A DNA stretch of 64,000 bases from Sugiyamaella lignohabitans. Taxonomy: Eukaryota > Ascomycota > Dipodascomycetes > Dipodascales > Trichomonascaceae. Made by a program: the position numbers and the translations under genes. Under the pieces are notes generated by a model. The model made no database searches. It had not been told where the DNA came from and worked only from the letters and a program-made list of their open reading frames with translations. The stretch is taken from contig NC_031671.1 of the NCBI RefSeq assembly GCF_001640025.1, positions 2,170,001 to 2,234,000 of the forward strand. Reading direction: 5' to 3'. Shown here one piece after another: positions 1 through 64,000 of this stretch; positions within the stretch are counted from its first letter, which is position 1, and each line of letters begins with the position of its first letter.

Positions 1-378
1 TATTGCGTGGACTGAAGTAAAGTTAGGGTCCTAGTCGGAGTGATTCAGTTCCAGGGATTTATGCGAACCAAGAACAGAAAATGGCAGGACAATGGACCGG
101 AGTGTAACTAGTCCATATTCCATCAATTTGGAAATTCAGCACCGGTAAACCCAACTGGAAGATGGACGGACTTTGGTCCGCGTTCACGTGATAAGTGATC
201 AAGCGAGCGGATAAACCCATTGCCATGAAAACAGCCGGTGGAAACGAGCCGGGGTCAAAAAGTGCCCCCTATGCAGCAGTTCCCCCGCATTCACCGCACC
301 TGGTGAAGCCATTCACTTATCATATAAAGGTTACCATTGTAGTCAAATGCGACCGTGATAGGCATTGTCAACAAAGCA
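1..378. other. 5' region of the enoyl-CoA hydratase gene
   Basis: No coding region is recognised here. A CACGTG E-box core lies at 185-190, within TTCACGTGATAAG, a class bound by bHLH factors such as Cbf1 in yeasts. It is about 190 bp upstream of the predicted start codon, a plausible promoter position. A short reading frame at 195-389 has no supporting features. Confidence 0.4.
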
Positions 379-1428
379 ATGAGCATTGATTACTCTAAGT
401 ACTCGGAAGATATCTATAAAGTCAAAGTTGTGGACAACCGGTTCTTGCTGGTGACACTGGATCGGCCGAAACACGCCAACTCCATTCCCACCAAGTACCA
501 TGCCAAGCTCGACGCCCTCTGGACACAATTTGAGAACGATCCTCAGCTCCGTGTGGCCATTATTACTGGCAAGGGTAAATTCTTTTGTGCTGGAGCTGAC
601 TTGAAAGGTGAGTTTAGGGGGATTGGTGATATGCCTCTGGCGGCTGGGGCTCTGCCCCAGGCTCCGTGAATTCTGCTTCGCAGCAGATGGCTGGGACCAT
701 GGTTTTGAACTGTCTCGATTAATGGAGTTCAGGAATAAGTTCCTGGTTCTGGGGAGGAGGGTTTGTTGGTGTTGGGATTTGGTTTCGGTTTTATTTGTTA
801 CTGACTGAAGACAGAGTGGTTGGAGACAAAGAAAGCTGGCAATTCTCCGTTAGAGAAGTCTGTTCCTAATGAAAGTCTTATCAAATATGGCGGCTTTTTA
901 GGTCTGTCGAATAGAGAGACTGTCAAGCCTATTATTGCCGCTGTCAATGGGTCGTCTTATGGAGGTGGCACTGAGGCTCTGATTAATTGTGACTTGGCAG
1001 TGGCAGTCTCGTCGGCTACGATCTCGCTACCGGAGTCTCGTCGCGGTGTTATTGCACTTGCTGGAGCCCTTCCTCGCATTGGTAGACAGTTAGGTCTCAA
1101 ACGGGCTGCTGAATTAGCTATCGTGTCCGAACCTATTTCGGCCCATACTGCATATAAATGGGGTCTTTTGAATCGAGTGGTAAGCACTCGGTCTGATCTT
1201 TTACCTGCAGCATTTGATTTGGCTCATAAAATAGCTCTGGGCTCTCCTGAAGCTATTTTGGCTTCATTGCGAGGCATTCGACGTGGTTATGGTGATTCTA
1301 AGGACACCCTTGCCGAGGCTACTGGTGTTGCTTCGCAAGAAGAGGGTAAACTTGTTCAGGAGTCTGAGAACATCAAAGAGGGACTCGCTGCATTTACAGA
1401 CAAGCGAGATCCTACATGGCGTCTGTAG
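379..1428 (+). CDS. Enoyl-CoA hydratase/isomerase (crotonase) family protein, two exons
   Basis: Exons are 379-607 and 815-1428, giving 280 residues. The splice (donor GTGAGT at 608, TACTGAC branch near 799, acceptor ACAG ending at 814) joins the frame across FCAGADLK and EW, the usual first oxyanion-hole block. Exon 2 has GGTE followed by CDLAVA, and LPE followed by RRG; the Glu residues in GGTE and LPE match the two catalytic glutamates of crotonases. The protein should hydrate or isomerise enoyl-CoA thioesters in fatty-acid or branched-chain breakdown. I see no clear peroxisomal PTS1 (it ends TWRL) and no strong mitochondrial presequence, so location and substrate are open. The first ATG in frame (379) is used; upstream extension would need a GTG. 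The intron holds a partial copy of the GC-rich foldback arm. Confidence 0.85.
632..686. repeat. Partial foldback arm inside the hydratase intron
   Basis: It begins with TGCCTCTGGCGGCTGGGGCT, the outer half of the window's dispersed GC-rich arm, then diverges. A small TCTGCTTCGCAGCAGA hairpin follows. It lies wholly within intron 608-814. Confidence 0.7.
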
Positions 1429-2361
1429 GGCTTAGCTTTTATGCCATAAATGATCAATCTATATTCATAGCTAATATCTGTTCTTGATCTCTCCCTGACA
1501 ATGCCAATACAAGTAATGATCGACATTACCCCTGAATATTCCTCTTACGATTGCGATCGCTAGCTCGCACAAGAAATTCGTAACATACTTCTCGTGTTTG
1601 TCCTCCTAATTTCTTATTAGTGTTATCAGATTTATCAGAAATTTGTTGACTGTATTGACAATCGTAATTACAGTCATAATCATATCCATAATAAATTATC
1701 ATTATCTTGATACAAACAAGCTATATGCTGTTCGATCAACCCCGGCTTCTGTCTACCTCTGTTCTACGAACAGTATTTGTCACTTAAAATAGCTAACTCA
1801 GGATTAATAACCATCCATGTTTTCCACGAGGAAAGGATATGATATGTCCTTGGCTACTTGTGCTGCTGCTAACCTGGGACAGATGCTAGCATGCTCGCAT
1901 TGTTACGTGCTTTTGCTTCTATCATCTGCACAATGTCCAAGCCACAAATTAAACTCACAAAACTAAAAACATTAATCTCAAAACTGACAAATGACTTCCG
2001 CCGCTGATATTTTAATATTTTCTGAGTGTCTCACCCGCTTAGGCATCACAGTAATTTCATTAAATTTCAGCTCTCTGATTAGCGCAATGAAGGCACAGGA
2101 CTCTTCCACCGATAGGATTACTGACCAGTACGTCCGGTGCTTCGGGAATTTTAGAAAAATATCCTAGTCCCATGGCTCCGGTTGGGCAGTGTAGCCTACG
2201 GAGATAAGATGGTGGCAACCCTTATGAGCGCCCTGCATCGAAGGTCGGCCGGTCCTTTTTATGCATATTCTGCTGCAATCACTTCACGAATATTTCAGAG
2301 ATGCCGGCGAGCAATATAGTAAACAAGATAGATAATCCACAGGAGAAACCAAGAAAAAAAA
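1429..2361. other. Intergenic region between hydratase and NAT2-like genes
   Basis: 933 bp, mostly AT-rich. I see no open frame of note, no tRNA-like T-arm and no foldback arm. It should contain the hydratase terminator and the promoter of the next gene. Confidence 0.4.
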
Positions 2362-3081
2362 ATGCTGCCGGTTTTTAGAACAGCCTTATCTGGAGCTAGT
2401 CGTAGACTAGTAATAGAGGCCAGACCTTTGAGTAGATCCGGTTTCAGACTATTGTCGGAGAATTTGTCGGCATCATCTTTGGCTGCGGGTAGAAACGGCC
2501 CCGGCAAATCAAGAAGTTTCCATTTCAGCCGAACTTTATCAAATACTCTTAAAAAAGAGGGAAAATCGGTTGTTGAAAAAACTGTCAAGGCTGCTGAAGA
2601 AACCGGGCCCAAGAAAAGACCTTCATTGAAGGAGCTCACTAAGAAATATGGATGGGCCGCTGTAGGAGTGTATTTTGGATTGAGTGCTATCGATTTCCCT
2701 CTTTGTTTTTTGTTTGTTCATTCTATGGGTAAAGAAAAAGTCCAGGAACTTGAGAAATCAGTCAAGGGTTTCTTTGGATTCAGCACAAAGCCTGATGACC
2801 TTTCAATTGTGCCTGACGAGAATGCCGAGGATCTGGGTACCGAAAGTACTGAAGAGGAGAACAACTGGAGTTTGTTGATTACCGAGCTTACTATTGCATA
2901 TGCCATACATAAGTCTGTGTTTATTTTTGTCCGAGTACCCACAACTGCAGCCATTACTCCTTGGGTGGTCAAGAAATTGAGAAGTTGGGGTTTTAATATT
3001 GGAGGCAAGGCTGCTGAGACCACTGCCAGGTTTGGCACTGCTCCTAGCAACAGACAAAAATGGACTTCCTGGTTTTCATGA
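2362..3081 (+). CDS. NAT2/FAM210-like mitochondrial DUF1279 protein
   Basis: 239 residues, single exon, ATG in an A-rich context. The first ~60 residues are rich in Arg and Ser with few acids, as in a mitochondrial presequence. From about residue 78, KKRPSLKELTKKYGWAAVGV opens a DUF1279 domain with a first hydrophobic helix (VYFGLSAIDFPLCFLFVHSMG). A second hydrophobic stretch follows around residues 175-210. The closest named relatives I recall are yeast Nat2 and animal FAM210A/B, inner-membrane proteins tied to mitochondrial translation and metabolism. The Nat2 name comes from a claimed N-acetylation role that the domain does not explain, so I give no enzymatic function. It converges on the next gene with a 190-bp gap that carries no foldback arm. 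Confidence 0.8.
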   Translation: MLPVFRTALSGASRRLVIEARPLSRSGFRLLSENLSASSLAAGRNGPGKSRSFHFSRTLSNTLKKEGKSVVEKTVKAAEETGPKKRPSLKELTKKYGWAAVGVYFGLSAIDFPLCFLFVHSMGKEKVQELEKSVKGFFGFSTKPDDLSIVPDENAEDLGTESTEEENNWSLLITELTIAYAIHKSVFIFVRVPTTAAITPWVVKKLRSWGFNIGGKAAETTARFGTAPSNRQKWTSWFS

Positions 3082-3270
3082 TTTCAAACCAGTCTAGGCA
3101 CTCGATCGCTCTTTGTAAATAGTGAAACATAATAAATTATAGCGTGAATAAATAAATGATTATATATGCATGTAGACATTCATAAAGTAATTCGCGGTAG
3201 CGAGTTGAGATGAAATGATAAAATGGGAAATGAGGATGCAAATAAAATGCTAGTGGTGGGTGTTTTGGTA

Positions 3271-4875
3271 TTATTTCGTTATTGCCTTTGCTACACCGAT
3301 ATGCGATTGGCCGTTTAAGTTTTCATCGACATTATATGACTGCGACAGTTCATTATCGTCTTCTGGAACATTTTGGAATTGTGACGTTGGTCGACTTAAC
3401 ATGTCCTCAGACGTGGGTCTTTGGTTGTAATCTCCCTTGACGTAATGATTTACTACTCCATAATAGCTGCTGTGATTGTTTCGTTGCCTGAGGGACTTGG
3501 ATCCTTCATCTCCCGTGTCACTATAGTTCTCGCCGTCATCATAGAGATCATTGTCGTTGTGATCAAAGTCCGTGCTGCTATGAATGGTCGTATTAACTCC
3601 CTTTCCAGAGCCTATTACCACTGGACTATGATTACTCATATCCGCTTGTAAATCAGACTGAGACAGCTGTTGTAGATTTAGGTCTTCGCTGCTATCTTGG
3701 GTTCTGCGGTTGACAAAGCTGTGGTTGGACTCGTTCTGGTCAATAACATGCTCTCTAGCATCTATATAGTCGTCATCTTCATCAATCTCAAGATATGGAG
3801 GTAGTCGTGATGGCAGGATCCTGCGGGCTGATCGTGAAATAGGATTGCTAGAACTCGTTTCACCCGCCGGGTTAGCACTGCCAGTATGGACACCGGTATC
3901 ATATTGACTGTGAAGATCAGCTTCTTCTCCATATTCCTCGTCGGCAACACCACTGTGAGCACCATTGGAATTGCCAGTATTATGGACGGGATATGGTGGC
4001 GGAGCTTGGAAAGACTCGGAATCATAGTTCGATGCCCTGTCAGTGGATCCCCATCTTTGGGTCATCTCACGACGAGTTGCTGCCGGTCCTCCACTGTTGG
4101 GATTATGTGATTGCATATCCAATCGCAATGCTTCCGACCTCACAGCACTGGACTTTTCCAAATCTCTTGCCCTCCTTTTCTTCACTATATAAAGTCGAGC
4201 AATCAACCCTATAATGATAATGCCAATAATTAGGAAAAAAAAGTACAGATATTTCAGACCCGAGGATCCTGAACTAGATGGGATATCCAACGAATACGGG
4301 CTCGTTGAGTTAGACCCTGCAGATGTCGATGTACCGTTCTGAGGGGCATGGGTAGAACCAGGTGTCGAACCCACGCTGGATGTACTACTATTCGCCGACG
4401 GAGTTGCTACAACAATAACAACGTTTCTTGCAAGAATAGAGAATGATGTTGGTAACAATGCCTCTGGGAGTGACGTAGTCGTACTCATAATCGTACTTTT
4501 ACTTGTACTCGTACCCGTACTCGTAACAGCAGCTGAAACACGCGAAACTGCCAACAATGCCAGAATATATCTGAATGATGTCTGCAACTGAAATGTAACA
4601 TGTCCTAAACGTCCGAAAGTCGGTTTCAGGTTCGTTTTCAAACGCTGTGTTCCTAATTTATTTGATAATGTCTGTAACAGTACTGGCAAAGACACATGGT
4701 CGGTGTGTATCGCAGCCAGTGGTGGGGTAAGCAAAAGCAGCACTTCAATACCCTTTAAATCGTATATAGTGGGCCAATCATCGCAAACCGGTTCCAAAAG
4801 ACTGATATCCATATCGGATTCAGTCGTTTTACGACTGATGCTATTATTGTCACTGTATTCAGCCAATTGGCGCAT
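3271..4875 (-). CDS. Single-pass membrane protein with PPxY motifs
   Basis: 534 residues from the ATG at 4875. One strong transmembrane helix spans about residues 207-230 (YFFFLIIGIIIIGLIARLYIV), followed by the positive stop KKRRAR. The segment before it (115-205) is Ser/Thr-rich, like an O-mannosylated ectodomain. The cytoplasmic tail (231-534) is acidic and low-complexity and carries PPPY and LPPY, potential binding sites for the WW domains of Rsp5-type ubiquitin ligases. Yeast Rcr1/Rcr2 and other Rsp5 adaptors share this plan, but I do not recognise a specific orthologue. Residues 101-116 resemble a signal peptide ending VSA-A, and a CAG acceptor-like site lies just before them, so the first ~97 residues may be wrongly included and a short upstream exon may exist. 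Confidence 0.65.
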   Translation of the reverse strand: MRQLAEYSDNNSISRKTTESDMDISLLEPVCDDWPTIYDLKGIEVLLLLTPPLAAIHTDHVSLPVLLQTLSNKLGTQRLKTNLKPTFGRLGHVTFQLQTSFRYILALLAVSRVSAAVTSTGTSTSKSTIMSTTTSLPEALLPTSFSILARNVVIVVATPSANSSTSSVGSTPGSTHAPQNGTSTSAGSNSTSPYSLDIPSSSGSSGLKYLYFFFLIIGIIIIGLIARLYIVKKRRARDLEKSSAVRSEALRLDMQSHNPNSGGPAATRREMTQRWGSTDRASNYDSESFQAPPPYPVHNTGNSNGAHSGVADEEYGEEADLHSQYDTGVHTGSANPAGETSSSNPISRSARRILPSRLPPYLEIDEDDDYIDAREHVIDQNESNHSFVNRRTQDSSEDLNLQQLSQSDLQADMSNHSPVVIGSGKGVNTTIHSSTDFDHNDNDLYDDGENYSDTGDEGSKSLRQRNNHSSYYGVVNHYVKGDYNQRPTSEDMLSRPTSQFQNVPEDDNELSQSYNVDENLNGQSHIGVAKAITK

Positions 4876-6033
4876 AACGACAAATCCAGTGAAAGCGGGC
4901 TGACCAATTAGTCTCTACGGCAGAACGCGAACTCTACTTTCTCCAGTTGTTGTGCTTTTTCTAATACTTGATTCTTACAATAATCATTCCATATTTTACG
5001 AATATCCATCCATTTCCGGCCGTTCCGTCGCCCTCACCTCTTCTGTAAATTTTAGCTATGACAGTCGCTTTGAGACAACCCTTCTAAAATACGGTATAAG
5101 AATGGCGTACAAACTCCAACAGCTTATAAATAAAAAAAGTAAAACTATCTGTATCCCAAACGTAGCTCTTGGTACTGATAAATGTCCTCAAATCTGACAA
5201 TCCACACTTTTGAGATGAAATTCGGATATTTCTCCTGAGGTTTTTCTACCAGTTGAGTCGCAAAACTGTACATACAGGCTTCAAAATGAGCCAAATCTGT
5301 ACCTGCCTACCCGAGTGGTTCCGGTCCTAAAAGTATCCAATCGTATTTTATTATTGTACCAGCTGTTAGTACTTTTGGCGGATGCTAATTATCAGCAGCA
5401 GAATCCAAGCCCAAAGCTCATGTACGAGTGCTGTATGGCGTGAGTGTATGTGGGTATATGTGGATGGTAGAGATGTCGCTCATCCTGGATGGATCTAGTT
5501 GTCTGGCATGTATGTACATCAGCACGGCTTCAGCTTTGACAGGAAGCCCCACATCTAGAGATTAACCGCATCTAATCACATCTAATCAGTGGCTGCATCT
5601 CTCTCTCACCGTCTCATTTTCGTTCTTTCAAGTCCTGCATAATCAAACTGACACTAGCCAGAAATTCGCATCTAATCTACTAAATATAACATATGATTAG
5701 TCTGTCCATATCTGGAAACACAGAATTTGTTAGATAGACTGTTAATTACCCTTCGCTCAGATACTAATCAAACTGACGTCAGTCAATAAAATTACCCAAT
5801 CCACACATACCACCTCATCTAAAACACCCTAGCAGTATCCAGACCACGTGCTATAAGCGTCCCGAACTTATCCTACCAAAAAGTACAAAGCCAACCAACC
5901 CACTCCCGTTCCAAATACAGAAACCAGATCTGACATTCCACCTGGGCAGGGGTATGCACAGACACACAGGACGCCAGATAAGGTTATCGTTATCTATCCG
6001 ATCAGTCGCCGATCATCGATGCCAGGGGCCAGA
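4876..6033. other. Intergenic region upstream of the membrane-protein gene
   Basis: No gene recognised. It contains scattered copies of the short motif CATCTAATC (around 5566-5690) and a perfect CRE-type palindrome at 5774-5781. The foldback element at 6034 closes it. Confidence 0.4.
5774..5781. promoter_or_regulatory. CRE-like palindrome TGACGTCA
   Basis: Perfect 8-bp ATF/CREB bZIP site inside a longer near-palindrome ACTGACGTCAGT. It lies about 900 bp upstream of the membrane-protein start. Assignment to that gene is inference. Confidence 0.35.
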
Positions 6034-6174
6034 TGCCTCCGGCAGCCGGGGCTCCATCCCAGACCCTGGTTGCTCTTCTGGCTGCGCTCAAGTCGGTTCG
6101 TCTACGGTTCCCGGCTATCTCCTTCTTTGCAGGAGCAACCAGGGTCTGGAGCGGAGCCCCAGCCGCCGGAGGCA
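6034..6174. repeat. Foldback element (inverted arm pair) downstream of GTR1
   Basis: Two ~60-bp arms in inverted orientation around a short unique centre, about 28 bp beyond the GTR1 stop codon. The left arm carries several substitutions (GGCAGCCGGGGCTCCATCCC). The right arm has the TGCAGGAG-type inner module. Confidence 0.85.
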
Positions 6175-6202
6175 GCACCCCCAAGGAGAAAAAACAGAGT
6201 CA

Positions 6203-7244
6203 TTAATTAGATTCCTCGATGGTCTGGAACCAGGTGCGTGAGGCGCGGATGTTTGCGATGATGGTGTTGCCGTCGATATCGTTTGCTCCAGCCGGGGCTC
6301 GACCTGCTGGCGGCATCACCACCATGATGAATGTGTTGGGCGTCAGGGTGTCGATATAGGCCGAGCAGTTGAGTCCATGTAGCGACACCGTTTGGAACTG
6401 CGACCGCATTTTGCTGCAGCTTTGTTTGTATGTTTTGATGATGTTGGAGATTTTCTCGAACCGTTTCGGGTCCAGTTTAGGGTCTGTTTTGGACTTGATA
6501 CTCGACACAAAAGTGCTGGCTTGTCCTCCTGACACGTGTGAGATCACCAGGAACGTGGTCCGTTCAAACAGCACTACTTCTTGTGCCTCGCTGATATCAG
6601 CAAAGCTCTCGAGGTGTTTCTGAAATGTCGCCATATTAGGGATCAGAGAACATACAATGCTCGACCACGCTTTATATAGCGATTCATCCCAAATAGAGGT
6701 GGCAAACCCGGTCAGTGAGAATTCAAACGGCTTAGCCTGGTCTCGCAACGTCCGCATCGTGGCATTAAACACCTCGTCTCGACGCTCGGCACGCACCAGA
6801 TCCATTTTATGAAGTAATACAAATACTTTAGCATCAGGCGAAAACTCTCGTAGGTACCTCAAGCATCGAATAAATGTCTCGATATCCTTTGTGACCTCTT
6901 TGGACTCGACATCAAACACATGAATCAGCACTTCCACCATCCGGAAGATGTGGTCCTTCTGTGTTGTGAAGTAATTGTCTATAAACACATCTTGTCCACC
7001 ACAATCCCACAAGTTTAGAGTCATATGCCCCAGAAATCGCAGATGTGAATGTTCTACATCGATGGTAGCTCCTAATCGCCGAGTATCGAACGCTGAATAG
7101 TTACTGAAGATAATGCTTCTCATCGACGACTTGCCCGACCCACTGCGGCCCTATTTTCACTCGTTAGCACCTCTGACACCATACGTCTTCATCTTCAATA
7201 CTCACGATCAGCAACAGCTTTTTCCTCGACGAATTTCCCGCCAT
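6203..7244 (-). CDS. GTR1: Rag-family GTPase Gtr1 (RagA/B orthologue), two exons
   Basis: Exon 1 is 7206-7244 (MAGNSSRKKLLLI) and exon 2 is 6203-7150, giving 328 residues. The 55-nt intron 7151-7205 has donor GTGAGT, a GCTAAC branch and acceptor TAG. Splicing restores the P-loop GRSGSGKS (residues 14-21), which the exon-2 frame alone lacks. Switch II is LWDCGGQDVFIDNYF, the Rag-type WDxGGQ, and HKMDLV is the base-recognition motif in which Rag proteins replace NKxD. The C-terminal half is the roadblock-like dimerisation domain. Gtr1 pairs with Gtr2 on the vacuole, anchored by the EGO/Ragulator complex, and relays amino-acid status to TORC1. Gtr2 is not in this window. Confidence 0.93.
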
Positions 7245-7358
7245 TTTACAACACAATCCGTGAAATACGCTTGTCAAACTGACGGTCAGTCTTGTTAATG
7301 CAAGATCGGTAATAGGTGGACTGCTAGCGCCGTGCGTTGCTGGTTCGGGGAGATGGCG

Positions 7359-7491
7359 TGCCTCCGGCGGCTGGGCTCCGCCCAGACCTGGTTGTGCTCG
7401 CTTCGCGAGCCCTCGGATCGTGGTGGGGAGGCCTTATAGGACGAGCGAAGCGAGCAACGGGGTCTGGGGCAGCGCCCCAGCCGCCGGAGGC
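7359..7491. repeat. Foldback element in the GTR1-ERG9 divergent spacer
   Basis: Inverted arm pair whose inner modules are GCTCGCTTCGCGAGC and its relative GAGCGAAGCGAGC, with the outer modules CCTCCGGCGGCTGGG and CCCCAGCCGCCGGAGG. Confidence 0.85.
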
Positions 7492-7996
7492 GTCAGGGGG
7501 TACCGAGCAGCAGCGACCTCCGGCTGTCAGCGCTCATTTCATCGAGCTTAATTTTAAATTTCGCCGCTAACGGGTTACTGTGGTGGTAGGAGTGCGAGAT
7601 AATCGGTGTTTTGATGCTCAATTTTGCTCTGATTAGAGCTTGGTCGTGTTTTGATGTGGTTACCCCTGATCTGCATTACATATGCTAGTTATAGTCTGAC
7701 AGCTCAGGGTCCTATCGGCTCTAGCTGGTTTTGAACGGCCCGGACCGGGGTGAATTCTGTGGAAAATAACGTCAAATTTAGTAGGAGGAGTGGGTGGGGG
7801 TTTTTATAGAAGTGTTTATTCTGGGTCAGGGGAGATGGGTCAGGTCAATGTTTCTCAGGGGATAGGAATCACTGCGGCTAGTTACCCGGCCTGAAAAATC
7901 CAGAGAATCGTCGTATATGGTCTCACGTGTAGACATAAATATGGGCAGTGAACATCTAGCGGTAGAGGGACTGTATCGAGAGAACATTTTTTTACA
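7492..7996. promoter_or_regulatory. ERG9 upstream region
   Basis: No gene recognised. A CACGTG core lies at 7924-7929, about 70 bp upstream of the start codon, a bHLH-type site that could serve a sterol regulator. That link is inference. Confidence 0.35.
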
Positions 7997-9545
7997 ATGA
8001 GCAAATACCTTGATCTGTTGACACATCCGAGTGAGCTTTCGGCAGCTCTGGAATGGTAAGTAGATTTGCAGGAATATTCATTAATTTTATGTGGCAATTG
8101 ACTCTCCGATAGTCAGCAGTGACTTTTTGATCTGGTCCAGCTAACTCTGGTACAGGAAGTTTTTACGCACACCATTACACCCTAGAAACATTTCTAAAGA
8201 GTCACCTACACTTAGGAGATGTTACGAGCTACTGGATTACACATCACGATCGTTTGCTGCTGTTATCAAGGAGCTTCATCCTGAATTAAGAGATGCTATC
8301 ATGATCTTTTACGTTATTCTACGTGGATTGGACACTATTGAGGACGACACTGAGTTGGATAATGATATCAAGATTCCTCTTCTCAGATCGTTTAAGAGTG
8401 TCCTTGATAAGGACGACTGGACTTTTGATGGAGTTAGCGAGAAAGAACACGACAGAATTGTATTGGTTGAATTCGATACGGTTCTCACTGAATTCCACAA
8501 ACTCAAGCCCGAGTACCAAAAGATCATTGCTAACATCACTCATAAGATGGGCAATGGTATGGCTGACTATATTTCCAAAGAATCACAGAAGAACTATGAA
8601 GGCGTGGAGACTATTGCTGCCTATGACTTGTACTGTCATCATGTCGCCGGTATTGTAGGTGAGGGTCTAACCCAGCTGGCGGTTCTATCGGGATTCGGAG
8701 AACCTATTCTGGACAAGAACCCTCAATTGTACAATTCAATGGGTCTCTTTTTACAAAAGACCAATATCATCAGAGATTTCAGAGAGGATCTAGACGACGG
8801 CCGTTCATTCTGGCCAAAGGAAGTATGGTCCAAGTATGCTGATTCTCTTGTTGATTTCACCAAACCTGAGAACGAGAAAAAGGCTTTACACTGTGTTAGT
8901 GATCTTGCTGTCTTGTCTTTACAACATGTTGAAGATTGTATTGAATACCTTGAGAACATTAATGAGCCCTCTCTGTTCAGTTTCTGCGCCATTCCCCAGG
9001 TCATGTCCATTGCTACTCTAGAGCTTGTGTTCAACAACAAAGACATCTTCTACAGAAATATCAAGATCCGACGTGGTCTTGCTGCCAAACTCATTCTAGA
9101 AAGTGGAAATATTGCTGGTGTGTATAGGATCTTCAAAGACTACACACGCAAGATCCATCTCCGCAACAGACCCGACGACCCTAACTTCTTGCGCATCGAA
9201 ATCATCTGCGGCAAAATCGAAAAGTTTATTGACGAACACGATCCTACCTCGGCTCTTAACGTTGCCAAAGCTAGCCGGGCCACCAAACGTAAAAACGAAC
9301 CTTCCGAATTCGCTATTTTTGTTGCTGCCGCTGCTATCCTGTCGGTGACATGTGGAACCATGGTCCTCATCGCGTATCTCAACGGAGCACGTTTTGATCT
9401 CGTTTTTGCAGACGGCTTGAAAATGGTCAACCACCTCCTGTTCAATGGCCCCATGCCAAGCTCTGCACACGAAAACGTCGTGCCTGCTGTCACAGCTACC
9501 GTTGCCAGCGTCGTGGAGTCCGTCATCCCCCACTCTGATCTTTAG
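7997..9545 (+). CDS. ERG9: Squalene synthase, two exons
   Basis: Exon 1 is 7997-8055 and exon 2 is 8156-9545, giving 482 residues. The 100-nt intron has donor GTAAGT, a GCTAAC branch at 8140 and acceptor ACAG. The splice rebuilds the tryptophan in LEWKFLRTPLHP, typical of the family's N-terminus. Both aspartate-rich, magnesium-binding motifs are present: DTIEDD (79-84) and DFREDLDD (227-234). A C-terminal hydrophobic helix (about 405-429) anchors the enzyme in the ER membrane. It condenses two farnesyl diphosphates head-to-head to presqualene diphosphate and reduces this with NADPH to squalene, the first step committed to ergosterol. It converges on the dioxygenase gene, with a foldback element in the 206-bp gap. 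Confidence 0.95.
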
Positions 9546-9584
9546 TATATATAATCTGCGCAATATAAACTCGGCGGTGGACCA

Positions 9585-9722
9585 GCATCCGACGGCTGGG
9601 GCTCTGCTCCCAGACCCCGCTGCTCCTCTTGCTACGCTCGAGTCGGTACGTCGACGTGCCAGTTATCTCCTGCGAAGCAGGAGCAACCAGGGTCTGGGGC
9701 GGAGCCCCAGCAGCCGGAGGCA
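9585..9722. repeat. Foldback element between ERG9 and the dioxygenase gene
   Basis: Inverted pair filling most of the convergent 3' spacer. The left arm ends CTCTTGCTACGCTCGAGTCG. The right arm has the CTCCTGCGAAGCAGGAG hairpin. Either strand would fold in a read-through transcript. Confidence 0.85.
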
Positions 9723-9751
9723 AGTGGCTCGGAGATGCAAGTTCTGGTTTA

Positions 9752-10648
9752 CTATAGTTTGGTGAAGTTGTCACCACCAGTCGGAGGGACTTGGAGCCAG
9801 TTGAGACAGTCGTAGTTGCAGGCTCCGTCAATGGCGTGGAATGTGTATGCGTAGCGGGATTTGGATGAGGTGTTTTTGTTGGACCGATGGAGAACAGAGT
9901 TGTGGATGAGGACCAGACTGCCTGCAGGACACGTCAGTCGCACGAATTTGTCTCCAGTGGGCTCCTGGTATTCAGGGACGTTTTCCAGACGAAGGAACTC
10001 GGTACCAGATCCGTCGGCCTTGCGAACAAATCGTTTGTAGACAGGACATGTTTTGTGTGAGCCGGGAATGTATTCAAGAGCTCCATTTTCAATTGTACAG
10101 TCTTCCAGGGCATACCAGAATCCGACAGCGCTCTGGGGTTCGGTGTATAGAAATGTGCCGTCCTGGTGGGTTGGAACTTCACCACCGATCTCCGGCTGTT
10201 TACAGATGAGCATGCTTTGAAGGATTTTAGGCTCTTTGAAACCAAGTGTATCGGCAATTGCCTTGTTACGGGCTGTAACAGATACACTGGAGAACACCGG
10301 ATCAAGTTCGTGTAGCGCATGTCCTACTTTATTGACTGCCGCGGACTTGTCTCTTGTGAGGTTACCTTCTTTATCGAATGCATCTTCCTCAAAAAAGAAT
10401 CGGATCTTATCAGAAGATCCTAAGAAGTAATCATCACCAACATGTTCAGCAGACTCGTCACCAACATTTTCTCCAGTGGTGAATTTCGTCTTGGGGTGGT
10501 TCTCCATTGGAAACTCCTCCAACAGTTTGTGACCTCGACTCAGCAATGCAGAAACTTGTTCTTTAGATAACTCTCCAGGTATCACTAAACATCCATTCTT
10601 TTCAAAGAAATCAACCTGATCGGGTGTCAGTCCTTCCGCTAACGACAT
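9752..10648 (-). CDS. Phytanoyl-CoA dioxygenase family protein (PHYHD1-like)
   Basis: 298 residues from the ATG at 10648 (MSLAEGLTPDQVDFFEKNG). A frame extending to 10714 adds 22 hydrophobic residues that I judge to be 5' leader. The Fe(II) facial triad is visible: H161-x-D163 (THQDGTF) and H254 (VLHRS), with R265 suited to bind 2-oxoglutarate. FWYALEDCTIENGALEYIPG is the usual block between them. It is closest in pattern to human PHYHD1, a cytosolic 2-oxoglutarate dioxygenase of uncertain substrate, rather than peroxisomal PAHX. No PTS1 is seen (ends FTKL). A cluster of GATA sites lies just upstream. Confidence 0.85.
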   Translation of the reverse strand: MSLAEGLTPDQVDFFEKNGCLVIPGELSKEQVSALLSRGHKLLEEFPMENHPKTKFTTGENVGDESAEHVGDDYFLGSSDKIRFFFEEDAFDKEGNLTRDKSAAVNKVGHALHELDPVFSSVSVTARNKAIADTLGFKEPKILQSMLICKQPEIGGEVPTHQDGTFLYTEPQSAVGFWYALEDCTIENGALEYIPGSHKTCPVYKRFVRKADGSGTEFLRLENVPEYQEPTGDKFVRLTCPAGSLVLIHNSVLHRSNKNTSSKSRYAYTFHAIDGACNYDCLNWLQVPPTGGDNFTKL

Positions 10649-10680
10649 TGTTATGTTTATGAAATCCGGAAAGATGTCCA

Positions 10681-10732
10681 GGGAGATAAGAGATAAGAAA
10701 TAAGAAATAGTCACCCTTGCCCTTATCGGTTA
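10681..10732. promoter_or_regulatory. GATA-site cluster
   Basis: GATAAG occurs twice in quick succession (GAGATAAGAGATAAG), with the related AATAAG repeats next to it and CTTATC shortly after. The cluster sits just upstream of the dioxygenase start, suggesting a GATA factor (nitrogen or iron control), but the factor is unknown. Confidence 0.35.
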
Positions 10733-10844
10733 TTACAGGTTCTGATCAAGCTAAATAGTCGCGTTGGATTCTCGAACTAGCTCAGATCGATTTAACAACT
10801 CGATCCAAGTTCGTCGCCATTCCTCAGAAATTAATGACCCACCA

Positions 10845-10847
<3 letters not shown>

Positions 10848-10889
<42 letters not shown>
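10848..10889. repeat. (TAA)n microsatellite
   Basis: About 14 uninterrupted TAA units just past the stop of the first pseudokinase gene. The duplicate copy at 16424-16445 is shorter and interrupted. Confidence 0.9.
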
Positions 10890-10900
10890 GCCAACACTCT

Positions 10901-13132
10901 TTAATAAAAACATCTTCTTCTCCTTTTTCGAGACTTTTCCTTCGGGTGGTTCTCAACTGTCTTAAACAGCACTTTCAATTTATTCCAGTCAACTGAAAAG
11001 TCAACATCTTTACTAACTTTTGTAAAACTATACTGGAAATTCGTGAGTACAACATCATCAGCAGCACGAACCATAATACCATTTCTTCTGCCATACTTGT
11101 GGAATACGCCCAGTTCATGTATTTGTTGGTAGTTCTCTTTGACCGTTTTATACAAAAGCTGTAGATCTCGACGAACCTTGACCTCTTCTTCCACTGAGAT
11201 ACCTTCACGATTGAGCTCAGTTGCCAATCTTTCCATAAAATCGACGATAGGAATGTACTCATTCATACGTTCGGTTACAATAATATTGATTTCGCCTTCT
11301 TTTAATACCTCGTATAAATGTGGAATAATACTTCCTTGAACGCTGGTTAGCTTTTCAAATGCCCGTTTTTCGGCAGTGAAATTATGTTCCACACATTTTG
11401 GGTAACATCGAATCGTGGCAACAATTCCATCCACTGTGGTGAGCTCCTTAATGATAGGTTTATAACTTCTCATCGCCTGAATCATCAATTTATCCCAATC
11501 AGCGGGGGATCGAAAGCGTCCTAGATCGGGTTTTGGCCTAACCACCCGCTCCAGCCTACGTACATCTAAGTTGATTGGAGGCAACCGTTCACGTTTAGTG
11601 TGTCTATCAGATCTAAAGAACTTAGTGTGACGAATGATGTTAACCGGCGAAAACTCCATGGCATCGGGACTCGGAAGAATTGAATACGGATTCGGCTCCA
11701 TCTTTATTTCCATTGCAATGGACTTACCCCGTTCGATTGGATCTTCGCTCGACCAGTGTGTCAAATAAGCAGCTATCGCATGTCTCACAGTGGGCTCTGT
11801 AGAGTCGTGATTAAGCCGGAATATATCGTAATTCAGCCGACCATCCCTGTAGCCAGTGATATCAATGAAGAATGTTTCATAAAAGCTGGATACTATGAAA
11901 TGAGTAAGCTTGGATTTTAATAGATGGAACCGAAGCTCATCCATTACTAAATACCAATGTGGACTGCCATAACATAAATTCAAATCAGAGCTAGACTGAA
12001 AATAAATCAATCCCACAGTCATGTCCATCCGATCAGTGAAGCAGTTCTTCTTATTCATTGCGTGAATGGAATCGATCAAATTCACATTCACGAAAGTATA
12101 TTTAGGCCCTTTGTTGAGATGCCGATATTTGTCGACGTGGTACGACTTAAGATAATGGAAGCTAAATTTACAACCTTCAGCAAAAAACAATGGTCTTAAA
12201 ACAAAGCGGCAGATGGTCAAAAATATACTTGGGAGTAATTCATCTGTATCATAAGACTTGAACTCTGACGGAACTGAGGAGGCTCTGTATTTCAGAACAC
12301 TTTCGCGATCGCCCGACACAAAATTGCTGTAGATTTCTTCACTGACTGCCGCCAATCTGACATTAAAACTATCAATAAAAAAGCTCTTAAATTCATCTCT
12401 GCTTACTTCCCTTGCATTATATCTGTAGCCACCGACCGTCTCAATTCGAACCAAGTCGTTACGGTGCCAATTGTGAATAACATCTTCTAGAGGTAATTGA
12501 AGATAGACTTTGACTGCATGTGAAGACCAGGGACCACCCCTCCAGTCTTGTCCACTACGTAGCAATCTCTCTGAGGTTAGGAGTCGGTCAAAGTCTTTGT
12601 ATGGGCCCTGATTTATGAACTTTTGATAGTCCGAAGCAGCACGACTCTCAAGCAGATATCGCTCTCCCATTCTCGCGTACTTTACATCATAGACATGCTT
12701 AGCAGTAGCCCACTGAGTGTGAAAGTCACGTCTTAATTGCTGTAAAACTGGGTTACTGTCAATGATTTGACCTATAATCTCTTTTTTACCCTCCTCCTGT
12801 TCCTCCTCCCAAACCGCTAAAGGGCGAATACAATTATCCAATTGAGGATAAAGTGAGCCGTCAATGAATTCTTCGGTTGATGGCTTCCATGGATAAGGTG
12901 TAAATTGCAGAGTACGAAGATCAGACTTGAGTTCGGCCTGGATGCGCCCAGATTGAGCCAAAGGACTGTTATCATCAGCTTTCACTTCGTAAAGCTGCAA
13001 ATCATATTGATACTCAAGCTGGAAGGGAGTCAAGAAGGCTTCGCTGAGAATCTGCACATCTTTGTACTCATCGTCAATACAATCATATATTCGGTGTGTA
13101 ACCGGGGGATGAGAGGGATTTTTGTCAGTCAT
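10901..13132 (-). CDS. Pseudokinase-like protein, copy A
   Basis: 743 residues from the ATG at 13132, chosen because it aligns with the start of the paralogue (MTDKN/MTKEY); the frame runs open to 13201. The first ~500 residues match no family I can name. The C-terminal ~170 residues follow a protein-kinase pattern: a beta3-like ATIRCYPK, an alpha-C-like AEKRAFEKL, then IIPHLYEVLKEGEINIIVTE, then QIHELGVFHKYGRRNGIMV, then VVLTNFQYSF. Every catalytic residue is replaced: VAIK Lys by Arg, HRD by HKY (678-680) and DFG by NFQ (698-700), and no glycine loop is seen. The tail RKRRRR may be a nuclear signal. It is divergently transcribed from the nuclease gene at 13807. Role unknown; it may be a resistance factor for that nuclease. 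Confidence 0.7.
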   Translation of the reverse strand: MTDKNPSHPPVTHRIYDCIDDEYKDVQILSEAFLTPFQLEYQYDLQLYEVKADDNSPLAQSGRIQAELKSDLRTLQFTPYPWKPSTEEFIDGSLYPQLDNCIRPLAVWEEEQEEGKKEIIGQIIDSNPVLQQLRRDFHTQWATAKHVYDVKYARMGERYLLESRAASDYQKFINQGPYKDFDRLLTSERLLRSGQDWRGGPWSSHAVKVYLQLPLEDVIHNWHRNDLVRIETVGGYRYNAREVSRDEFKSFFIDSFNVRLAAVSEEIYSNFVSGDRESVLKYRASSVPSEFKSYDTDELLPSIFLTICRFVLRPLFFAEGCKFSFHYLKSYHVDKYRHLNKGPKYTFVNVNLIDSIHAMNKKNCFTDRMDMTVGLIYFQSSSDLNLCYGSPHWYLVMDELRFHLLKSKLTHFIVSSFYETFFIDITGYRDGRLNYDIFRLNHDSTEPTVRHAIAAYLTHWSSEDPIERGKSIAMEIKMEPNPYSILPSPDAMEFSPVNIIRHTKFFRSDRHTKRERLPPINLDVRRLERVVRPKPDLGRFRSPADWDKLMIQAMRSYKPIIKELTTVDGIVATIRCYPKCVEHNFTAEKRAFEKLTSVQGSIIPHLYEVLKEGEINIIVTERMNEYIPIVDFMERLATELNREGISVEEEVKVRRDLQLLYKTVKENYQQIHELGVFHKYGRRNGIMVRAADDVVLTNFQYSFTKVSKDVDFSVDWNKLKVLFKTVENHPKEKSRKRRRRCFY

Positions 13133-13806
13133 TAGATTGTGGAAAGGTTCATTAGTGTCAAATCCCTGTTTTTTTATGGAAATTCCTGATATACATAACA
13201 CGCGGCGAAGGGTGGTTTATGCTTATAACAGTTAAAATAAGGTACTGCCCGCTTGACAGGTCATTTTCGCCATATCGCGCACCTTTAAATTATATTCCTT
13301 TTCGTCCCTGGATCATGTAATGTTCCTTCTAATAAACCGAAGGTTTGAGCATTGAACATTGATCAGGAACTAAAGACCGTAGACCGAGTTAAACATATAC
13401 CATTGAGTACGCTTCCAAAATGAGTTACTTATAGCCATAGCCTTAATCCTCTAAACAAGACATAAGCCCGTCTCGAACCCACCAAACAAATATTAAGTGT
13501 AGCACAGAGAATGCTATCATAGAGAAGATTGCGAGGCCCAAGGGCCTGTTATTCTTAAGCGGGTCGTAGCTCTTTAAACCTTCAAAAGTAAGGTGCTTCA
13601 AGGGCTACGAGGACCCTTGGACCTTGGACGGCTTTGCCACGACTTTAATGTTGCATGATCTAGCGACGTGAACATGCAAGTATCACATCCCTGCATACCC
13701 CGGAAAGTTACATGCACAACATTGTTTTTCTCGTCTCCCTGCTGCTACAAGGAAGTTACCTGCAACACTCTTGTCTACATTCAAGCTGATATTCCCTCTC
13801 GTGACG
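13133..13806. promoter_or_regulatory. Divergent spacer between pseudokinase A and the nuclease gene
   Basis: 674 bp serving both start codons. It holds a strong nested hairpin (13535-13623, listed separately). I see no other gene. The matching spacer in copy 2 does not show the hairpin. Confidence 0.45.
13535..13623. other. Nested stem-loop in the divergent spacer
   Basis: Paired segments: GGGTC/GACCC (13561-13565 with 13612-13616), GTAGC/GCTAC (13566-13570 with 13604-13608) and ACCTT/AAGGT (13578-13582 with 13590-13594). An outer CCCAAGGGCC (13537-13546) can instead pair with GGACCCTTGG (13611-13620). It could be a structured leader, a small RNA or a cruciform. No transcript evidence is available. 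Confidence 0.45.
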
Positions 13807-15245
13807 ATGAGTACCAGTGAATCTCGTAAGTAGAGACAGTACAGCAAACTGGAGGAGTGATCTAACAGAGCTCAGCAGATATCATTGCTCACCTGCCCCC
13901 GGTAACAACCCGTTACATCATAAGCCGACTCGGTGAGTCAATTGAACCACCTGCCCCTAAAAGAGCACGTACTGCAATTTCCACACGCAGCAGCACCATC
14001 AATCCCTTTTATGAGTACAATGGAAATATCGTCTTCAACGACAATGAGGAATTTGATAACAACTTCGGCCTGGACAACTTTTTAACGGAACTTGTCAATA
14101 GTGATAATCCTTCAAGATTCCACAAGCTGAAAAGCGGGAAATCTTTTACTGGTAGAACGCTCCCCAAGACCTTCACGAGCGAATCAGAAGTCGAGGAGTG
14201 GGTTTACGCCATTCTCGAAAATCTAATATCCGGGCTGATAAATCCACTTCTCGATGATGACTATGACCCTGCCAAGAAAGAACTAAAGTCACAGCTCAAG
14301 CAAGCGATTGATACGTTCCAAGACGAGTGCAAAGAAATGTTGAATTATTTAAAAAACACAATCAACTCATTCCCGAAATTGTTAAACAAAGTGCAACTAC
14401 AGTCTGGTATGGAAGATCACAAAGAAATATTTGATAAGAGCCTGGAAAGTTTGACCGTGACATACAAATCTGCTCTAATTGCTGCATCTACAGACATAAT
14501 AAGCAGTAGCGAAGACTTCAATTATGCGTCAAAGCTACTCAAAAAAAATATCAGAAAAATAAAGGAGGCCTACACGGCATATTTGTCTTTTGTCTATGAG
14601 GCCATTCAAAGTGATCAAACTAGACTGGTTAGCCTGGTTAGCGACCATCCCGTAGTCAGTCGAACCACACTTTTCATTTCCTCTTTTGAGAAACTACTCA
14701 GTGATCTCGGAGATATACCCAGTCATCTTATTAATTGTGATTCCCCAGGACCTTATACAATTGGGCGTCAAAATGCCGACTACTCACTCCCTTTGGACCG
14801 GGCACCCACTAATCGTGAACCCAGGGCCGATATTTACATCAGTAAGGGCGAAACTGTCATGGTTGTGGAGTGTAAAAAGCGGTCGGTCAGTAGCCTTCAA
14901 AGCATAATTGAGAGCAACACAGCAAATTCCCGTCGCCTACTCTCCCAGCTGTCCAAGTACTCCTATTGCTATGCAACGGGACACACAGTCTTGACCACAC
15001 TGGGAGAATGGGGTTTCATCAATTATCAAGTGGACGATGATTATAATGTCGCCATCAACGCCCATTTCGGCAGCATTGAAGTGGAAGGTGAGCATACACT
15101 TCGGCGGAAGTTTATTAGGTATCTCTATTCAATGGCGGCTGAAGACCCCGATATGATAAGGAGAATACGTGAGATGCACGAAGTTGCTCGCGATCAACAT
15201 AAGATGGGACGCTTGACCAACATTTTCGACGTAGACATGTCATGA
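13807..15245 (+). CDS. PD-(D/E)XK nuclease-fold protein with helical N-terminal region
   Basis: Exon 1 is 13807-13825 (19 nt) and exon 2 is 13876-15245, giving 462 residues. The intron has donor GTAAGT, branch CTAAC and a CAGCAG tandem acceptor, so a 13879 start (one residue fewer) is equally in frame. The frame is open from the acceptor to the stop, about 150 residues further upstream than the first internal ATG. PPAPKRAR near residue 30 may be a nuclear signal. Residues ~140-260 are helical and coiled-coil-like. The nuclease signature is D325 (RADIYI), then VMVVECKK with E338 and K340, then a helix with QLSKYSYCYATG. This is the restriction-endonuclease-like pattern. It sits head-to-head with pseudokinase A; its own duplicate is wrecked. 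Function untested; a DNA-damaging effector is plausible. Confidence 0.7.
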
Positions 15246-16456
15246 CTCCAATCTATGTCCAGAATTATTGGCTTTTAGAATTATCGGCAAGCAAGTCCAC
15301 CTCAATAATATCTTATTCAACTATGGACTGAGATGTCGTAAGAATCAACCCATGGAGAGCAACCAGAGTAAATACGGAAACATCTCAGTCTCCCCTATCA
15401 GGGTCGGCCAGCCAGTTCAATACCTGTCCGACATACATCAAACTTATCGTTCCAGGCTTGCTATGAAATATTCACACTCACAAAGTACCTACATTCCAGT
15501 CCTAAATGCCAAATTTTCGATCACGTGACAAATAATAATCTGCATCGCCCAGTATTTATCCTAACTCTAGCTGAAATATCTATATACAAAATGGAAATGG
15601 GGTTAGAATTTTTACTTCCCACTCTGGACTGGAACGAAGGGTGAAGGTCCAGGGGGTATGGTGTCACGATTCCCGCTTCCCGATAGCTTTTTCCGTTATC
15701 TCCCGACGTCTACCGACTGCTCCGCATGTCAGCCGTCTTCCTGCCGCTCTCCGACATCACTCCAAATGCATACTTCTGCATCTCATGTCGACTTCGCCGA
15801 CTTCTCTCTCTATAACTTGTCCTTGATTAGTTTCATGTTGAAGCTAATGTCGTGTGCTCCACTTCCTTTGTTTCCAGTTTGCCTTAGCTTGTTTCACACT
15901 CGCTTCTCCTTGATCATTTGACCCACGTTTTGTTTCATCTAATAATTTCGCCTCATTTTCTTTTCAAAGATTCTTTTCTATTTTTTCCTCTTGTTCTCAA
16001 GTATTATATAAAGGTAGTATATTTTGCTCTTTCAATTATTTTAATTTTTTAGATATTAAAACATCTGTTATCCTTACAAAAGCTTCCTTCAATTGCGATT
16101 ACTCCCAGTACTTAACCTACTTTCATATAACTTTATTCTAGGGTAAGACTAAATGAATCTTGAAGGTTAACTAGTTATTCTCATAATTCTTATCTCTAGA
16201 TAATGGTTTCGCAAACTACTTGGATAAAGTATTCCGAATATCTCAGACATGAAACATCTAAACATCTTCGGAAACCACATCTGGCATATGGTGCAACGCC
16301 GCAGACCACCGCTTCATATATCTGTCTAACCAGCTCAGATTGATTTAACAACTCGATTCAAGTTCGTCGCCATTCCTCAGAAATTAATGACCCACCAATA
16401 TAATGATTTTGAAACTGAAAATAATAATTATAATAATAATAATAATCCAACACTCT
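15246..16456. other. Spacer after the nuclease gene
   Basis: Holds the end of duplication copy 1 and the COQ4 5' relic (to about 15610), then about 700 bp of pyrimidine-rich, AT-rich sequence with no gene seen, then the start of copy 2 at about 16327 and a short TAA tract at 16424-16445. Confidence 0.45.
15515..15610 (+). pseudogene. Relic of the COQ4 promoter and first codons
   Basis: The block GATCACGTGACAAATAATAA, TCTGCATCGCC, GCTGAAATAT, AAAATGGAA and ATGGGGTT matches, in the same order, the COQ4 upstream region and start at 19862-19980. Homology stops there and no COQ4 body follows. It marks how far the duplicated segment reached. Confidence 0.6.
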
Positions 16457-18694
16457 TTAATAAAAATATCTTCTTCTCCTTTTCCGAGGCTTTTCCTTCG
16501 GGCCGGTCTCAAATTTCTTAAACAGCACTTTCAACTTTTTCCAGTCAACTGAAAAATCAACATCTTTACTAACTTCTGTAAAACTATACTGGAAATTCGC
16601 GAGTACAACATCATTAGCAGCACGAACCATAATGCCATCCTTTCTACCATACTTATGAAATACGCCCAGTTCATGTATTTGTTGGTAGTTCTCTTTGACC
16701 GTTTTATACAAAAGTTGTAGATCTCGACGAACTTTGACCTCTTCTTCAACTGAGATATCTGGACGATTGAGCTCACTTGCCAATCTTTCCATAAAATCGG
16801 TGATAGGAATGTAGTCATTCATACTTTCGGTTACAATGATATTGATTTCGCCTTCTTTTAATACCTCGTAAATATGGGGAATAATACTTCCTTGAACACT
16901 AGTCAGTTTCTCAAATGCCAACTTTTCGGCAGAGAAAAGATGTTCCACACACTTCGGGTAACATCTAAGCGTGGCAAAAGTTCCATTCACTCTGGCGAAC
17001 TCCTGGATAATAGGCCTATAACTTTTCATAGCCTGAATCATCACTTTATCCCAATCAGAGGGGAATTGAAAGCGCCCTTGATCAGGCTTTGGTCTAACCA
17101 CCCGCTCTAGCCTTTGCAAATTCAAGTTGATTGGAAGCAGTCGTCTCTCCTTATCGTGTTTATCAGGTATAAAGAACTCAGTGTGACGAGTTATATTAAC
17201 CGGGGAAAACTCCATGGCATTGGCGGCTGGAAGAATTGAATACGGATTCGGCTCCATCTTAAGTTCCATTACAATGGACTTACCCCGTTTGCCGGGATCT
17301 TTTTCGTTTGACCAATATGCTAAATAAGCAGCTATCGCGTGTCTGACAGTAGGTTCCGTGGAGTCGTAATTAAGGCGGAATATATCGTAATTCAGCCGAC
17401 CATCCTTGTAACCAGTGATATCAATGAAGAATGTTTCATAAAAACTGGATACTATGTAATGAGTGAGATTGGATTTTAATAGATGGAAGCGAAGCTCATC
17501 CATTACCAAATACCAATGTGGACTACCATAGCATAAATTTAAATCAGAGCTAGACTGAAAATAAATTAATCCCAATATTTTCTCATCCTGATCCTCATCA
17601 TCCAATGACTCTATGTTCTTCATTAAGTGGATGGAATCAATCAAGATTCCATCCACGAAAAAAAATTCAGCCCCTCTGTCGATATGCCGATATTTCTCGA
17701 CCTGGAACGACACATCATAACCGAGGTTGACATTACTACCTTCGGCAAATAGCAATGGTGTTAAAACCAAGTTGAAGATGGTCAAAAATAAACATGGGAG
17801 TAATTCATCTGTGTCATAAGATTTGAACTCTGACGGAACTGAGGAGTCTCTCTCGTCCAGATCATTTTCGGCATAATCTGATCTAAGATCATCCTCGTAG
17901 ACTTCTTCACTGACGCTGTTCAATCGGGAATTAAAGCTATCAATAAAGAAGCTCTTAAATTCATCTCTGCTTACTTCCCTTGCTTTATATCCGTAGCCAC
18001 CGACCGTCTCATTTCGAACCAAATCATTACGGTGCCAATTGTGAATAACATCTTCTAGAGGTAATTGAAGATAGACTTTGACTGCATGTGAAGACCAGGG
18101 ACCACCCCTCCAGTCTTGTCCACTACGTAGCAATCTCTCTGAGGTAAGGAGTCGGTCAAAGTCTTTGTATGGGCCCTGATTGATGAACTTTTGATAGTCC
18201 GAAGCAGCACGACTCTCAAGCAGATATCGCTCTCCCATTCTCGCATACTTTACATCATAGACATGCTTAGCAGTAGCCCACTGAGTGTTAAAGTCACGTC
18301 TTAATTGCTGTAAAACTGGGTTACTGTCAATGATTTGACTTATAACCTTTCTGTTACCCTTCGCCTGTTCTTCCTCCCATGCAACTACAGGGTGAATACA
18401 ATTATCCAATTGAGGATAAAGTGAGCCGTCAATGTATTCTTCGGTCGATGGCTTCCTTGTATAACTGGTAAATATCAAAGTACGGAGATCAGACTTGAGT
18501 TCGGCCTGGATGCGCCCAGATTGAGCCAAAGGACTGTTATCATGAGCTTTTACTTCGTAAAGCTGCAAATTATATTGATACTCAAGCTGGAAGGGAGTCA
18601 AGAAGGGATAGCAGAAAATATGACTTTTTTCTCCGACAACACAATCATATATTCGGCGTGTGACCGGGGAACGAGAGGGGTATTCTTTAGTCAT
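16457..18694 (-). CDS. Pseudokinase-like protein, copy B
   Basis: 745 residues, paralogue of the protein at 10901-13132 over its whole length. The same kinase-like C-terminus carries the same lost residues: ATLR in place of VAIK, HKY (680-682) for HRD and NFQ (700-702) for DFG. It ends in a basic RKRRRR tail. Identity between the copies is uneven: residues of about 150-255 are nearly identical, including at the DNA level (about 18000-18340 against 12430-12770), while a central segment of about 110 residues (nucleotides about 17570-17930) is strongly diverged. The frame is fully open although its partner nuclease gene is destroyed, which suggests it is kept for its own sake. No function is assigned. 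Confidence 0.7.
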   Translation of the reverse strand: MTKEYPSRSPVTRRIYDCVVGEKSHIFCYPFLTPFQLEYQYNLQLYEVKAHDNSPLAQSGRIQAELKSDLRTLIFTSYTRKPSTEEYIDGSLYPQLDNCIHPVVAWEEEQAKGNRKVISQIIDSNPVLQQLRRDFNTQWATAKHVYDVKYARMGERYLLESRAASDYQKFINQGPYKDFDRLLTSERLLRSGQDWRGGPWSSHAVKVYLQLPLEDVIHNWHRNDLVRNETVGGYGYKAREVSRDEFKSFFIDSFNSRLNSVSEEVYEDDLRSDYAENDLDERDSSVPSEFKSYDTDELLPCLFLTIFNLVLTPLLFAEGSNVNLGYDVSFQVEKYRHIDRGAEFFFVDGILIDSIHLMKNIESLDDEDQDEKILGLIYFQSSSDLNLCYGSPHWYLVMDELRFHLLKSNLTHYIVSSFYETFFIDITGYKDGRLNYDIFRLNYDSTEPTVRHAIAAYLAYWSNEKDPGKRGKSIVMELKMEPNPYSILPAANAMEFSPVNITRHTEFFIPDKHDKERRLLPINLNLQRLERVVRPKPDQGRFQFPSDWDKVMIQAMKSYRPIIQEFARVNGTFATLRCYPKCVEHLFSAEKLAFEKLTSVQGSIIPHIYEVLKEGEINIIVTESMNDYIPITDFMERLASELNRPDISVEEEVKVRRDLQLLYKTVKENYQQIHELGVFHKYGRKDGIMVRAANDVVLANFQYSFTEVSKDVDFSVDWKKLKVLFKKFETGPKEKPRKRRRRYFY

Positions 18695-19129
18695 TAGATT
18701 GTTGAAAGGTTCATAAACTGAACTACTAAGTGTTCGTTATGGCCAGACGGCAAGTGTGGGTGGTGCATATAATGTTCCAAGACACTGCTGCTCGACGGGC
18801 TAAATCTTAGTATGCTTCATAATTTATTAAATTTAAAGCCGTCTAGTCCTGAGCCTTGCCAATGTACCTTCCTAACAAGTGTTATGTTCGAACTTTAAAC
18901 ATCTATCAGGACCTACATGTTTCCAACAGCAGCACCCTTTCATAATTAGTCCATTAAGCTTAAGTATGATGATAATGGTGAAAAGAGATCGACTTATTGC
19001 CTTAGTTCTCAAATAGGAATTGGGTCAATATCAATATCACAACTGATGTACAACTGTTGTAGAGCTTCCTGAACAATCTTCAGTACATACCGGGTCAACT
19101 TTTACCTTATGATACAACAAGTAGATATT
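18695..19129. other. Spacer upstream of pseudokinase B
   Basis: Corresponds to the divergent spacer of copy 1 plus the lost 5' two-thirds of the nuclease gene. I could not find the nuclease first exon, the coiled-coil part or the hairpin here. Confidence 0.4.
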
Positions 19130-19565
19130 ACCGAACCACTGGACTGACTCCTTTGGACTCCAGGGTTGATATTACAGTAGCTTTTGGCGAAGTTGTCGCG
19201 GTTGTCGAGTGCCATGCCAACAGAAGGATAGACTGAGAAAGCAAGCAGCAAGATTCCACTACATCTCTCCCAGGTATCCAAACACTCATCAACATAGCAA
19301 CGGGTCAAACAGTCCTGACCACTCTGGGAGACGTGAGCTTTTTTGACATTGCTAGTGAGTGACAATTTCAACTCACCATCAACATACGCACACACTTTGC
19401 TGATCTGGAAGAACGAGGTGAGCTTACCATCAGATGGAAATTTTCTGATGACCGGAAAATAATAGACAGGATAGATGAGATGCAGATAACTGCACACAGC
19501 GTCCATATCAGGAGAACAGCTGGGCCAGCGCTTCGACATGCAAATTTCATGACTCCAGAATAAAA
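19130..19565 (+). pseudogene. Decayed nuclease gene (3' fragment)
   Basis: Nucleotide matches to the intact nuclease gene run through GTTGTCGAGTGCCA (against GTTGTGGAGTGTAA at the E-x-K motif), TCTCCCAGGTATCCAA (TCTCCCAGCTGTCCAA), GCAACGGGTCAAACAGTC and CCACTCTGGGAGA, and continue past the stop into ATTTCATGACTCC. The frame is broken by in-frame stops (for example TGA in AGACTGAGAAAGC) and small indels. The 5' part of the gene is gone. The motif Lys codon of ECK also appears altered. Confidence 0.75.
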
Positions 19566-19951
19566 ATACCTCCCGTAGAAAGTGTAAAGCTGAATGTTCC
19601 ATCTATAACAGAAATGAATATCCAAACTTATATGGTTTTTAGTATTATGGGCAAACACGTCGCCCTCAGATAATATCTATTCAACAAAACATGATCTTTG
19701 ATCTTTGAAAGTGGAGTAAGATCTCACAAGAAGCAACCCAAGGAAAGCAACCAGACTGAATATTAAACATCTGGATCTCCCTATTCGAACTCCGTCAGTC
19801 CGTCAGACTCATATTGTACATCCAATGAGTTTTTGTTTTATTAGTGTCTTCAGACTGAAGTCGTCTTCACGTGACTAATAATCACATGATAGATTCTGCA
19901 TCGCCTGATATTCATCCAAACATGGTGCTGAAATATTACTATGCCATGAAA

Positions 19952-20818
19952 ATGGAATCAATTCAAACCATGGGGTTGATTAGGCCTACAGGGCGACTTG
20001 TATCAAGACTTGTGTCAATGTCAAACAAGTCAATTATAATACCAAGATTAGTGCGAAGTTATTCGTCAGACCACAACTTCAAAGTATCAGCCAAACCAAA
20101 CTATCCAGGCCATGTTCCTCTCAACATGTTTCAACGGGCATTTTTATTTGTGGGATCAGGAATTGCTGCTTTGAGCAATCCAAGACGACCAGATTTAATT
20201 GCCACCTTTGGTGAAATGACAGTACAACCATATTTTATCACACGACTAAGAGATGAGATGTTGCTAGATCCAGTTGGAAGAAGAATCCTACGAGAGAGAC
20301 CACGAATTACTTCGAAATCTCTAGATCTCGACAAGCTTCGAGCATTACCTCCAAACACGGTAGGAAATGTCTACATGCAATGGTTAGATCGCGAAGGGGT
20401 ATCACCTGATACAAGATTACCAGTTCGGTACATCGATGATGCAGAATGTGCCTATGTAATGCAAAGATACCGGGAATGTCATGATTTCTATCATGCAATT
20501 ACCGGGTTACCAGTTCTGATGGAAGGCGAAGTAGCAGTTAAAGCATTTGAATTTGCAAACCTTGGAATTCCAATGACCGGACTTGCCGCTTTTTCTGAGC
20601 CATTCAAGCTGGCTCCTAAAGCCCGCCGACGCATCAAAGATATTTATATTCCATGGGCCATATCCAATGGGCTCAGAAGCAAACTTCTTCTAAACGTATA
20701 TTGGGAAGAAGTACTCGACAAAGACGCAGATGAACTACGAGCCGAGCTAGGTATCGATGTACCGCCAGATCTCCGGCAACTTCGAAATCAAACTAAGTCC
20801 AAATCGGTCCATAAGTAG
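19952..20818 (+). CDS. COQ4: Coenzyme Q biosynthesis protein Coq4
   Basis: 288 residues from the ATG at 19952. In-frame ATGs at 19886, 19922, 19946 and 19970 are alternatives. 19952 is preferred for its AAAATGG context, its conservation in the duplicated relic, and because an Arg/Ser-rich mitochondrial presequence ([14 protein letters not shown]) follows at once. The metal-binding motif is complete: H177-D178-x2-H181, then E193 ([18 protein letters not shown]). Coq4 acts on the matrix side of the inner membrane, organises the CoQ synthome and is linked to C1 decarboxylation/hydroxylation of the ubiquinone ring. The promoter has CACGTG at 19868-19873. The upstream region was copied into the duplication at 15515-15610. 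Confidence 0.92.
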
Positions 20819-21120
20819 TCTATAAAGAACGCCATATTTTCATTGATGTCATGTTGTTTTTTAGTACTAATAATGAATAAAATGACGGAATCCTCTAAAT
20901 AGTTTATGAAAATTCATAGTAGCTCTTGAAGCTCGAGCTTGACACCCCCTGAGACAGGGTCTGCCTATAAACACCACATATTGCTTATCAGTTCAGAAGA
21001 TCAGCAGTTGATCTGGATTTATCACGATCTCGACATTCTACTCATCACTAGTATCCCGATTCAAAGGCCTCTTTTTTTCTATACAATTCCTGTTGTATAA
21101 TATATTTCCACGAATTCAGC
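20819..21120. other. COQ4-CDD1 spacer
   Basis: 302 bp with no gene or foldback arm seen. It includes the COQ4 3' end and the CDD1 promoter. Confidence 0.4.
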
Positions 21121-21925
21121 ATGGTTTCAGCGGAGCAGTTGGATCAATTGAAAACAAGGGCCTTAAAAGGTATGTTATTGACTTTACAGCCAGCAGCAGC
21201 ACCATGAAACCGCTCCTCTAATCTGGTCACCACGCAGATTCTGGATCTGTACTGCTGGTTAGAATGCCAGAAATATCTGTGAAATGAAGCAGCAGACACT
21301 GTATCACCCAAACTGTGAACTTGAACTCGTATTCGGGGAAAAAACCAGCAACTAACGAGCGCAGCCCGCGACATGTCGTACTCGCCATACTCGAAATTCC
21401 GAGTTGGAGCCGTGATCCTGACAGAAGACGGCGAGTATATCGACGGAGCCAATATAGAAAACGCCAGCTATGGCGGCACTATCTGCGCTGAGCGCACTGC
21501 AATTGTCAAAGCGGTGACTCAGAAGAAAACCTCATGGACCGCTATCGGCATCTCCAGCGACCTCGAGGAGCCCTGTAGTCCCTGTGGAATCTGCCGCCAA
21601 TTGTAAGTGATAGAATTGCCTTCGGCGGCTGGGGCTCCGCCCCAGACCCTGGTTGCTTCTCTCGCTCCGCTCGAGTCGTTACTTCAGGGGTCGCACCAGC
21701 CACTCCTGCGAAGCAGGAGCAACCAGGGTCTGGGGCGGAGCCCCAGCCGCCGGAGGCACGATCACACCCGCAAAACCGTCGTCTAACTATTGTTTCAGCA
21801 TTCGCGAGTTCTCGCTCGAGTCGCTTCCTATATACATGTTTACGACCAATGGCGACTATAAACTGGCAACGCTCGGCCAGCTGCTTCCAATGAGCTTCGG
21901 GCCCGAGCATCTTAAACCGTTCTAG
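21121..21925 (+). CDS. CDD1: Cytidine deaminase, three exons
   Basis: Exons are 21121-21169, 21365-21602 and 21799-21925, giving 137 residues. Intron 1 (195 nt) has GTATGT and a CTAAC branch. Intron 2 (196 nt) has GTAAGT, TCTAAC and TTTCAG, and carries a complete foldback element. Zinc ligands and the catalytic Glu are present: C57-A-E59 and C87-x2-C90 (PCSPCGICRQ). The splice rebuilds CRQFIREFS. The enzyme deaminates cytidine and deoxycytidine in pyrimidine salvage, as a small cytosolic tetramer. Its TAG stop overlaps, on a shared CTAG, the TAG stop of the convergent YKE2 gene, so the two coding regions overlap by 4 bp. Confidence 0.93.
21617..21758. repeat. Foldback element inside CDD1 intron 2
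   Basis: Complete inverted pair starting 14 bp after the donor and ending 40 bp before the acceptor. Left arm: TTGCTTCTCTCGCTCCGCTC. Right arm: CTCCTGCGAAGCAGGAG. The intron would fold into a long hairpin that brings its ends together. Confidence 0.9.
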
Positions 21926-22722
21926 CCCTGGATTTGTGTTCGAAGCTGTATCAGCTGCGACTCCGTTAGTCTCGTGGTGTATCTCTTTTTACCTGTATAT
22001 TAGCACTTACTTCATTTCTCTTTTCTTCCATTTTCTTCTGCGACGAACTGATCTGGGCCTCGACTCGTTTACTGGGAAGGTTAGTGGTGGAACGGAATGC
22101 CTCCGGCGGCTGGGGCTCCGCCCCAGACGCTGGTGGCTCCTCTCGCTACGCTCGAGTCGTGCGTGTGGCGATCAGTTTGGCGGATGAATGGCTGAGGAAA
22201 CTTACATCTCGGATTGGATGAACTCGAGACGTTTGGTGACGTTGGTGGTGGCTTCGGGTTTGTCCTGGGGGACCAGCACGGGGCCTATGAGTTTGTAGAT
22301 GTTGGCGTCGTCTTTCAGCAGATCAAACTCCTGAAGTTCTGTTAGTACGAACCTTCCTACTGGTTTCTACAATATTCTTGAGCCAAGAACTCACGTCTTT
22401 AACAATCTTGTTCTCCTGGAGCTGTGCCTCTAATTGCTGTCTAGCGGACACATAGCTCGACATTTCTGGGTCATTCGTTAGTACACAACTCCAAAAATCG
22501 TACACCTACCGACTCAGATTCCGTTTCTCCATAACAAACAACCTCCTGGAACCCGTACGCAACGACTCGAGCGCAGCGAGAGGAGCAACCAGGGTCTGGG
22601 GCGGAGCCCCAGCCGCCGGAGGCAGTCTTCAATGACCACATACCTCGTTGGATGACATTGAACTCGTCAGTAGCCTTTTGAAACTGTGCCGTGGCCACAG
22701 CTCGGGTGTCAGTTTGAGACAT
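21922..22722 (-). CDS. YKE2: Prefoldin subunit 6, five exons
   Basis: Exons in transcript order are 22644-22722, 22395-22465, 22206-22330, 22011-22071 and 21922-21954, giving 122 residues. All four introns have clear donors (GTATGT, GTGAGT, GTAAGT, GTAAGT) and CTAAC-type branch sites, and the phases agree throughout. The protein is two long helices flanking a short hairpin (NIYKLIGPVLVPQDK), the beta-type prefoldin plan, ending LIQLRTQIQG. The hexameric prefoldin passes unfolded actin and tubulin to the CCT chaperonin; a CCT subunit (CCT6) lies 14 kb away. Four introns in a 369-nt coding region is high for a budding yeast. Introns 1 and 3 each hold one foldback arm, in opposite orientation. 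Confidence 0.92.
22098..22159. repeat. Single foldback arm in YKE2 intron 3
   Basis: One 62-bp arm, TGCCTCCGG to CTCGAGTCG, with inner module CTCGCTACGCTCGAG. Its inverted partner could be the arm in intron 1 (22563-22624), about 400 bp away. Confidence 0.9.
22563..22624. repeat. Single foldback arm in YKE2 intron 1
   Basis: One 62-bp arm in inverse orientation to 22098-22159, with inner module CGAGCGCAGCGAG. The two could pair across exons 2 and 3 in the pre-mRNA. Confidence 0.9.
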
Positions 22723-22940
22723 GCTGGATGTGATGAATGAATTGGCTGAGTTGTGGTGACAGTTCAGGTTGAAGCAAAGAGAGGAGGAGGCTCTTCTCTG
22801 GTCTTGATAGAGACAGCCGCACGGATCGCGATGTATGTAGATCTTCAACATGAAATCCGAAAGCTGCCTGATATTATTTATTGGGTTGTGATCCAAGTTG
22901 ATAGTTTTTGTTGTTCTCCGTTTTTTTTTCAGTTTGAATT

Positions 22941-23966
22941 ATGATTGTAAGTTTTCAATTCTAGTTTAAAGTATCTCTACGAATATTTATATGCCAATGG
23001 CATGCCAATGATGCTGATACTCTGGTCACAGTGGCAAACCAGGGGGGCAAAGAGCTAAGCTAACAACAGCAGCTGAAACCGTGGGCTGAAGTGCCGACAC
23101 CTCGTCATTTACTGGATGAGAATGATGAATTGGATGCAGCCGAGGCCGCTTTTATACTAAATTCAAAACCATGGACCAAAGTCGATCTGTCGGCCAGTGG
23201 CAGTGGCAGTGGCAGTGGCAATCTGGACAGCCAGCAGCAGCAACAGCGGTCTGTCGAGGAGCTGGTTTTTGTCGCTTCACGGCTGTCGGTGTATGGAGAA
23301 TATCTTGCCAAAGTGGGAATTAAAGGAAAACCCGTTAAGATTGGTACTATTAGCAGTGGAGTTTCTCACGCATCGAAGAGCGAAGAAGGTGCTACTCACG
23401 AATCAAAACCCCGTCCTATTGATATCTACGAACTGGATGACGACGAGGCAGAAGATGCAAAGTCGAGGCGTTTAGTGACAGATCAATTGAACCAGACTGT
23501 GCATTCTAACGAGATATACCACATTCCCGGTACTAATACTGCAGTAATAACGGTTCCAGCTCTGGCACCCGCGCACTGCTATGAGTACGCTTCACAGGTG
23601 ATTGCAGCCCTGAAACCACAGAAAGCCGTCATTCTCAGTCCTGCTAACATGGTATCTACCAGCTCGAATGTATACAAACTGACGACAGCGAACGTACCAA
23701 CGTCATTTGCCGAACAACTGCCGTCGCTCGAGCCACCATTCATGATCTCCGGTGCGCCAGCCGCCGTTCTATCTCGCCTTTCTCGCGAAAACATCCCAGC
23801 TGTGGCCATCGTCGTCAAAGCAGAAGGTCCCCAGGGCTTCGAAATCGTCGACCACCCAGCCACCAACTACGACGTGAGCACCGCACTCGAGCTCGTGCTG
23901 GGCCTGGATCCTGCATCTCTCCGAGTACCCTCCTATACCAACGTGGACCAGGGTCTATATATTTAA
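22941..23966 (+). CDS. PBA1: Proteasome assembly chaperone Pba1 (Poc1), two exons
   Basis: Exon 1 is only ATGATT (22941-22946). The intron has donor GTAAGT, branch GCTAAC and a CAGCAG acceptor. Exon 2 is 23070-23966 (or from 23073), giving 300 residues. This start is favoured because the main frame lacks any early ATG, and splicing yields a start (QLKPWAEVPTPRHLLD) that matches yeast Pba1 as I recall it (KQWNDLPEPKHLLD). The far end, AEGPQGFE followed by GLYI, also matches, including the C-terminal Tyr of the HbYX-type tail that docks on the alpha ring. Pba1 with Pba2 chaperones 20S core-particle assembly. The insert SGSGSGSG plus polyGln (37-53) is low-complexity. An AGTGGCAAA near-match to the proteasome box GGTGGCAAA lies within the intron. 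Confidence 0.85.
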
Positions 23967-23999
23967 TACAGAGGTGGCTGCGATGGGGAGGGGTCGCCG

Positions 24000-24139
24000 T
24001 GCCTCCGGCGGCTGGGGCTCCGCCCCAGACCCTGGTTGCTCCTGCTTCGCAGGAGATTGCGGGCACCGTCGACGAAACGACTCGAGCGCAGCGAGAGGAG
24101 CAACCAGGGTCTGGGGCGGAGCCCCAGCCGCCGGAGGCA
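24000..24139. repeat. Foldback element between PBA1 and NOP56
   Basis: Inverted pair in the 268-bp convergent 3' spacer. The left arm has the CTCCTGCTTCGCAGGAG module. The right arm has CGAGCGCAGCGAGAGG. It could act on 3' ends of both genes. Confidence 0.9.
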
Positions 24140-24234
24140 GACGGCAGTGGTGTGTGGAGTAATATATAATAATACGAACGAACAAATAAACAACAAAACA
24201 TAAATTACAGGGGGTGCAAAATGGGGCCGCCGGT

Positions 24235-25800
24235 TTAGGCCTTGGACTTCTTCTTCTTTTTTGGAGACTCGCCATCGTCGTCCTTGGATCTCTTTTTGTC
24301 CTTCTTCTCTTTCTTTTCTTTCTTCTCCTTCTTGTCCTTCTTTTCCTTCTTGTCTTTCTTGTCCTTCTTCTCTTTCTTGGAGGAAACGGACACGGTGGAC
24401 TGGTCGGCCTCGTTGTCGGAGTCGTCTTCTTCGTCGTCGATATCGATGTCCATGCCGTCAACCTTGACGTTTGCCAGTACCTTGTCCATGGCTTGCTTCA
24501 TGGCATCGGCGTTCTTGGTGGGAGCAACTCCAGTGTCGAAGAAGTTGAGTCTCTCCTCGACCTGTTGTTTCAGGATTTGACCAAACGTGGTCGATGGGTT
24601 CTCGGCAAACGAGTCGATTCTCGAGGCAATAGTACACTTATTGGCCAGGAATCTCGAGATTCGGCCCTTGTTCTTCATACCAGCACGGCCAATGAACGAC
24701 GAGTGGTAGATAAGTCCGTACTTAGGGGTGTTACCCTTAGTCTTAAGTGCACGGAAAAGCGCCTTCTCGGCACCAAGAATCTGAACAGTAGAAGCAGGGT
24801 ATTTAGACAAGTTGGTCAAAGAACCGGCGTGCGAAATAAGACGGGCTCCAACCACCTCACCAATGAGCTCCGACAAGTTGGGGGCTACAGTATGCATTTT
24901 TTCGGTCAAGTAAGCAAACAGCTTGGTTCTGTATTCAGTGATGTTGACAACTCTTTCGGCAAAAGTAATGACGTTCTCCATATCGGTTTCAGAGATATCT
25001 TGGCCCATAGAGATACGAGCGGCGTCGAGGATTTGCTGGGCAATAGCCTCATCATCCTTAACAATGGCAGCAAGTTCGTGCTTCTTCTCCTCCAATTCGG
25101 CCTCTTCATCCAAGGAAATCACTAAAGAGTTCTTATCCTTGATAACCAGAGCTAATTTGGCAAACAAGTAATTGTCGCTGACAATCTTGGCCAACTCGGG
25201 GAAGTGCCAAGAGTACCATTCTTTGACTCTCATGGAGAATGTGTTAATATCCTTATCCAGTTGATCTAACAAAGCAATGGCTTGAATGATGTGGTTATCG
25301 TTCTTGTTGACCGAAAACTTGACCTTACCACGAGAGTAAGCGTGACCCAAACCAAGCTGAGCTCTCTCTAAATCGCCATCTTCAAGCTCCTTGAGAAGCT
25401 TGGGACCATGGAATCTTAATCCACGCAACAAATCATGAACCACCTCACTGGATTCACACTCGATACCAGGAATAGCATCCTTGATACTTTGACCCAAGTT
25501 CTTATCAGAAATACCCAGAACAATCTTGTTCTTCTTCGAGGGCTTAGGAAGATTCTGCTCTAAAAGAGCCTTCAAATAGTCATTGACAATACCCTCGGAA
25601 ATATCGTTAGCATTCTCCAAAGCATGGGCTGCTCCCTTGAAAGGAACAAACGAAACCACCTGAACAAGCTTGCTGAACTTGCCCAAATCACTGGCAGCCT
25701 GCTGGACCTCCTTCAAACGGGCTCCAATATCTTCGGGCTGAAGAACAACCTTGAACAGAGCATAACCCGCGGCCTCTTCAAACAACAAATAATCAACCAT
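24235..25800 (-). CDS. NOP56: Box C/D snoRNP core protein Nop56
   Basis: 521 residues, single exon. The N-terminal NOP5NT block begins [17 protein letters not shown]. The central region contains the near-invariant [20 protein letters not shown] and [16 protein letters not shown]. The Nop domain holds [20 protein letters not shown], then [20 protein letters not shown], which bind the kink-turn RNA with 15.5K/Snu13. The tail from ~440 is an acidic patch followed by a [12 protein letters not shown] lysine-rich repeat, as in yeast Nop56. With Nop58, Nop1 and Snu13 it forms the nucleolar particle guiding rRNA 2'-O-methylation. Nop56 rather than Nop58 is favoured by overall sequence and tail. Confidence 0.93.
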
Positions 25801-26001
25801 GGCAACCGAGCTGGGTGTTTGTTTCGCTTTTTCTACACGCTATCAATCAATCAGCTGCTAGCCTGTAAAAAAATCAATGTCAAGAACAAAAAATTTCTAT
25901 CTTCATGTATCTGCACTCACACACGGCTGCTGAAATTTTTTTATGCATTGTCGTCCCTACCCTATCGGCACGGCTGTGCCAGGGTCTCAGGGGGGGCATG
26001 T

Positions 26002-26141
26002 TGCCTCCGGCGGCTGGGGCTCCGCCCCAGACCCTGGTGGCTCCTCTCGCTGCGCTCGAGTCGTTGCTAGGGGGTGCCAGTAGCTCTCCTGCGAAGCAGG
26101 AGCTACCAGGGTCTGGGGCAGAGCCCCAGCCGCCGGAGGCA
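26002..26141. repeat. Foldback element upstream of NOP56
   Basis: Inverted pair in the divergent promoter region. Left arm ends CTCTCGCTGCGCTCGAGTCG. Right arm has CTCCTGCGAAGCAGGAG followed by CTACCAGGGTCTGGGG. Confidence 0.9.
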
Positions 26142-26381
26142 CGTGGCACCACCTGGGAACACACTCCGTTACAGCCTTTGAGGGCCCTGGAAAGGGCTGG
26201 AAAGTTGTCTAGTCCATGTGAGGCCTGTGGGAGGAGTATTTGCGGATTGAGGTGCCGGTATTCAGGGTCCGGTCGCTGATCCTCGCAGATGCAGGGTCCA
26301 TCTGAGAGCAAGTTTCAAGGCCAAAAACCCCACAAACGCTGTCCTTTAACCACAAAACCAGGCCAGCCCAAGGGTCCAGAC

Positions 26382-26434
26382 GTCCGCGAAGCGGGCACAA
26401 CGGGGTCTGGGGCAGCGGCCCAGCTGCCGGGGGC
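26382..26434. repeat. Variant foldback arm upstream of MAP1
   Basis: Arm with inner hairpin GTCCGCGAAGCGGGC and outer CCCAGCTGCCGGGGGC. It is diverged from the main type but keeps the GCGAAGC tip. Confidence 0.7.
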
Positions 26435-26588
26435 TCCAACTCCCTCCCGCCAGGGTCCACAGGTTAGGGGTGAGAGCGCGGCTGGATGGTGAACTGGAAA
26501 ATTTCGAGGGACGTATGTGAAGGTGATCTGGAGAGGAAGCGGTTGACAAAATCCGAGAACCCAAAAAGAAAATAAAGAAAAAAAAGGA

Positions 26589-28037
26589 ATGATTCGGTGT
26601 GCTGGAGCCGATTGTGGCAAAGATGCCGCCAGTTTGAAATGCCCGACCTGTTTGAAGGCTGGTGTGGACAGTTATTTCTGTGATCAGACGTGTTTCAAGC
26701 GGAATTGGGGCGTTCATAAGGCCATTCATCCTAAGAAAGCTGGTGATACTGGTGCTACTGGAACTGCCATTGGTGGTACTGAAGATTCATACAATCCATT
26801 TCCCGAGTCTGTTTATACAGGAAAACTACGAGCTTGTTATCCATTGAGTCCTCGTAGACCCGTTAAAGACTCGGTGGTTCTGCCGGACTATTCAGGAGAT
26901 GGCCAGCCTCGAGCCGAGCAGTCGGTAGGTCGAAACACCCATATCCAGATCAATACTCCGGAAATGAACGAAAAAATGCGAAAACTCGGTGTCCTTGCCA
27001 GAGAAGTGCTTGATATTGCTGCGGCAGCCGCCGTTCCTGGAGTCACTACTGACGAACTGGATGCTATCGTTCACCAAGCATGCATGGATAGAGACGCTTA
27101 TCCCAGTCCTCTAAACTACTATAACTTTCCGAAATCCGTTTGTACCAGTGTCAATGAAGTCATCTGTCACGGAATTCCCGACAAGTATGTTTTGAAAGAC
27201 GGCGATATCGTCAACCTGGACGTGACTCTGTACAAATGGGGAGTATACAGTGATCTTAACGAGACATATTACGTTGGCGATAAAGCCAAAGCTGATCCTG
27301 ACACAGTTCGACTCGTGGAAACCACTCGTGAGGCTCTCGACCTCGCCATAGCCACCATCAAACCTGGAACCCTCATTCGAAGCATCGGTGACGTCATCGA
27401 GAAACACGCCAAAGCCAACAAAGTATCGGTCGTTCGCAGCTACATTGGCCACGGAGTCAACGACCTGTTCCACTGTGCGCCTAACGTACCTCACTGTAAG
27501 TTTTTGCGGGTCTGCCTCCAGCAGCTGGGGCTCCTTTCGCTTCGCTCGAGTCGTTCCGTCGACGATGCCCCTCTATCTCCTGCGAAGCAGGAGCAACCAG
27601 GGTCTGGGGCGGAGCCCCAGCCGCCGGAGGCAGTCCTCTACCCCGAAAACCCCCATACTAACCCCCGTAGACGGCAAAAACAAAGCCATTGGTATCTGCA
27701 AACCGGGCATGACCTTCACGATAGAGCCCATGCTGTGTCTGGGAACGTACCACGACAAACGCTGGCCCGATAACTGGACTGGTGTCACGGTAAGTAGCGA
27801 TTGAGCCGGCGTGCCTCCGGCGGCTGGGGCTCCGCCCCAGCCGCTGGTTGCTCCTGCTTCGCAGGAGATAGCGGGAACGAGTCGAGTTTTGGGGAGATGG
27901 TTACTAACGTTTGGGTTAAGGCTGACGGAAAATACAGTGCTCAGTTCGAGCACACGCTGCTGGTCACCGAGACCGGAGTCGAGGTTCTCACTGCTCGAAC
28001 CGCTTCGTCTCCTGGTGGGGCTGTAGCTCGGATTTAG
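26589..28037 (+). CDS. MAP1: Methionine aminopeptidase 1, three exons
   Basis: Exons are 26589-27495, 27671-27789 and 27921-28037, giving 380 residues, the usual length. Residues 4-48 form the type-1 N-terminal zinc finger (CAGADC, then CPTC, then YFCDQTC and a closing HKAIH), which binds the ribosome. The metal ligands of the peptidase are the two Asp residues in [14 protein letters not shown], the His in SYIGHGVND, the Glu in FTIEPM and the Glu in SAQFEHT. The last two become joined to the rest only after splicing. It removes initiator Met co-translationally. Both introns (175 and 131 nt; donors GTAAGT, branches TACTAAC) carry foldback arms, and a complete element follows the stop. Confidence 0.94.
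27513..27632. repeat. Foldback element inside MAP1 intron 1
   Basis: Inverted pair with a shortened left arm (the CCCCAGACCCTGGTTGCTCC part is largely deleted) and a full right arm with CTCCTGCGAAGCAGGAG. Confidence 0.9.
27812..27867. repeat. Single foldback arm inside MAP1 intron 2
   Basis: One arm, TGCCTCCGGCGGCTGGGG through the CTCCTGCTTCGCAGGAG hairpin. It is opposite in orientation to the full right arm of intron 1. Confidence 0.9.
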
Positions 28038-28107
28038 CTTCGTCTCCTTTGTGGGATTTTATAGAGGATTTGTAGAATATTCTAATATTTATTAGTTGCC
28101 AGTCTGG

Positions 28108-28247
28108 TGCCTCCGGCGGCTGGGGCTCCGCCCCAGACCCTGGTAGCTCCTGCTCCGCAGGAGATAGAGGGGCCTCGTCGACGAACGACTCGAGCGAAGC
28201 GAGCAGAGCAACCAGGGTCTGGGGCTCCGCCCTAGCCGCCGGAGGCA
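28108..28247. repeat. Foldback element downstream of MAP1
   Basis: Inverted pair 70 bp past the MAP1 stop. The left inner hairpin is CTCCTGCTCCGCAGGAG, giving GCGGAGC on the other strand. The right arm has CGAGCGAAGCGAG. Confidence 0.9.
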
Positions 28248-28562
28248 TACCTCCCCTGCATGTTTTATCGGAGCAGCATGCATGCTATCGCTATCAGGAT
28301 CGGCCCTCATCGCTGATCGCCAACTCTATTCTTATCGAGCCGATCGAGCTCGATATAAGACTCGGTGGAATAGCACTCCTTGATCAGGGAGAGAATATTA
28401 CAAGAAAATATTACAAGAAAATAATTATTGATCGTCTTCGGATCACGTGCATGGGGCGACACGGCACGCGTCTGTGTCCCGTCCCTGCGCACGAGGCTGT
28501 TCCCTTTACCCCTGTCCCAGCACAGTCTTGTTTTAGCTTCCACATAATCTTTAGCCATTAAA

Positions 28563-28570
28563 TATATAAA
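28563..28570 (+). promoter_or_regulatory. Orphan TATA box
   Basis: TATATAAA followed by pyrimidine-rich, start-site-like sequence, with CACGTG 120 bp upstream. Only a 22-codon frame (28664) follows. It could drive a non-coding RNA. Weak on sequence alone. Confidence 0.25.
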
Positions 28571-29875
28571 TGGGTGCTTGAGCTTGCTGCTTCCCTTCTT
28601 CTTACACATCACACACACATTTCTCGTTCTGACTAAAAGCTATTTTTTTCCGATTGATTTTACAATGTTCTCTCAAGTGGAATCTGGTTTTCCGCTCAAT
28701 CCCAATCGATTATTCTTTTCCTTGTTGTCTTGAATGATTTCATTTTGATTCACCGTCACTGGAAGAATATCCAGTATTTGGTAATCGGTAGCTGCACTTC
28801 TCGCGCTTGATGTCCTTAAAATGATATGCTTTAGTATTGGCATCCCGAGTCATACTGGGATATCTAGTCTTGTCCATTGTCCAACAGCAGTCACTCAATG
28901 GCTTTTATTCACAGACGGTTCCACCTGGATTTCATTCTTATTCATTCAGGCCCTTTTATTATTATTATTTATTAGGCTCTGTCCAAGGCTTGCAGCGAGA
29001 GAAGCTGCCGGAGTGAGCATAAAATGCATCGTGCCCTCCAAATTGCATCATCATGATTTATTTCATGGCTCATGGACCCAGACTGCTGGAGCTAACAGAA
29101 AGTGTATCGTGTCCTCTCCTATTTGCCACTAGATAATCTCCATCAACGAGAGCAAGTTTGCATTATCGACTACTCTGCAATGTCTCTCTAATCTATCATT
29201 TAGGTTTACTCAAGATCCTCTGGTGAGAATTGTCATTATTAGTCGCAGTCTACTGTCCTGGCCATTCTAATTCATTGTCTCTCTATATACTACAGTTGTT
29301 TTAATAGGATTCTACTTTTCTACTCTTCAACTATCCTGCGCTGGATCCTCCAGTTTAGTCCAAGGGTGCTGAGGCACTACAGGGTATTCTGATTAAGAAT
29401 CATAAAAAATAGCAGAGTCCTGGTATGCTCACTACGCAGTACAGTTTTGTACGTTGCAGATGAAATCAGAGTAAATAGATGTCATAAATTGTGGGTTATA
29501 AATAGACAGTTCAGGGTCCGAAGTATCAGCAAAGCACAGCACGTATGTAGCCTCGTCTGACACCTTGAAGAGTGTGAAACTCATTCTCTTCATGAAGGGT
29601 CTAGTATTTATTTGAGTATTATTATTTTACACCAGAGCCAGTCACCAGGCTCCAATGTCTATAGCACTATCTACTCTCAATATCAAATATGTTTCGCACA
29701 TTAACATTCTTTACTTTCTACCCGACGTGGTTCCCGGATCTGATGAATCTCGCCCAACTTGTACCCAAAAAGAGTTTCAGCTCGAGCAACCTGACCAACA
29801 AGGCTGCTGAATAACTGATAGAAATGAGCCGAAGCTACTTTGTTAGATGTCGTCCCGCTCGGGTCCAGGGGGGGC

Positions 29876-29936
29876 TGCCTCCGACAGCTGGGGCTCTGCC
29901 CCAGACCCCGCTGCTCCTCTCGCTACGCTCGAGTCG
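29876..29936. repeat. Single foldback arm
   Basis: One arm with GACAGCTGGGGCTCTGCCCC and inner module CTCGCTACGCTCGAGTCG. The GGGGCTCTGCCCC hairpin here has an AGA rather than GNA tip on the other strand. Confidence 0.85.
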
Positions 29937-30314
29937 GGCGTACACGGTCCCTGCGACTGCTGTGAAATGCATTATAAACCTTCTCACGGTAACCATCAAT
30001 GCTACTCCACTCTGCGTTTAGCTTCGTCTCTCATTCCAACTGATTCACCTATAAGCACTACCAAGCAGAAAAATAAGAATTGACACAACCACTCCTGATA
30101 CACGCTGACCCTATTGCATCACTTCGTATCCCTGACTGCTCAAATCCGGGCCCTGATCGGCACTGTACCTGGCGATCGAATTGGCCTGGACCCTGCATCT
30201 GCATTTGAAACCTCTTTCAAGGAGGCCAGGGGGCCACTATCGGCGCCCTGAAACCAAATACAGCCCTGTATGTCTGCCTGACCTTCCACCGATCCTACCA
30301 GGGACCCCCAAACC

Positions 30315-30365
30315 GCTCGCGAAGCGAGCACAACGGGTCCGGGCAGCGCCCGGCCGCCGGAGGCA
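30315..30365. repeat. Variant foldback arm with compensated hairpin
   Basis: Inner hairpin GCTCGCGAAGCGAGC. The middle hairpin is CCGGGCAGCGCCCGG instead of the common CTGGGGCGGAGCCCCAG, so both sides of the stem changed together. Confidence 0.85.
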
Positions 30366-30487
30366 CCTTCTCCCACACCTTCCACACCTGCGTCGAACAC
30401 GGGCTGTATCACCTGCGATGTCCCCCTGGTCCCCTGCGTCGCCGCGATCCGGAAATGAACAATTTCCAGACTCGTGCTAGCGTGGTG

Positions 30488-30638
30488 TGCCTCCGGCGGC
30501 TGGGGCTCCGCCCCAGACCCTGGTTGCTCCTGCTTCGCAGGAGATGGCTAAGACCGTCGTCGGGTTGAACCACATTCGCCTGACGCTGCTCGCGGAGCGA
30601 GCAAAACAGGTCCGGGCAGCGCCCGGCCGCCGGAGGCA
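30488..30638. repeat. Foldback element with unlike arms
   Basis: The left arm is the common type with the CTCCTGCTTCGCAGGAG hairpin. The right arm is the variant type (GCTCGCGGAGCGAGC, then CCGGGCAGCGCCCGG). The two arms can pair only in part. Confidence 0.85.
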
Positions 30639-31143
30639 CCCCCTCCCCGGTCCGCCAATGCATGTGTGTCTGTTTCAAGAGTTCCAGTTAAGGTTCGGGT
30701 GCAGACGAAGGAATTTGGCTTGGAGATTAGCATTTTTTATGTGCATTTGCCCACCAGCAGCCCGCAGTCGGGGGGTACACCGGCATCGAGCAGCCAAACT
30801 TTGTTTGGGCCACACGAGCAGTCGACTGGCAAACGGTCTCGACTGGAAAAAAGGGGTTCAATCGGGTTGTAAAAATTCGGTCCTGATATCCTAGCGCGAA
30901 CGGCAGTCTCACCACCGGTCGGCACTGGCTATCAAGGGCCCATCGTTGCCTAATTCACGTAAATTGGTCTCACAACCACAACGGCCGGTATCCGATCTGG
31001 ACTGCTAGTATCGACCCCTTTTTCCCGCTTTTCACCCATTTTACGCGATTTAAATGTCGCTTTTTCTCTTATATGACGCATATGCAGGCGTTCCCTGTCG
31101 AAATCGGGAACGTGCGTCTCCTGTCTCCTGACGGGTCCGGGCC

Positions 31144-31284
31144 TGCCTCCGGCGGCTGGGGCTCCGCCCCAGACCCTGGTTGCTCCTCTCGCTACGCTCG
31201 AGTCGTTGCGTCGGGTGTGCCAGTAACTCTCCTGCGAAGCAGGAGCAACCAGGGTCTGGGGCGGAGCCCCAGCCGCCGGAGGCA
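31144..31284. repeat. Foldback element, canonical example
   Basis: Full inverted pair with intact arms. Left inner module CTCGCTACGCTCGAGTCG, right inner module CTCCTGCGAAGCAGGAG, unique centre of about 20 bp. The flanks GACGGGTCCGGGCC and GGCCCGGACCCCGTC extend the inverted repeat outward. Confidence 0.9.
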
Positions 31285-32802
31285 GGCCCGGACCCCGTCA
31301 GGGGTCAATTATGGCCCAGTCGGGCAGGGATCCGCATGTTCCCTGATATATCCATATTTGTAACGTACCTTGCGTGAACGTCCCAATAGGCGACCGATTG
31401 GCAGTGCGTGGAGTGTGCAGGGAGCCGTTACCGGAAGTGTGACCTGACCCTGTAGCGACAACCTTTTTTAAGTGTGAGATTAAAGTGGGTTAGTTAAGGG
31501 GTATTGGTCGGGATCAGCGAGATCAGGCTGCATGGCCAAATCAGTGCTACCGGCTCGTAAATTAAAGAGTGGGAAAGAGTGAGGGTGTGGGTGAGCGACG
31601 TCGGTCGACGAGGATCTTAAGCAGGCTCGGGTGGGATCTGATCTGGTTTTTCTGGTTGTCTCGATCGATCGTATTTTTCTGTTTTATTTTCTTTACAACC
31701 GGTTTTTTTACTCGTTTGTTTTCTATTGTTCAACTGTTTTTTACTAGGGTTTTAAAGGTTTTTTGGGTATGTTACTTGGTGGATGTGGTTTGGGGGCCCA
31801 CGGGGATGAGCCGTCATGGACTAACGCAGGGTACAGTTAAAAGTAAACAAAAGGCTGATTTTCCCTTCAAAGGAGTACAGCTACTTTCGAATCATCAACC
31901 AGCATCAGAATCAGTTTTCAGAACCAGCGTATTCGGGTCTTATTCAGATTAATTCTCAGCCTGCCACAAACGACAGAAAGGGTTACTCCGTCTTTCGTAT
32001 CCCCCTGTTAATATTTATTATATATATATTATTTTATTTGGACTGGAGCTGCTTACGTCGCCAGCATTCCGGTAATACGTCTTGAGCACTACGACATAGC
32101 CACTGTCACACCACCAGGCTGTACTTTGTCGGTTCTGATACTCACCTGATATATTTTTTTGGGGGTATTGTAGTACTTTTGATAGTTGTTCTTCGGCATT
32201 TGTGGTATTTGCAACATCGTGATATTGGTATTTGTTCTTTGGCATTTGCAGCATTTGATATTGGTTTCTGTGGCATTCAACTTACAGAACTACTACCGCC
32301 GTTATTATATTCACACACATTTACGCACCTCGTCAGGGGACCACTAATTAAGTTCATCATTTCAGAGGTTCGGCTATAACTAGTAATCCTTTTTAATAAT
32401 ACCCCACTGCATTTCTAGGTTGAGTGCAGTGCAGTAATTTAAGGTTTGTTTTAAACTCGTTGATTTTAGAGTTTGATATCTGGTCAGGCATTTCTTTCAG
32501 GCATTTCGTTTGTGGTCGAAAGGAAACAATAACAGTTCACAGAGAGAGCAACAGCGGAACTTACCGTATCAGCACGTTGTTCAACGCTCCTTGAAGCTTA
32601 AATTGTGACGCTCAGTCTCGGAACGGTAACCGTCTTTCCTACCGTGACCTCATATCTAACGTATTTCATATCTGATCTCTCGTATCGCCTATTTCGTATC
32701 CCCCTATCTTCATACCTTTGTTACCTTTTGTGTCGATATTTCATTTCTTTCTTTACATCTGTAATCTGTCATAGTATCCAACAACAAAAGCTGGCAGCAA
32801 AG

Positions 32803-35544
32803 ATGACCACCACATATCGAGGTTCCAGGGGTTTACCTCCTTCGACTGGTCTACCACCACTACCTCCTTCTCCTCTCGACAATCTCTACAGCCCTAGCAG
32901 TCCAGGTGCTAGTCCAATAACCAGATCAGTTTCCAAGTCAGGACTCAGATCTGGATCTGGAAACGTATCGGGAGTGAAAAATACAACCCCAAACTTATTT
33001 TCCAGTTCAATTCCCAGTCCTAGGTCACCTCGTTCGCCACGTTCAACCGTTTCTGCTGTCATTCCTCGTACCATTGAATCGACTTCGACTTCGACTTCGA
33101 CTGTCGCTGGGGCTGTTGCTGTTGCTGCCGCTGCAGCTGCTGCTTCTGCTTCTGCTTCTGCTTCTGCTTCTGCTGCAGGAAGTGGGTTATTTTCACGCGC
33201 TCCACCCACTCCTGTATCTGCAAGTGATTCGGATTACATTCCAGCAAGCATTTCTGGCCCCACTACTATCATCTCTGGTGGTGGTAATAATAATAATAAT
33301 AATAATAATAGCCCTGGAAATAGATTCAGTACTGAGGCCAATATTGGATATACGGATCCCGACACAAGCATCAGAAGTACTAATACTCACGTCAGCATCG
33401 GCAGTACTAATACAAACATTAGCAGCATTGGCAGTACTAATCCCAACCTCAGCATCGGCAGTTCTAATCCCAAATATAACAAGTCTATCGGCACTGCTAA
33501 TCACAGTACAAACCAAACTTCTCCTACTGATAGCTTTCATTTCTTATCCGACTCTGAATCACCCCGTGCTGCTACGTCCGCCTCTACTACCGGTTCACTT
33601 TCAAATAGCGGTAGGTTATCAGACAGCTTAATGCCGCATGAAACCTATTCTAGTAATGGCAATGCAATAACATACTCTGGTAATGGTACCGATACTACTG
33701 TCAACACCTCTACAGTCACCACCGGGACGTCGTCTGCTGGGCAGCTACCTCCCAGGCTTTCTATTTCCAGGACCAGTGCTCTTAATTTAAGTCTCAGTCC
33801 ATTAAGTACTTATTTTCCTCTTGAAACGTCCAATATTACTCCTCCAATTATCACCACTAATATTGTTGTTGACAGGTCCGGAAGTATATCAATAAGGGGG
33901 GACAAGGACAAGGATAAGTCAAAACGTTCCAGTACAATGACTAGTTCCAATTCTACCTCGACGCGAACTCTTTCGCTATCTTCGCGTCATAGAAATAAAA
34001 AGAAGCTGGGGATCATTCCTCCTCCTTCGTCGTTCATCACTACTCAACGTCGTACTTCTACCTCAAGCACTGTTCAGACTCCTGGTTATAATCAGAACCA
34101 GGGTCCTCTATCTGCTTCGTCTCCTACTAGTACAATCAGCTCATGGCGTCCTCATACACCTCCGCCAGTTCCTCCACCACCTCCTCCACCATTAGCACAC
34201 ACTCTTTCCAACGACTCTTCTGGTCACACATCCACTCACAGCCCGTCTCAACTTCCTCCCCCTTCAACTGCGAACTCTTCAACAAACCAGTCTCCAGGTC
34301 CGGGTCCAGTTCCAATTTCCGCACCAGCTCCATACATTCCTCGAACCACCACCCCCATCAACAACTCTGGAAACTCGGTGCCCAACGCCAACACCATTTC
34401 AACTCCCCTCAGTACCGTCACATCTAACACCAACAGCCACAGTCTCACTTTTACGAATACCAACAACTTGGCTGCTACTGTCAGTGCCAGTGCTGTGGGC
34501 ACCGCCGTCAGTGCTGGTGCTAGCAGTGCGACCAGTGCTACTACAAAGTTCCTGTCGAATCTGACCAAATCACCACATTCCAAGAAAGAAGCTATCAAAT
34601 CCGTGGCTATACATGCCAAATTCTACCAGGAAAAGGACATTCAATACAAGCTCAAACTGCTGATGTTGTCATCAAGCTCTTTTGACGACATTCTTGAGAA
34701 CGGGTTCCCTTACGAAATCTCGAAACAAGATCTGTTACACCTGACTGAACACGGATTAAACAATGATGACGATGACGCGTACTCTGCCAACTACATAAGT
34801 GATGACGGTAATTCCACACTTAATGGGCCTCCACCAATGCGACACTTTTCTGGCTCGTCGACCTCGTCAAACTCGTCGTACCGAGCAAACGCTCTTCGAG
34901 GAGCTGCTCGTGATCTCCGTCGAGACCTGTCTCCAGCACCACCCATGCCACCTCTATCCATGGTCGAGAGTGCCAATGCCAACCCCACTGCCAGTTCCAT
35001 AGCCACTGGCAAGACTTCTTTCGAATATCATTCTAACCCCCTTGTATCGACTCCTATTAGCACCACTAGCTATCCCATGTCAGCACCTGCTACCGTCACC
35101 TCTTCCGCGCCGTTCTTTTCTCACTCGTCCTCTGACCGAGAAATGACCTTGAAAATCACTCTCACTCCTGCTTCGATGCGTATTGACGAAGAGACCATGT
35201 ATGGTTGGCAGCGTGACCACATCGACTCTGGCACCATTAAAAGCGTCAAGAGTCTAGCCAGTGCTCATGACGACGACGACGACCTCCAATCACCACCCCC
35301 TGCTCCTCCTTTGACTCCTGCCACAATTGCTAACTACACCTCACCCATGTCACCCGACGGTCCTCCTGTGAAACCATACTCGTCTGCCACCTCGACCATG
35401 AACCAAGAATCCTCCTTCATCCCCGCTGGCGGGCTCGGCGCCGACGTATCGTCCAAAAAAATTGTTAAACGCGTCTTTGGCAAGCTCCGTCGCCAAAAGA
35501 CCCCCAACACTGCCCTCATGATCACCTCGGCCGACCAGTACTAA
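32803..35544 (+). CDS. Low-complexity Ser/Thr/Pro-rich protein, function unknown
   Basis: 913 residues from the ATG at 32803, the first in a frame open from 32605. Residues 1-620 are dominated by Ser, Thr, Asn and Pro, with an Ala/Ser run (about 105-125), an Asn run encoded by (AAT)n near 33285, imperfect SIGSTN repeats (about 190-225) and proline tracts (about 450-475). The more ordered C-terminal third begins near FLSNLTKSPHSKKEAIKSVA. It includes REMTLKITLTPASMRIDEE followed by YGWQ, and ends in a basic KKIVKRVFGKLRRQK block. I recall a similar MTLxxTLTxxxxRxDEExxYGWQ motif in uncharacterised filamentous-fungal proteins. It is probably cytoplasmic or cortical; no membrane helix is seen. 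The coding region is not interrupted. Confidence 0.75.
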   Translation: MTTTYRGSRGLPPSTGLPPLPPSPLDNLYSPSSPGASPITRSVSKSGLRSGSGNVSGVKNTTPNLFSSSIPSPRSPRSPRSTVSAVIPRTIESTSTSTSTVAGAVAVAAAAAAASASASASASAAGSGLFSRAPPTPVSASDSDYIPASISGPTTIISGGGNNNNNNNNSPGNRFSTEANIGYTDPDTSIRSTNTHVSIGSTNTNISSIGSTNPNLSIGSSNPKYNKSIGTANHSTNQTSPTDSFHFLSDSESPRAATSASTTGSLSNSGRLSDSLMPHETYSSNGNAITYSGNGTDTTVNTSTVTTGTSSAGQLPPRLSISRTSALNLSLSPLSTYFPLETSNITPPIITTNIVVDRSGSISIRGDKDKDKSKRSSTMTSSNSTSTRTLSLSSRHRNKKKLGIIPPPSSFITTQRRTSTSSTVQTPGYNQNQGPLSASSPTSTISSWRPHTPPPVPPPPPPPLAHTLSNDSSGHTSTHSPSQLPPPSTANSSTNQSPGPGPVPISAPAPYIPRTTTPINNSGNSVPNANTISTPLSTVTSNTNSHSLTFTNTNNLAATVSASAVGTAVSAGASSATSATTKFLSNLTKSPHSKKEAIKSVAIHAKFYQEKDIQYKLKLLMLSSSSFDDILENGFPYEISKQDLLHLTEHGLNNDDDDAYSANYISDDGNSTLNGPPPMRHFSGSSTSSNSSYRANALRGAARDLRRDLSPAPPMPPLSMVESANANPTASSIATGKTSFEYHSNPLVSTPISTTSYPMSAPATVTSSAPFFSHSSSDREMTLKITLTPASMRIDEETMYGWQRDHIDSGTIKSVKSLASAHDDDDDLQSPPPAPPLTPATIANYTSPMSPDGPPVKPYSSATSTMNQESSFIPAGGLGADVSSKKIVKRVFGKLRRQKTPNTALMITSADQY

Positions 35545-36533
35545 TGGCTGCTACTAATATTTTAATGTTCTATTTATCTCTCCTACTTAATCTTAATATT
35601 CTCTAACACACCACTGCCTCCGGCGGCTGGGGCTCTGCCCCAGACCCCGTGGCTCCTCTCGCTTCGCTCGAGTCGTCTGCTCCCGGTTCAATCCAAGTTG
35701 TGAGGGCACAGGTCAGACGGGGCTCAACAAAGTCGGATATTATGGACTGGAATTTTCCCGTCTCACTTGACCAGTGAAGTAATCGCGAGCAAAACAAAAG
35801 TGATTTATTGACATGAACAAGCACCAAATAAAAAATTTCACACGCTAGAGTCGTTGGCTCTCATTTCTCTGCTGGTCGATCGTCTAAAGAAGTTGGTCGG
35901 TTTGTTTTTCTGAGGCTCCTCTCTTGAAACATCACGAATGATTTATTGAAATGAGCAAAGCCAATTAACGATCAGTCGCATATCGTTTATCTGCTTCAAG
36001 TAGCTTGTTCAATCCAAATGCTACAATACATACTAGTTACGGACTTATCTACAGAGATGGATTCGTTTTCGGAGCTATTCTTTTCCCTTGAATAATGAAC
36101 CACGAAAAGTGTGATTAATTGACATAAAAGTACTTAGAAAGATATTGATATCATGGTTCTTCTCGCTTCGTTCGAGTCATTTGCCCTCTCATTTAGACTG
36201 AAGTACGAGACTAAATCCGTACTTCGTCCTCGAGTTGAATTCTTTTCCTTGGTTTTGAGTTCCCAGCCACAGTAAATGGCGAAATAAGCACAAACCACTG
36301 ATTCATTGACATAAAGTGCATTCGTGTCGACCACGTCAAAAAACTCTCGGTTAACAAAACGTATCAATCACTGGTTCCTCTCGCTTCGCTCGACTCTGGC
36401 ATTGATTAAAAATCCAGAGGGAGACCTAGAAGAAACGAGTCGAGCGAAGCGAGACGAGCCACGGGGTCTGGGGCAGAGCCCCAGCCGCCGGAGGCAGGCA
36501 ATGGTCAGGTAGCAAGAATCTATTTATTGGGGA
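35545..36533. other. Convergent spacer before CCT6
   Basis: 989 bp, mostly occupied by decayed repeat units listed at 35615-36496. No gene. Confidence 0.45.
35615..36496. repeat. Decayed tandem units ending in foldback arms
   Basis: A full arm at 35615-35675 and a full inverse arm at 36436-36496 bracket fragments of the inner module (CTCGCTTCGTTCGAGTCAT at about 36160; CTCGCTTCGCTCGACTC at about 36380). Between them the motif TGATTNATTGACAT recurs at 35801, 35939 (as TGATTTATTGAAAT), 36111 and 36299. The pattern suggests about four tandem units of ~140-260 bp, each made of a hairpin module plus a unique segment. Confidence 0.6.
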
Positions 36534-38135
36534 CTATTGCTTGAGAGAGGATCTGCCGGCTTTTAGGAGCTCATCGCAGAGGAGGAGGTTCGAAGCAATG
36601 CCGGTGGCTGAGGCGATGCTGTTACGAAGGACGCGGAACGAGTCGTAGACACCCTCGATAGTAGGGTCCATGGGCTCGCCGGTGGTAAGGTCGATGCCGA
36701 CGACGTGGCCCTCAGCAGCCTCGTCTTGAGCTGCTGAGAGGGTATCAAGAGTGTCGAAACCGGCATTGGTAGCGAGTGTTTTAGGAATCACAAGCAGAGC
36801 AGCAGCAAAAGCCTCGACTCCGCTACGGGCTTTACCCTTGACATGTTGTGTCAGCAGATGCTGAGCAGCAGCAATTTGAAACGCTCCGGCACCAGCAACA
36901 ACAGCTTTATCAGTCAGAGTATTGGCCACGGCACGCAGTCCATCACGAACAGCGTCTTGGATCTGTGTAATTGTATGGTGATTAGGTCCTTTAATAAGAA
37001 TAGTCACCGATTTAGGGTGCTTGACTTCCTCAATAAAAGTATACTTTTCTTCGCCAAGAGTGTGCTCATAAACAAGACCGGCCCAGCCAAGAACTTCAGG
37101 AGTCAAATCATCAACCGAGTTCTGGGCAGTGCCTCCACAAATAAGCTGTAATCTCTCCATATTTCGTCTCTTAGCACGACGAAGTGCGAAAATATTGTGT
37201 TTGGCCAGAACATCTAACGACATAGGATCAATACCCTTTTGATTGACAATGACAAAGCCCTTGGACTCATCATTACCACACACTTCTTTTTTCAGTTCGA
37301 CGATTTTACGCAGTTTGTCGTCGACAAACCGTCTCTCGCTCTCCACGAGCTTATCACGTTGGTCGGCCGAACTGTAGAAAAAGCCCGAGTTCACTTCACT
37401 CTTTTCATACTCTAACGACACATTCAAAGTCAGAACATAAGCATTTTCCACTCGTTTAGGCATATCCGGGTGACGAGGACCATGGTCTAGCACGAGACCC
37501 TTGACAAGAGTGGTCTCGGCAGCACTCTGATGTTGCATTTTCGCGATCTCGATCATATGGAGATCCAATTGCGATTGTTTATTGCTAGGATCATGAATAG
37601 TCAAAACAGCATCTGTGACAACGGGAGTCAGCACATCGGCCAACGACTGCTTGACCTTGGTGGTCAAACTACTTCTAGCCACTGCCAGCAGCAATTCTCT
37701 ATCAATTGTATCGAGGTTGGTTTTAAACTGATCCAGGAACTCCAGAGTAGCTTTACGAGCGATTTCAAACCCGTCTGTCAAAACTCTAGGATGAATACCC
37801 TCGGAAATAAATCTCTCGGCCTCCTTTAGTAATGCTCCAACATATAAACAAACAGAAGTGGTACCATCACCAGTGATCTCATCCTGAGCAGTAGCAGCTC
37901 TAGCAATCATAACCGCAGTAGGGCTTTGAATCTGCATCTCTGACAACAAAACTTTTCCATCTTTGGTGAGTTTGATATTGCCAGCACCGTCTACCAGCAT
38001 TTTAATAGTACCCTTGGGGCCCAAATTGGACGCCAGAACGTTCTGAAGACCCTGGGCAGCAGAGATATTTACAGCCAAAGCCTGAGCTCGTCGCAGAGAC
38101 TCGGCCTTGGGGTTGACCAATTGAACAGCTGACAT
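36534..38135 (-). CDS. CCT6: Chaperonin CCT zeta subunit
   Basis: 533 residues, single exon. Group II chaperonin signatures are [20 protein letters not shown] with KDG, and the ATP-hydrolysis loop [12 protein letters not shown]. Zeta identity comes from the start ([20 protein letters not shown]) and [19 protein letters not shown]. It is one of eight subunits of the cytosolic TRiC/CCT ring that folds actin, tubulin and WD40 proteins; zeta is a weak ATP binder in other species. It is divergent from TRAX across a 422-bp spacer with a foldback element. Confidence 0.95.
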
Positions 38136-38557
38136 TGGATCCTTGACTTTGTACTTTTCTGGTTCTCTCGTCGAATTCCGTTCAGATCAATCTCTCACGT
38201 ACTCGCAGCAACGCGATAAAATCACACCGATTTTTCCACAGGTCTCGATGGGCAAGGGTTCAACCCCCCTGACCGTCCTATTCTCAAAATCCCCGGAAAT
38301 ATCGCTGTACCGGGACTCTGCCTCTGGCGGCTGGGGCTCCGCCCCAGACCCCGCTGCTCCTGCTTCGCAGGAGACGCCAGGACCGTCAATGCCCGACTCG
38401 AGCGCAGCGAGAGGAGCAGCAGGGTCTGGGGCGGAGCCCCAGCCGCCGGAGGCATCACCTCACCCCGTTAAACGGAGATATCGCTATACCGAGGTTCACG
38501 ACCCTGGTGAGATCAGGGGGATTAGAGAGGGTGTGAAATGTTGGTGAAGAGAAGGTG
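38136..38557. promoter_or_regulatory. CCT6-TRAX divergent spacer
   Basis: 422 bp shared promoter region. A foldback element occupies 38319-38454. The flanking ATATCGCTGTACCGGGAC and ATATCGCTATACCGAGGT repeat each other directly on either side of the element, which may be a trace of insertion. Confidence 0.4.
38319..38454. repeat. Foldback element between CCT6 and TRAX
   Basis: Inverted pair: left arm with CCCCGCTGCTCC and the CTCCTGCTTCGCAGGAG hairpin; right arm with CGAGCGCAGCGAGAGG and GCAGCAGGGTCTGGGG. Both arms use GCTGC in place of the usual GTTGC, a matched change. Confidence 0.9.
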
Positions 38558-39555
38558 ATGAGAGTCTTGTTTGACCAGTTTCGCCAGAGTTTGGACCGCA
38601 GCCAGGCCACGCGCGAGCGGGTGATTAAGGCCAGCCGCGATATCACCGCAAGTAGCAAGAAAGTGTATGTTATGTGTTCTTTTTCATGGGGTGGAGGGCA
38701 TGCCTCCGGCGGCTGGGGCTCTGCCCCAGACCCCGTGGCTCCTCTCGCTGCGCTCGAGTCGGGCGCTGGGGGTCGCTAGTTGTGGATGTTGGGAGGTGAG
38801 TGTTGGGGTGGCTAACTGGAGGTTGTAGGATTTTCGCGGTTCAGAGGGTGCCAGACCCGTATGCTCCAGTTCCGGGTCATGTTTTAAAAACCATTGATGG
38901 GCTGTTGGAAGATATTTCGACCCGGTTCATGGATGTGAAGGAGGATCTGACAGGGGCTAACCAATGGCGATACCAGCGGAATATGTCTGGTTGTATCCAG
39001 GAGTTCATTGAAGCGGTGTCGTTTCAGCAGTTCATTCTCGGAAACGACAATCAACAGAATCAGGTGATTTCGATTGACGAGGTCAGAAACAAACTGCCAG
39101 AGTTCGTGCTTGTCACCGAAGAAGATTATATTCTGGGTCTCATGGACCTCACTGGCGAGCTCATGCGATACGCCATAGCCCATTTATCTGACCACACCAG
39201 CGAACCCAGTTCCAACACCAAAAAACAAACAACCGACTCCATCAACGAATCTGACGACGAAGCTCCTGCCACGAAAAAACACAAATCCACTGCTTCTGCT
39301 GCTTCTTCTTCTTCGTCGACGACCTCGGTCACAAGCAAACTGTCCCGTCGGCCCTCACCCATCGCACAAAAAATCGTCGCTGCTCTACGAGACTTCGACA
39401 CGGGCCTCCTGGGAGTCGACATCTACGCGGCCGAGAAATCGACCCCGGGACTCAAAGAACTCGGCAAAAAAGTCGCTACTTTCAAAGCCAGTCTCGCCAA
39501 AGTCGAGCAGGCTATCTGCTCCCTGGCTGTCCAGCGAACCGAGCCGGCTCTGTAA
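38558..39555 (+). CDS. Translin-associated factor X (TRAX), two exons
   Basis: Exon 1 is 38558-38664 and exon 2 is 38829-39555, giving 277 residues. The 164-nt intron (donor GTATGT, branch GCTAAC, acceptor TAG) joins KASRDITASSKKV to IFAVQRV, matching the SRDIT...SKRTIFLLHR block of TRAX. The catalytic acids of the C3PO RNase are present: E94 and E97 (QEFIEAVSFQQF) and D143 and E147 (MDLTGE), with the human spacing. A Ser/Lys-rich insert (about 160-205) is specific to this protein. TRAX with translin forms C3PO, which degrades passenger strands and processed tRNA fragments. Baker's yeast lacks the pair; fission yeast has it. Translin itself is not in the window. Confidence 0.9.
38701..38761. 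repeat. Single foldback arm in the TRAX intron
   Basis: One arm, TGCCTCCGGCGGCTGGGGCT, with GGGGCTCTGCCCC middle hairpin and inner module CTCGCTGCGCTCGAGTCG. Confidence 0.9.
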
Positions 39556-39572
39556 CACCTAGGACCAGGACG

Positions 39573-39717
39573 TGCCTCCGGCGGCTGGGGCTCCGCCCCA
39601 GACCCTGGTTGCTCCTCTCGCTTTGCTCGAGTCGAGTGTCTGGTGGTGTCCCCCGCTGAAACTCCTGCGAAGCAGGAGCAACCAGGGTCTGGGGCGGAGC
39701 CCCAGCCGCCGGAGGCA
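39573..39717. repeat. Foldback element between TRAX and the 39793 gene
   Basis: Full inverted pair beginning 18 bp after the TRAX stop in a 237-bp convergent spacer. The left inner module CTCGCTTTGCTCGAGTCG gives the exceptional tip GCAAAGC. Confidence 0.9.
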
Positions 39718-39792
39718 CTGGCCTGGCAGATGGTTAGCTATTAAGGGATATATGTAATAATAAATACGGGATATGGTTTGTCGAAATGGAGG

Positions 39793-40395
39793 TCAGTAGT
39801 CGCTGGGGAAGATGTCCTCCTCGGCGTCGATGACTATGTCTTGGACTGCGGGTCGCGAGCGGTCGTTGAAGGGGTCGGTGCTGGACGAGCCGGCCGAGGT
39901 GCTCGCACTGGAACTGGTTCCGATGTGGCTGTATCCGCTGGATGAGGAGTAGCGGTAGAACTCGCTCTGGTGGTATTTAGATACAAACAGGTCGGGATTC
40001 CATTGGAACCCTTGTGACTCTTTGACGCTGAGATTGTATCGGGTAGACCCGTCTTCGGCGATGCCTACTTCGTAGCTGTTGTGGTCTTCGTGCATCATTT
40101 TCTCGCTTAAAAACGACGACCGACGGACTCTCCAGGATTGAGAATGCGTCGATGATGGAGATGCTGCACTGGCAGAACTGATTCCGGTGCCAATATTCAT
40201 GGCATTTACACTGCCGGAAGCTTGACCACTCGAACTCCTCAGTCCGTAGTGGGGATATTGATGTGTCTTGGGACCGTCAACATCCATGGATGACGAAGTA
40301 GATGACGGTGATAATGATGAGAAGGCTTCGTCGTAATGCTGAGACAAAATGCCCGATGAGAGCTTATGCTTCTTGGGAGGTGTCGAGCACATCAT
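39793..40395 (-). CDS. Small Ser-rich protein with conserved-looking C-terminus
   Basis: 200 residues from ATG at 40395 (a second ATG follows at once). Frame extension to 40446 uses a non-ATG start. The N-terminal half is Ser-rich and includes PPKKHKLSSG. The ordered part is KESQGFQWNPDLFVSKYHQ (about 135-155) and the acidic end QDIVIDAEEDIFPSDY. The WN-x-DLF block followed by an acidic tail faintly recalls small regulators of ribonucleotide reductase (Dif1/Spd1 type), but this is a weak memory match and I do not assign it. The promoter region contains the 10-bp periodic repeat. Confidence 0.6.
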   Translation of the reverse strand: MMCSTPPKKHKLSSGILSQHYDEAFSSLSPSSTSSSMDVDGPKTHQYPHYGLRSSSGQASGSVNAMNIGTGISSASAASPSSTHSQSWRVRRSSFLSEKMMHEDHNSYEVGIAEDGSTRYNLSVKESQGFQWNPDLFVSKYHQSEFYRYSSSSGYSHIGTSSSASTSAGSSSTDPFNDRSRPAVQDIVIDAEEDIFPSDY

Positions 40396-40430
40396 GGCAC
40401 GACTATATCTCACAACAAGAGGTTGACTCG

Positions 40431-41072
40431 GTCGAACTAGGTTCAAGAATGCTTAACTGGTATAAACTCGTAAAACTCGTCAAACTCGTCAAACTGGTCG
40501 AAATGGATCAAAGAGTGTTCAACTGTTTAGAATTGGGTCAACTGGGTTCAATGACGTATAAGTGTATTAAACTCGGTTGAACTTTGTAGATCTAAATTAA
40601 ACTGGGTTGACCTGAATAGAGTTAGAACTGGATTGAACTGGGTCAAACTCGGGAGAATACCGTAGAACTGGATTGAAATGTGTCAAAGTGGATTAAACTG
40701 ACTCGAACTGGTTTAAAGTCGATTGAACTCGGTTGAACTGGATTGGACCAAGTTGAACTGAATCAGATGGGCTGGGGTGTGTTCAGCTGAGTATAACTGG
40801 GTCAAACTGAATATAACTGAGTCAAACTCGTCAAAATGGACTGGAGTGTCTTAAAGTCGATTGAACTGGATTGAACCGACTTATACTGACTAGAACTAGA
40901 TCCAATAGGTCGATTGATTCCAACTGGCTTCAACTGGATTAAACTCGGTTGGTCTAGGTCTAAATAACTTAAACTGGCTTCGACTCGGAGGAACTGCGAC
41001 AAACTCGGCTGAACTCGGTATAACTAAGTAAAACTGAGTAGAACTGATCTCAACTGAGTAAAACTGGGTTGA
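40431..41072. repeat. Degenerate 10-bp phased repeat (AACTGGATTG-type)
   Basis: About 60 units with consensus close to AACT(G/C)GNTTN recur at almost exactly 10-bp steps over 640 bp, for example AACTGACTCG, AACTGGTTTA, AAGTCGATTG, AACTCGGTTG, AACTGGATTG from about 40697. Occasional 1-bp slips occur. It begins about 35 bp upstream of the 39793 gene's start codon, so it occupies its promoter or leader. Confidence 0.85.
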
Positions 41073-41815
41073 ATACCGAATACGAGATAACACAAACGAA
41101 ATCGATTCTACAAACAAATCCAGAGTCACTCTCAAATAATCAGCTGCTGAATGGATATCTTGACCACTGGAACTCAAAAACAGCTTTCAAAACCACCTCT
41201 CAATAACAGCTATCAGGAAAAAATGACACTATCAGATAAGAGATATGACTCTACAGATCCTGTACTCCGGTATCAGCAAACAAAAACACAAAAGCTCGGA
41301 TCCCTATCTCCTTGCAAACTAATGTAGCAAAAATAATGGAATAATAGCAATAATAAAAGCACTGTGGAAATATGGAAAATGTGAAAATGTTCAGCACAAA
41401 GTCAATACAAAACAAAAAATAACAGGCCAATAAAAGTCGCAACTGATGACTATCAGCAGACGTAATTATCGGGCCACTTTGTGCGAGATATCAGGTGGGG
41501 CTTAATGGTATCATCGGCGGGGCAACCCGACTCACTACCTCTTTAAGATGATAACGCACGCAATCAGCGATGAGATAAGGCATCCCGACGCACATGTCAC
41601 ATGGCCTTTCTCCTCTCCCACTGCCTACTACTCTCCCTCTCCGTCTCCCAAACTCCTTTCTCTCCTTTACTTTCTCTGTACTCCACACTTACTCCCTTTC
41701 CATCCTCTCTTCCAACTTCAAACCCTGTTTTAACTCCGGAACAGGTCTCACCACCCAGGTCTCACCTCCTGCTGCGCCCTAGCCCTGGTGAAATCCATGC
41801 AGGGTTCTGGGGTGC

Positions 41816-41877
41816 TGCCTCCGGCGGCTGGGGCTCCGCCCCAGACCCTGGTTGCTCCTCTCGCTTCGCTCGAGTCG
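41816..41877. repeat. Single foldback arm
   Basis: One arm in a gene-poor stretch, ending with inner module CTCGCTTCGCTCGAGTCG. Confidence 0.85.
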
Positions 41878-42152
41878 GGCGTCGGGGTCCCCAGCTGTTG
41901 ATTAAGGGTGAATAAAAGGGAATTGGCAGCCGTACAGACCGTCTGGTTCGACTTCACAGTTGATCTCCGGTCCCTGCCCGGGATTCATTTTCTTTCAGGG
42001 ATATCTATCGATCTTTTCCAACGACAACCCTGTCAATCTTGTTCTACATCTCGCATCGCTAGTCTCAGCCGTCAAAACCCGCTCACTCTTCTCAGCCAAT
42101 TCCCCTGTCCATCGACGCTCCGATCCCCAGGGTCCGACCCAGGTGGGGGAGT

Positions 42153-42353
42153 GCGCCTCCGGCGGCTGGGGCTCCGCCCCAGACCCTGGCTGCTCCTCTC
42201 GCTCCGCTCGAGTCGGCCGTCGCCGGCCCCACCTGGTAGTCTCCAACCCCTGTCAAGACCTCACCACCGCCATCCCAGGTCACCCCACGCCCGACTCGAG
42301 CGCAGCGAGAGGAGCAGCCAGGGTCTGGGGCGGAGCCCCAGCCGCCGGAGGCA
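42153..42353. repeat. Foldback element with long centre
   Basis: Inverted pair with about 75 bp of unique centre. Both arms carry the rarer CTGGCTGC/GCAGCCAG version of the linker, so they match each other better than the common type. Inner modules CTCGCTCCGCTCGAG and CGAGCGCAGCGAG differ at the loop base. Confidence 0.9.
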
Positions 42354-43653
42354 CACCCCCACCCTGGCGGGGGCAAGTACCTGCGTTTACCCCGCTGTGG
42401 AGTCCGACAGAGTGGAGCGTTGGGGATGCGATGGGCTGGATGCGGGGTAGAGTGTGGGGTTAAGTTTTACCGGTCGAGGGCCGGGAGACGGGGACCGAGT
42501 TCCACCTAGGCCCCTGGCTGAGGTGGGCTCGGGGCCTGCTAGCGCGTACAGGGGGCTGTTTTTGGACGCGGGTGGTGCGTGGATGAACAGTTTCGGCGAA
42601 CCGGGTCATGTAACAAGCAGTATGGCTCAGGTGGGTACGGGGCTTGGCTTGCTCAATAAAATAATAATTGCTTATTTACATGTGTTTACATGTTTATTTG
42701 TTGTTGACTTGGTCACGCCCATGTTTACTGGTTACTCCAACAATCTGGTGCAACCTAAACCTGGATCTAATCATATCGATCTTCGTGTGTCAGTCTACTA
42801 TACCCAATCCACTTGGTTAGTCGATAGTCAATTGCGGTATAGAGACGGCATCGAGTATACCAGCATGTGGCATGAGACATGTGGGATGTGGGATGTGGTG
42901 TAGCGGCATGATGAAAGTAGCATGAAAGAAGTAGTGTATTATTAGTATGGAGGGAGATAACAAACCCTCGGAGCGATGAGACCTACCCGGGTCAGCCGGA
43001 TATCATCATGGCCGTCATTGTTGTCGTCGCTGTTTCCTACGACGAAGCTGTTATCAGTGTTTCATAGATGGTTGCCTATCTTGTCATGTCAGGACAGATT
43101 AAAATACAGCATAGCCAAACCTTATCAGCAAAATTTTTCCGGTCTTATCTCTGGATTGGCTGGTTTGGTTATAAAGTGCTGTTATCTATAGAGCTATCTA
43201 TATCTATAGATAGAGTTTAGTGAGTTTCAGAGAGATGCAGTGATGTTGAGCTGCAAGAGGCATCATAGTATTGGTGCGTCAGCCACACACCCAAACCAGG
43301 TCCATGTCATCGCTTGCTAACGGTCCCCTGTCGTAAACAGCAGCTGCAACCGCAGCAGCAGCCCTGTCAGTCGCAGTGGGCCTGTCAGTCCGTCAGCACC
43401 GGTTCGATATGTCAGGTGTTGCCCCCTGCTGCCCAGAACGCTATCCCCAGTCCCCTGGCGGGGGCCGTTCCCCCAAACCATTCCGCGCTCTGACGGCGAA
43501 CAGGCGAACAGGCATCACCCCGCTATGAGGCACTAAGGCAACACTTCCTGATTTGAGTCTAGCGTGCACTAGTCTCAACGGCGAGCGCAAGCCCAGGCGG
43601 GACCTCGCAGGAGCTCCTCCTTACCCCACTCACCTCTTCCCTCCGTCGACACC

Positions 43654-43715
43654 CGACTCGAGCGAAGCGAGAGGAGCCACCAGGGTCTGGGGCGGAGCCC
43701 CAGCCGCCGGAGGCA
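43654..43715. repeat. Single foldback arm
   Basis: One arm in inverse orientation with inner module CGAGCGAAGCGAGAGG. A CCCCAGAT triplication lies just downstream (43743-43765). Confidence 0.85.
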
Positions 43716-44388
43716 TACCCTACCACCCCGAAAACTGTTACCCCCAGATCCCCAGATCCCCAGATGTTACCCCCAAGTTCCAGCAGGGAGTTCCCCACTT
43801 CTCGAGAGGTGGGGAGAGAAGATTGCTGAGACAATGAGTAGATCATATCAGAAGAGAACAGATCAGAACAGATCAGTGGGTGAATTAGTGAGTGACGATG
43901 ATGTTAATGTTTCACGATGATTTTCATTGCCATTTCAGTTTCGGTTTTGGAAGTGTTACGTGGAGACGCAGTGCCAAGATTGACATAATATAGCAGGTTC
44001 CCCGCAACTGATGCAACTGGATGCACCTGCGTGGGTTACTGGGGTTTGAAAGGTTCCCTAATTGGACTTAAGCACCATTAGCATGTTACAGCGAGCCCGC
44101 AATATATGCTAATGTACCTCCTACCTATACACATGCTGAACGACGATGTACGGTATTGGACTGTACTGCTGTAGTGTAGTGAGTGTACTATGTACAATAT
44201 GTACAATAGCAGTAAGTCAGTGAGTAAAAGTGAGTACTAATAGTAAAACAGCATGGCGTATGCAAGTAACTAAGTAAACCCGTCAACATCCGTGGGTGGA
44301 CCCAGTCTAGCAAAAGCCAAACCCCCAAACGACGACCGATTCCAACCCGGATCCCACACCCCCATTTCCCAACCCGGGACCCCAACCC

Positions 44389-44450
44389 CGACTCGAGCGA
44401 AGCGAGAGGAGCAACCAGGGTCTGGGGCGGAGCCCCAGCCGCCGGAGGCA
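44389..44450. repeat. Single foldback arm
   Basis: One arm in inverse orientation, CGACTCGAGCGAAGCGAGAG through CCGCCGGAGGCA. Confidence 0.85.
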
Positions 44451-44861
44451 GTCAGGGAGAACAATAACAGCCCCAACCAAAATTTACTTGGCGAGAATTC
44501 CGAGAGGCAGAGCACCCGGATCCGCATCCGCAGCACCAGCACCAGCACCAGCACCAGCGTGAGCATCAGCAGGAGCAGGAGAAGCAGGAGGCCAATAACA
44601 GAATTCACAGGCAGCTGCGAAGACTATCTGCGCCAGATGCGCATTGATAGGCCTGTTCCTACGGGAATTGCCTAAACGGGAACTTCGACGCGAAACCCCA
44701 AAGTTTAGGCTCGTGGTTCCGAGCGTAGTGGGGGTGCTACCCCTCTTAGAGGATGAAAAATCGATGATCCTGATTAGGCAATATGCACCCTGACTCCTCA
44801 TTCATATTAAGTTATTATCGCGCTGGCCAGTGCTACAACGGTGTATGCAAGAGAGTGGGTG

Positions 44862-44970
44862 GGAAGTTAGTGGGTGTGGGTAGGTGAGGGTGGGCGCGGG
44901 TGTGGGAGTGGGAGTGGGCAGTGGATGGGTGGTGGATGGGCGGTGGATGGGCAGTGGATGGGGACGGGAA
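44862..44970. repeat. G-rich minisatellite
   Basis: GGGTG-rich tract ending in four 11-bp units GTGGATGGGCR (44921-44964). The + strand has many GGG runs and could form G-quadruplexes. Confidence 0.75.
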
Positions 44971-45104
44971 CGGGGGACCGTGGATGAGTGGCCCGGTATT
45001 TGGCCGTTGTAAGAGGAGAGCGGGGGGATAATGTGGTCTCAACAGGGGCCGGAGGAAATGGGATGGAGGAGCGATTTGGGGGTAATTGGCAGCGGAGCTG
45101 AAAT

Positions 45105-45300
45105 AAGTTAAATGAAAATGAATAGGAAAAAATAAAATAAACCAGAAAGTGGAAAGAAAAAATAAAAATAAAAAATAAAACTAAATAAAATGAAAACGAA
45201 AGATAAGAGATAAAAATGGTAATGACAAAAATAAATGATTAAAAATGATAGAGATAAAATAAAAATAAATGATAAAAAAAAACAAAAAAAAAAAAAAAGA
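45105..45300. repeat. A-rich low-complexity tract
   Basis: Runs of AAATAAAA and AAAATGATA ending in a long A stretch (about 45275-45298). No coding signal. Confidence 0.8.
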
Positions 45301-46261
45301 CCTGCTACTACAACTCGCAGGAACACCCGCAGGATGGCTCACTCGGGTTTACTTTACGTTAATGGATATCTGTGCATGGCTCGTACATTAACATCGATTA
45401 GCATTGACATTTTGGGATCGACGTTTATAAAAGTCGAATTGGATGTGTATCCACCAACTTCGTCGTTTGATTTCATTTCAGGCTGATTTTTCCTCAACAA
45501 AAGCAAATTGGTGGATCAAAGCGGGGTTGCTTGTTTCTGTTTGAGTTTGACTTTGAATTGGAATTTTGAATTTAAATCTAGCTTGTTTTTCTGATCTTGA
45601 TTTGAATCTGTTTTATTAGTACTGACTGATTGATTGGTTGAGTAGCAGTTGATTTGTGAGTTGGATCTGGTTAATTTCAAGTTTGATTTTGATAAATTTC
45701 GACTTGACTTTTACTTTCTGACGAGAATTTTGATTTTTTTTTTTTTCTTTTCGCTCTGCTCTGCTTTGCTCTACTTTGTTCTGATCTGTTTCTTGTTACT
45801 GGTTCAACTGGCTTGACTGGTTACTCATTGGTACGTTCTTACCACTTGGTTGGTGATTCAATTGTGTCTCGGTGAGCATTTACTGGATATACATCTCCGA
45901 CTGAGTTTACAAAGTTGCCTGTTCACCAACTACTACCGTCTGTGTCAGCTTCACACATTTTGAACCTTTCGACCGTGTGACCGTGTGACCCGTTACATCA
46001 TTGTTGTGGTGCTAGGTCTGCATGTCTATTCATAATTGCTGTGCGCGACCCCCATTTTTCAAAAATTAACTTTTGAGTTTGCGGAGCGGGATCTGCTCAC
46101 TTGGAATTGTTTTGGCTTATTTTTTTGTTTTATCTTGTTTTATTTTATTTCTAGTGTTGGTTTTCGTTTTCGTTTTCGCTTTCGCTTTCTGTTTATATCT
46201 CTATTTTCATTTCCAGGTTAGTTTATCTTTTCGACAGTGAAATTTTATTTACTTGCCCATC

Positions 46262-48670
46262 ATGGCTATGTCTAATGCTACTATGGAAGATTCCATTCAA
46301 CAGCCATCAAAACAGCGCCGATCTAGAACTGGCTGTTTGACTTGTCGAAAGAGAAAGAAGAGATGTGATGAGACCCGTCCAAAATGTGGGGCTTGTGTAA
46401 GACTTGGGCTGGGATGCGAGTATCCAATTCCCGGTCTTGAGAGAAAAAACAAGCCTAGAAAATCGTCTATTGCTGCTCCCACGATTGCCGAAAGTGATCG
46501 CAGAGAAACTGACTCAGATGCCAGTAGTTTTGGTAGTCCCCAATCTGATGTTTCCAGTGGGAAACGGAAAAGATCCAGTGTTTCTAGTCATCGTGGAAGC
46601 ACCGTCGGCATCATACCAGTTGCTAATCATAATTCGAATGGTAACACTGGCAATAGCATTCACGGAAGTAATAACTCTCTTAACGATGCTAACTACTCTT
46701 ATGACAGCTCGGTATTCAATCACATGCAAAGCTTTGGCTTCACCCCTGACATAAAATCTGATGTGTCTCCAAATATCCTGTCTTCCATTTCTGCGACAAA
46801 TTCCGCTTTAGCTATGGTACTAGATCCAAAATCATCATCTCCTTCTGCTGGACGGAACAATCTGATTCGCATTCACGACTATGTCCAGGAAACTGAAGAC
46901 CGCCAATATAGCCTTTTTCGCAGCGACATTGATATCAAGTTAGATAACAATGGCCATGAAAACAGCAATACCAACCTCATTGGCGACCACCCCAGCTCTG
47001 AAAGCAGCGGTGTAGAAAGCGTCAGCAGTCAACTCGCATATGAAGGAGAACAGGAACTGCTCCGAATTCTGGACCAGGAGAAAAAAGCGAGCGAAAATAC
47101 TGCCCGAGTTCACGAGCCTGGCGCATCTGTAGCAAGCACTCATTCTACACCCGCCAATAAATCTAACGAAAATAATGACTTAAATGACACTACCAACAAC
47201 ACCAACTCCCATAACAACTCCGACAGCATGAACCTTGGCTTTAATGTGAATATGAACCTCGATGACCTTGATGATAGCACACCCAGCAATCAAACCGATG
47301 CCGCTCTTATCGACTCTGTTTCCGATAAAATCGATGATGTGGTACTTTCACGTATGCTTGCTACTGCCACGCCACGAATCGAAGAGATTGATGAATCTGG
47401 CAAATCGAAGGAAAACGACGATGATAACATGATCATTTCGCGAAGCCACGAGTTTTTACCACTTGACATTCTCGGTAACCCAGCAACGCCGCCAACCTCG
47501 CTATTAACACCACCCCCCTCGAATTTTTTATCGATACGCTTGGATGACGATGCACAACAACTATTTAACTATTTCTGCACCCGACAAGCAGATATCATCG
47601 CAGTGGCCCCGAACAATTCTTTTTTAGATGAATTTGTGCCCATGGCCATGGGAAGCGATGCTGTTCTCTACGGAATCATTGCATGGGCTGGATTCCATAG
47701 AGACCGTGGGCACAACCAAGATCTTGGTTATCGGTATTTAAACAAAGCCATGCAATCGGTGGTGGCTGATTTTTCACGAGGTGACATCACCACTCTAGCC
47801 GGTCTGCTGGTCATCACGTCGGGTGAAATTTGCAATGGCGATGTAGTTCACTGGAGCAAACATCTTAGTTTGGCTGCTAAAATCATCAACATGAATGGCG
47901 GTTTGCGAAACTTCATTTCCAATAAATCCCTTCAATGGCTGGCTAAGAACTTTGCATATCATGACATTCTCGCTGCCTCGACTTCGACTCAGCGAAACAC
48001 CCATTTCTCTTCACTAGAATACAGCGAAGTTCTAGACAAGTCGGACGGAGGACTGGATACATTACTAGGATGTGCAGCTCCATTATTTCGCATTCTTGCC
48101 GAAATCTCGGATCTGGCCATTGAGACTCATAAACTGTACAGTCAAGTGTATGTATCAGAAATGGGTCTGGACACTCTTGATTATTTACACAACATCCAGC
48201 GCAAGGTTGAAGATCTCGAGAACAAAATCTCTGTGTGTCAACCACCTCGTTCTGCCCTTCAATCGCTGTCACCTGAGCAAGTTGAGCTGCAAATCAAGTT
48301 TTTTGACGTTTTCAGACTGACAGCCAAAATGCATCTCAACCAGTCTGTGTTGCGACTCAACGCTTCATGTGTGCAAATGCGATGTCTGTCGCGCCAACTT
48401 TTCGTAGCTCTGGATTCTGTTCTCGGAACCACTGTCGAAGGTGGTCTTGTATTCCCACTGTTCATTGCCGGAGTGGGCTGCTGTACACCAGACGAGCGTG
48501 GCGATATGATAGACCGGTTCCATCACTATTACGAGCGTAATCTGGCCCGCAACATCAGACGAGCACGCCAGCTGCTGGAAGAGGTCTGGAAAAGAGACTC
48601 CGAAGGCACCAGACACGTCCACTGGTTCGGCATCATCGAAAGTCGCGGCTGGGACCTCTGCTTCTCATAA
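46262..48670 (+). CDS. Zn(II)2Cys6 transcription factor
   Basis: 802 residues from the ATG at 46262. The binuclear cluster is complete at C25, C28, C35, C42, C45 and C52 (CLTCRKRKKRCDE...CGACVRLGLGC), preceded by QRRSRTG. Residues ~60-420 are Ser/Asn/Asp-rich with KRKR near residue 100. From about 435 (AQQLFNYFCTRQADIIAVAP) the sequence fits the fungal-specific regulatory domain of the Fungal_trans_2 type, including MAMGSDAVLYGIIAWAGFHRD. It is a nuclear DNA-binding regulator, probably recognising CGG half-sites; target pathway unknown. It stands alone with 5.9 kb of upstream sequence. Confidence 0.88.
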   Translation: MAMSNATMEDSIQQPSKQRRSRTGCLTCRKRKKRCDETRPKCGACVRLGLGCEYPIPGLERKNKPRKSSIAAPTIAESDRRETDSDASSFGSPQSDVSSGKRKRSSVSSHRGSTVGIIPVANHNSNGNTGNSIHGSNNSLNDANYSYDSSVFNHMQSFGFTPDIKSDVSPNILSSISATNSALAMVLDPKSSSPSAGRNNLIRIHDYVQETEDRQYSLFRSDIDIKLDNNGHENSNTNLIGDHPSSESSGVESVSSQLAYEGEQELLRILDQEKKASENTARVHEPGASVASTHSTPANKSNENNDLNDTTNNTNSHNNSDSMNLGFNVNMNLDDLDDSTPSNQTDAALIDSVSDKIDDVVLSRMLATATPRIEEIDESGKSKENDDDNMIISRSHEFLPLDILGNPATPPTSLLTPPPSNFLSIRLDDDAQQLFNYFCTRQADIIAVAPNNSFLDEFVPMAMGSDAVLYGIIAWAGFHRDRGHNQDLGYRYLNKAMQSVVADFSRGDITTLAGLLVITSGEICNGDVVHWSKHLSLAAKIINMNGGLRNFISNKSLQWLAKNFAYHDILAASTSTQRNTHFSSLEYSEVLDKSDGGLDTLLGCAAPLFRILAEISDLAIETHKLYSQVYVSEMGLDTLDYLHNIQRKVEDLENKISVCQPPRSALQSLSPEQVELQIKFFDVFRLTAKMHLNQSVLRLNASCVQMRCLSRQLFVALDSVLGTTVEGGLVFPLFIAGVGCCTPDERGDMIDRFHHYYERNLARNIRRARQLLEEVWKRDSEGTRHVHWFGIIESRGWDLCFS

Positions 48671-48841
48671 CTTATTATATACAAATCACATGTACATTCT
48701 GTCATACAACCCAAAAATAAAATCTTTCTACCAGGCTCCTTCGCTGCTATATATATATATAACTTGCGCCTTATCTCTATTTTGCCGACTATGCTTAGCG
48801 GCTAAGTGTGCTGCCAAACACAGCAACCCCGGCTCTCTGCC

Positions 48842-49132
48842 TGCCTCCGACGGCTGGGGCTCCGCCCCAGACCCTGGCTGCTCCTCTCGCTCCGCTCGAG
48901 TCGTTCCGTCGAGGGGCGAGCTGTGTTTTTGGTCCGTCGTTGAGTGGAGGGTCGGTCTGCCTCCGGCGGCTGGGGCTCCGCCCCAGACCCTGGTTGCTCC
49001 TCTCGCTACGCTCGAGTCGTTGCGTGGTGGTGCCAGCAGTTATCTCTGTCTTTTTGACCCGGTGTCCGGACGACTCGAGCGGAGCGAGAGGAGCAACCAG
49101 GGTCTGGGGCGGAGCCCCAGCCGCCGGAGGCA
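48842..49132. repeat. Cluster of three foldback arms
   Basis: Arms at 48842-48903 and 48958-49019 point the same way. The arm at 49071-49132 is inverted. Inner modules show loop bases G, T and G (CTCGCTCCGC, CTCGCTACGC, GCGGAGCGAG). It looks like a pair plus one extra arm. Confidence 0.9.
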
Positions 49133-49339
49133 GTCTGGCAACTCGACGGTGCACGCCCTTCACCAACTCTGTAGCACAATTAAAATTCATAACAAAATGG
49201 TCATTAGTGACCAAAACTGCGATATATTCATGGTATACCTTCACTGCCATCCAGCCGGAAAATACTGCACCATGGTATCAATTATCGGTTAGGGCTCAAG
49301 AGTACCTCGCGGGTAGTCGTTCAGCCAAGAAATCAGACG

Positions 49340-50050
49340 TCGCTGGAACGTCAACTTCATGGAGATTTCTGTAGCCATCCTAGATGGGGTCAACTAGCTG
49401 CTGTATGCTCCATTTAGACCGCATCGCTGATATTGGTATCTTAGCACCTTCCGTCATAGTTGGATTACGGGTGAAATATAACACATTTGATTCCACGAGG
49501 TCTAAGACCATCAAACTCAAAGAGTTGAATATGGGGACTTTTCTGTAATTATCTTTTTGAAAGTCTTATTGCTGCTCAATTGAAACCACGCTGGGGATAT
49601 GGGAATCACATATCACCCCAAATATTAATGGCTAACTTGGAGCAAAGTAGAGGCACGATTGATTTCAAGAGATATAGACAATCAGGAGACAAATAGAATG
49701 GAGAGAAAGCTGTAGAGTTTACTCTTAGGAATATTATTAGAGTCAGCTACTCTATCGAGACGCTTGATATGGGCATCAATTATATGGTCGGTAAAGTGGA
49801 GCAACAGTGACACAATCAATTTCAAAATGCTTTCAAGATACTATTACTCAAGAAGTAGAATAAAGAGCAAGCTAGGGCGATTTTCTGTAGACAACTATTT
49901 TGAGTCTGTGGGACTGATATTCTGTTACTAGATACTACACAAGAGAGACTAATTGGAATATGGTTTCAAATTACTGAATATATACAAAATAATATCGATA
50001 GGTCTGATGGTGTTGGTGAAACGAGATCAATCGCGAGTGGATACCTGTAA
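49340..50050. repeat. Ancient diverged tandem units
   Basis: GATTTCTGTAGCCATC (49362), CTTTTCTGTAATTATCT (49541) and GATTTTCTGTAGACAACT (49880) recur, as do GATATGGGAATCACATAT (49595) and GATATGGGCATCAATTAT (49765) followed by related AAAGT(A/G)GAG blocks. They suggest about four units of ~180 bp, now heavily diverged. Confidence 0.4.
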
Positions 50051-50198
50051 ATTTTATTTCATCTGAAATATCGCATTTACTGCTGGCAGCAGGGGTTTGT
50101 GGTCGATTTTTGCACCAGGCAGAAGCTCAACCCGGCCAAAAATTGGCCTCAAAGTGCGACCCTGTTCTCCCAACAAACTCCGGGGACCGCAGAAGCAA

Positions 50199-50259
50199 CG
50201 ACTCGAGCGCAGCGAGAGGAGCCACGGGGTCTGGGGCAAAGCCCCAGCCGCCGGAGGCG
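50199..50259. repeat. Single foldback arm left of the retrotransposon
   Basis: One arm in inverse orientation; middle hairpin GGGGCAAAGCCCC has lost the GNA tip. It was upstream of SLY1 before the retrotransposon inserted. Confidence 0.85.
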
Positions 50260-50331
50260 GTACCCCTGAACTACAGCTATGCACATAACCGGCCGATTTT
50301 GAGTGGTGAAGTACACAGACGCATGTCCATG

Positions 50332-50336
50332 GGTTT
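50332..50336. repeat. Target-site duplication, left copy (GGTTT)
   Basis: GGTTT here matches GGTTT at 56903-56907 on the other side of the retrotransposon. A 5-bp duplication is typical of Ty1/copia integrases. Confidence 0.8.
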
Positions 50337-50719
50337 TTTTGACGTTTAAAAGAAGAAGAATAAAATAATATTATTATAAAGGGGTGAAAGTGGATAAGTA
50401 GATCAGTCAAAATATGATCTAAATAGTTGCCAGTCACAGATACTTGTTTCTAGTAGCTATGTTACCTCTACTAGTTAATATCGCATTAGTATTCACACAT
50501 TAGCATGTTATTTTTCTGTGAACTTCATGGACATTGACCTTCATTTATAATAGTTGGTTATCAACCTTATCAGATCGTAATCTCACGAGTGCAATCTTAA
50601 GATGCTGCAATAGGCAGGTATAACTCACAGACTTATTGTTGCTTGTTCCAGCTAACAGTCATGTGATTCCTACTCTTCTGCATATCTGTATCAACAGCTT
50701 TTGCACTTCAGCATCAACA
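50337..50719 (-). repeat. 3' LTR
   Basis: 383 bp. In element sense it starts TGTTGATGCTG and, by the target duplication, ends CGTCAAAA. A conventional TG...CA reading would give 380 bp (50340-50719). Confidence 0.9.
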
Positions 50720-50730
50720 CTCCTCCATTG
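50720..50730 (-). promoter_or_regulatory. Polypurine tract
   Basis: In element sense AATGGAGGAG lies directly before the 3' LTR (TGTTGATG). This is the expected plus-strand primer site. Confidence 0.7.
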
Positions 50731-50741
50731 ATAACTTACTA

Positions 50742-53700
50742 TTATTTTTGATCAACCATTCCCAATAATTCAATTTGCCTGTTAAACATAATGTTTCCTA
50801 ATGACTTCGTAAACATATCTGCTCCCTGTAGTTCACTACTAATTGGGGTGACTTCCACCTTCTTAGATTCGATAGCGGTAACAACATAATCAAATCTATT
50901 CATAATTCGAGCATTCTTCACTCTTTGATAATCGCCATTAATCAATGAACTAATTAACGGTCTATTATCCTCATAGACCTGAATTGGATTGTTTCTTAAA
51001 GATTTCCATCCAACAGACTTTAATATGAGAATAATTCTTTCAGTAATGGCAATAGCTTCATGCAATGCTAACAATTCTGCATCTCTTGTACTGGTCGTTA
51101 CAATTGTTTGCCTTTTAGTACGCCAATAAATTGGTGATCCAGCAAATTTTACTAATATTCCAGTGACAGACTTGTACTTTTCGTCAGGCACACAGAAACT
51201 AGCATCAGCATATACCTCCAGTTTTGTGTTTCTCTTATCATACATGATCATACGATTCTTCGTATATTTCAGATATCCGATGATCCGATATACAGCTTTC
51301 AAGTGATGTTCTTGAGGACTAGATAAAAAATGACTAACCTTTCTAACCGCAAACGCAATGTCCGGTCTTGATACTGTTGTCAAATATCTAAGAGTTCCCA
51401 CTAGCTGTTGATAATGTTGGTGTTCCTCTTCGGTGAGATGGGAAGTTTCATCTTCTAATCTTACCTGTTCAAGCATAGGCGTTTTATAAGTTCTTATGTC
51501 TTGGAGATCGAAGTTTTGAAGCATATTATCAATATATTTTTCAGTACTTATTGATAATGTTCCTTTTTCAAGATCTTGGTTTATTACTAAACCTAGAAAT
51601 TGGTCAATTCCGTCTTGGCTTCTTCCTTCAAATTTAGACAATATTTTGTCTTTTGTCTCCTTTAACTTGCCTTCGTCTTTGGACAGAATGAGGATATCAT
51701 CAACATATATCACAATCAGAATAATATCATCGTGATCATCTTTAATATAGATGTTTGGATCATGAGTAGAATATTCGAAACCTAAATTCAATATCTGCTC
51801 TCGCAATGTCAAGTACCAATTTCTAGCTGATTGCTTCAGCCCATAAATACTTTTATTTAACTTTGCGATCGTTTTTGATTGACTTTCTGGAAGGGAGATA
51901 TACACATTGGTATCAATTGTTCCATGTAAGAAAGCAGTTTTTATGTCTAATTGACATATTCTCATTTCTTGAATGGTGGCATATGCAAGGATAATTTTTA
52001 AATTTTCGGTATTTAATGTTGGTGAATACGTTAGATAATAATCAACGCCTTCTGTTTGAGTAAAGCCTTTAGCGACCAGTCTTGCTTTAAATCTCTCTAC
52101 AAATCCTTCATGATTTGTTTTCACCGCAAATACCCATCTAGTTTTTGTAATCTTAATGTCTTGCTTTTCTTTTCTTTCCTGGTCCGAAAGAATAGTCCAG
52201 ACATTTAAATTATTTTGGGATTTCATTTCATCATCCATTGCTTGCTGCCATTCAATAGCATATTTGCTTTTTAAAGCTTGAGATGCATTCATCGGAATGG
52301 ATACATCGGACTTTTTAATTTGTGAATTTGTAATAAATCTAACTATGTCAGATTCTAAATTCATTTTGTCAATATATGCATCTCGGTTTTCTTTGAGAGT
52401 AGTTGCTCTTCTTGGTCTCCGAGCTGATGCATTATTGTAGATCTCCACCAGTTGTTTTGATTGTTCAAGTTTATCAACCGGAGTCGTCTTTAATTGTTCA
52501 ATCTGATCATGGAACATAACATTTTCCTTATCTTTTTGAACCTCAATTTCACCAATCTGCTCATTTAAAGCTTTAATCTGTTTTTGCAGATATTTATCAT
52601 GGTGTTTGAACTCTTGTGATTTTTTCTTATTATCTTCAATAATCAGCATGAGTTCTTTATTTTGCAATCTGATATCGGTTAGTTCTTTTTCAAGTTTAAC
52701 TCGACTTGCTTTATCAGATTTAATAGTTTCTTCTAGCGTTTTAATCTGTTCTGACTGTTCGTGAGATTCTTTGAGTTGAGATTCAAGTTTATTAACTTTT
52801 TCAGTCAGACTTCGTAAAGATTGGGTACACTTATGTATCTCTTCGTCTTTACTTTTTATTTTCTCCTCCATTTCCCTTATTTCCTGGTCATTTTTAGATC
52901 TCAAATTGCTGATCTGTTGAGCGGAAACTCTATAGGCATTAGAAATGGATTCAAGTTTTTGCTTTTGGGTCTGTAACTCTGTCTCTCTCTCATTCAATCT
53001 TCTTTGAAGTTCATCAGATTTATTAACGTTCGAAGTTTGATTGCTGAGCTGATTAAAATAATTGATGTTCTGTTGGTACCCCAGGTGGCTATTACTATTT
53101 CCCCCCTGCAACGGAATATCAGTTGTTTCAGCTCGTACTTGCGAATCCACACCAAAGACAATATTTACTTCGGTTTGCTTCCATAAGTCTTCTTGAGAAA
53201 TATTGGTAAGCTGTTTTGCAGATTCTCTCAAATCTTGAATATGCGAGAAATTCCCGTCATTCAATTTATAAGCAATGGCAACAACTACCCTATTTTGTGG
53301 GATGTTGTATGCAACAATACCTTTAGTATCTTCAGCGGAACCAAGGTAAATACCTTTTTGTCCTCTAACAGTTAATTTACCCGTTTGCCTTTCTTGCGGA
53401 ATAAACAGAATGCAATCAGATCCAAAAATATAATTTGAGTGCCTGTTTATCTTTTTACCGGTCAATAGGGTATGTGAAGTATATCGCTTATTTTTCAGAG
53501 GGTGATCTCTCAAATATGAAGTGTTTATAATATGAACCACGTATTTAACAACATATGGCCAAAATACTTCATGAATATTTGATTCAATCATTGTAGCCCG
53601 TACTAAATTCATAATAGTGCGATTACTTCTTTCAACTGTTCCATTTTGCTGATGAGCGTAAGGTACTGTGAGTTGATGTTTGATACCAATTTGAGTAAAG

Positions 53701-56492
53701 AAAGCGTTGATAACAGAATTATTAAATTCACCTCCATTATCAGTGCGTACTATTTTTACTTTAGTCTCAAATTGACGTTCAATTTCCGTTATTAAAGCAA
53801 TTAATTGGTTCGTGGCCTCGCTCTTTTGTTGGAGTGGAATGCTCCAGATATATTTTGACATATCATCAACAAAAACAGCAACATATTTATACCTCTTGCC
53901 AATACTTTCGGGTAACGGTCCCATTAAATCAGCGTGAATAAGATCGCCTACCTTGTTCATTCTTGAGTACGAAGAATAAAAAGATTTATTAGTGATCTTT
54001 GCTAAATCACAGCTTTCACAACTAAAATTTTTAGGAGAAACTCCTTTAACTAATTGCGGATCAATGTTACTGATATTTCCGTGTCTAATATTATCAATTA
54101 TTTCACGAAAGTTAACATGTCCTTGTTTGTGCAGAGCCATTATGCTTTGCTTAATAAATTCAACAGAATTTCCTTCTTGTACCCTTCCAACTTTAGGAAT
54201 CAATTTAAATAAGTCAGCAATTATCACTGAAGCATGTTTTTCAGTGGACTTGATTAATTCCGTTTCAAATTCTTCACCAGTATTGTTCCAAATTAATTTG
54301 GGACGGTTATAATTTGAAATGAAGGTAACATTAGGAATTGAGTTGGGATTAATAATATTCTCACAAATATCGTCAGAATAATAAGCAGATTCAACTATAA
54401 TATCACTGCCGTTAACACATCCAATTTTGGCTTTTCCATGCAGAGTTGCATAACTCATTCTGGATTCATTTTGCGGTCCTCTAAATGTTTTCTTACATTC
54501 TTCAGGTTGGCCCACAAAAAACGCTTTATTTTGGATTAAATTAAGTTGTGAACCAGTATCGATTACAACTTTATTAGATTGACAGTCATAGACACGTCGA
54601 ATCATTATTGGATCAATCTCACAATGGATGACCTCATTTTCTTCTTTATGAAGAACAATTAAATTTTTATCTTGAGACGGATCAATAGGCATCACTTGCT
54701 CAAGTTTTGGTAATAAATTAGAAATATTCATATCATACTCCTCAACTGTGAATGAATTATCATCATTTTCTTTTACAGTTGTACCGATAAATACTTGACG
54801 AACAATTTCTACTGGATCGTCAGAATTATCTTGAGAAGTTTCTTTATTTCTTTCAATTTTAGGTTTTTTGTTTTGATCTTCTTGTGTTTGGTCTTTCCGA
54901 CTACTGAACGTACGTTTTCTTTGATCATCTTTAGAACTGCTTGAAGGTTGATCGTTTGATTTCTTATTAACGTCACGCTTTGACTTTTGTTTTTGGCGTT
55001 GTTCTCTTTGAACTCTGAAATCAATAAACGACTTATTTGCCTTATAAGCTTTTTGTAGACCATCGTCCAGCTTTTTGCCTTCACTTAAATCTTTAATCAA
55101 CTTGTAAAGCTTGTGAGAAAAATCTTTATTAATCTTCATGTAGACGAAAAATTGATCATCTTCAGGTAATTCAAAGAATCCCTTTATTTTCGATTCAATC
55201 GAGTCTTCTTTAACTCTGCCTACTAAAGATTCTGGTGTTATATTCTCAGCAACCGGTTTAGTTGATTCTTTTGCCGTTGAGGGCTCGGAAATTACACTCG
55301 AATTCATGTGAATGTCTTTAACATCTGCGAATAATTGTTGAATGATTCCTAGCAAATAAGATACATCGGTGTTTCGATCTCTACTATTCACAAATTCTCG
55401 AACATTTGGACTCAATAAGGTTTTACTTGTTTCTTTTGTCATACGAAGTTCAGTAGCTTGTACTACAGCATGAGCTATCATGGAAGGAATCTTCTTTAAT
55501 TCTTCTAAATCAGACAGTTCATATATATTCATTTCGCATTCATTAACTTTCCTCATTATTGTTGTCCAGGAGTCATTTATGAAACTCTCATGTTCGATAT
55601 TTGTTGATTTTTGGATCTTTTTCAAAAATTTGAATACTTTTGTTTTGAAAACACTTCCGCCGAAAAATCTAGAGAAGTCGGTTGTCTTTCGCACATTCTC
55701 AATTCCTGCACTATTTTTTAATTTTGGTATAATAGTTTTAATGATCTCTACACCCTTTACTTCAATGTAACAAGCAGCATAGATCTCACTCAGAATTCTT
55801 TCCATTTTCAGTGGACTTGCGTTTTCATAGCTGTTTAAGACATGATCCAAATATTGACACTCGATTTTACCTAGGAAACTATTAATCTGGCGTGGAACCT
55901 TTTTCTTTAGCTCTTTTTTCACTTCTTCCTCGTATACCTTTTTAAACTCTCCACTATAGACGACCGAATCATTAATCTCATCATCTGATACGTCTTGTTC
56001 TTTATCCAATGCTATTGAATAACAAAAGAACCACTCAACTGGAATTTCAAGGATTGATTTAGCCTTTTTAGTTCGAATTGCAAAATCTTTAACTATGTCT
56101 CTGATATCCAGATTTTTGTACAAGTTAAAAATCATCGAGGTAACGTCACCAATAATAAGAGCATCTTCTCTATTAGTGTCTATCTCTTTCAATGGACCGA
56201 AATTAATTAACTTATCGAGTTCCATTGGTTGGATTTTACCGTCTTTTAGAGTATTAAATCTCGATGTTGGTTTCAATTCCTTAACTTTAACTTCACTTAT
56301 GGTGGCATTTTTAGTATTTTTATCCTCTTGTTTTTCAGTTGATTCAATGGTTTTAGGTTCATTTTGTTTTTCTGGTGATTTTTCAATTAATGTAATTTCT
56401 TCTTCCCCATCACTAACTGCAGGGTTAATTTCAGAAGGTTCAGGATTATCAGCCTGAATGTTTACATTTGCATTGGTTTCTTCGGAGCTCAT
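50742..56492 (-). CDS. Gag-pol polyprotein of the Ty1/copia element
   Basis: 1916 residues in one frame, with no gag-pol frameshift or stop. Gag-like region ~1-560 has no CCHC knuckle. Protease: VVIDTGSQLN near residue 645. Integrase: H-x-H and CESC zinc motif (about 785-825), then the D,D-35-E core at HADLMGP (~855), RTDNGGE (~917) and NGTVERSNR (~951). A long coiled coil occupies about 1155-1350, between integrase and reverse transcriptase. Reverse transcriptase: QLDIKTAFLHG and YVDDILILS (~1599). RNase H: YADASF (~1762) and the YEDN block. It makes the particle and enzymes for copying and inserting the element. A single frame, as in Ty5 and copia, means gag excess must arise some other way. 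Confidence 0.95.
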   Translation of the reverse strand: MSSEETNANVNIQADNPEPSEINPAVSDGEEEITLIEKSPEKQNEPKTIESTEKQEDKNTKNATISEVKVKELKPTSRFNTLKDGKIQPMELDKLINFGPLKEIDTNREDALIIGDVTSMIFNLYKNLDIRDIVKDFAIRTKKAKSILEIPVEWFFCYSIALDKEQDVSDDEINDSVVYSGEFKKVYEEEVKKELKKKVPRQINSFLGKIECQYLDHVLNSYENASPLKMERILSEIYAACYIEVKGVEIIKTIIPKLKNSAGIENVRKTTDFSRFFGGSVFKTKVFKFLKKIQKSTNIEHESFINDSWTTIMRKVNECEMNIYELSDLEELKKIPSMIAHAVVQATELRMTKETSKTLLSPNVREFVNSRDRNTDVSYLLGIIQQLFADVKDIHMNSSVISEPSTAKESTKPVAENITPESLVGRVKEDSIESKIKGFFELPEDDQFFVYMKINKDFSHKLYKLIKDLSEGKKLDDGLQKAYKANKSFIDFRVQREQRQKQKSKRDVNKKSNDQPSSSSKDDQRKRTFSSRKDQTQEDQNKKPKIERNKETSQDNSDDPVEIVRQVFIGTTVKENDDNSFTVEEYDMNISNLLPKLEQVMPIDPSQDKNLIVLHKEENEVIHCEIDPIMIRRVYDCQSNKVVIDTGSQLNLIQNKAFFVGQPEECKKTFRGPQNESRMSYATLHGKAKIGCVNGSDIIVESAYYSDDICENIINPNSIPNVTFISNYNRPKLIWNNTGEEFETELIKSTEKHASVIIADLFKLIPKVGRVQEGNSVEFIKQSIMALHKQGHVNFREIIDNIRHGNISNIDPQLVKGVSPKNFSCESCDLAKITNKSFYSSYSRMNKVGDLIHADLMGPLPESIGKRYKYVAVFVDDMSKYIWSIPLQQKSEATNQLIALITEIERQFETKVKIVRTDNGGEFNNSVINAFFTQIGIKHQLTVPYAHQQNGTVERSNRTIMNLVRATMIESNIHEVFWPYVVKYVVHIINTSYLRDHPLKNKRYTSHTLLTGKKINRHSNYIFGSDCILFIPQERQTGKLTVRGQKGIYLGSAEDTKGIVAYNIPQNRVVVAIAYKLNDGNFSHIQDLRESAKQLTNISQEDLWKQTEVNIVFGVDSQVRAETTDIPLQGGNSNSHLGYQQNINYFNQLSNQTSNVNKSDELQRRLNERETELQTQKQKLESISNAYRVSAQQISNLRSKNDQEIREMEEKIKSKDEEIHKCTQSLRSLTEKVNKLESQLKESHEQSEQIKTLEETIKSDKASRVKLEKELTDIRLQNKELMLIIEDNKKKSQEFKHHDKYLQKQIKALNEQIGEIEVQKDKENVMFHDQIEQLKTTPVDKLEQSKQLVEIYNNASARRPRRATTLKENRDAYIDKMNLESDIVRFITNSQIKKSDVSIPMNASQALKSKYAIEWQQAMDDEMKSQNNLNVWTILSDQERKEKQDIKITKTRWVFAVKTNHEGFVERFKARLVAKGFTQTEGVDYYLTYSPTLNTENLKIILAYATIQEMRICQLDIKTAFLHGTIDTNVYISLPESQSKTIAKLNKSIYGLKQSARNWYLTLREQILNLGFEYSTHDPNIYIKDDHDDIILIVIYVDDILILSKDEGKLKETKDKILSKFEGRSQDGIDQFLGLVINQDLEKGTLSISTEKYIDNMLQNFDLQDIRTYKTPMLEQVRLEDETSHLTEEEHQHYQQLVGTLRYLTTVSRPDIAFAVRKVSHFLSSPQEHHLKAVYRIIGYLKYTKNRMIMYDKRNTKLEVYADASFCVPDEKYKSVTGILVKFAGSPIYWRTKRQTIVTTSTRDAELLALHEAIAITERIILILKSVGWKSLRNNPIQVYEDNRPLISSLINGDYQRVKNARIMNRFDYVVTAIESKKVEVTPISSELQGADMFTKSLGNIMFNRQIELLGMVDQK

Positions 56493-56503
56493 TTTTAAAA
56501 AGG

Positions 56504-56519
56504 GTTGTGACTCTTAATC
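56504..56519 (-). promoter_or_regulatory. Primer-binding site (half-tRNA type)
   Basis: The element-sense GATTAAGAGTCACAAC directly abuts the 5' LTR. Its complement TGACTCTTAATC matches the anticodon-loop region of tRNA-Lys(CUU) as I remember it, not a tRNA 3' end. Priming by a tRNA half cut in the anticodon loop is known for copia and Ty5 (initiator Met) and Tca2 (Arg). Confidence 0.6.
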
Positions 56520-56902
56520 TTTTGACGTTTAAAAGAAGAAGAATAAAATAATATTATTATAAAGGGGTGAAAGTGGATAAGTAGATCAGTCAAAATATGA
56601 TCTAAATAGTTGCCAGTCACAGATACTTGTTTCTAGTAGCTATGTTACCTCTACTAGTTAATATCGCATTAGTATTCACACATTAGCATGTTATTTTTCT
56701 GTGAACTTCATGGACATTGACCTTCATTTATAATAGTTGGTTATCAACCTTATCAGATCGTAATCTCACGAGTGCAATCTTAAGATGCTGCAATAGGCAG
56801 GTATAACTCACAGACTTATTGTTGCTTGTTCCAGCTAACAGTCATGTGATTCCTACTCTTCTGCATATCTGTATCAACAGCTTTTGCACTTCAGCATCAA
56901 CA
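56520..56902 (-). repeat. 5' LTR
   Basis: 383 bp, identical to 50337-50719 as far as I can compare by eye. It faces away from SLY1, whose ATG lies 42 bp beyond its end. Confidence 0.92.
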
Positions 56903-56944
56903 GGTTTGACGTGTGAGCTACGAGATTCACCAAACACAGGAGCA

Positions 56945-59161
56945 ATGTCGACGCTGGGATACACGCCAGACCAGAGTCTGCGGGACAAGCAGGTCGGTAA
57001 GTTTGGGGGGATGTGCCTCCGGCGGCTGGGGCTCCGCCCCAGACCCTGGTTGCTCCTGCTTCGCAGGAGTTGGCAGGGTCCGTCGACGTACGACTCGAGC
57101 GAAGCGAGAGGAGCAGCGGGGTCTGGGGCAGAGCCCCAGCCGCCGGAGGCAGTCAAGGACACGTAGGATAAGAACTAACAGGTGGTGTCAGCGATAATTG
57201 AGCGGATGCTCAATTTGAACCAGGCTAAGAAGGACGAGTCGGTGGTTTCTGTGGACAGCAGGACTGCGACGCCTGTTAATGGAGCAGCGCCAGCACAGGT
57301 TCAGGGACCTATTTGGAAGGTGCTGGTTTTTGATTCGGTGGGCAGGGACATTATTTCAAGTGTGTTGAGAGTCAATGACCTGTTTAAGAACGGAGTCACG
57401 GTTCATATGCTTCTCAACAGCGATAGATATCCGATCCCAGACGTGCCCGCTATCTACTTTGTGGCACCAACTAAAGAGAATATCGCTATCATTAGTAAGG
57501 ATCTCAACGACGGGTTGTACGAATCGACGTACTTGAACTTCACCAACCCCATTTCTCGAGACTTATTAGAAGACCTGGCAGCCAAAACCGTGGCAAACTC
57601 GTACAAAATCGCCCAGGTGTATGACCAGTACTTGAATTTCGTGGTCACCGAACCGAATGTGTATAGTTTGGGCATGGAAAAGGTCTACCACAAACTGTCG
57701 AGTCCTAAAGTCAATGAGCAGGAGATTACCGACATGGTCAACCAGATTGTGAATGGCCTGTTCAGCGTGGTACTCAGTTCAGGCACTATTCCCATTATTA
57801 GATCGCCTCGAGGCAATGCCGCAGAAATGGTGGCACAAAAATTAGACGAAAAGCTTCGTAATCACTACATTAATACTAGAAATCAGGGTGGTGGTTTATA
57901 TGGTACGGGAATGGGATCTGGGTCTAGTGCTGTCACAGGAGGAGCTGCTGGTATGGGGTCGGATCCTAATAGACCATTATTAGTGATTCTCGACCGGAAT
58001 GTCGACCTGATTTCGATGTTTTCTCATTCATGGACTTATCAATCACTTGTTCAAGACGTGTGTGATTTGAATAAAAACAGAATCACGGTGGAGACTACCG
58101 ATGATAACGGGACAGTCAGTCGTAAAGCATATGATCTAGAACCCAACGACTTTTTCTGGGCCAAGAATTCGGGTCTGCCATTCCCTGAAGTAGCGGATAA
58201 TCTGGATGCTGCTCTTAATAAGTATAAAATCGAAGCTAAAGAACTGACAGGACAGACTGGCGTCACGGATCTCGACGATATCAATGCCCTGAGTGCTGGA
58301 GCTCATCTTAAGGCTGCTATTACAGCATTGCCTGAACTCACTGCTAGAAAACAGACTATTGATATGCACATGAACATTGCCACGACTCTACTTAAAGCCA
58401 TTGGCGAGCGAGGACTGGCTCAACTGTTTGAGGCCGAGGAGAATGCTGGTAAGCAGACTAAAGCGGATATTCTAGGACATATTAACGACCAATCGTTTAA
58501 GAACTCGGATGACAAGTTGCGAATGTACCTTGTGTACTTCATTCTGACGCCTAACATCTCGACGGCCGACCAAGCTGAGTACGAGGCCGCTCTGACTGCA
58601 CAAGGATGTGATCTGAGCGCACTCAATTACATTAAACGGGTTAAAGACATGACCAAAATGAGTACTGCCATGACCAGTGCTTATAGCACCAATAACCAGG
58701 CATCGCAATCTGCATCGAGCCAGTCTGACCTGTTTAAAGGTTTTGCTGGCATCACCAACAAACTTACTGACAGGCTGAAAGACGGGAAATTGTCGGAAGG
58801 GTTTGGCAACCTGATCTCGGGAGTGAAGAACCTGTTACCTGCCAGTAAAGACATGGCCATTACCAAGATCATCAGTTCACTTTTAGACCCCTCACCATCG
58901 GGAACAAGTTCCTCAGCCAGTGAAGATTACCTATACTTCGACCCCCAAGTGACCCGAGGCTCGCTATCCAGACCACCCAAACGTAATAGTTATGAAGAAG
59001 CTATCGTTTTCACGATTGGCGGCGGCACCTACTTCGAGTACAACAACATTCAGGACTGGGTGGCCCGAGTTGGCGGCACCAAAAAAGTCGTCTACGGCAG
59101 CACCGACATCTGCTCGCCCAAGAAATTCCTTGACGAGTGCGCCGAGCTCGGCAGAGAATAG
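56945..59161 (+). CDS. SLY1: SM protein Sly1, two exons
   Basis: Exon 1 is 56945-56996 (MSTLGYTPDQSLRDKQV) and exon 2 is 57192-59161, giving 673 residues. The intron (195 nt) has GTAAGT, an ACTAAC branch and acceptor TCAG at 57191; the nearer TAACAG is out of frame. Sec1/Munc18 features include IWKVLVFDSVGRDIISSVLRVNDLF, then DVPAIYFVAPTKENI, then LVILDRNVDLISMFSHSWTYQSLV and the family block KYG-less end VYGSTDICSPKKFLDE. Sly1 chaperones SNAREs (Sed5/Ufe1) in ER-Golgi traffic and is essential in baker's yeast. A complete foldback element sits in the intron. A retrotransposon lies 37 bp upstream of the ATG (after the target duplication). Confidence 0.94.
57014..57151. repeat. Foldback element inside the SLY1 intron
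   Basis: Full inverted pair from 17 bp after the donor to 40 bp before the acceptor. Left arm has the CTCCTGCTTCGCAGGAG hairpin. Right arm has CGAGCGAAGCGAGAGG and GGGGCAGAGCCCC. Confidence 0.9.
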
Positions 59162-59219
59162 AAATCTACCCCTATTTACTATCCATCCGCCTCACATCGC
59201 GCGGCTCACAGTGGAGGTG

Positions 59220-59649
59220 TGCCTCCGGCGGCTGGGGCTCTGCCCCAGGTCCGTCTGCTCCTCTCGCTTCGCTTGAATTCGGCGTGGGGAAATAGACCTG
59301 AGTTTGGGGGTGGTCGGCCTCCGGCGGCTGGGGCTGCGCCCCAGACCCCGCGGCTCCTCTCGCTTCGCTCGAGTCGTGCGTGGGGCCGACCCCTGCAGCT
59401 GTGGGGGTTTTCAGGTCCCGGGTACGGTCCTCGCCCCGACTCGAGCGAAGCGAGAGGAGCAGCGGGGTCTGGGGCGGAGCCCCAGCCGCCGGAGGCAGGA
59501 CCCGTTCGGAGTCCGGATGAGATCCCCCACGCTGGCCCTCTGAGACCTGTGTCAGACAGCCGCCGATGACAAGGGCCCGACACGCAACCGACTCGAGCGC
59601 AGCGAGAGGAGCAGTGGGGTCTGGGGCGGAACCCCAGCCGCTGGAGGCA
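59220..59649. repeat. Cluster of four foldback arms
   Basis: Arms at 59220-59281 and 59317-59376 point one way. Arms at 59437-59497 and 59589-59649 point the other, making a nested pair of pairs. The second arm has GGGGCTGCGCCCC, giving tip GCGCAGC on the other strand. The first is decayed at its inner end (CTTGAATTC). Confidence 0.9.
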
Positions 59650-60125
59650 GACAGGTCCCGGGCAGGCCCAGGACACCCGTGGCGGGGGTCCAGAAACCGT
59701 TCGGGATGGTGCTTGATCTGGTGGGTTGCGTTATCTGCGGTTATCTCAGGCACCGGGCGATCACCGTGGCCCACCGGCAGGGTCCCCCCACTCCGGCACA
59801 GGCCCGATAATGAGATCCCACGTATCATGCCGGTTGGCTAGGCAGGCACACCCCCAAAAAGCAGCGATAGGTTTGGGGCCTGCAGATTCGGAGCCCGACT
59901 GGGTGCTACATACAGAAGATAAGCATGCGACGGACGGAGTTATGGCATACTGGATACGGGACTGCGTCTCCGTGTTGCAGCTAACCCCAGGCCTTCGAGC
60001 TCTCAGGATCAAACCTTAGCCGCCAGCAGGTGCCTAATCCATTGAAGATCGTCTGGCTCTAAAGTGTCAACAAACGTCAGTCATAAACTGTAAATTGTTA
60101 ATTTGGTGGCTTGATCATACACGGG

Positions 60126-60133
60126 TATATAAA
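60126..60133 (+). promoter_or_regulatory. TATA box of the GGT gene
   Basis: TATATAAA about 140 bp upstream of the start codon, followed by pyrimidine-rich sequence. Its position is consistent with a TATA-driven, regulated gene. Confidence 0.5.
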
Positions 60134-60271
60134 CGTTGGTTCATCGCCAATTTCGCTTTTTGTTTCTCTATTTACATTTGCTCTTAGATCATTAATAGAC
60201 AAGTCAGTATCTAAGCTGCTGTTGATTGAAATTAATTAACTCCCACATCACTTCACTGCTGAAATTTCAAT

Positions 60272-61993
60272 ATGTTCTCCACTGAATATCCATCCAGAAG
60301 GTCGGTGGTCCACTCGGTCAGGGGCATGGCTTCGTCCAGTCAACCTCTTGCCAGTGCTGCTGCCGTGAAGATTCTTGATAAGGGTGGAAATGCTCCTATG
60401 GCTGCTGTGGCCATGGCTGCTGCCATTGGTGTTCTGGAACCCCATATGACTGGTCTGGGTGGTGATGTCTTCAGTTTGTACTATGAAGCCAAGACCAAGA
60501 AAGTTCATGGAATTAATGGCTCAGGTCACTCGCCAATGGCTTCTTCGATTGAATTGCTTAGAAAAGATGGTGTCACAGGACCTCGTATCCCCACTTCAAG
60601 TGTATACTCAGTGACTGTTCCTGGAGCAGTTGCTGGTTGGATCGATGTGGTCGAGAAATGGGGTAATGGCAAGTTGACTATGGCCGAAATTCTTGAACCT
60701 GCTATCTCATTGGCTGAAAATGGTGCACCAATCTCACGAATCAGTGCTGAGAGTTGGGCCAATGGCGCTGAAAGACTGCTTAATACATCTCCCAATGGAG
60801 GTGAGCTGTTGATTGATGGTAAACGATCACCTAAAGAGTCGGAGGTTTTTATTAATAAAGGCATGGCTGAAGTTCTCAAGAGAATTGCCAAGCATGGAAA
60901 AGACGGTTATTACAAAGGAGAGACTGCTGATGCTATTGTACAGGTTGTCAAGGAAAAGGGTGGTGTCATGACCCATGAAGACCTTGAAGCTCACAAATCC
61001 AAGTTTGTAGAACCTATTAATGTCGACGTCGACGAAAAGATCAAATTGCATGAACTGCCTCCTAACGGCCAAGGTGTAGTGGCTTTAATTGCCCTTGGAA
61101 TCATCAAGCAGCTCGAAAAGAAGGGTGTTGTCAACACCAAAACACTCAAACACAACTCTGTTGAATATCTCCATTTAATCATTGAATGCTTGAAATACGC
61201 ATTCAAGGATGCCGAGGAGTTTGTTACCGATGTTGACAAGCTTGACTATGATCCTAACGATCTTCTTTCTGAAGAGTTCCTTGCTGAGCGTGCTAAACTG
61301 TTTGATCCTACTAAAGCCAATGAGAAGTTCGATCATGGAGTTCTGAATCCTGCCAGAAAGTCTGATACTGCCTATTTCACATGTACAGATGAAGAAGGCA
61401 ATGCCTGTTCGTTCATTGCGTCTCTTTATATGGGATTCGGCAGTGCCATTGTGCCCAAGGGCTGTGGATTCAGTCTTCAAAACAGAGGATGTAATTTCAA
61501 CCTCACTCCCGGTACCAGAAACACTTTTGGACCCAACAAAAGACCCTATCACACCATCATTCCCGCCATGATCACTAATGTCGAAGACGACAGTCTATAT
61601 GCCACCTATGGAGTCATGGGAGGATTTAACCAACCCCAGGGTCATCTCCAAGTCGCATATAACCTCGAACTGTTCGGAATGAACCCTCAGGAGGCGCTTG
61701 ATGCCCCTCGTATGTGCATGTACGCCGATACCACTACACCCGACTCTGGTCTTGGCAGCGACAGTCCCATTTCCACAGTTCGTACCATTGTCGGACTTGA
61801 GGAAGGCATCTCTCCCGAAGTTGTGGCCGGACTTGAAAAACTCGGTCACTCCGTCAAACTCGTCACTGGTCCCGGTCGTAGTCTGTTCGGCCGTGGCCAG
61901 GTTATCCGATCCAACCTCGCCCAAAACGGTCGTGTCTCTTACAGCGCTGGTTCAGACCTCCGTGGCGACGGTGCCGCCATTCCCCAGCTTTAA
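60272..61993 (+). CDS. Gamma-glutamyltransferase-family protein (YwrD/acylase-like)
   Basis: 573 residues, single exon. The family's Ntn-hydrolase processing site is in KSDTAYFTCTDEEGN; T366 would be the new N-terminal nucleophile after self-cleavage into a ~365-residue large and ~208-residue small subunit. Other family blocks are GGNAPMAAVAMAAAIGVLEPHMTGLGGD at the N-terminus, VTVPGAVAGW, LPPNGQG, and SLYMGFGSAIVPKGCGF. No signal peptide or membrane anchor is present, unlike vacuolar yeast Ecm38 or secreted forms. It looks closer to the short bacterial YwrD-like group than to classical fungal GGT, so it may act on cytosolic glutathione conjugates or other gamma-glutamyl/acyl amides. Substrate unknown. 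Possible bacterial ancestry is inference. Confidence 0.85.
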   Translation: MFSTEYPSRRSVVHSVRGMASSSQPLASAAAVKILDKGGNAPMAAVAMAAAIGVLEPHMTGLGGDVFSLYYEAKTKKVHGINGSGHSPMASSIELLRKDGVTGPRIPTSSVYSVTVPGAVAGWIDVVEKWGNGKLTMAEILEPAISLAENGAPISRISAESWANGAERLLNTSPNGGELLIDGKRSPKESEVFINKGMAEVLKRIAKHGKDGYYKGETADAIVQVVKEKGGVMTHEDLEAHKSKFVEPINVDVDEKIKLHELPPNGQGVVALIALGIIKQLEKKGVVNTKTLKHNSVEYLHLIIECLKYAFKDAEEFVTDVDKLDYDPNDLLSEEFLAERAKLFDPTKANEKFDHGVLNPARKSDTAYFTCTDEEGNACSFIASLYMGFGSAIVPKGCGFSLQNRGCNFNLTPGTRNTFGPNKRPYHTIIPAMITNVEDDSLYATYGVMGGFNQPQGHLQVAYNLELFGMNPQEALDAPRMCMYADTTTPDSGLGSDSPISTVRTIVGLEEGISPEVVAGLEKLGHSVKLVTGPGRSLFGRGQVIRSNLAQNGRVSYSAGSDLRGDGAAIPQL

Positions 61994-62040
61994 ACCACAT
62001 AGCTCAATCCAGTATTTATATCATTTTACACGTGCCATAC

Positions 62041-62101
62041 GGCCTCCGGCGGCTGGGGCTCCGCCCCAGACCCCACTGCTCCTCTCGCTTCGCTCGAGTC
62101 G
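62041..62101. repeat. Foldback arm downstream of GGT
   Basis: One arm, GGCCTCCGGCGGCTGGGGCT, inner module CTCGCTTCGCTCGAGTCG, 48 bp past the GGT stop. Confidence 0.9.
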
Positions 62102-62366
62102 GGTGTCGGGATCCCAGTGTCGCGTCTAGTGAGTGGAGGTTCGCGAAGCGACAACTGCTGGAGAGTGAAAGTGAATATTCTCTATTTCTATTGGCTCCGG
62201 CACTGCTGCTCCTGTCGCGTCGAGGGCGCCGGAAGCTCGCGAACAACCACCAGTGGTCGTTCTCCAGCTGTATCCACTGTTATTGGTCATTTGAAGAATG
62301 GCAAGCTCTTGAAGCACGAGCCCAACAGCCAGGGACTGGGAAAAGACAGACTGGGGTGAACAGAGA

Positions 62367-62494
62367 GCTCGCGAAGCGAGCACCATGGGGTCTGGGGCAG
62401 AGCCCCAGCCGCCGGAAGCAGACCCGCAAAAGAACAGAAAACTCGCGGAGCGAGTACCACGGGGTCTGGGGCGGAGCCCCAGCCGCCGGAGGCA
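62367..62494. repeat. Two tandem variant arms downstream of RVB1
   Basis: Arms at 62367-62420 and 62441-62494 in the same orientation. Inner hairpins are GCTCGCGAAGCGAGC and ACTCGCGGAGCGAGT: the outermost base pair changed from G-C to A-T on both sides and the loop base changed from A to G. Confidence 0.9.
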
Positions 62495-62529
62495 GAGAGG
62501 GGACAGTAGTAGACAGGTTCGTTAATTTA

Positions 62530-63933
<1,404 letters not shown>

Positions 63934-64000
63934 TTACAGGTCGGGTGTACTGCGATTACAACATCAACTCTTTCCCTTCTCTCTCAGTGAACCGAAATAT

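Follow-up and report, generated by a model that had tools for sequence, protein, structure and literature searches.

Does a nuclease-like gene that stands head to head with a kinase-like gene in Sugiyamaella lignohabitans, with a damaged version of the same pair next door, belong to a two-gene killer, one gene poisoning and the other protecting? The first-pass annotation, made from the letters of a 64,000-nucleotide stretch (here called the window; bases 2170001-2234000 of contig C3), had proposed a duplicated split toxin-antidote system with the parts of a Spok killer. On balance we consider it probable that the pairs form a two-gene toxin-antidote family, in which the nuclease would be the toxin, a pseudokinase the antidote, and both would be served by one shared divergent spacer. 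The argument is built on the pairing of the two genes across the genome, on the nuclease motif and on the unequal decay of the two partners, and three other explanations are weighed along the way.

The duplication claimed for the pair was borne out and is larger than stated, since both pairs of the window are members of a ten-copy family. Used as query against the genome (15,932,016 bases, or 15.93 Mb, in 4 contigs), the kinase-like protein had 19 matches, namely 10 long open genes of 704-745 codons each and 9 fragments, and another kinase-like copy had 20 genome-wide; the nuclease searches returned 9 matches at E<=1e-3 for the copy in the window and 13 at E<=10 for the copy on contig C1, all of these family counts being lower bounds. 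The ten units are lettered A to J (Table 1). In the 3 kb inspected upstream, every one of the ten kinase-like genes has a nuclease gene or a nuclease fossil in head-to-head orientation. Four nucleases are intact (A, B, D, F) and six are fossils (C, E, G, H, I, J); all four intact nucleases adjoin an open kinase-like gene, none of them being partnerless in this one genome, and the two live nuclease types each have their partner adjoining. Not all ten kinase-like copies are pristine: the first 37 residues are missing, in frame, from copy C, and the C-terminus of copy J is altered. Decayed kinase-like fragments are clustered at C3:2120835-2122593 and C3:585745-587696, and neither cluster had an adjoining nuclease match in the genome searches with the D and F nucleases. 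The linkage must be read with some caution, as pairs may stay together simply through duplication as blocks.

Within the window, both kinase-like frames are fully open, as had been claimed, and the nuclease gene of pair D was confirmed once one intron was read. Depending on the acceptor, at 13875 or at 13878, splicing then leaves 462 or 461 codons with a single stop at the end; with the intron unread, the longest open reading frame is just 302 aa, from 14337. The intron has a GTAAGT donor and a CTAAC branch-like site, and none of the four intact copies has lost the start codon, donor, branch-like site or acceptor. The kinase-like protein of copy D ends in the basic tail KSRKRRRR, and most partners have a basic tail of this kind. 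By blastn, the repeat unit that holds pair D has an inverted copy in pair A (C3:2151069-2156625, 99.1% identical), and the unit of pair B (C3:2156631-2162216) is 98.0% identical to that of A. The nuclease of the second pair had been described as a truncated copy full of stops. A broken remnant is indeed present, but recent damage to a copy of the first nuclease does not explain it: its amino acid identity to the intact nucleases is about 28-38%, the N-terminal part of the nuclease is unmatched in it, and a histidine occupies the place of the motif lysine. To judge from its sequence, it is an old fossil from another nuclease lineage.

Table 1. Family units in the genome and features of pairs D and E; positions without a contig name are those of the window.
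Feature	Position	Strand	Remarks
Units A, B, C	C3:2152-2166k		
Units D, E	the window on C3		
Units F, G	C1:978-987k		
Unit H	C3:2334-2338k		
Units I, J	C3:588-595k		
Repeat unit of about 5.55 kb with entire pair D	10772..16319	.	blastn
Kinase-like gene, copy D (candidate antidote)	10901..13132	-	743 aa, ATG at 13132, fully open
Weak protein-kinase similarity, C-terminal 203 aa of copy D	10904..11512	-	profile matches
Degenerate catalytic loop, HKY for HxD and NFQ for DFG	11039..11101	-	motif assigned by eye
Fast-evolving module of copy D (candidate specificity region)	12035..12370 (residues ~255-366)	-	dN/dS
Divergent spacer of pair D, between both start codons	13133..13806	.	674 bp
Nuclease-like gene of pair D (candidate toxin)	13807..15245	+	461-462 aa, one intron
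Exons of the pair D nuclease	exon 1 13807-13825; intron 13826-13878 (or to 13875); exon 2 to 15245	+	
PD-(D/E)XK-like motif D-x12-E-C-K, then QLSKY (QxxxY)	14829..14960	+	in 4/4 intact copies
Second kinase-like gene, copy E	16457..18694	-	745 aa, fully open despite dead nuclease
Nuclease fossil of pair E	19066..19482 (about)	+	C-terminal part only, two stops, motif K -> H

The first-pass annotation had called the smaller protein a PD-(D/E)XK nuclease, and this call is upheld by the conserved motif and by weak profile matches, while the confidence of the structural model is too low to confirm the fold. Residues D317, E330, K332, Q356 and Y360 are invariant between nucleases D and F, which are 56% identical in amino acids overall. 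With the C-terminal part of the D nuclease, the sole Pfam match was HSDR_N_2 (E 7.9e-4, below the curated cut-off), the sole NCBIfam match was YraN (E 0.09), and the sole match among solved structures was 1ob8, a Holliday-junction resolvase, with D, E and K aligned at E 0.87; we take YraN and HSDR_N to be members of the PD-(D/E)XK superfamily. The full nuclease profile placed 1ob8 second among solved structures, behind a keratin, and the full-length proteins had no match there. For copy F, Pfam returned the unrelated PRF first (0.0094) and PDDEXK_15 second (0.093), and control searches with one reversed and three shuffled nuclease fragments yielded one unrelated Pfam match at E 0.095. The nuclease had no matches in PADLOC and PHROGs and none in a large protein collection, and PF13588, searched against the genome in all six frames, gave none either. 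The AlphaFold model, made with an alignment of 4 paralogs, has a mean pLDDT of 39.5, with the catalytic part below 50.

For the partner, the kinase fold that had been proposed finds weak agreement in profile searches and none in Pfam, where a kinase is absent in all ten copies; the AlphaFold model (alignment of 10 paralogs), at a mean pLDDT of 29.6, is too low in confidence to confirm a fold. The PADLOC models of PD-T4-6, which we take to be a kinase, match the C-termini of up to nine of the ten copies (best E 7.7e-4), and the NCBIfam MADS6 kinase model matches 9/10 (best E 2.7e-3); two reversed and three shuffled kinase fragments, used as controls, gave no PADLOC match (0/5). These C-termini are also matched in six of ten copies by PADLOC JetA (E up to 0.01) and in six by an NCBIfam aminotransferase model (up to 0.0075), and the full-length partner searched against NCBIfam has a cyclopropane fatty acid synthase first (0.0032) and a kinase second. 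No Pfam family was found for copy D at E<=1. A large protein collection held no match to the kinase-like protein, nor to the alignment at E<=10, and the middle region had no match among solved structures, other weak matches to structures being taken as noise. In all ten copies a tyrosine replaces the presumed catalytic aspartate (HDY in B) and an asparagine the aspartate of DFG. If the kinase alignment is right, the C-terminus of the partner would be a pseudokinase. Two further identifications were tried and rejected. Kinship with the fungal-type kinases of this genome (PF17667) was dropped after a profile comparison without similarity, which covered 4 of 18 places, one of them (L029) poor material, its longest ORF being unrelated. 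Residues 370-480 had looked by eye like a dead REase domain; Pfam gave DUF7832 alone, in one of ten copies and at E 0.45.

The similarity of the partner C-terminus, weak as it is, is to bacterial defence kinases (those of PD-T4-6 and MADS6), and this also suits a host or defence function, according to which the pseudokinase would be the useful part, with a task such as DNA repair or protection from mobile DNA, and would regulate the nuclease as an optional, dispensable effector. The kinase-like genes that are still open after nuclease loss fit as well, retention of the partner alone being equally expected of a useful gene. What makes this explanation unlikely in our view is that a family duplicated to ten copies, with several dead units and with modules that evolve fast in each of the two proteins, looks more like conflict, that one locus (H) lacks the live nuclease carried by its sister segment, and that no intact nuclease occurs partnerless.

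The decay foreseen for a selfish element, with the toxin lost and the resistance gene persisting, was found: nucleases are dead by several routes and the partner frames are open. In G, H and J the nuclease matches end at about residue 175 and the catalytic stretch is absent relative to I; the upstream regions of these three are 88-98% alike, which points to a deletion common to them. In the fossils of I and C the motif letters survive in a disrupted frame, and that of E combines loss of the N-terminal part with the lysine-to-histidine change. The nucleases thus died by at least three separate events or routes while the partner frames remained open. Counted by lineage among the ten units, the nuclease went first in about three cases and the partner in none, which is too few for a significant sign test.

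Selection was tested in eight pairs of kinase-like genes, five of which join copies with both nucleases dead; because the tested pairs overlap, they are not independent, and each value sums over a whole path, part of which may predate nuclease death. With this reading, four of the five both-dead pairs show purifying selection (I-J, P = 5.2e-4; E-G, 7.5e-5; E-H, 1.6e-4; C-I, 8.5e-8), and in the fifth, G-H, a departure from neutrality was not detected (P = 0.14). The remaining three pairs gave P = 3.8e-5 for A-B, 0.0094 for F-G and a marginal 0.055 for A-D. Neutral simulation of the I-J path predicts about 5 stops where none is present (P of no stop 0.006), and the same holds for the E branch, to which half of E-G was assigned (about 5 expected, P 0.005), whereas 2.2 stops are expected for G-H (P 0.098).

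These numbers bear on another explanation, that the units are functionless relics of an old duplicated pair that drifts and whose similarity is maintained by gene conversion. Six of the ten nucleases are dead, exchange between copies is evident as mosaic identity, and selection went undetected in G-H, all of which such drift would produce; four nucleases with conserved catalytic motif and splice sites, and frames that are open where drift predicts about 5 stops (I-J, E branch), would not be expected of it. We regard drift of this kind as very improbable.

Segmental rearrangement is seen at unit H. Its flanks on C3 match those of the F-G array on C1, at 98.5% over 2.4 kb on the left and 97.9% over 3.6 kb on the right, and between them lies one mosaic kinase-like gene without a live nuclease. 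The flank beyond the 3' end of this gene resembles F (99 against 89 per 100), and part of the gene together with its upstream spacer resembles G (spacer 100 and 94 against 73 and 60). The H locus could be a recombination product of the F and G kinase-like genes, or it could be an ancestral form from before the live pair arrived. In the toxin-antidote reading it is the putative antidote-only form of a killer locus whose sister segment bears a live nuclease. Beside H there is an open reading frame of 275 aa (L025 1562-2389), presumably sterol-desaturase-like, which belongs to the duplicated segment and whose counterpart next to F on C1 has been reduced to 181 aa (L023 2239-2784).

Near-identical units at several places on two contigs could also be the remains of a mobile element, with an REase-like transposition or recombination enzyme and an accessory partner that spread by transposition; the available part of one paper, citing earlier work, mentions a proposal that nuclease domains of this class derive from transposons (PMC12693581). 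The copies, however, lie mostly in tandem arrays, and F-G and H share flanks beyond the unit, an arrangement indicative of segmental duplication and unequal crossing-over; between window positions 9000 and 21000 no inverted repeat pairs were present at a minimum length of 40, and an element with terminal inverted repeats of 40 or more was discarded for this stretch. A transposing element is accordingly a quite improbable source of the family. Base composition lends no support to a foreign origin: the GC3 of the genes (0.40-0.47) falls among the values of the remaining long ORFs in the window (0.28-0.58, with a retrotransposon at the bottom).

Several other features of the window were recorded. 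One open frame of 1916 aa on the minus strand (50745-56492) contains an integrase core, SH3-like and RVT_2 reverse transcriptase domains and is probably a copia-type retrotransposon; the stretch at 51-57 kb is AT-rich (32-35% GC). The open frames at 32803-35541 (913 aa) and 3274-4875 (534 aa) had no Pfam family at E<=0.001. Short dispersed repeats of ~60-150 bp, several of them palindromic (matching in both orientations), occur on C3 and C1, in the window at 9579-9722, 21616-21758, 24000-24139, 31139-31284 and elsewhere. Similar G+C-rich sequence was noticed by eye near some unit ends, where it could promote recombination.

In the kinase-like genes sequence change is concentrated in columns 255-370, with dN/dS of 1.08, 1.16, 2.32, 0.89, 1.01, 1.33 and 0.80 in seven pairs, compared with 0.34-0.73 in the first 240 columns and 0.14-0.42 in columns 370-480. 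In this module dN exceeded dS in 23-97% of bootstraps, D-I being the highest (97%) and the only pair near significance; as the excess was not significant at 5% two-sided in any of the seven pairs, relaxed constraint could account for it. Nucleases D and F are most divergent in codons 150-300 (38-46% amino acid identity per 50 codons), and the motif region is better conserved, at 72% in codons 300-350 and 60% in codons 350-400. At the nucleotide level their spacers are 88-97% identical per 150 bp and the first-exon block 95%; past 13950, near codon 23 of exon 2, the nuclease body falls to 63-74%. Spacers far more alike than the nuclease bodies mark the toxin body as a variable cassette, and it is plausible that promoter and N-terminus are homogenised and that divergence is left to the toxin bodies and to the antidote module that matches them.

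From these observations a mechanism can be drawn for the toxin-antidote reading. Toxicity would reside in the ~461-aa nuclease-like protein, in which a fast-evolving middle is followed by the PD-(D/E)XK-type domain and which probably damages nuclear DNA; the nuclear action is suggested by the basic tail of most partners and by PKRAR, which nucleases A, B and D have near the N-terminus and F lacks. The antidote would be the ~745-aa partner, with its kinase-like C-terminus devoid of catalytic residues, and neutralisation would be achieved through binding, not phosphorylation, with the module at ~255-366 as the putative interface. The divergent spacer could couple the expression of both genes. 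Drive would arise when cells or spores that lose the pair die from leftover toxin. Duplication and recombination of both genes would give rise to antidote-only loci whenever a toxin decays or is deleted, and such loci might persist because they guard the cell from toxins that the genome retains or that mates bring in.

Were this true, a split yeast system would let killing and protection be expressed separately, it would pose the question whether protection needs catalysis at all, given a protector seemingly without kinase activity, and a budding-yeast lineage would be added to those with killer elements. The stronger proposal, that this is the first two-gene killer family in budding yeast, with a nuclear PD-(D/E)XK toxin, a catalytically dead kinase as binding antidote, several specificity classes in one genome and antidote-only loci formed by unequal crossing-over, is tentative and somewhat short of probable; among the literature matches listed, as far as those sources were available, there was no such killer case in budding yeasts.

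Several known systems share parts of this design. Crinkler-type effectors combine REase-fold and kinase-fold parts, usually fused in one secreted protein, whereas two genes carry them here. CinA and CinB are bacterial genes that act in insects and form a tandem operon without a kinase-like partner. This Wolbachia pair resembles the present one as a linked pair in which, in the accessible sections of the source, the nuclease kills and an infected partner rescues (PMC8787490), and it differs in having the tandem operon in place of a divergent spacer and a kinase-like partner. An architecture of nuclease plus kinase is described as widespread in the available part of PMC12693581. The Neurospora spore killers and the fission-yeast wtf and tdk genes are, in the portions of the literature at hand, fungal drivers that kill the gametes that do not inherit them; wtf makes toxin and antidote from a single gene, according to the sections available of PMC10721834, in contrast to the two genes found here.

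The closest comparison, and the one drawn in the first-pass annotation, is with the Spok spore killers of Podospora (SPOK1-4), of which the following is taken from the accessible parts of the papers cited. In SPOK proteins the nuclease lysine is needed for killing and the kinase aspartate (D667 in SPOK3) for resistance (PMC6660238), and killing damages DNA (PMC6660238, PMC9972908). Three features of Spok are all missing here. Spok is one protein and each of the ten units holds two divergent genes, or a gene and a fossil; the catalytic aspartate D667 has a tyrosine at its inferred equivalent in 10/10 copies; and the cysteine cluster C-x3-C-x13-C-x5-H-x7-H upstream of the Spok kinase part is absent in 10/10. 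The motif spacing is also unlike that of SPOK3, although D-x12-E-C-K and QLSKY are present in all four intact nucleases. The split toxin-antidote reading is left without the Spok aspartate and cysteine cluster, and keeps the linkage in ten of ten units, intact nucleases only beside open partners, and decay on the nuclease side. As an analogy, and no more than that, the comparison holds: both systems have a PD-(D/E)XK-type nuclease with QxxxY as the proposed killer and a kinase-like part as the proposed protector, and multiple copies, gene conversion, a pseudogene and high dN/dS are features of Spok as well (PMC6660238). On paper, the pairs would work like Spok, and they stand as a candidate in which the two halves of such a killer are carried by two genes.
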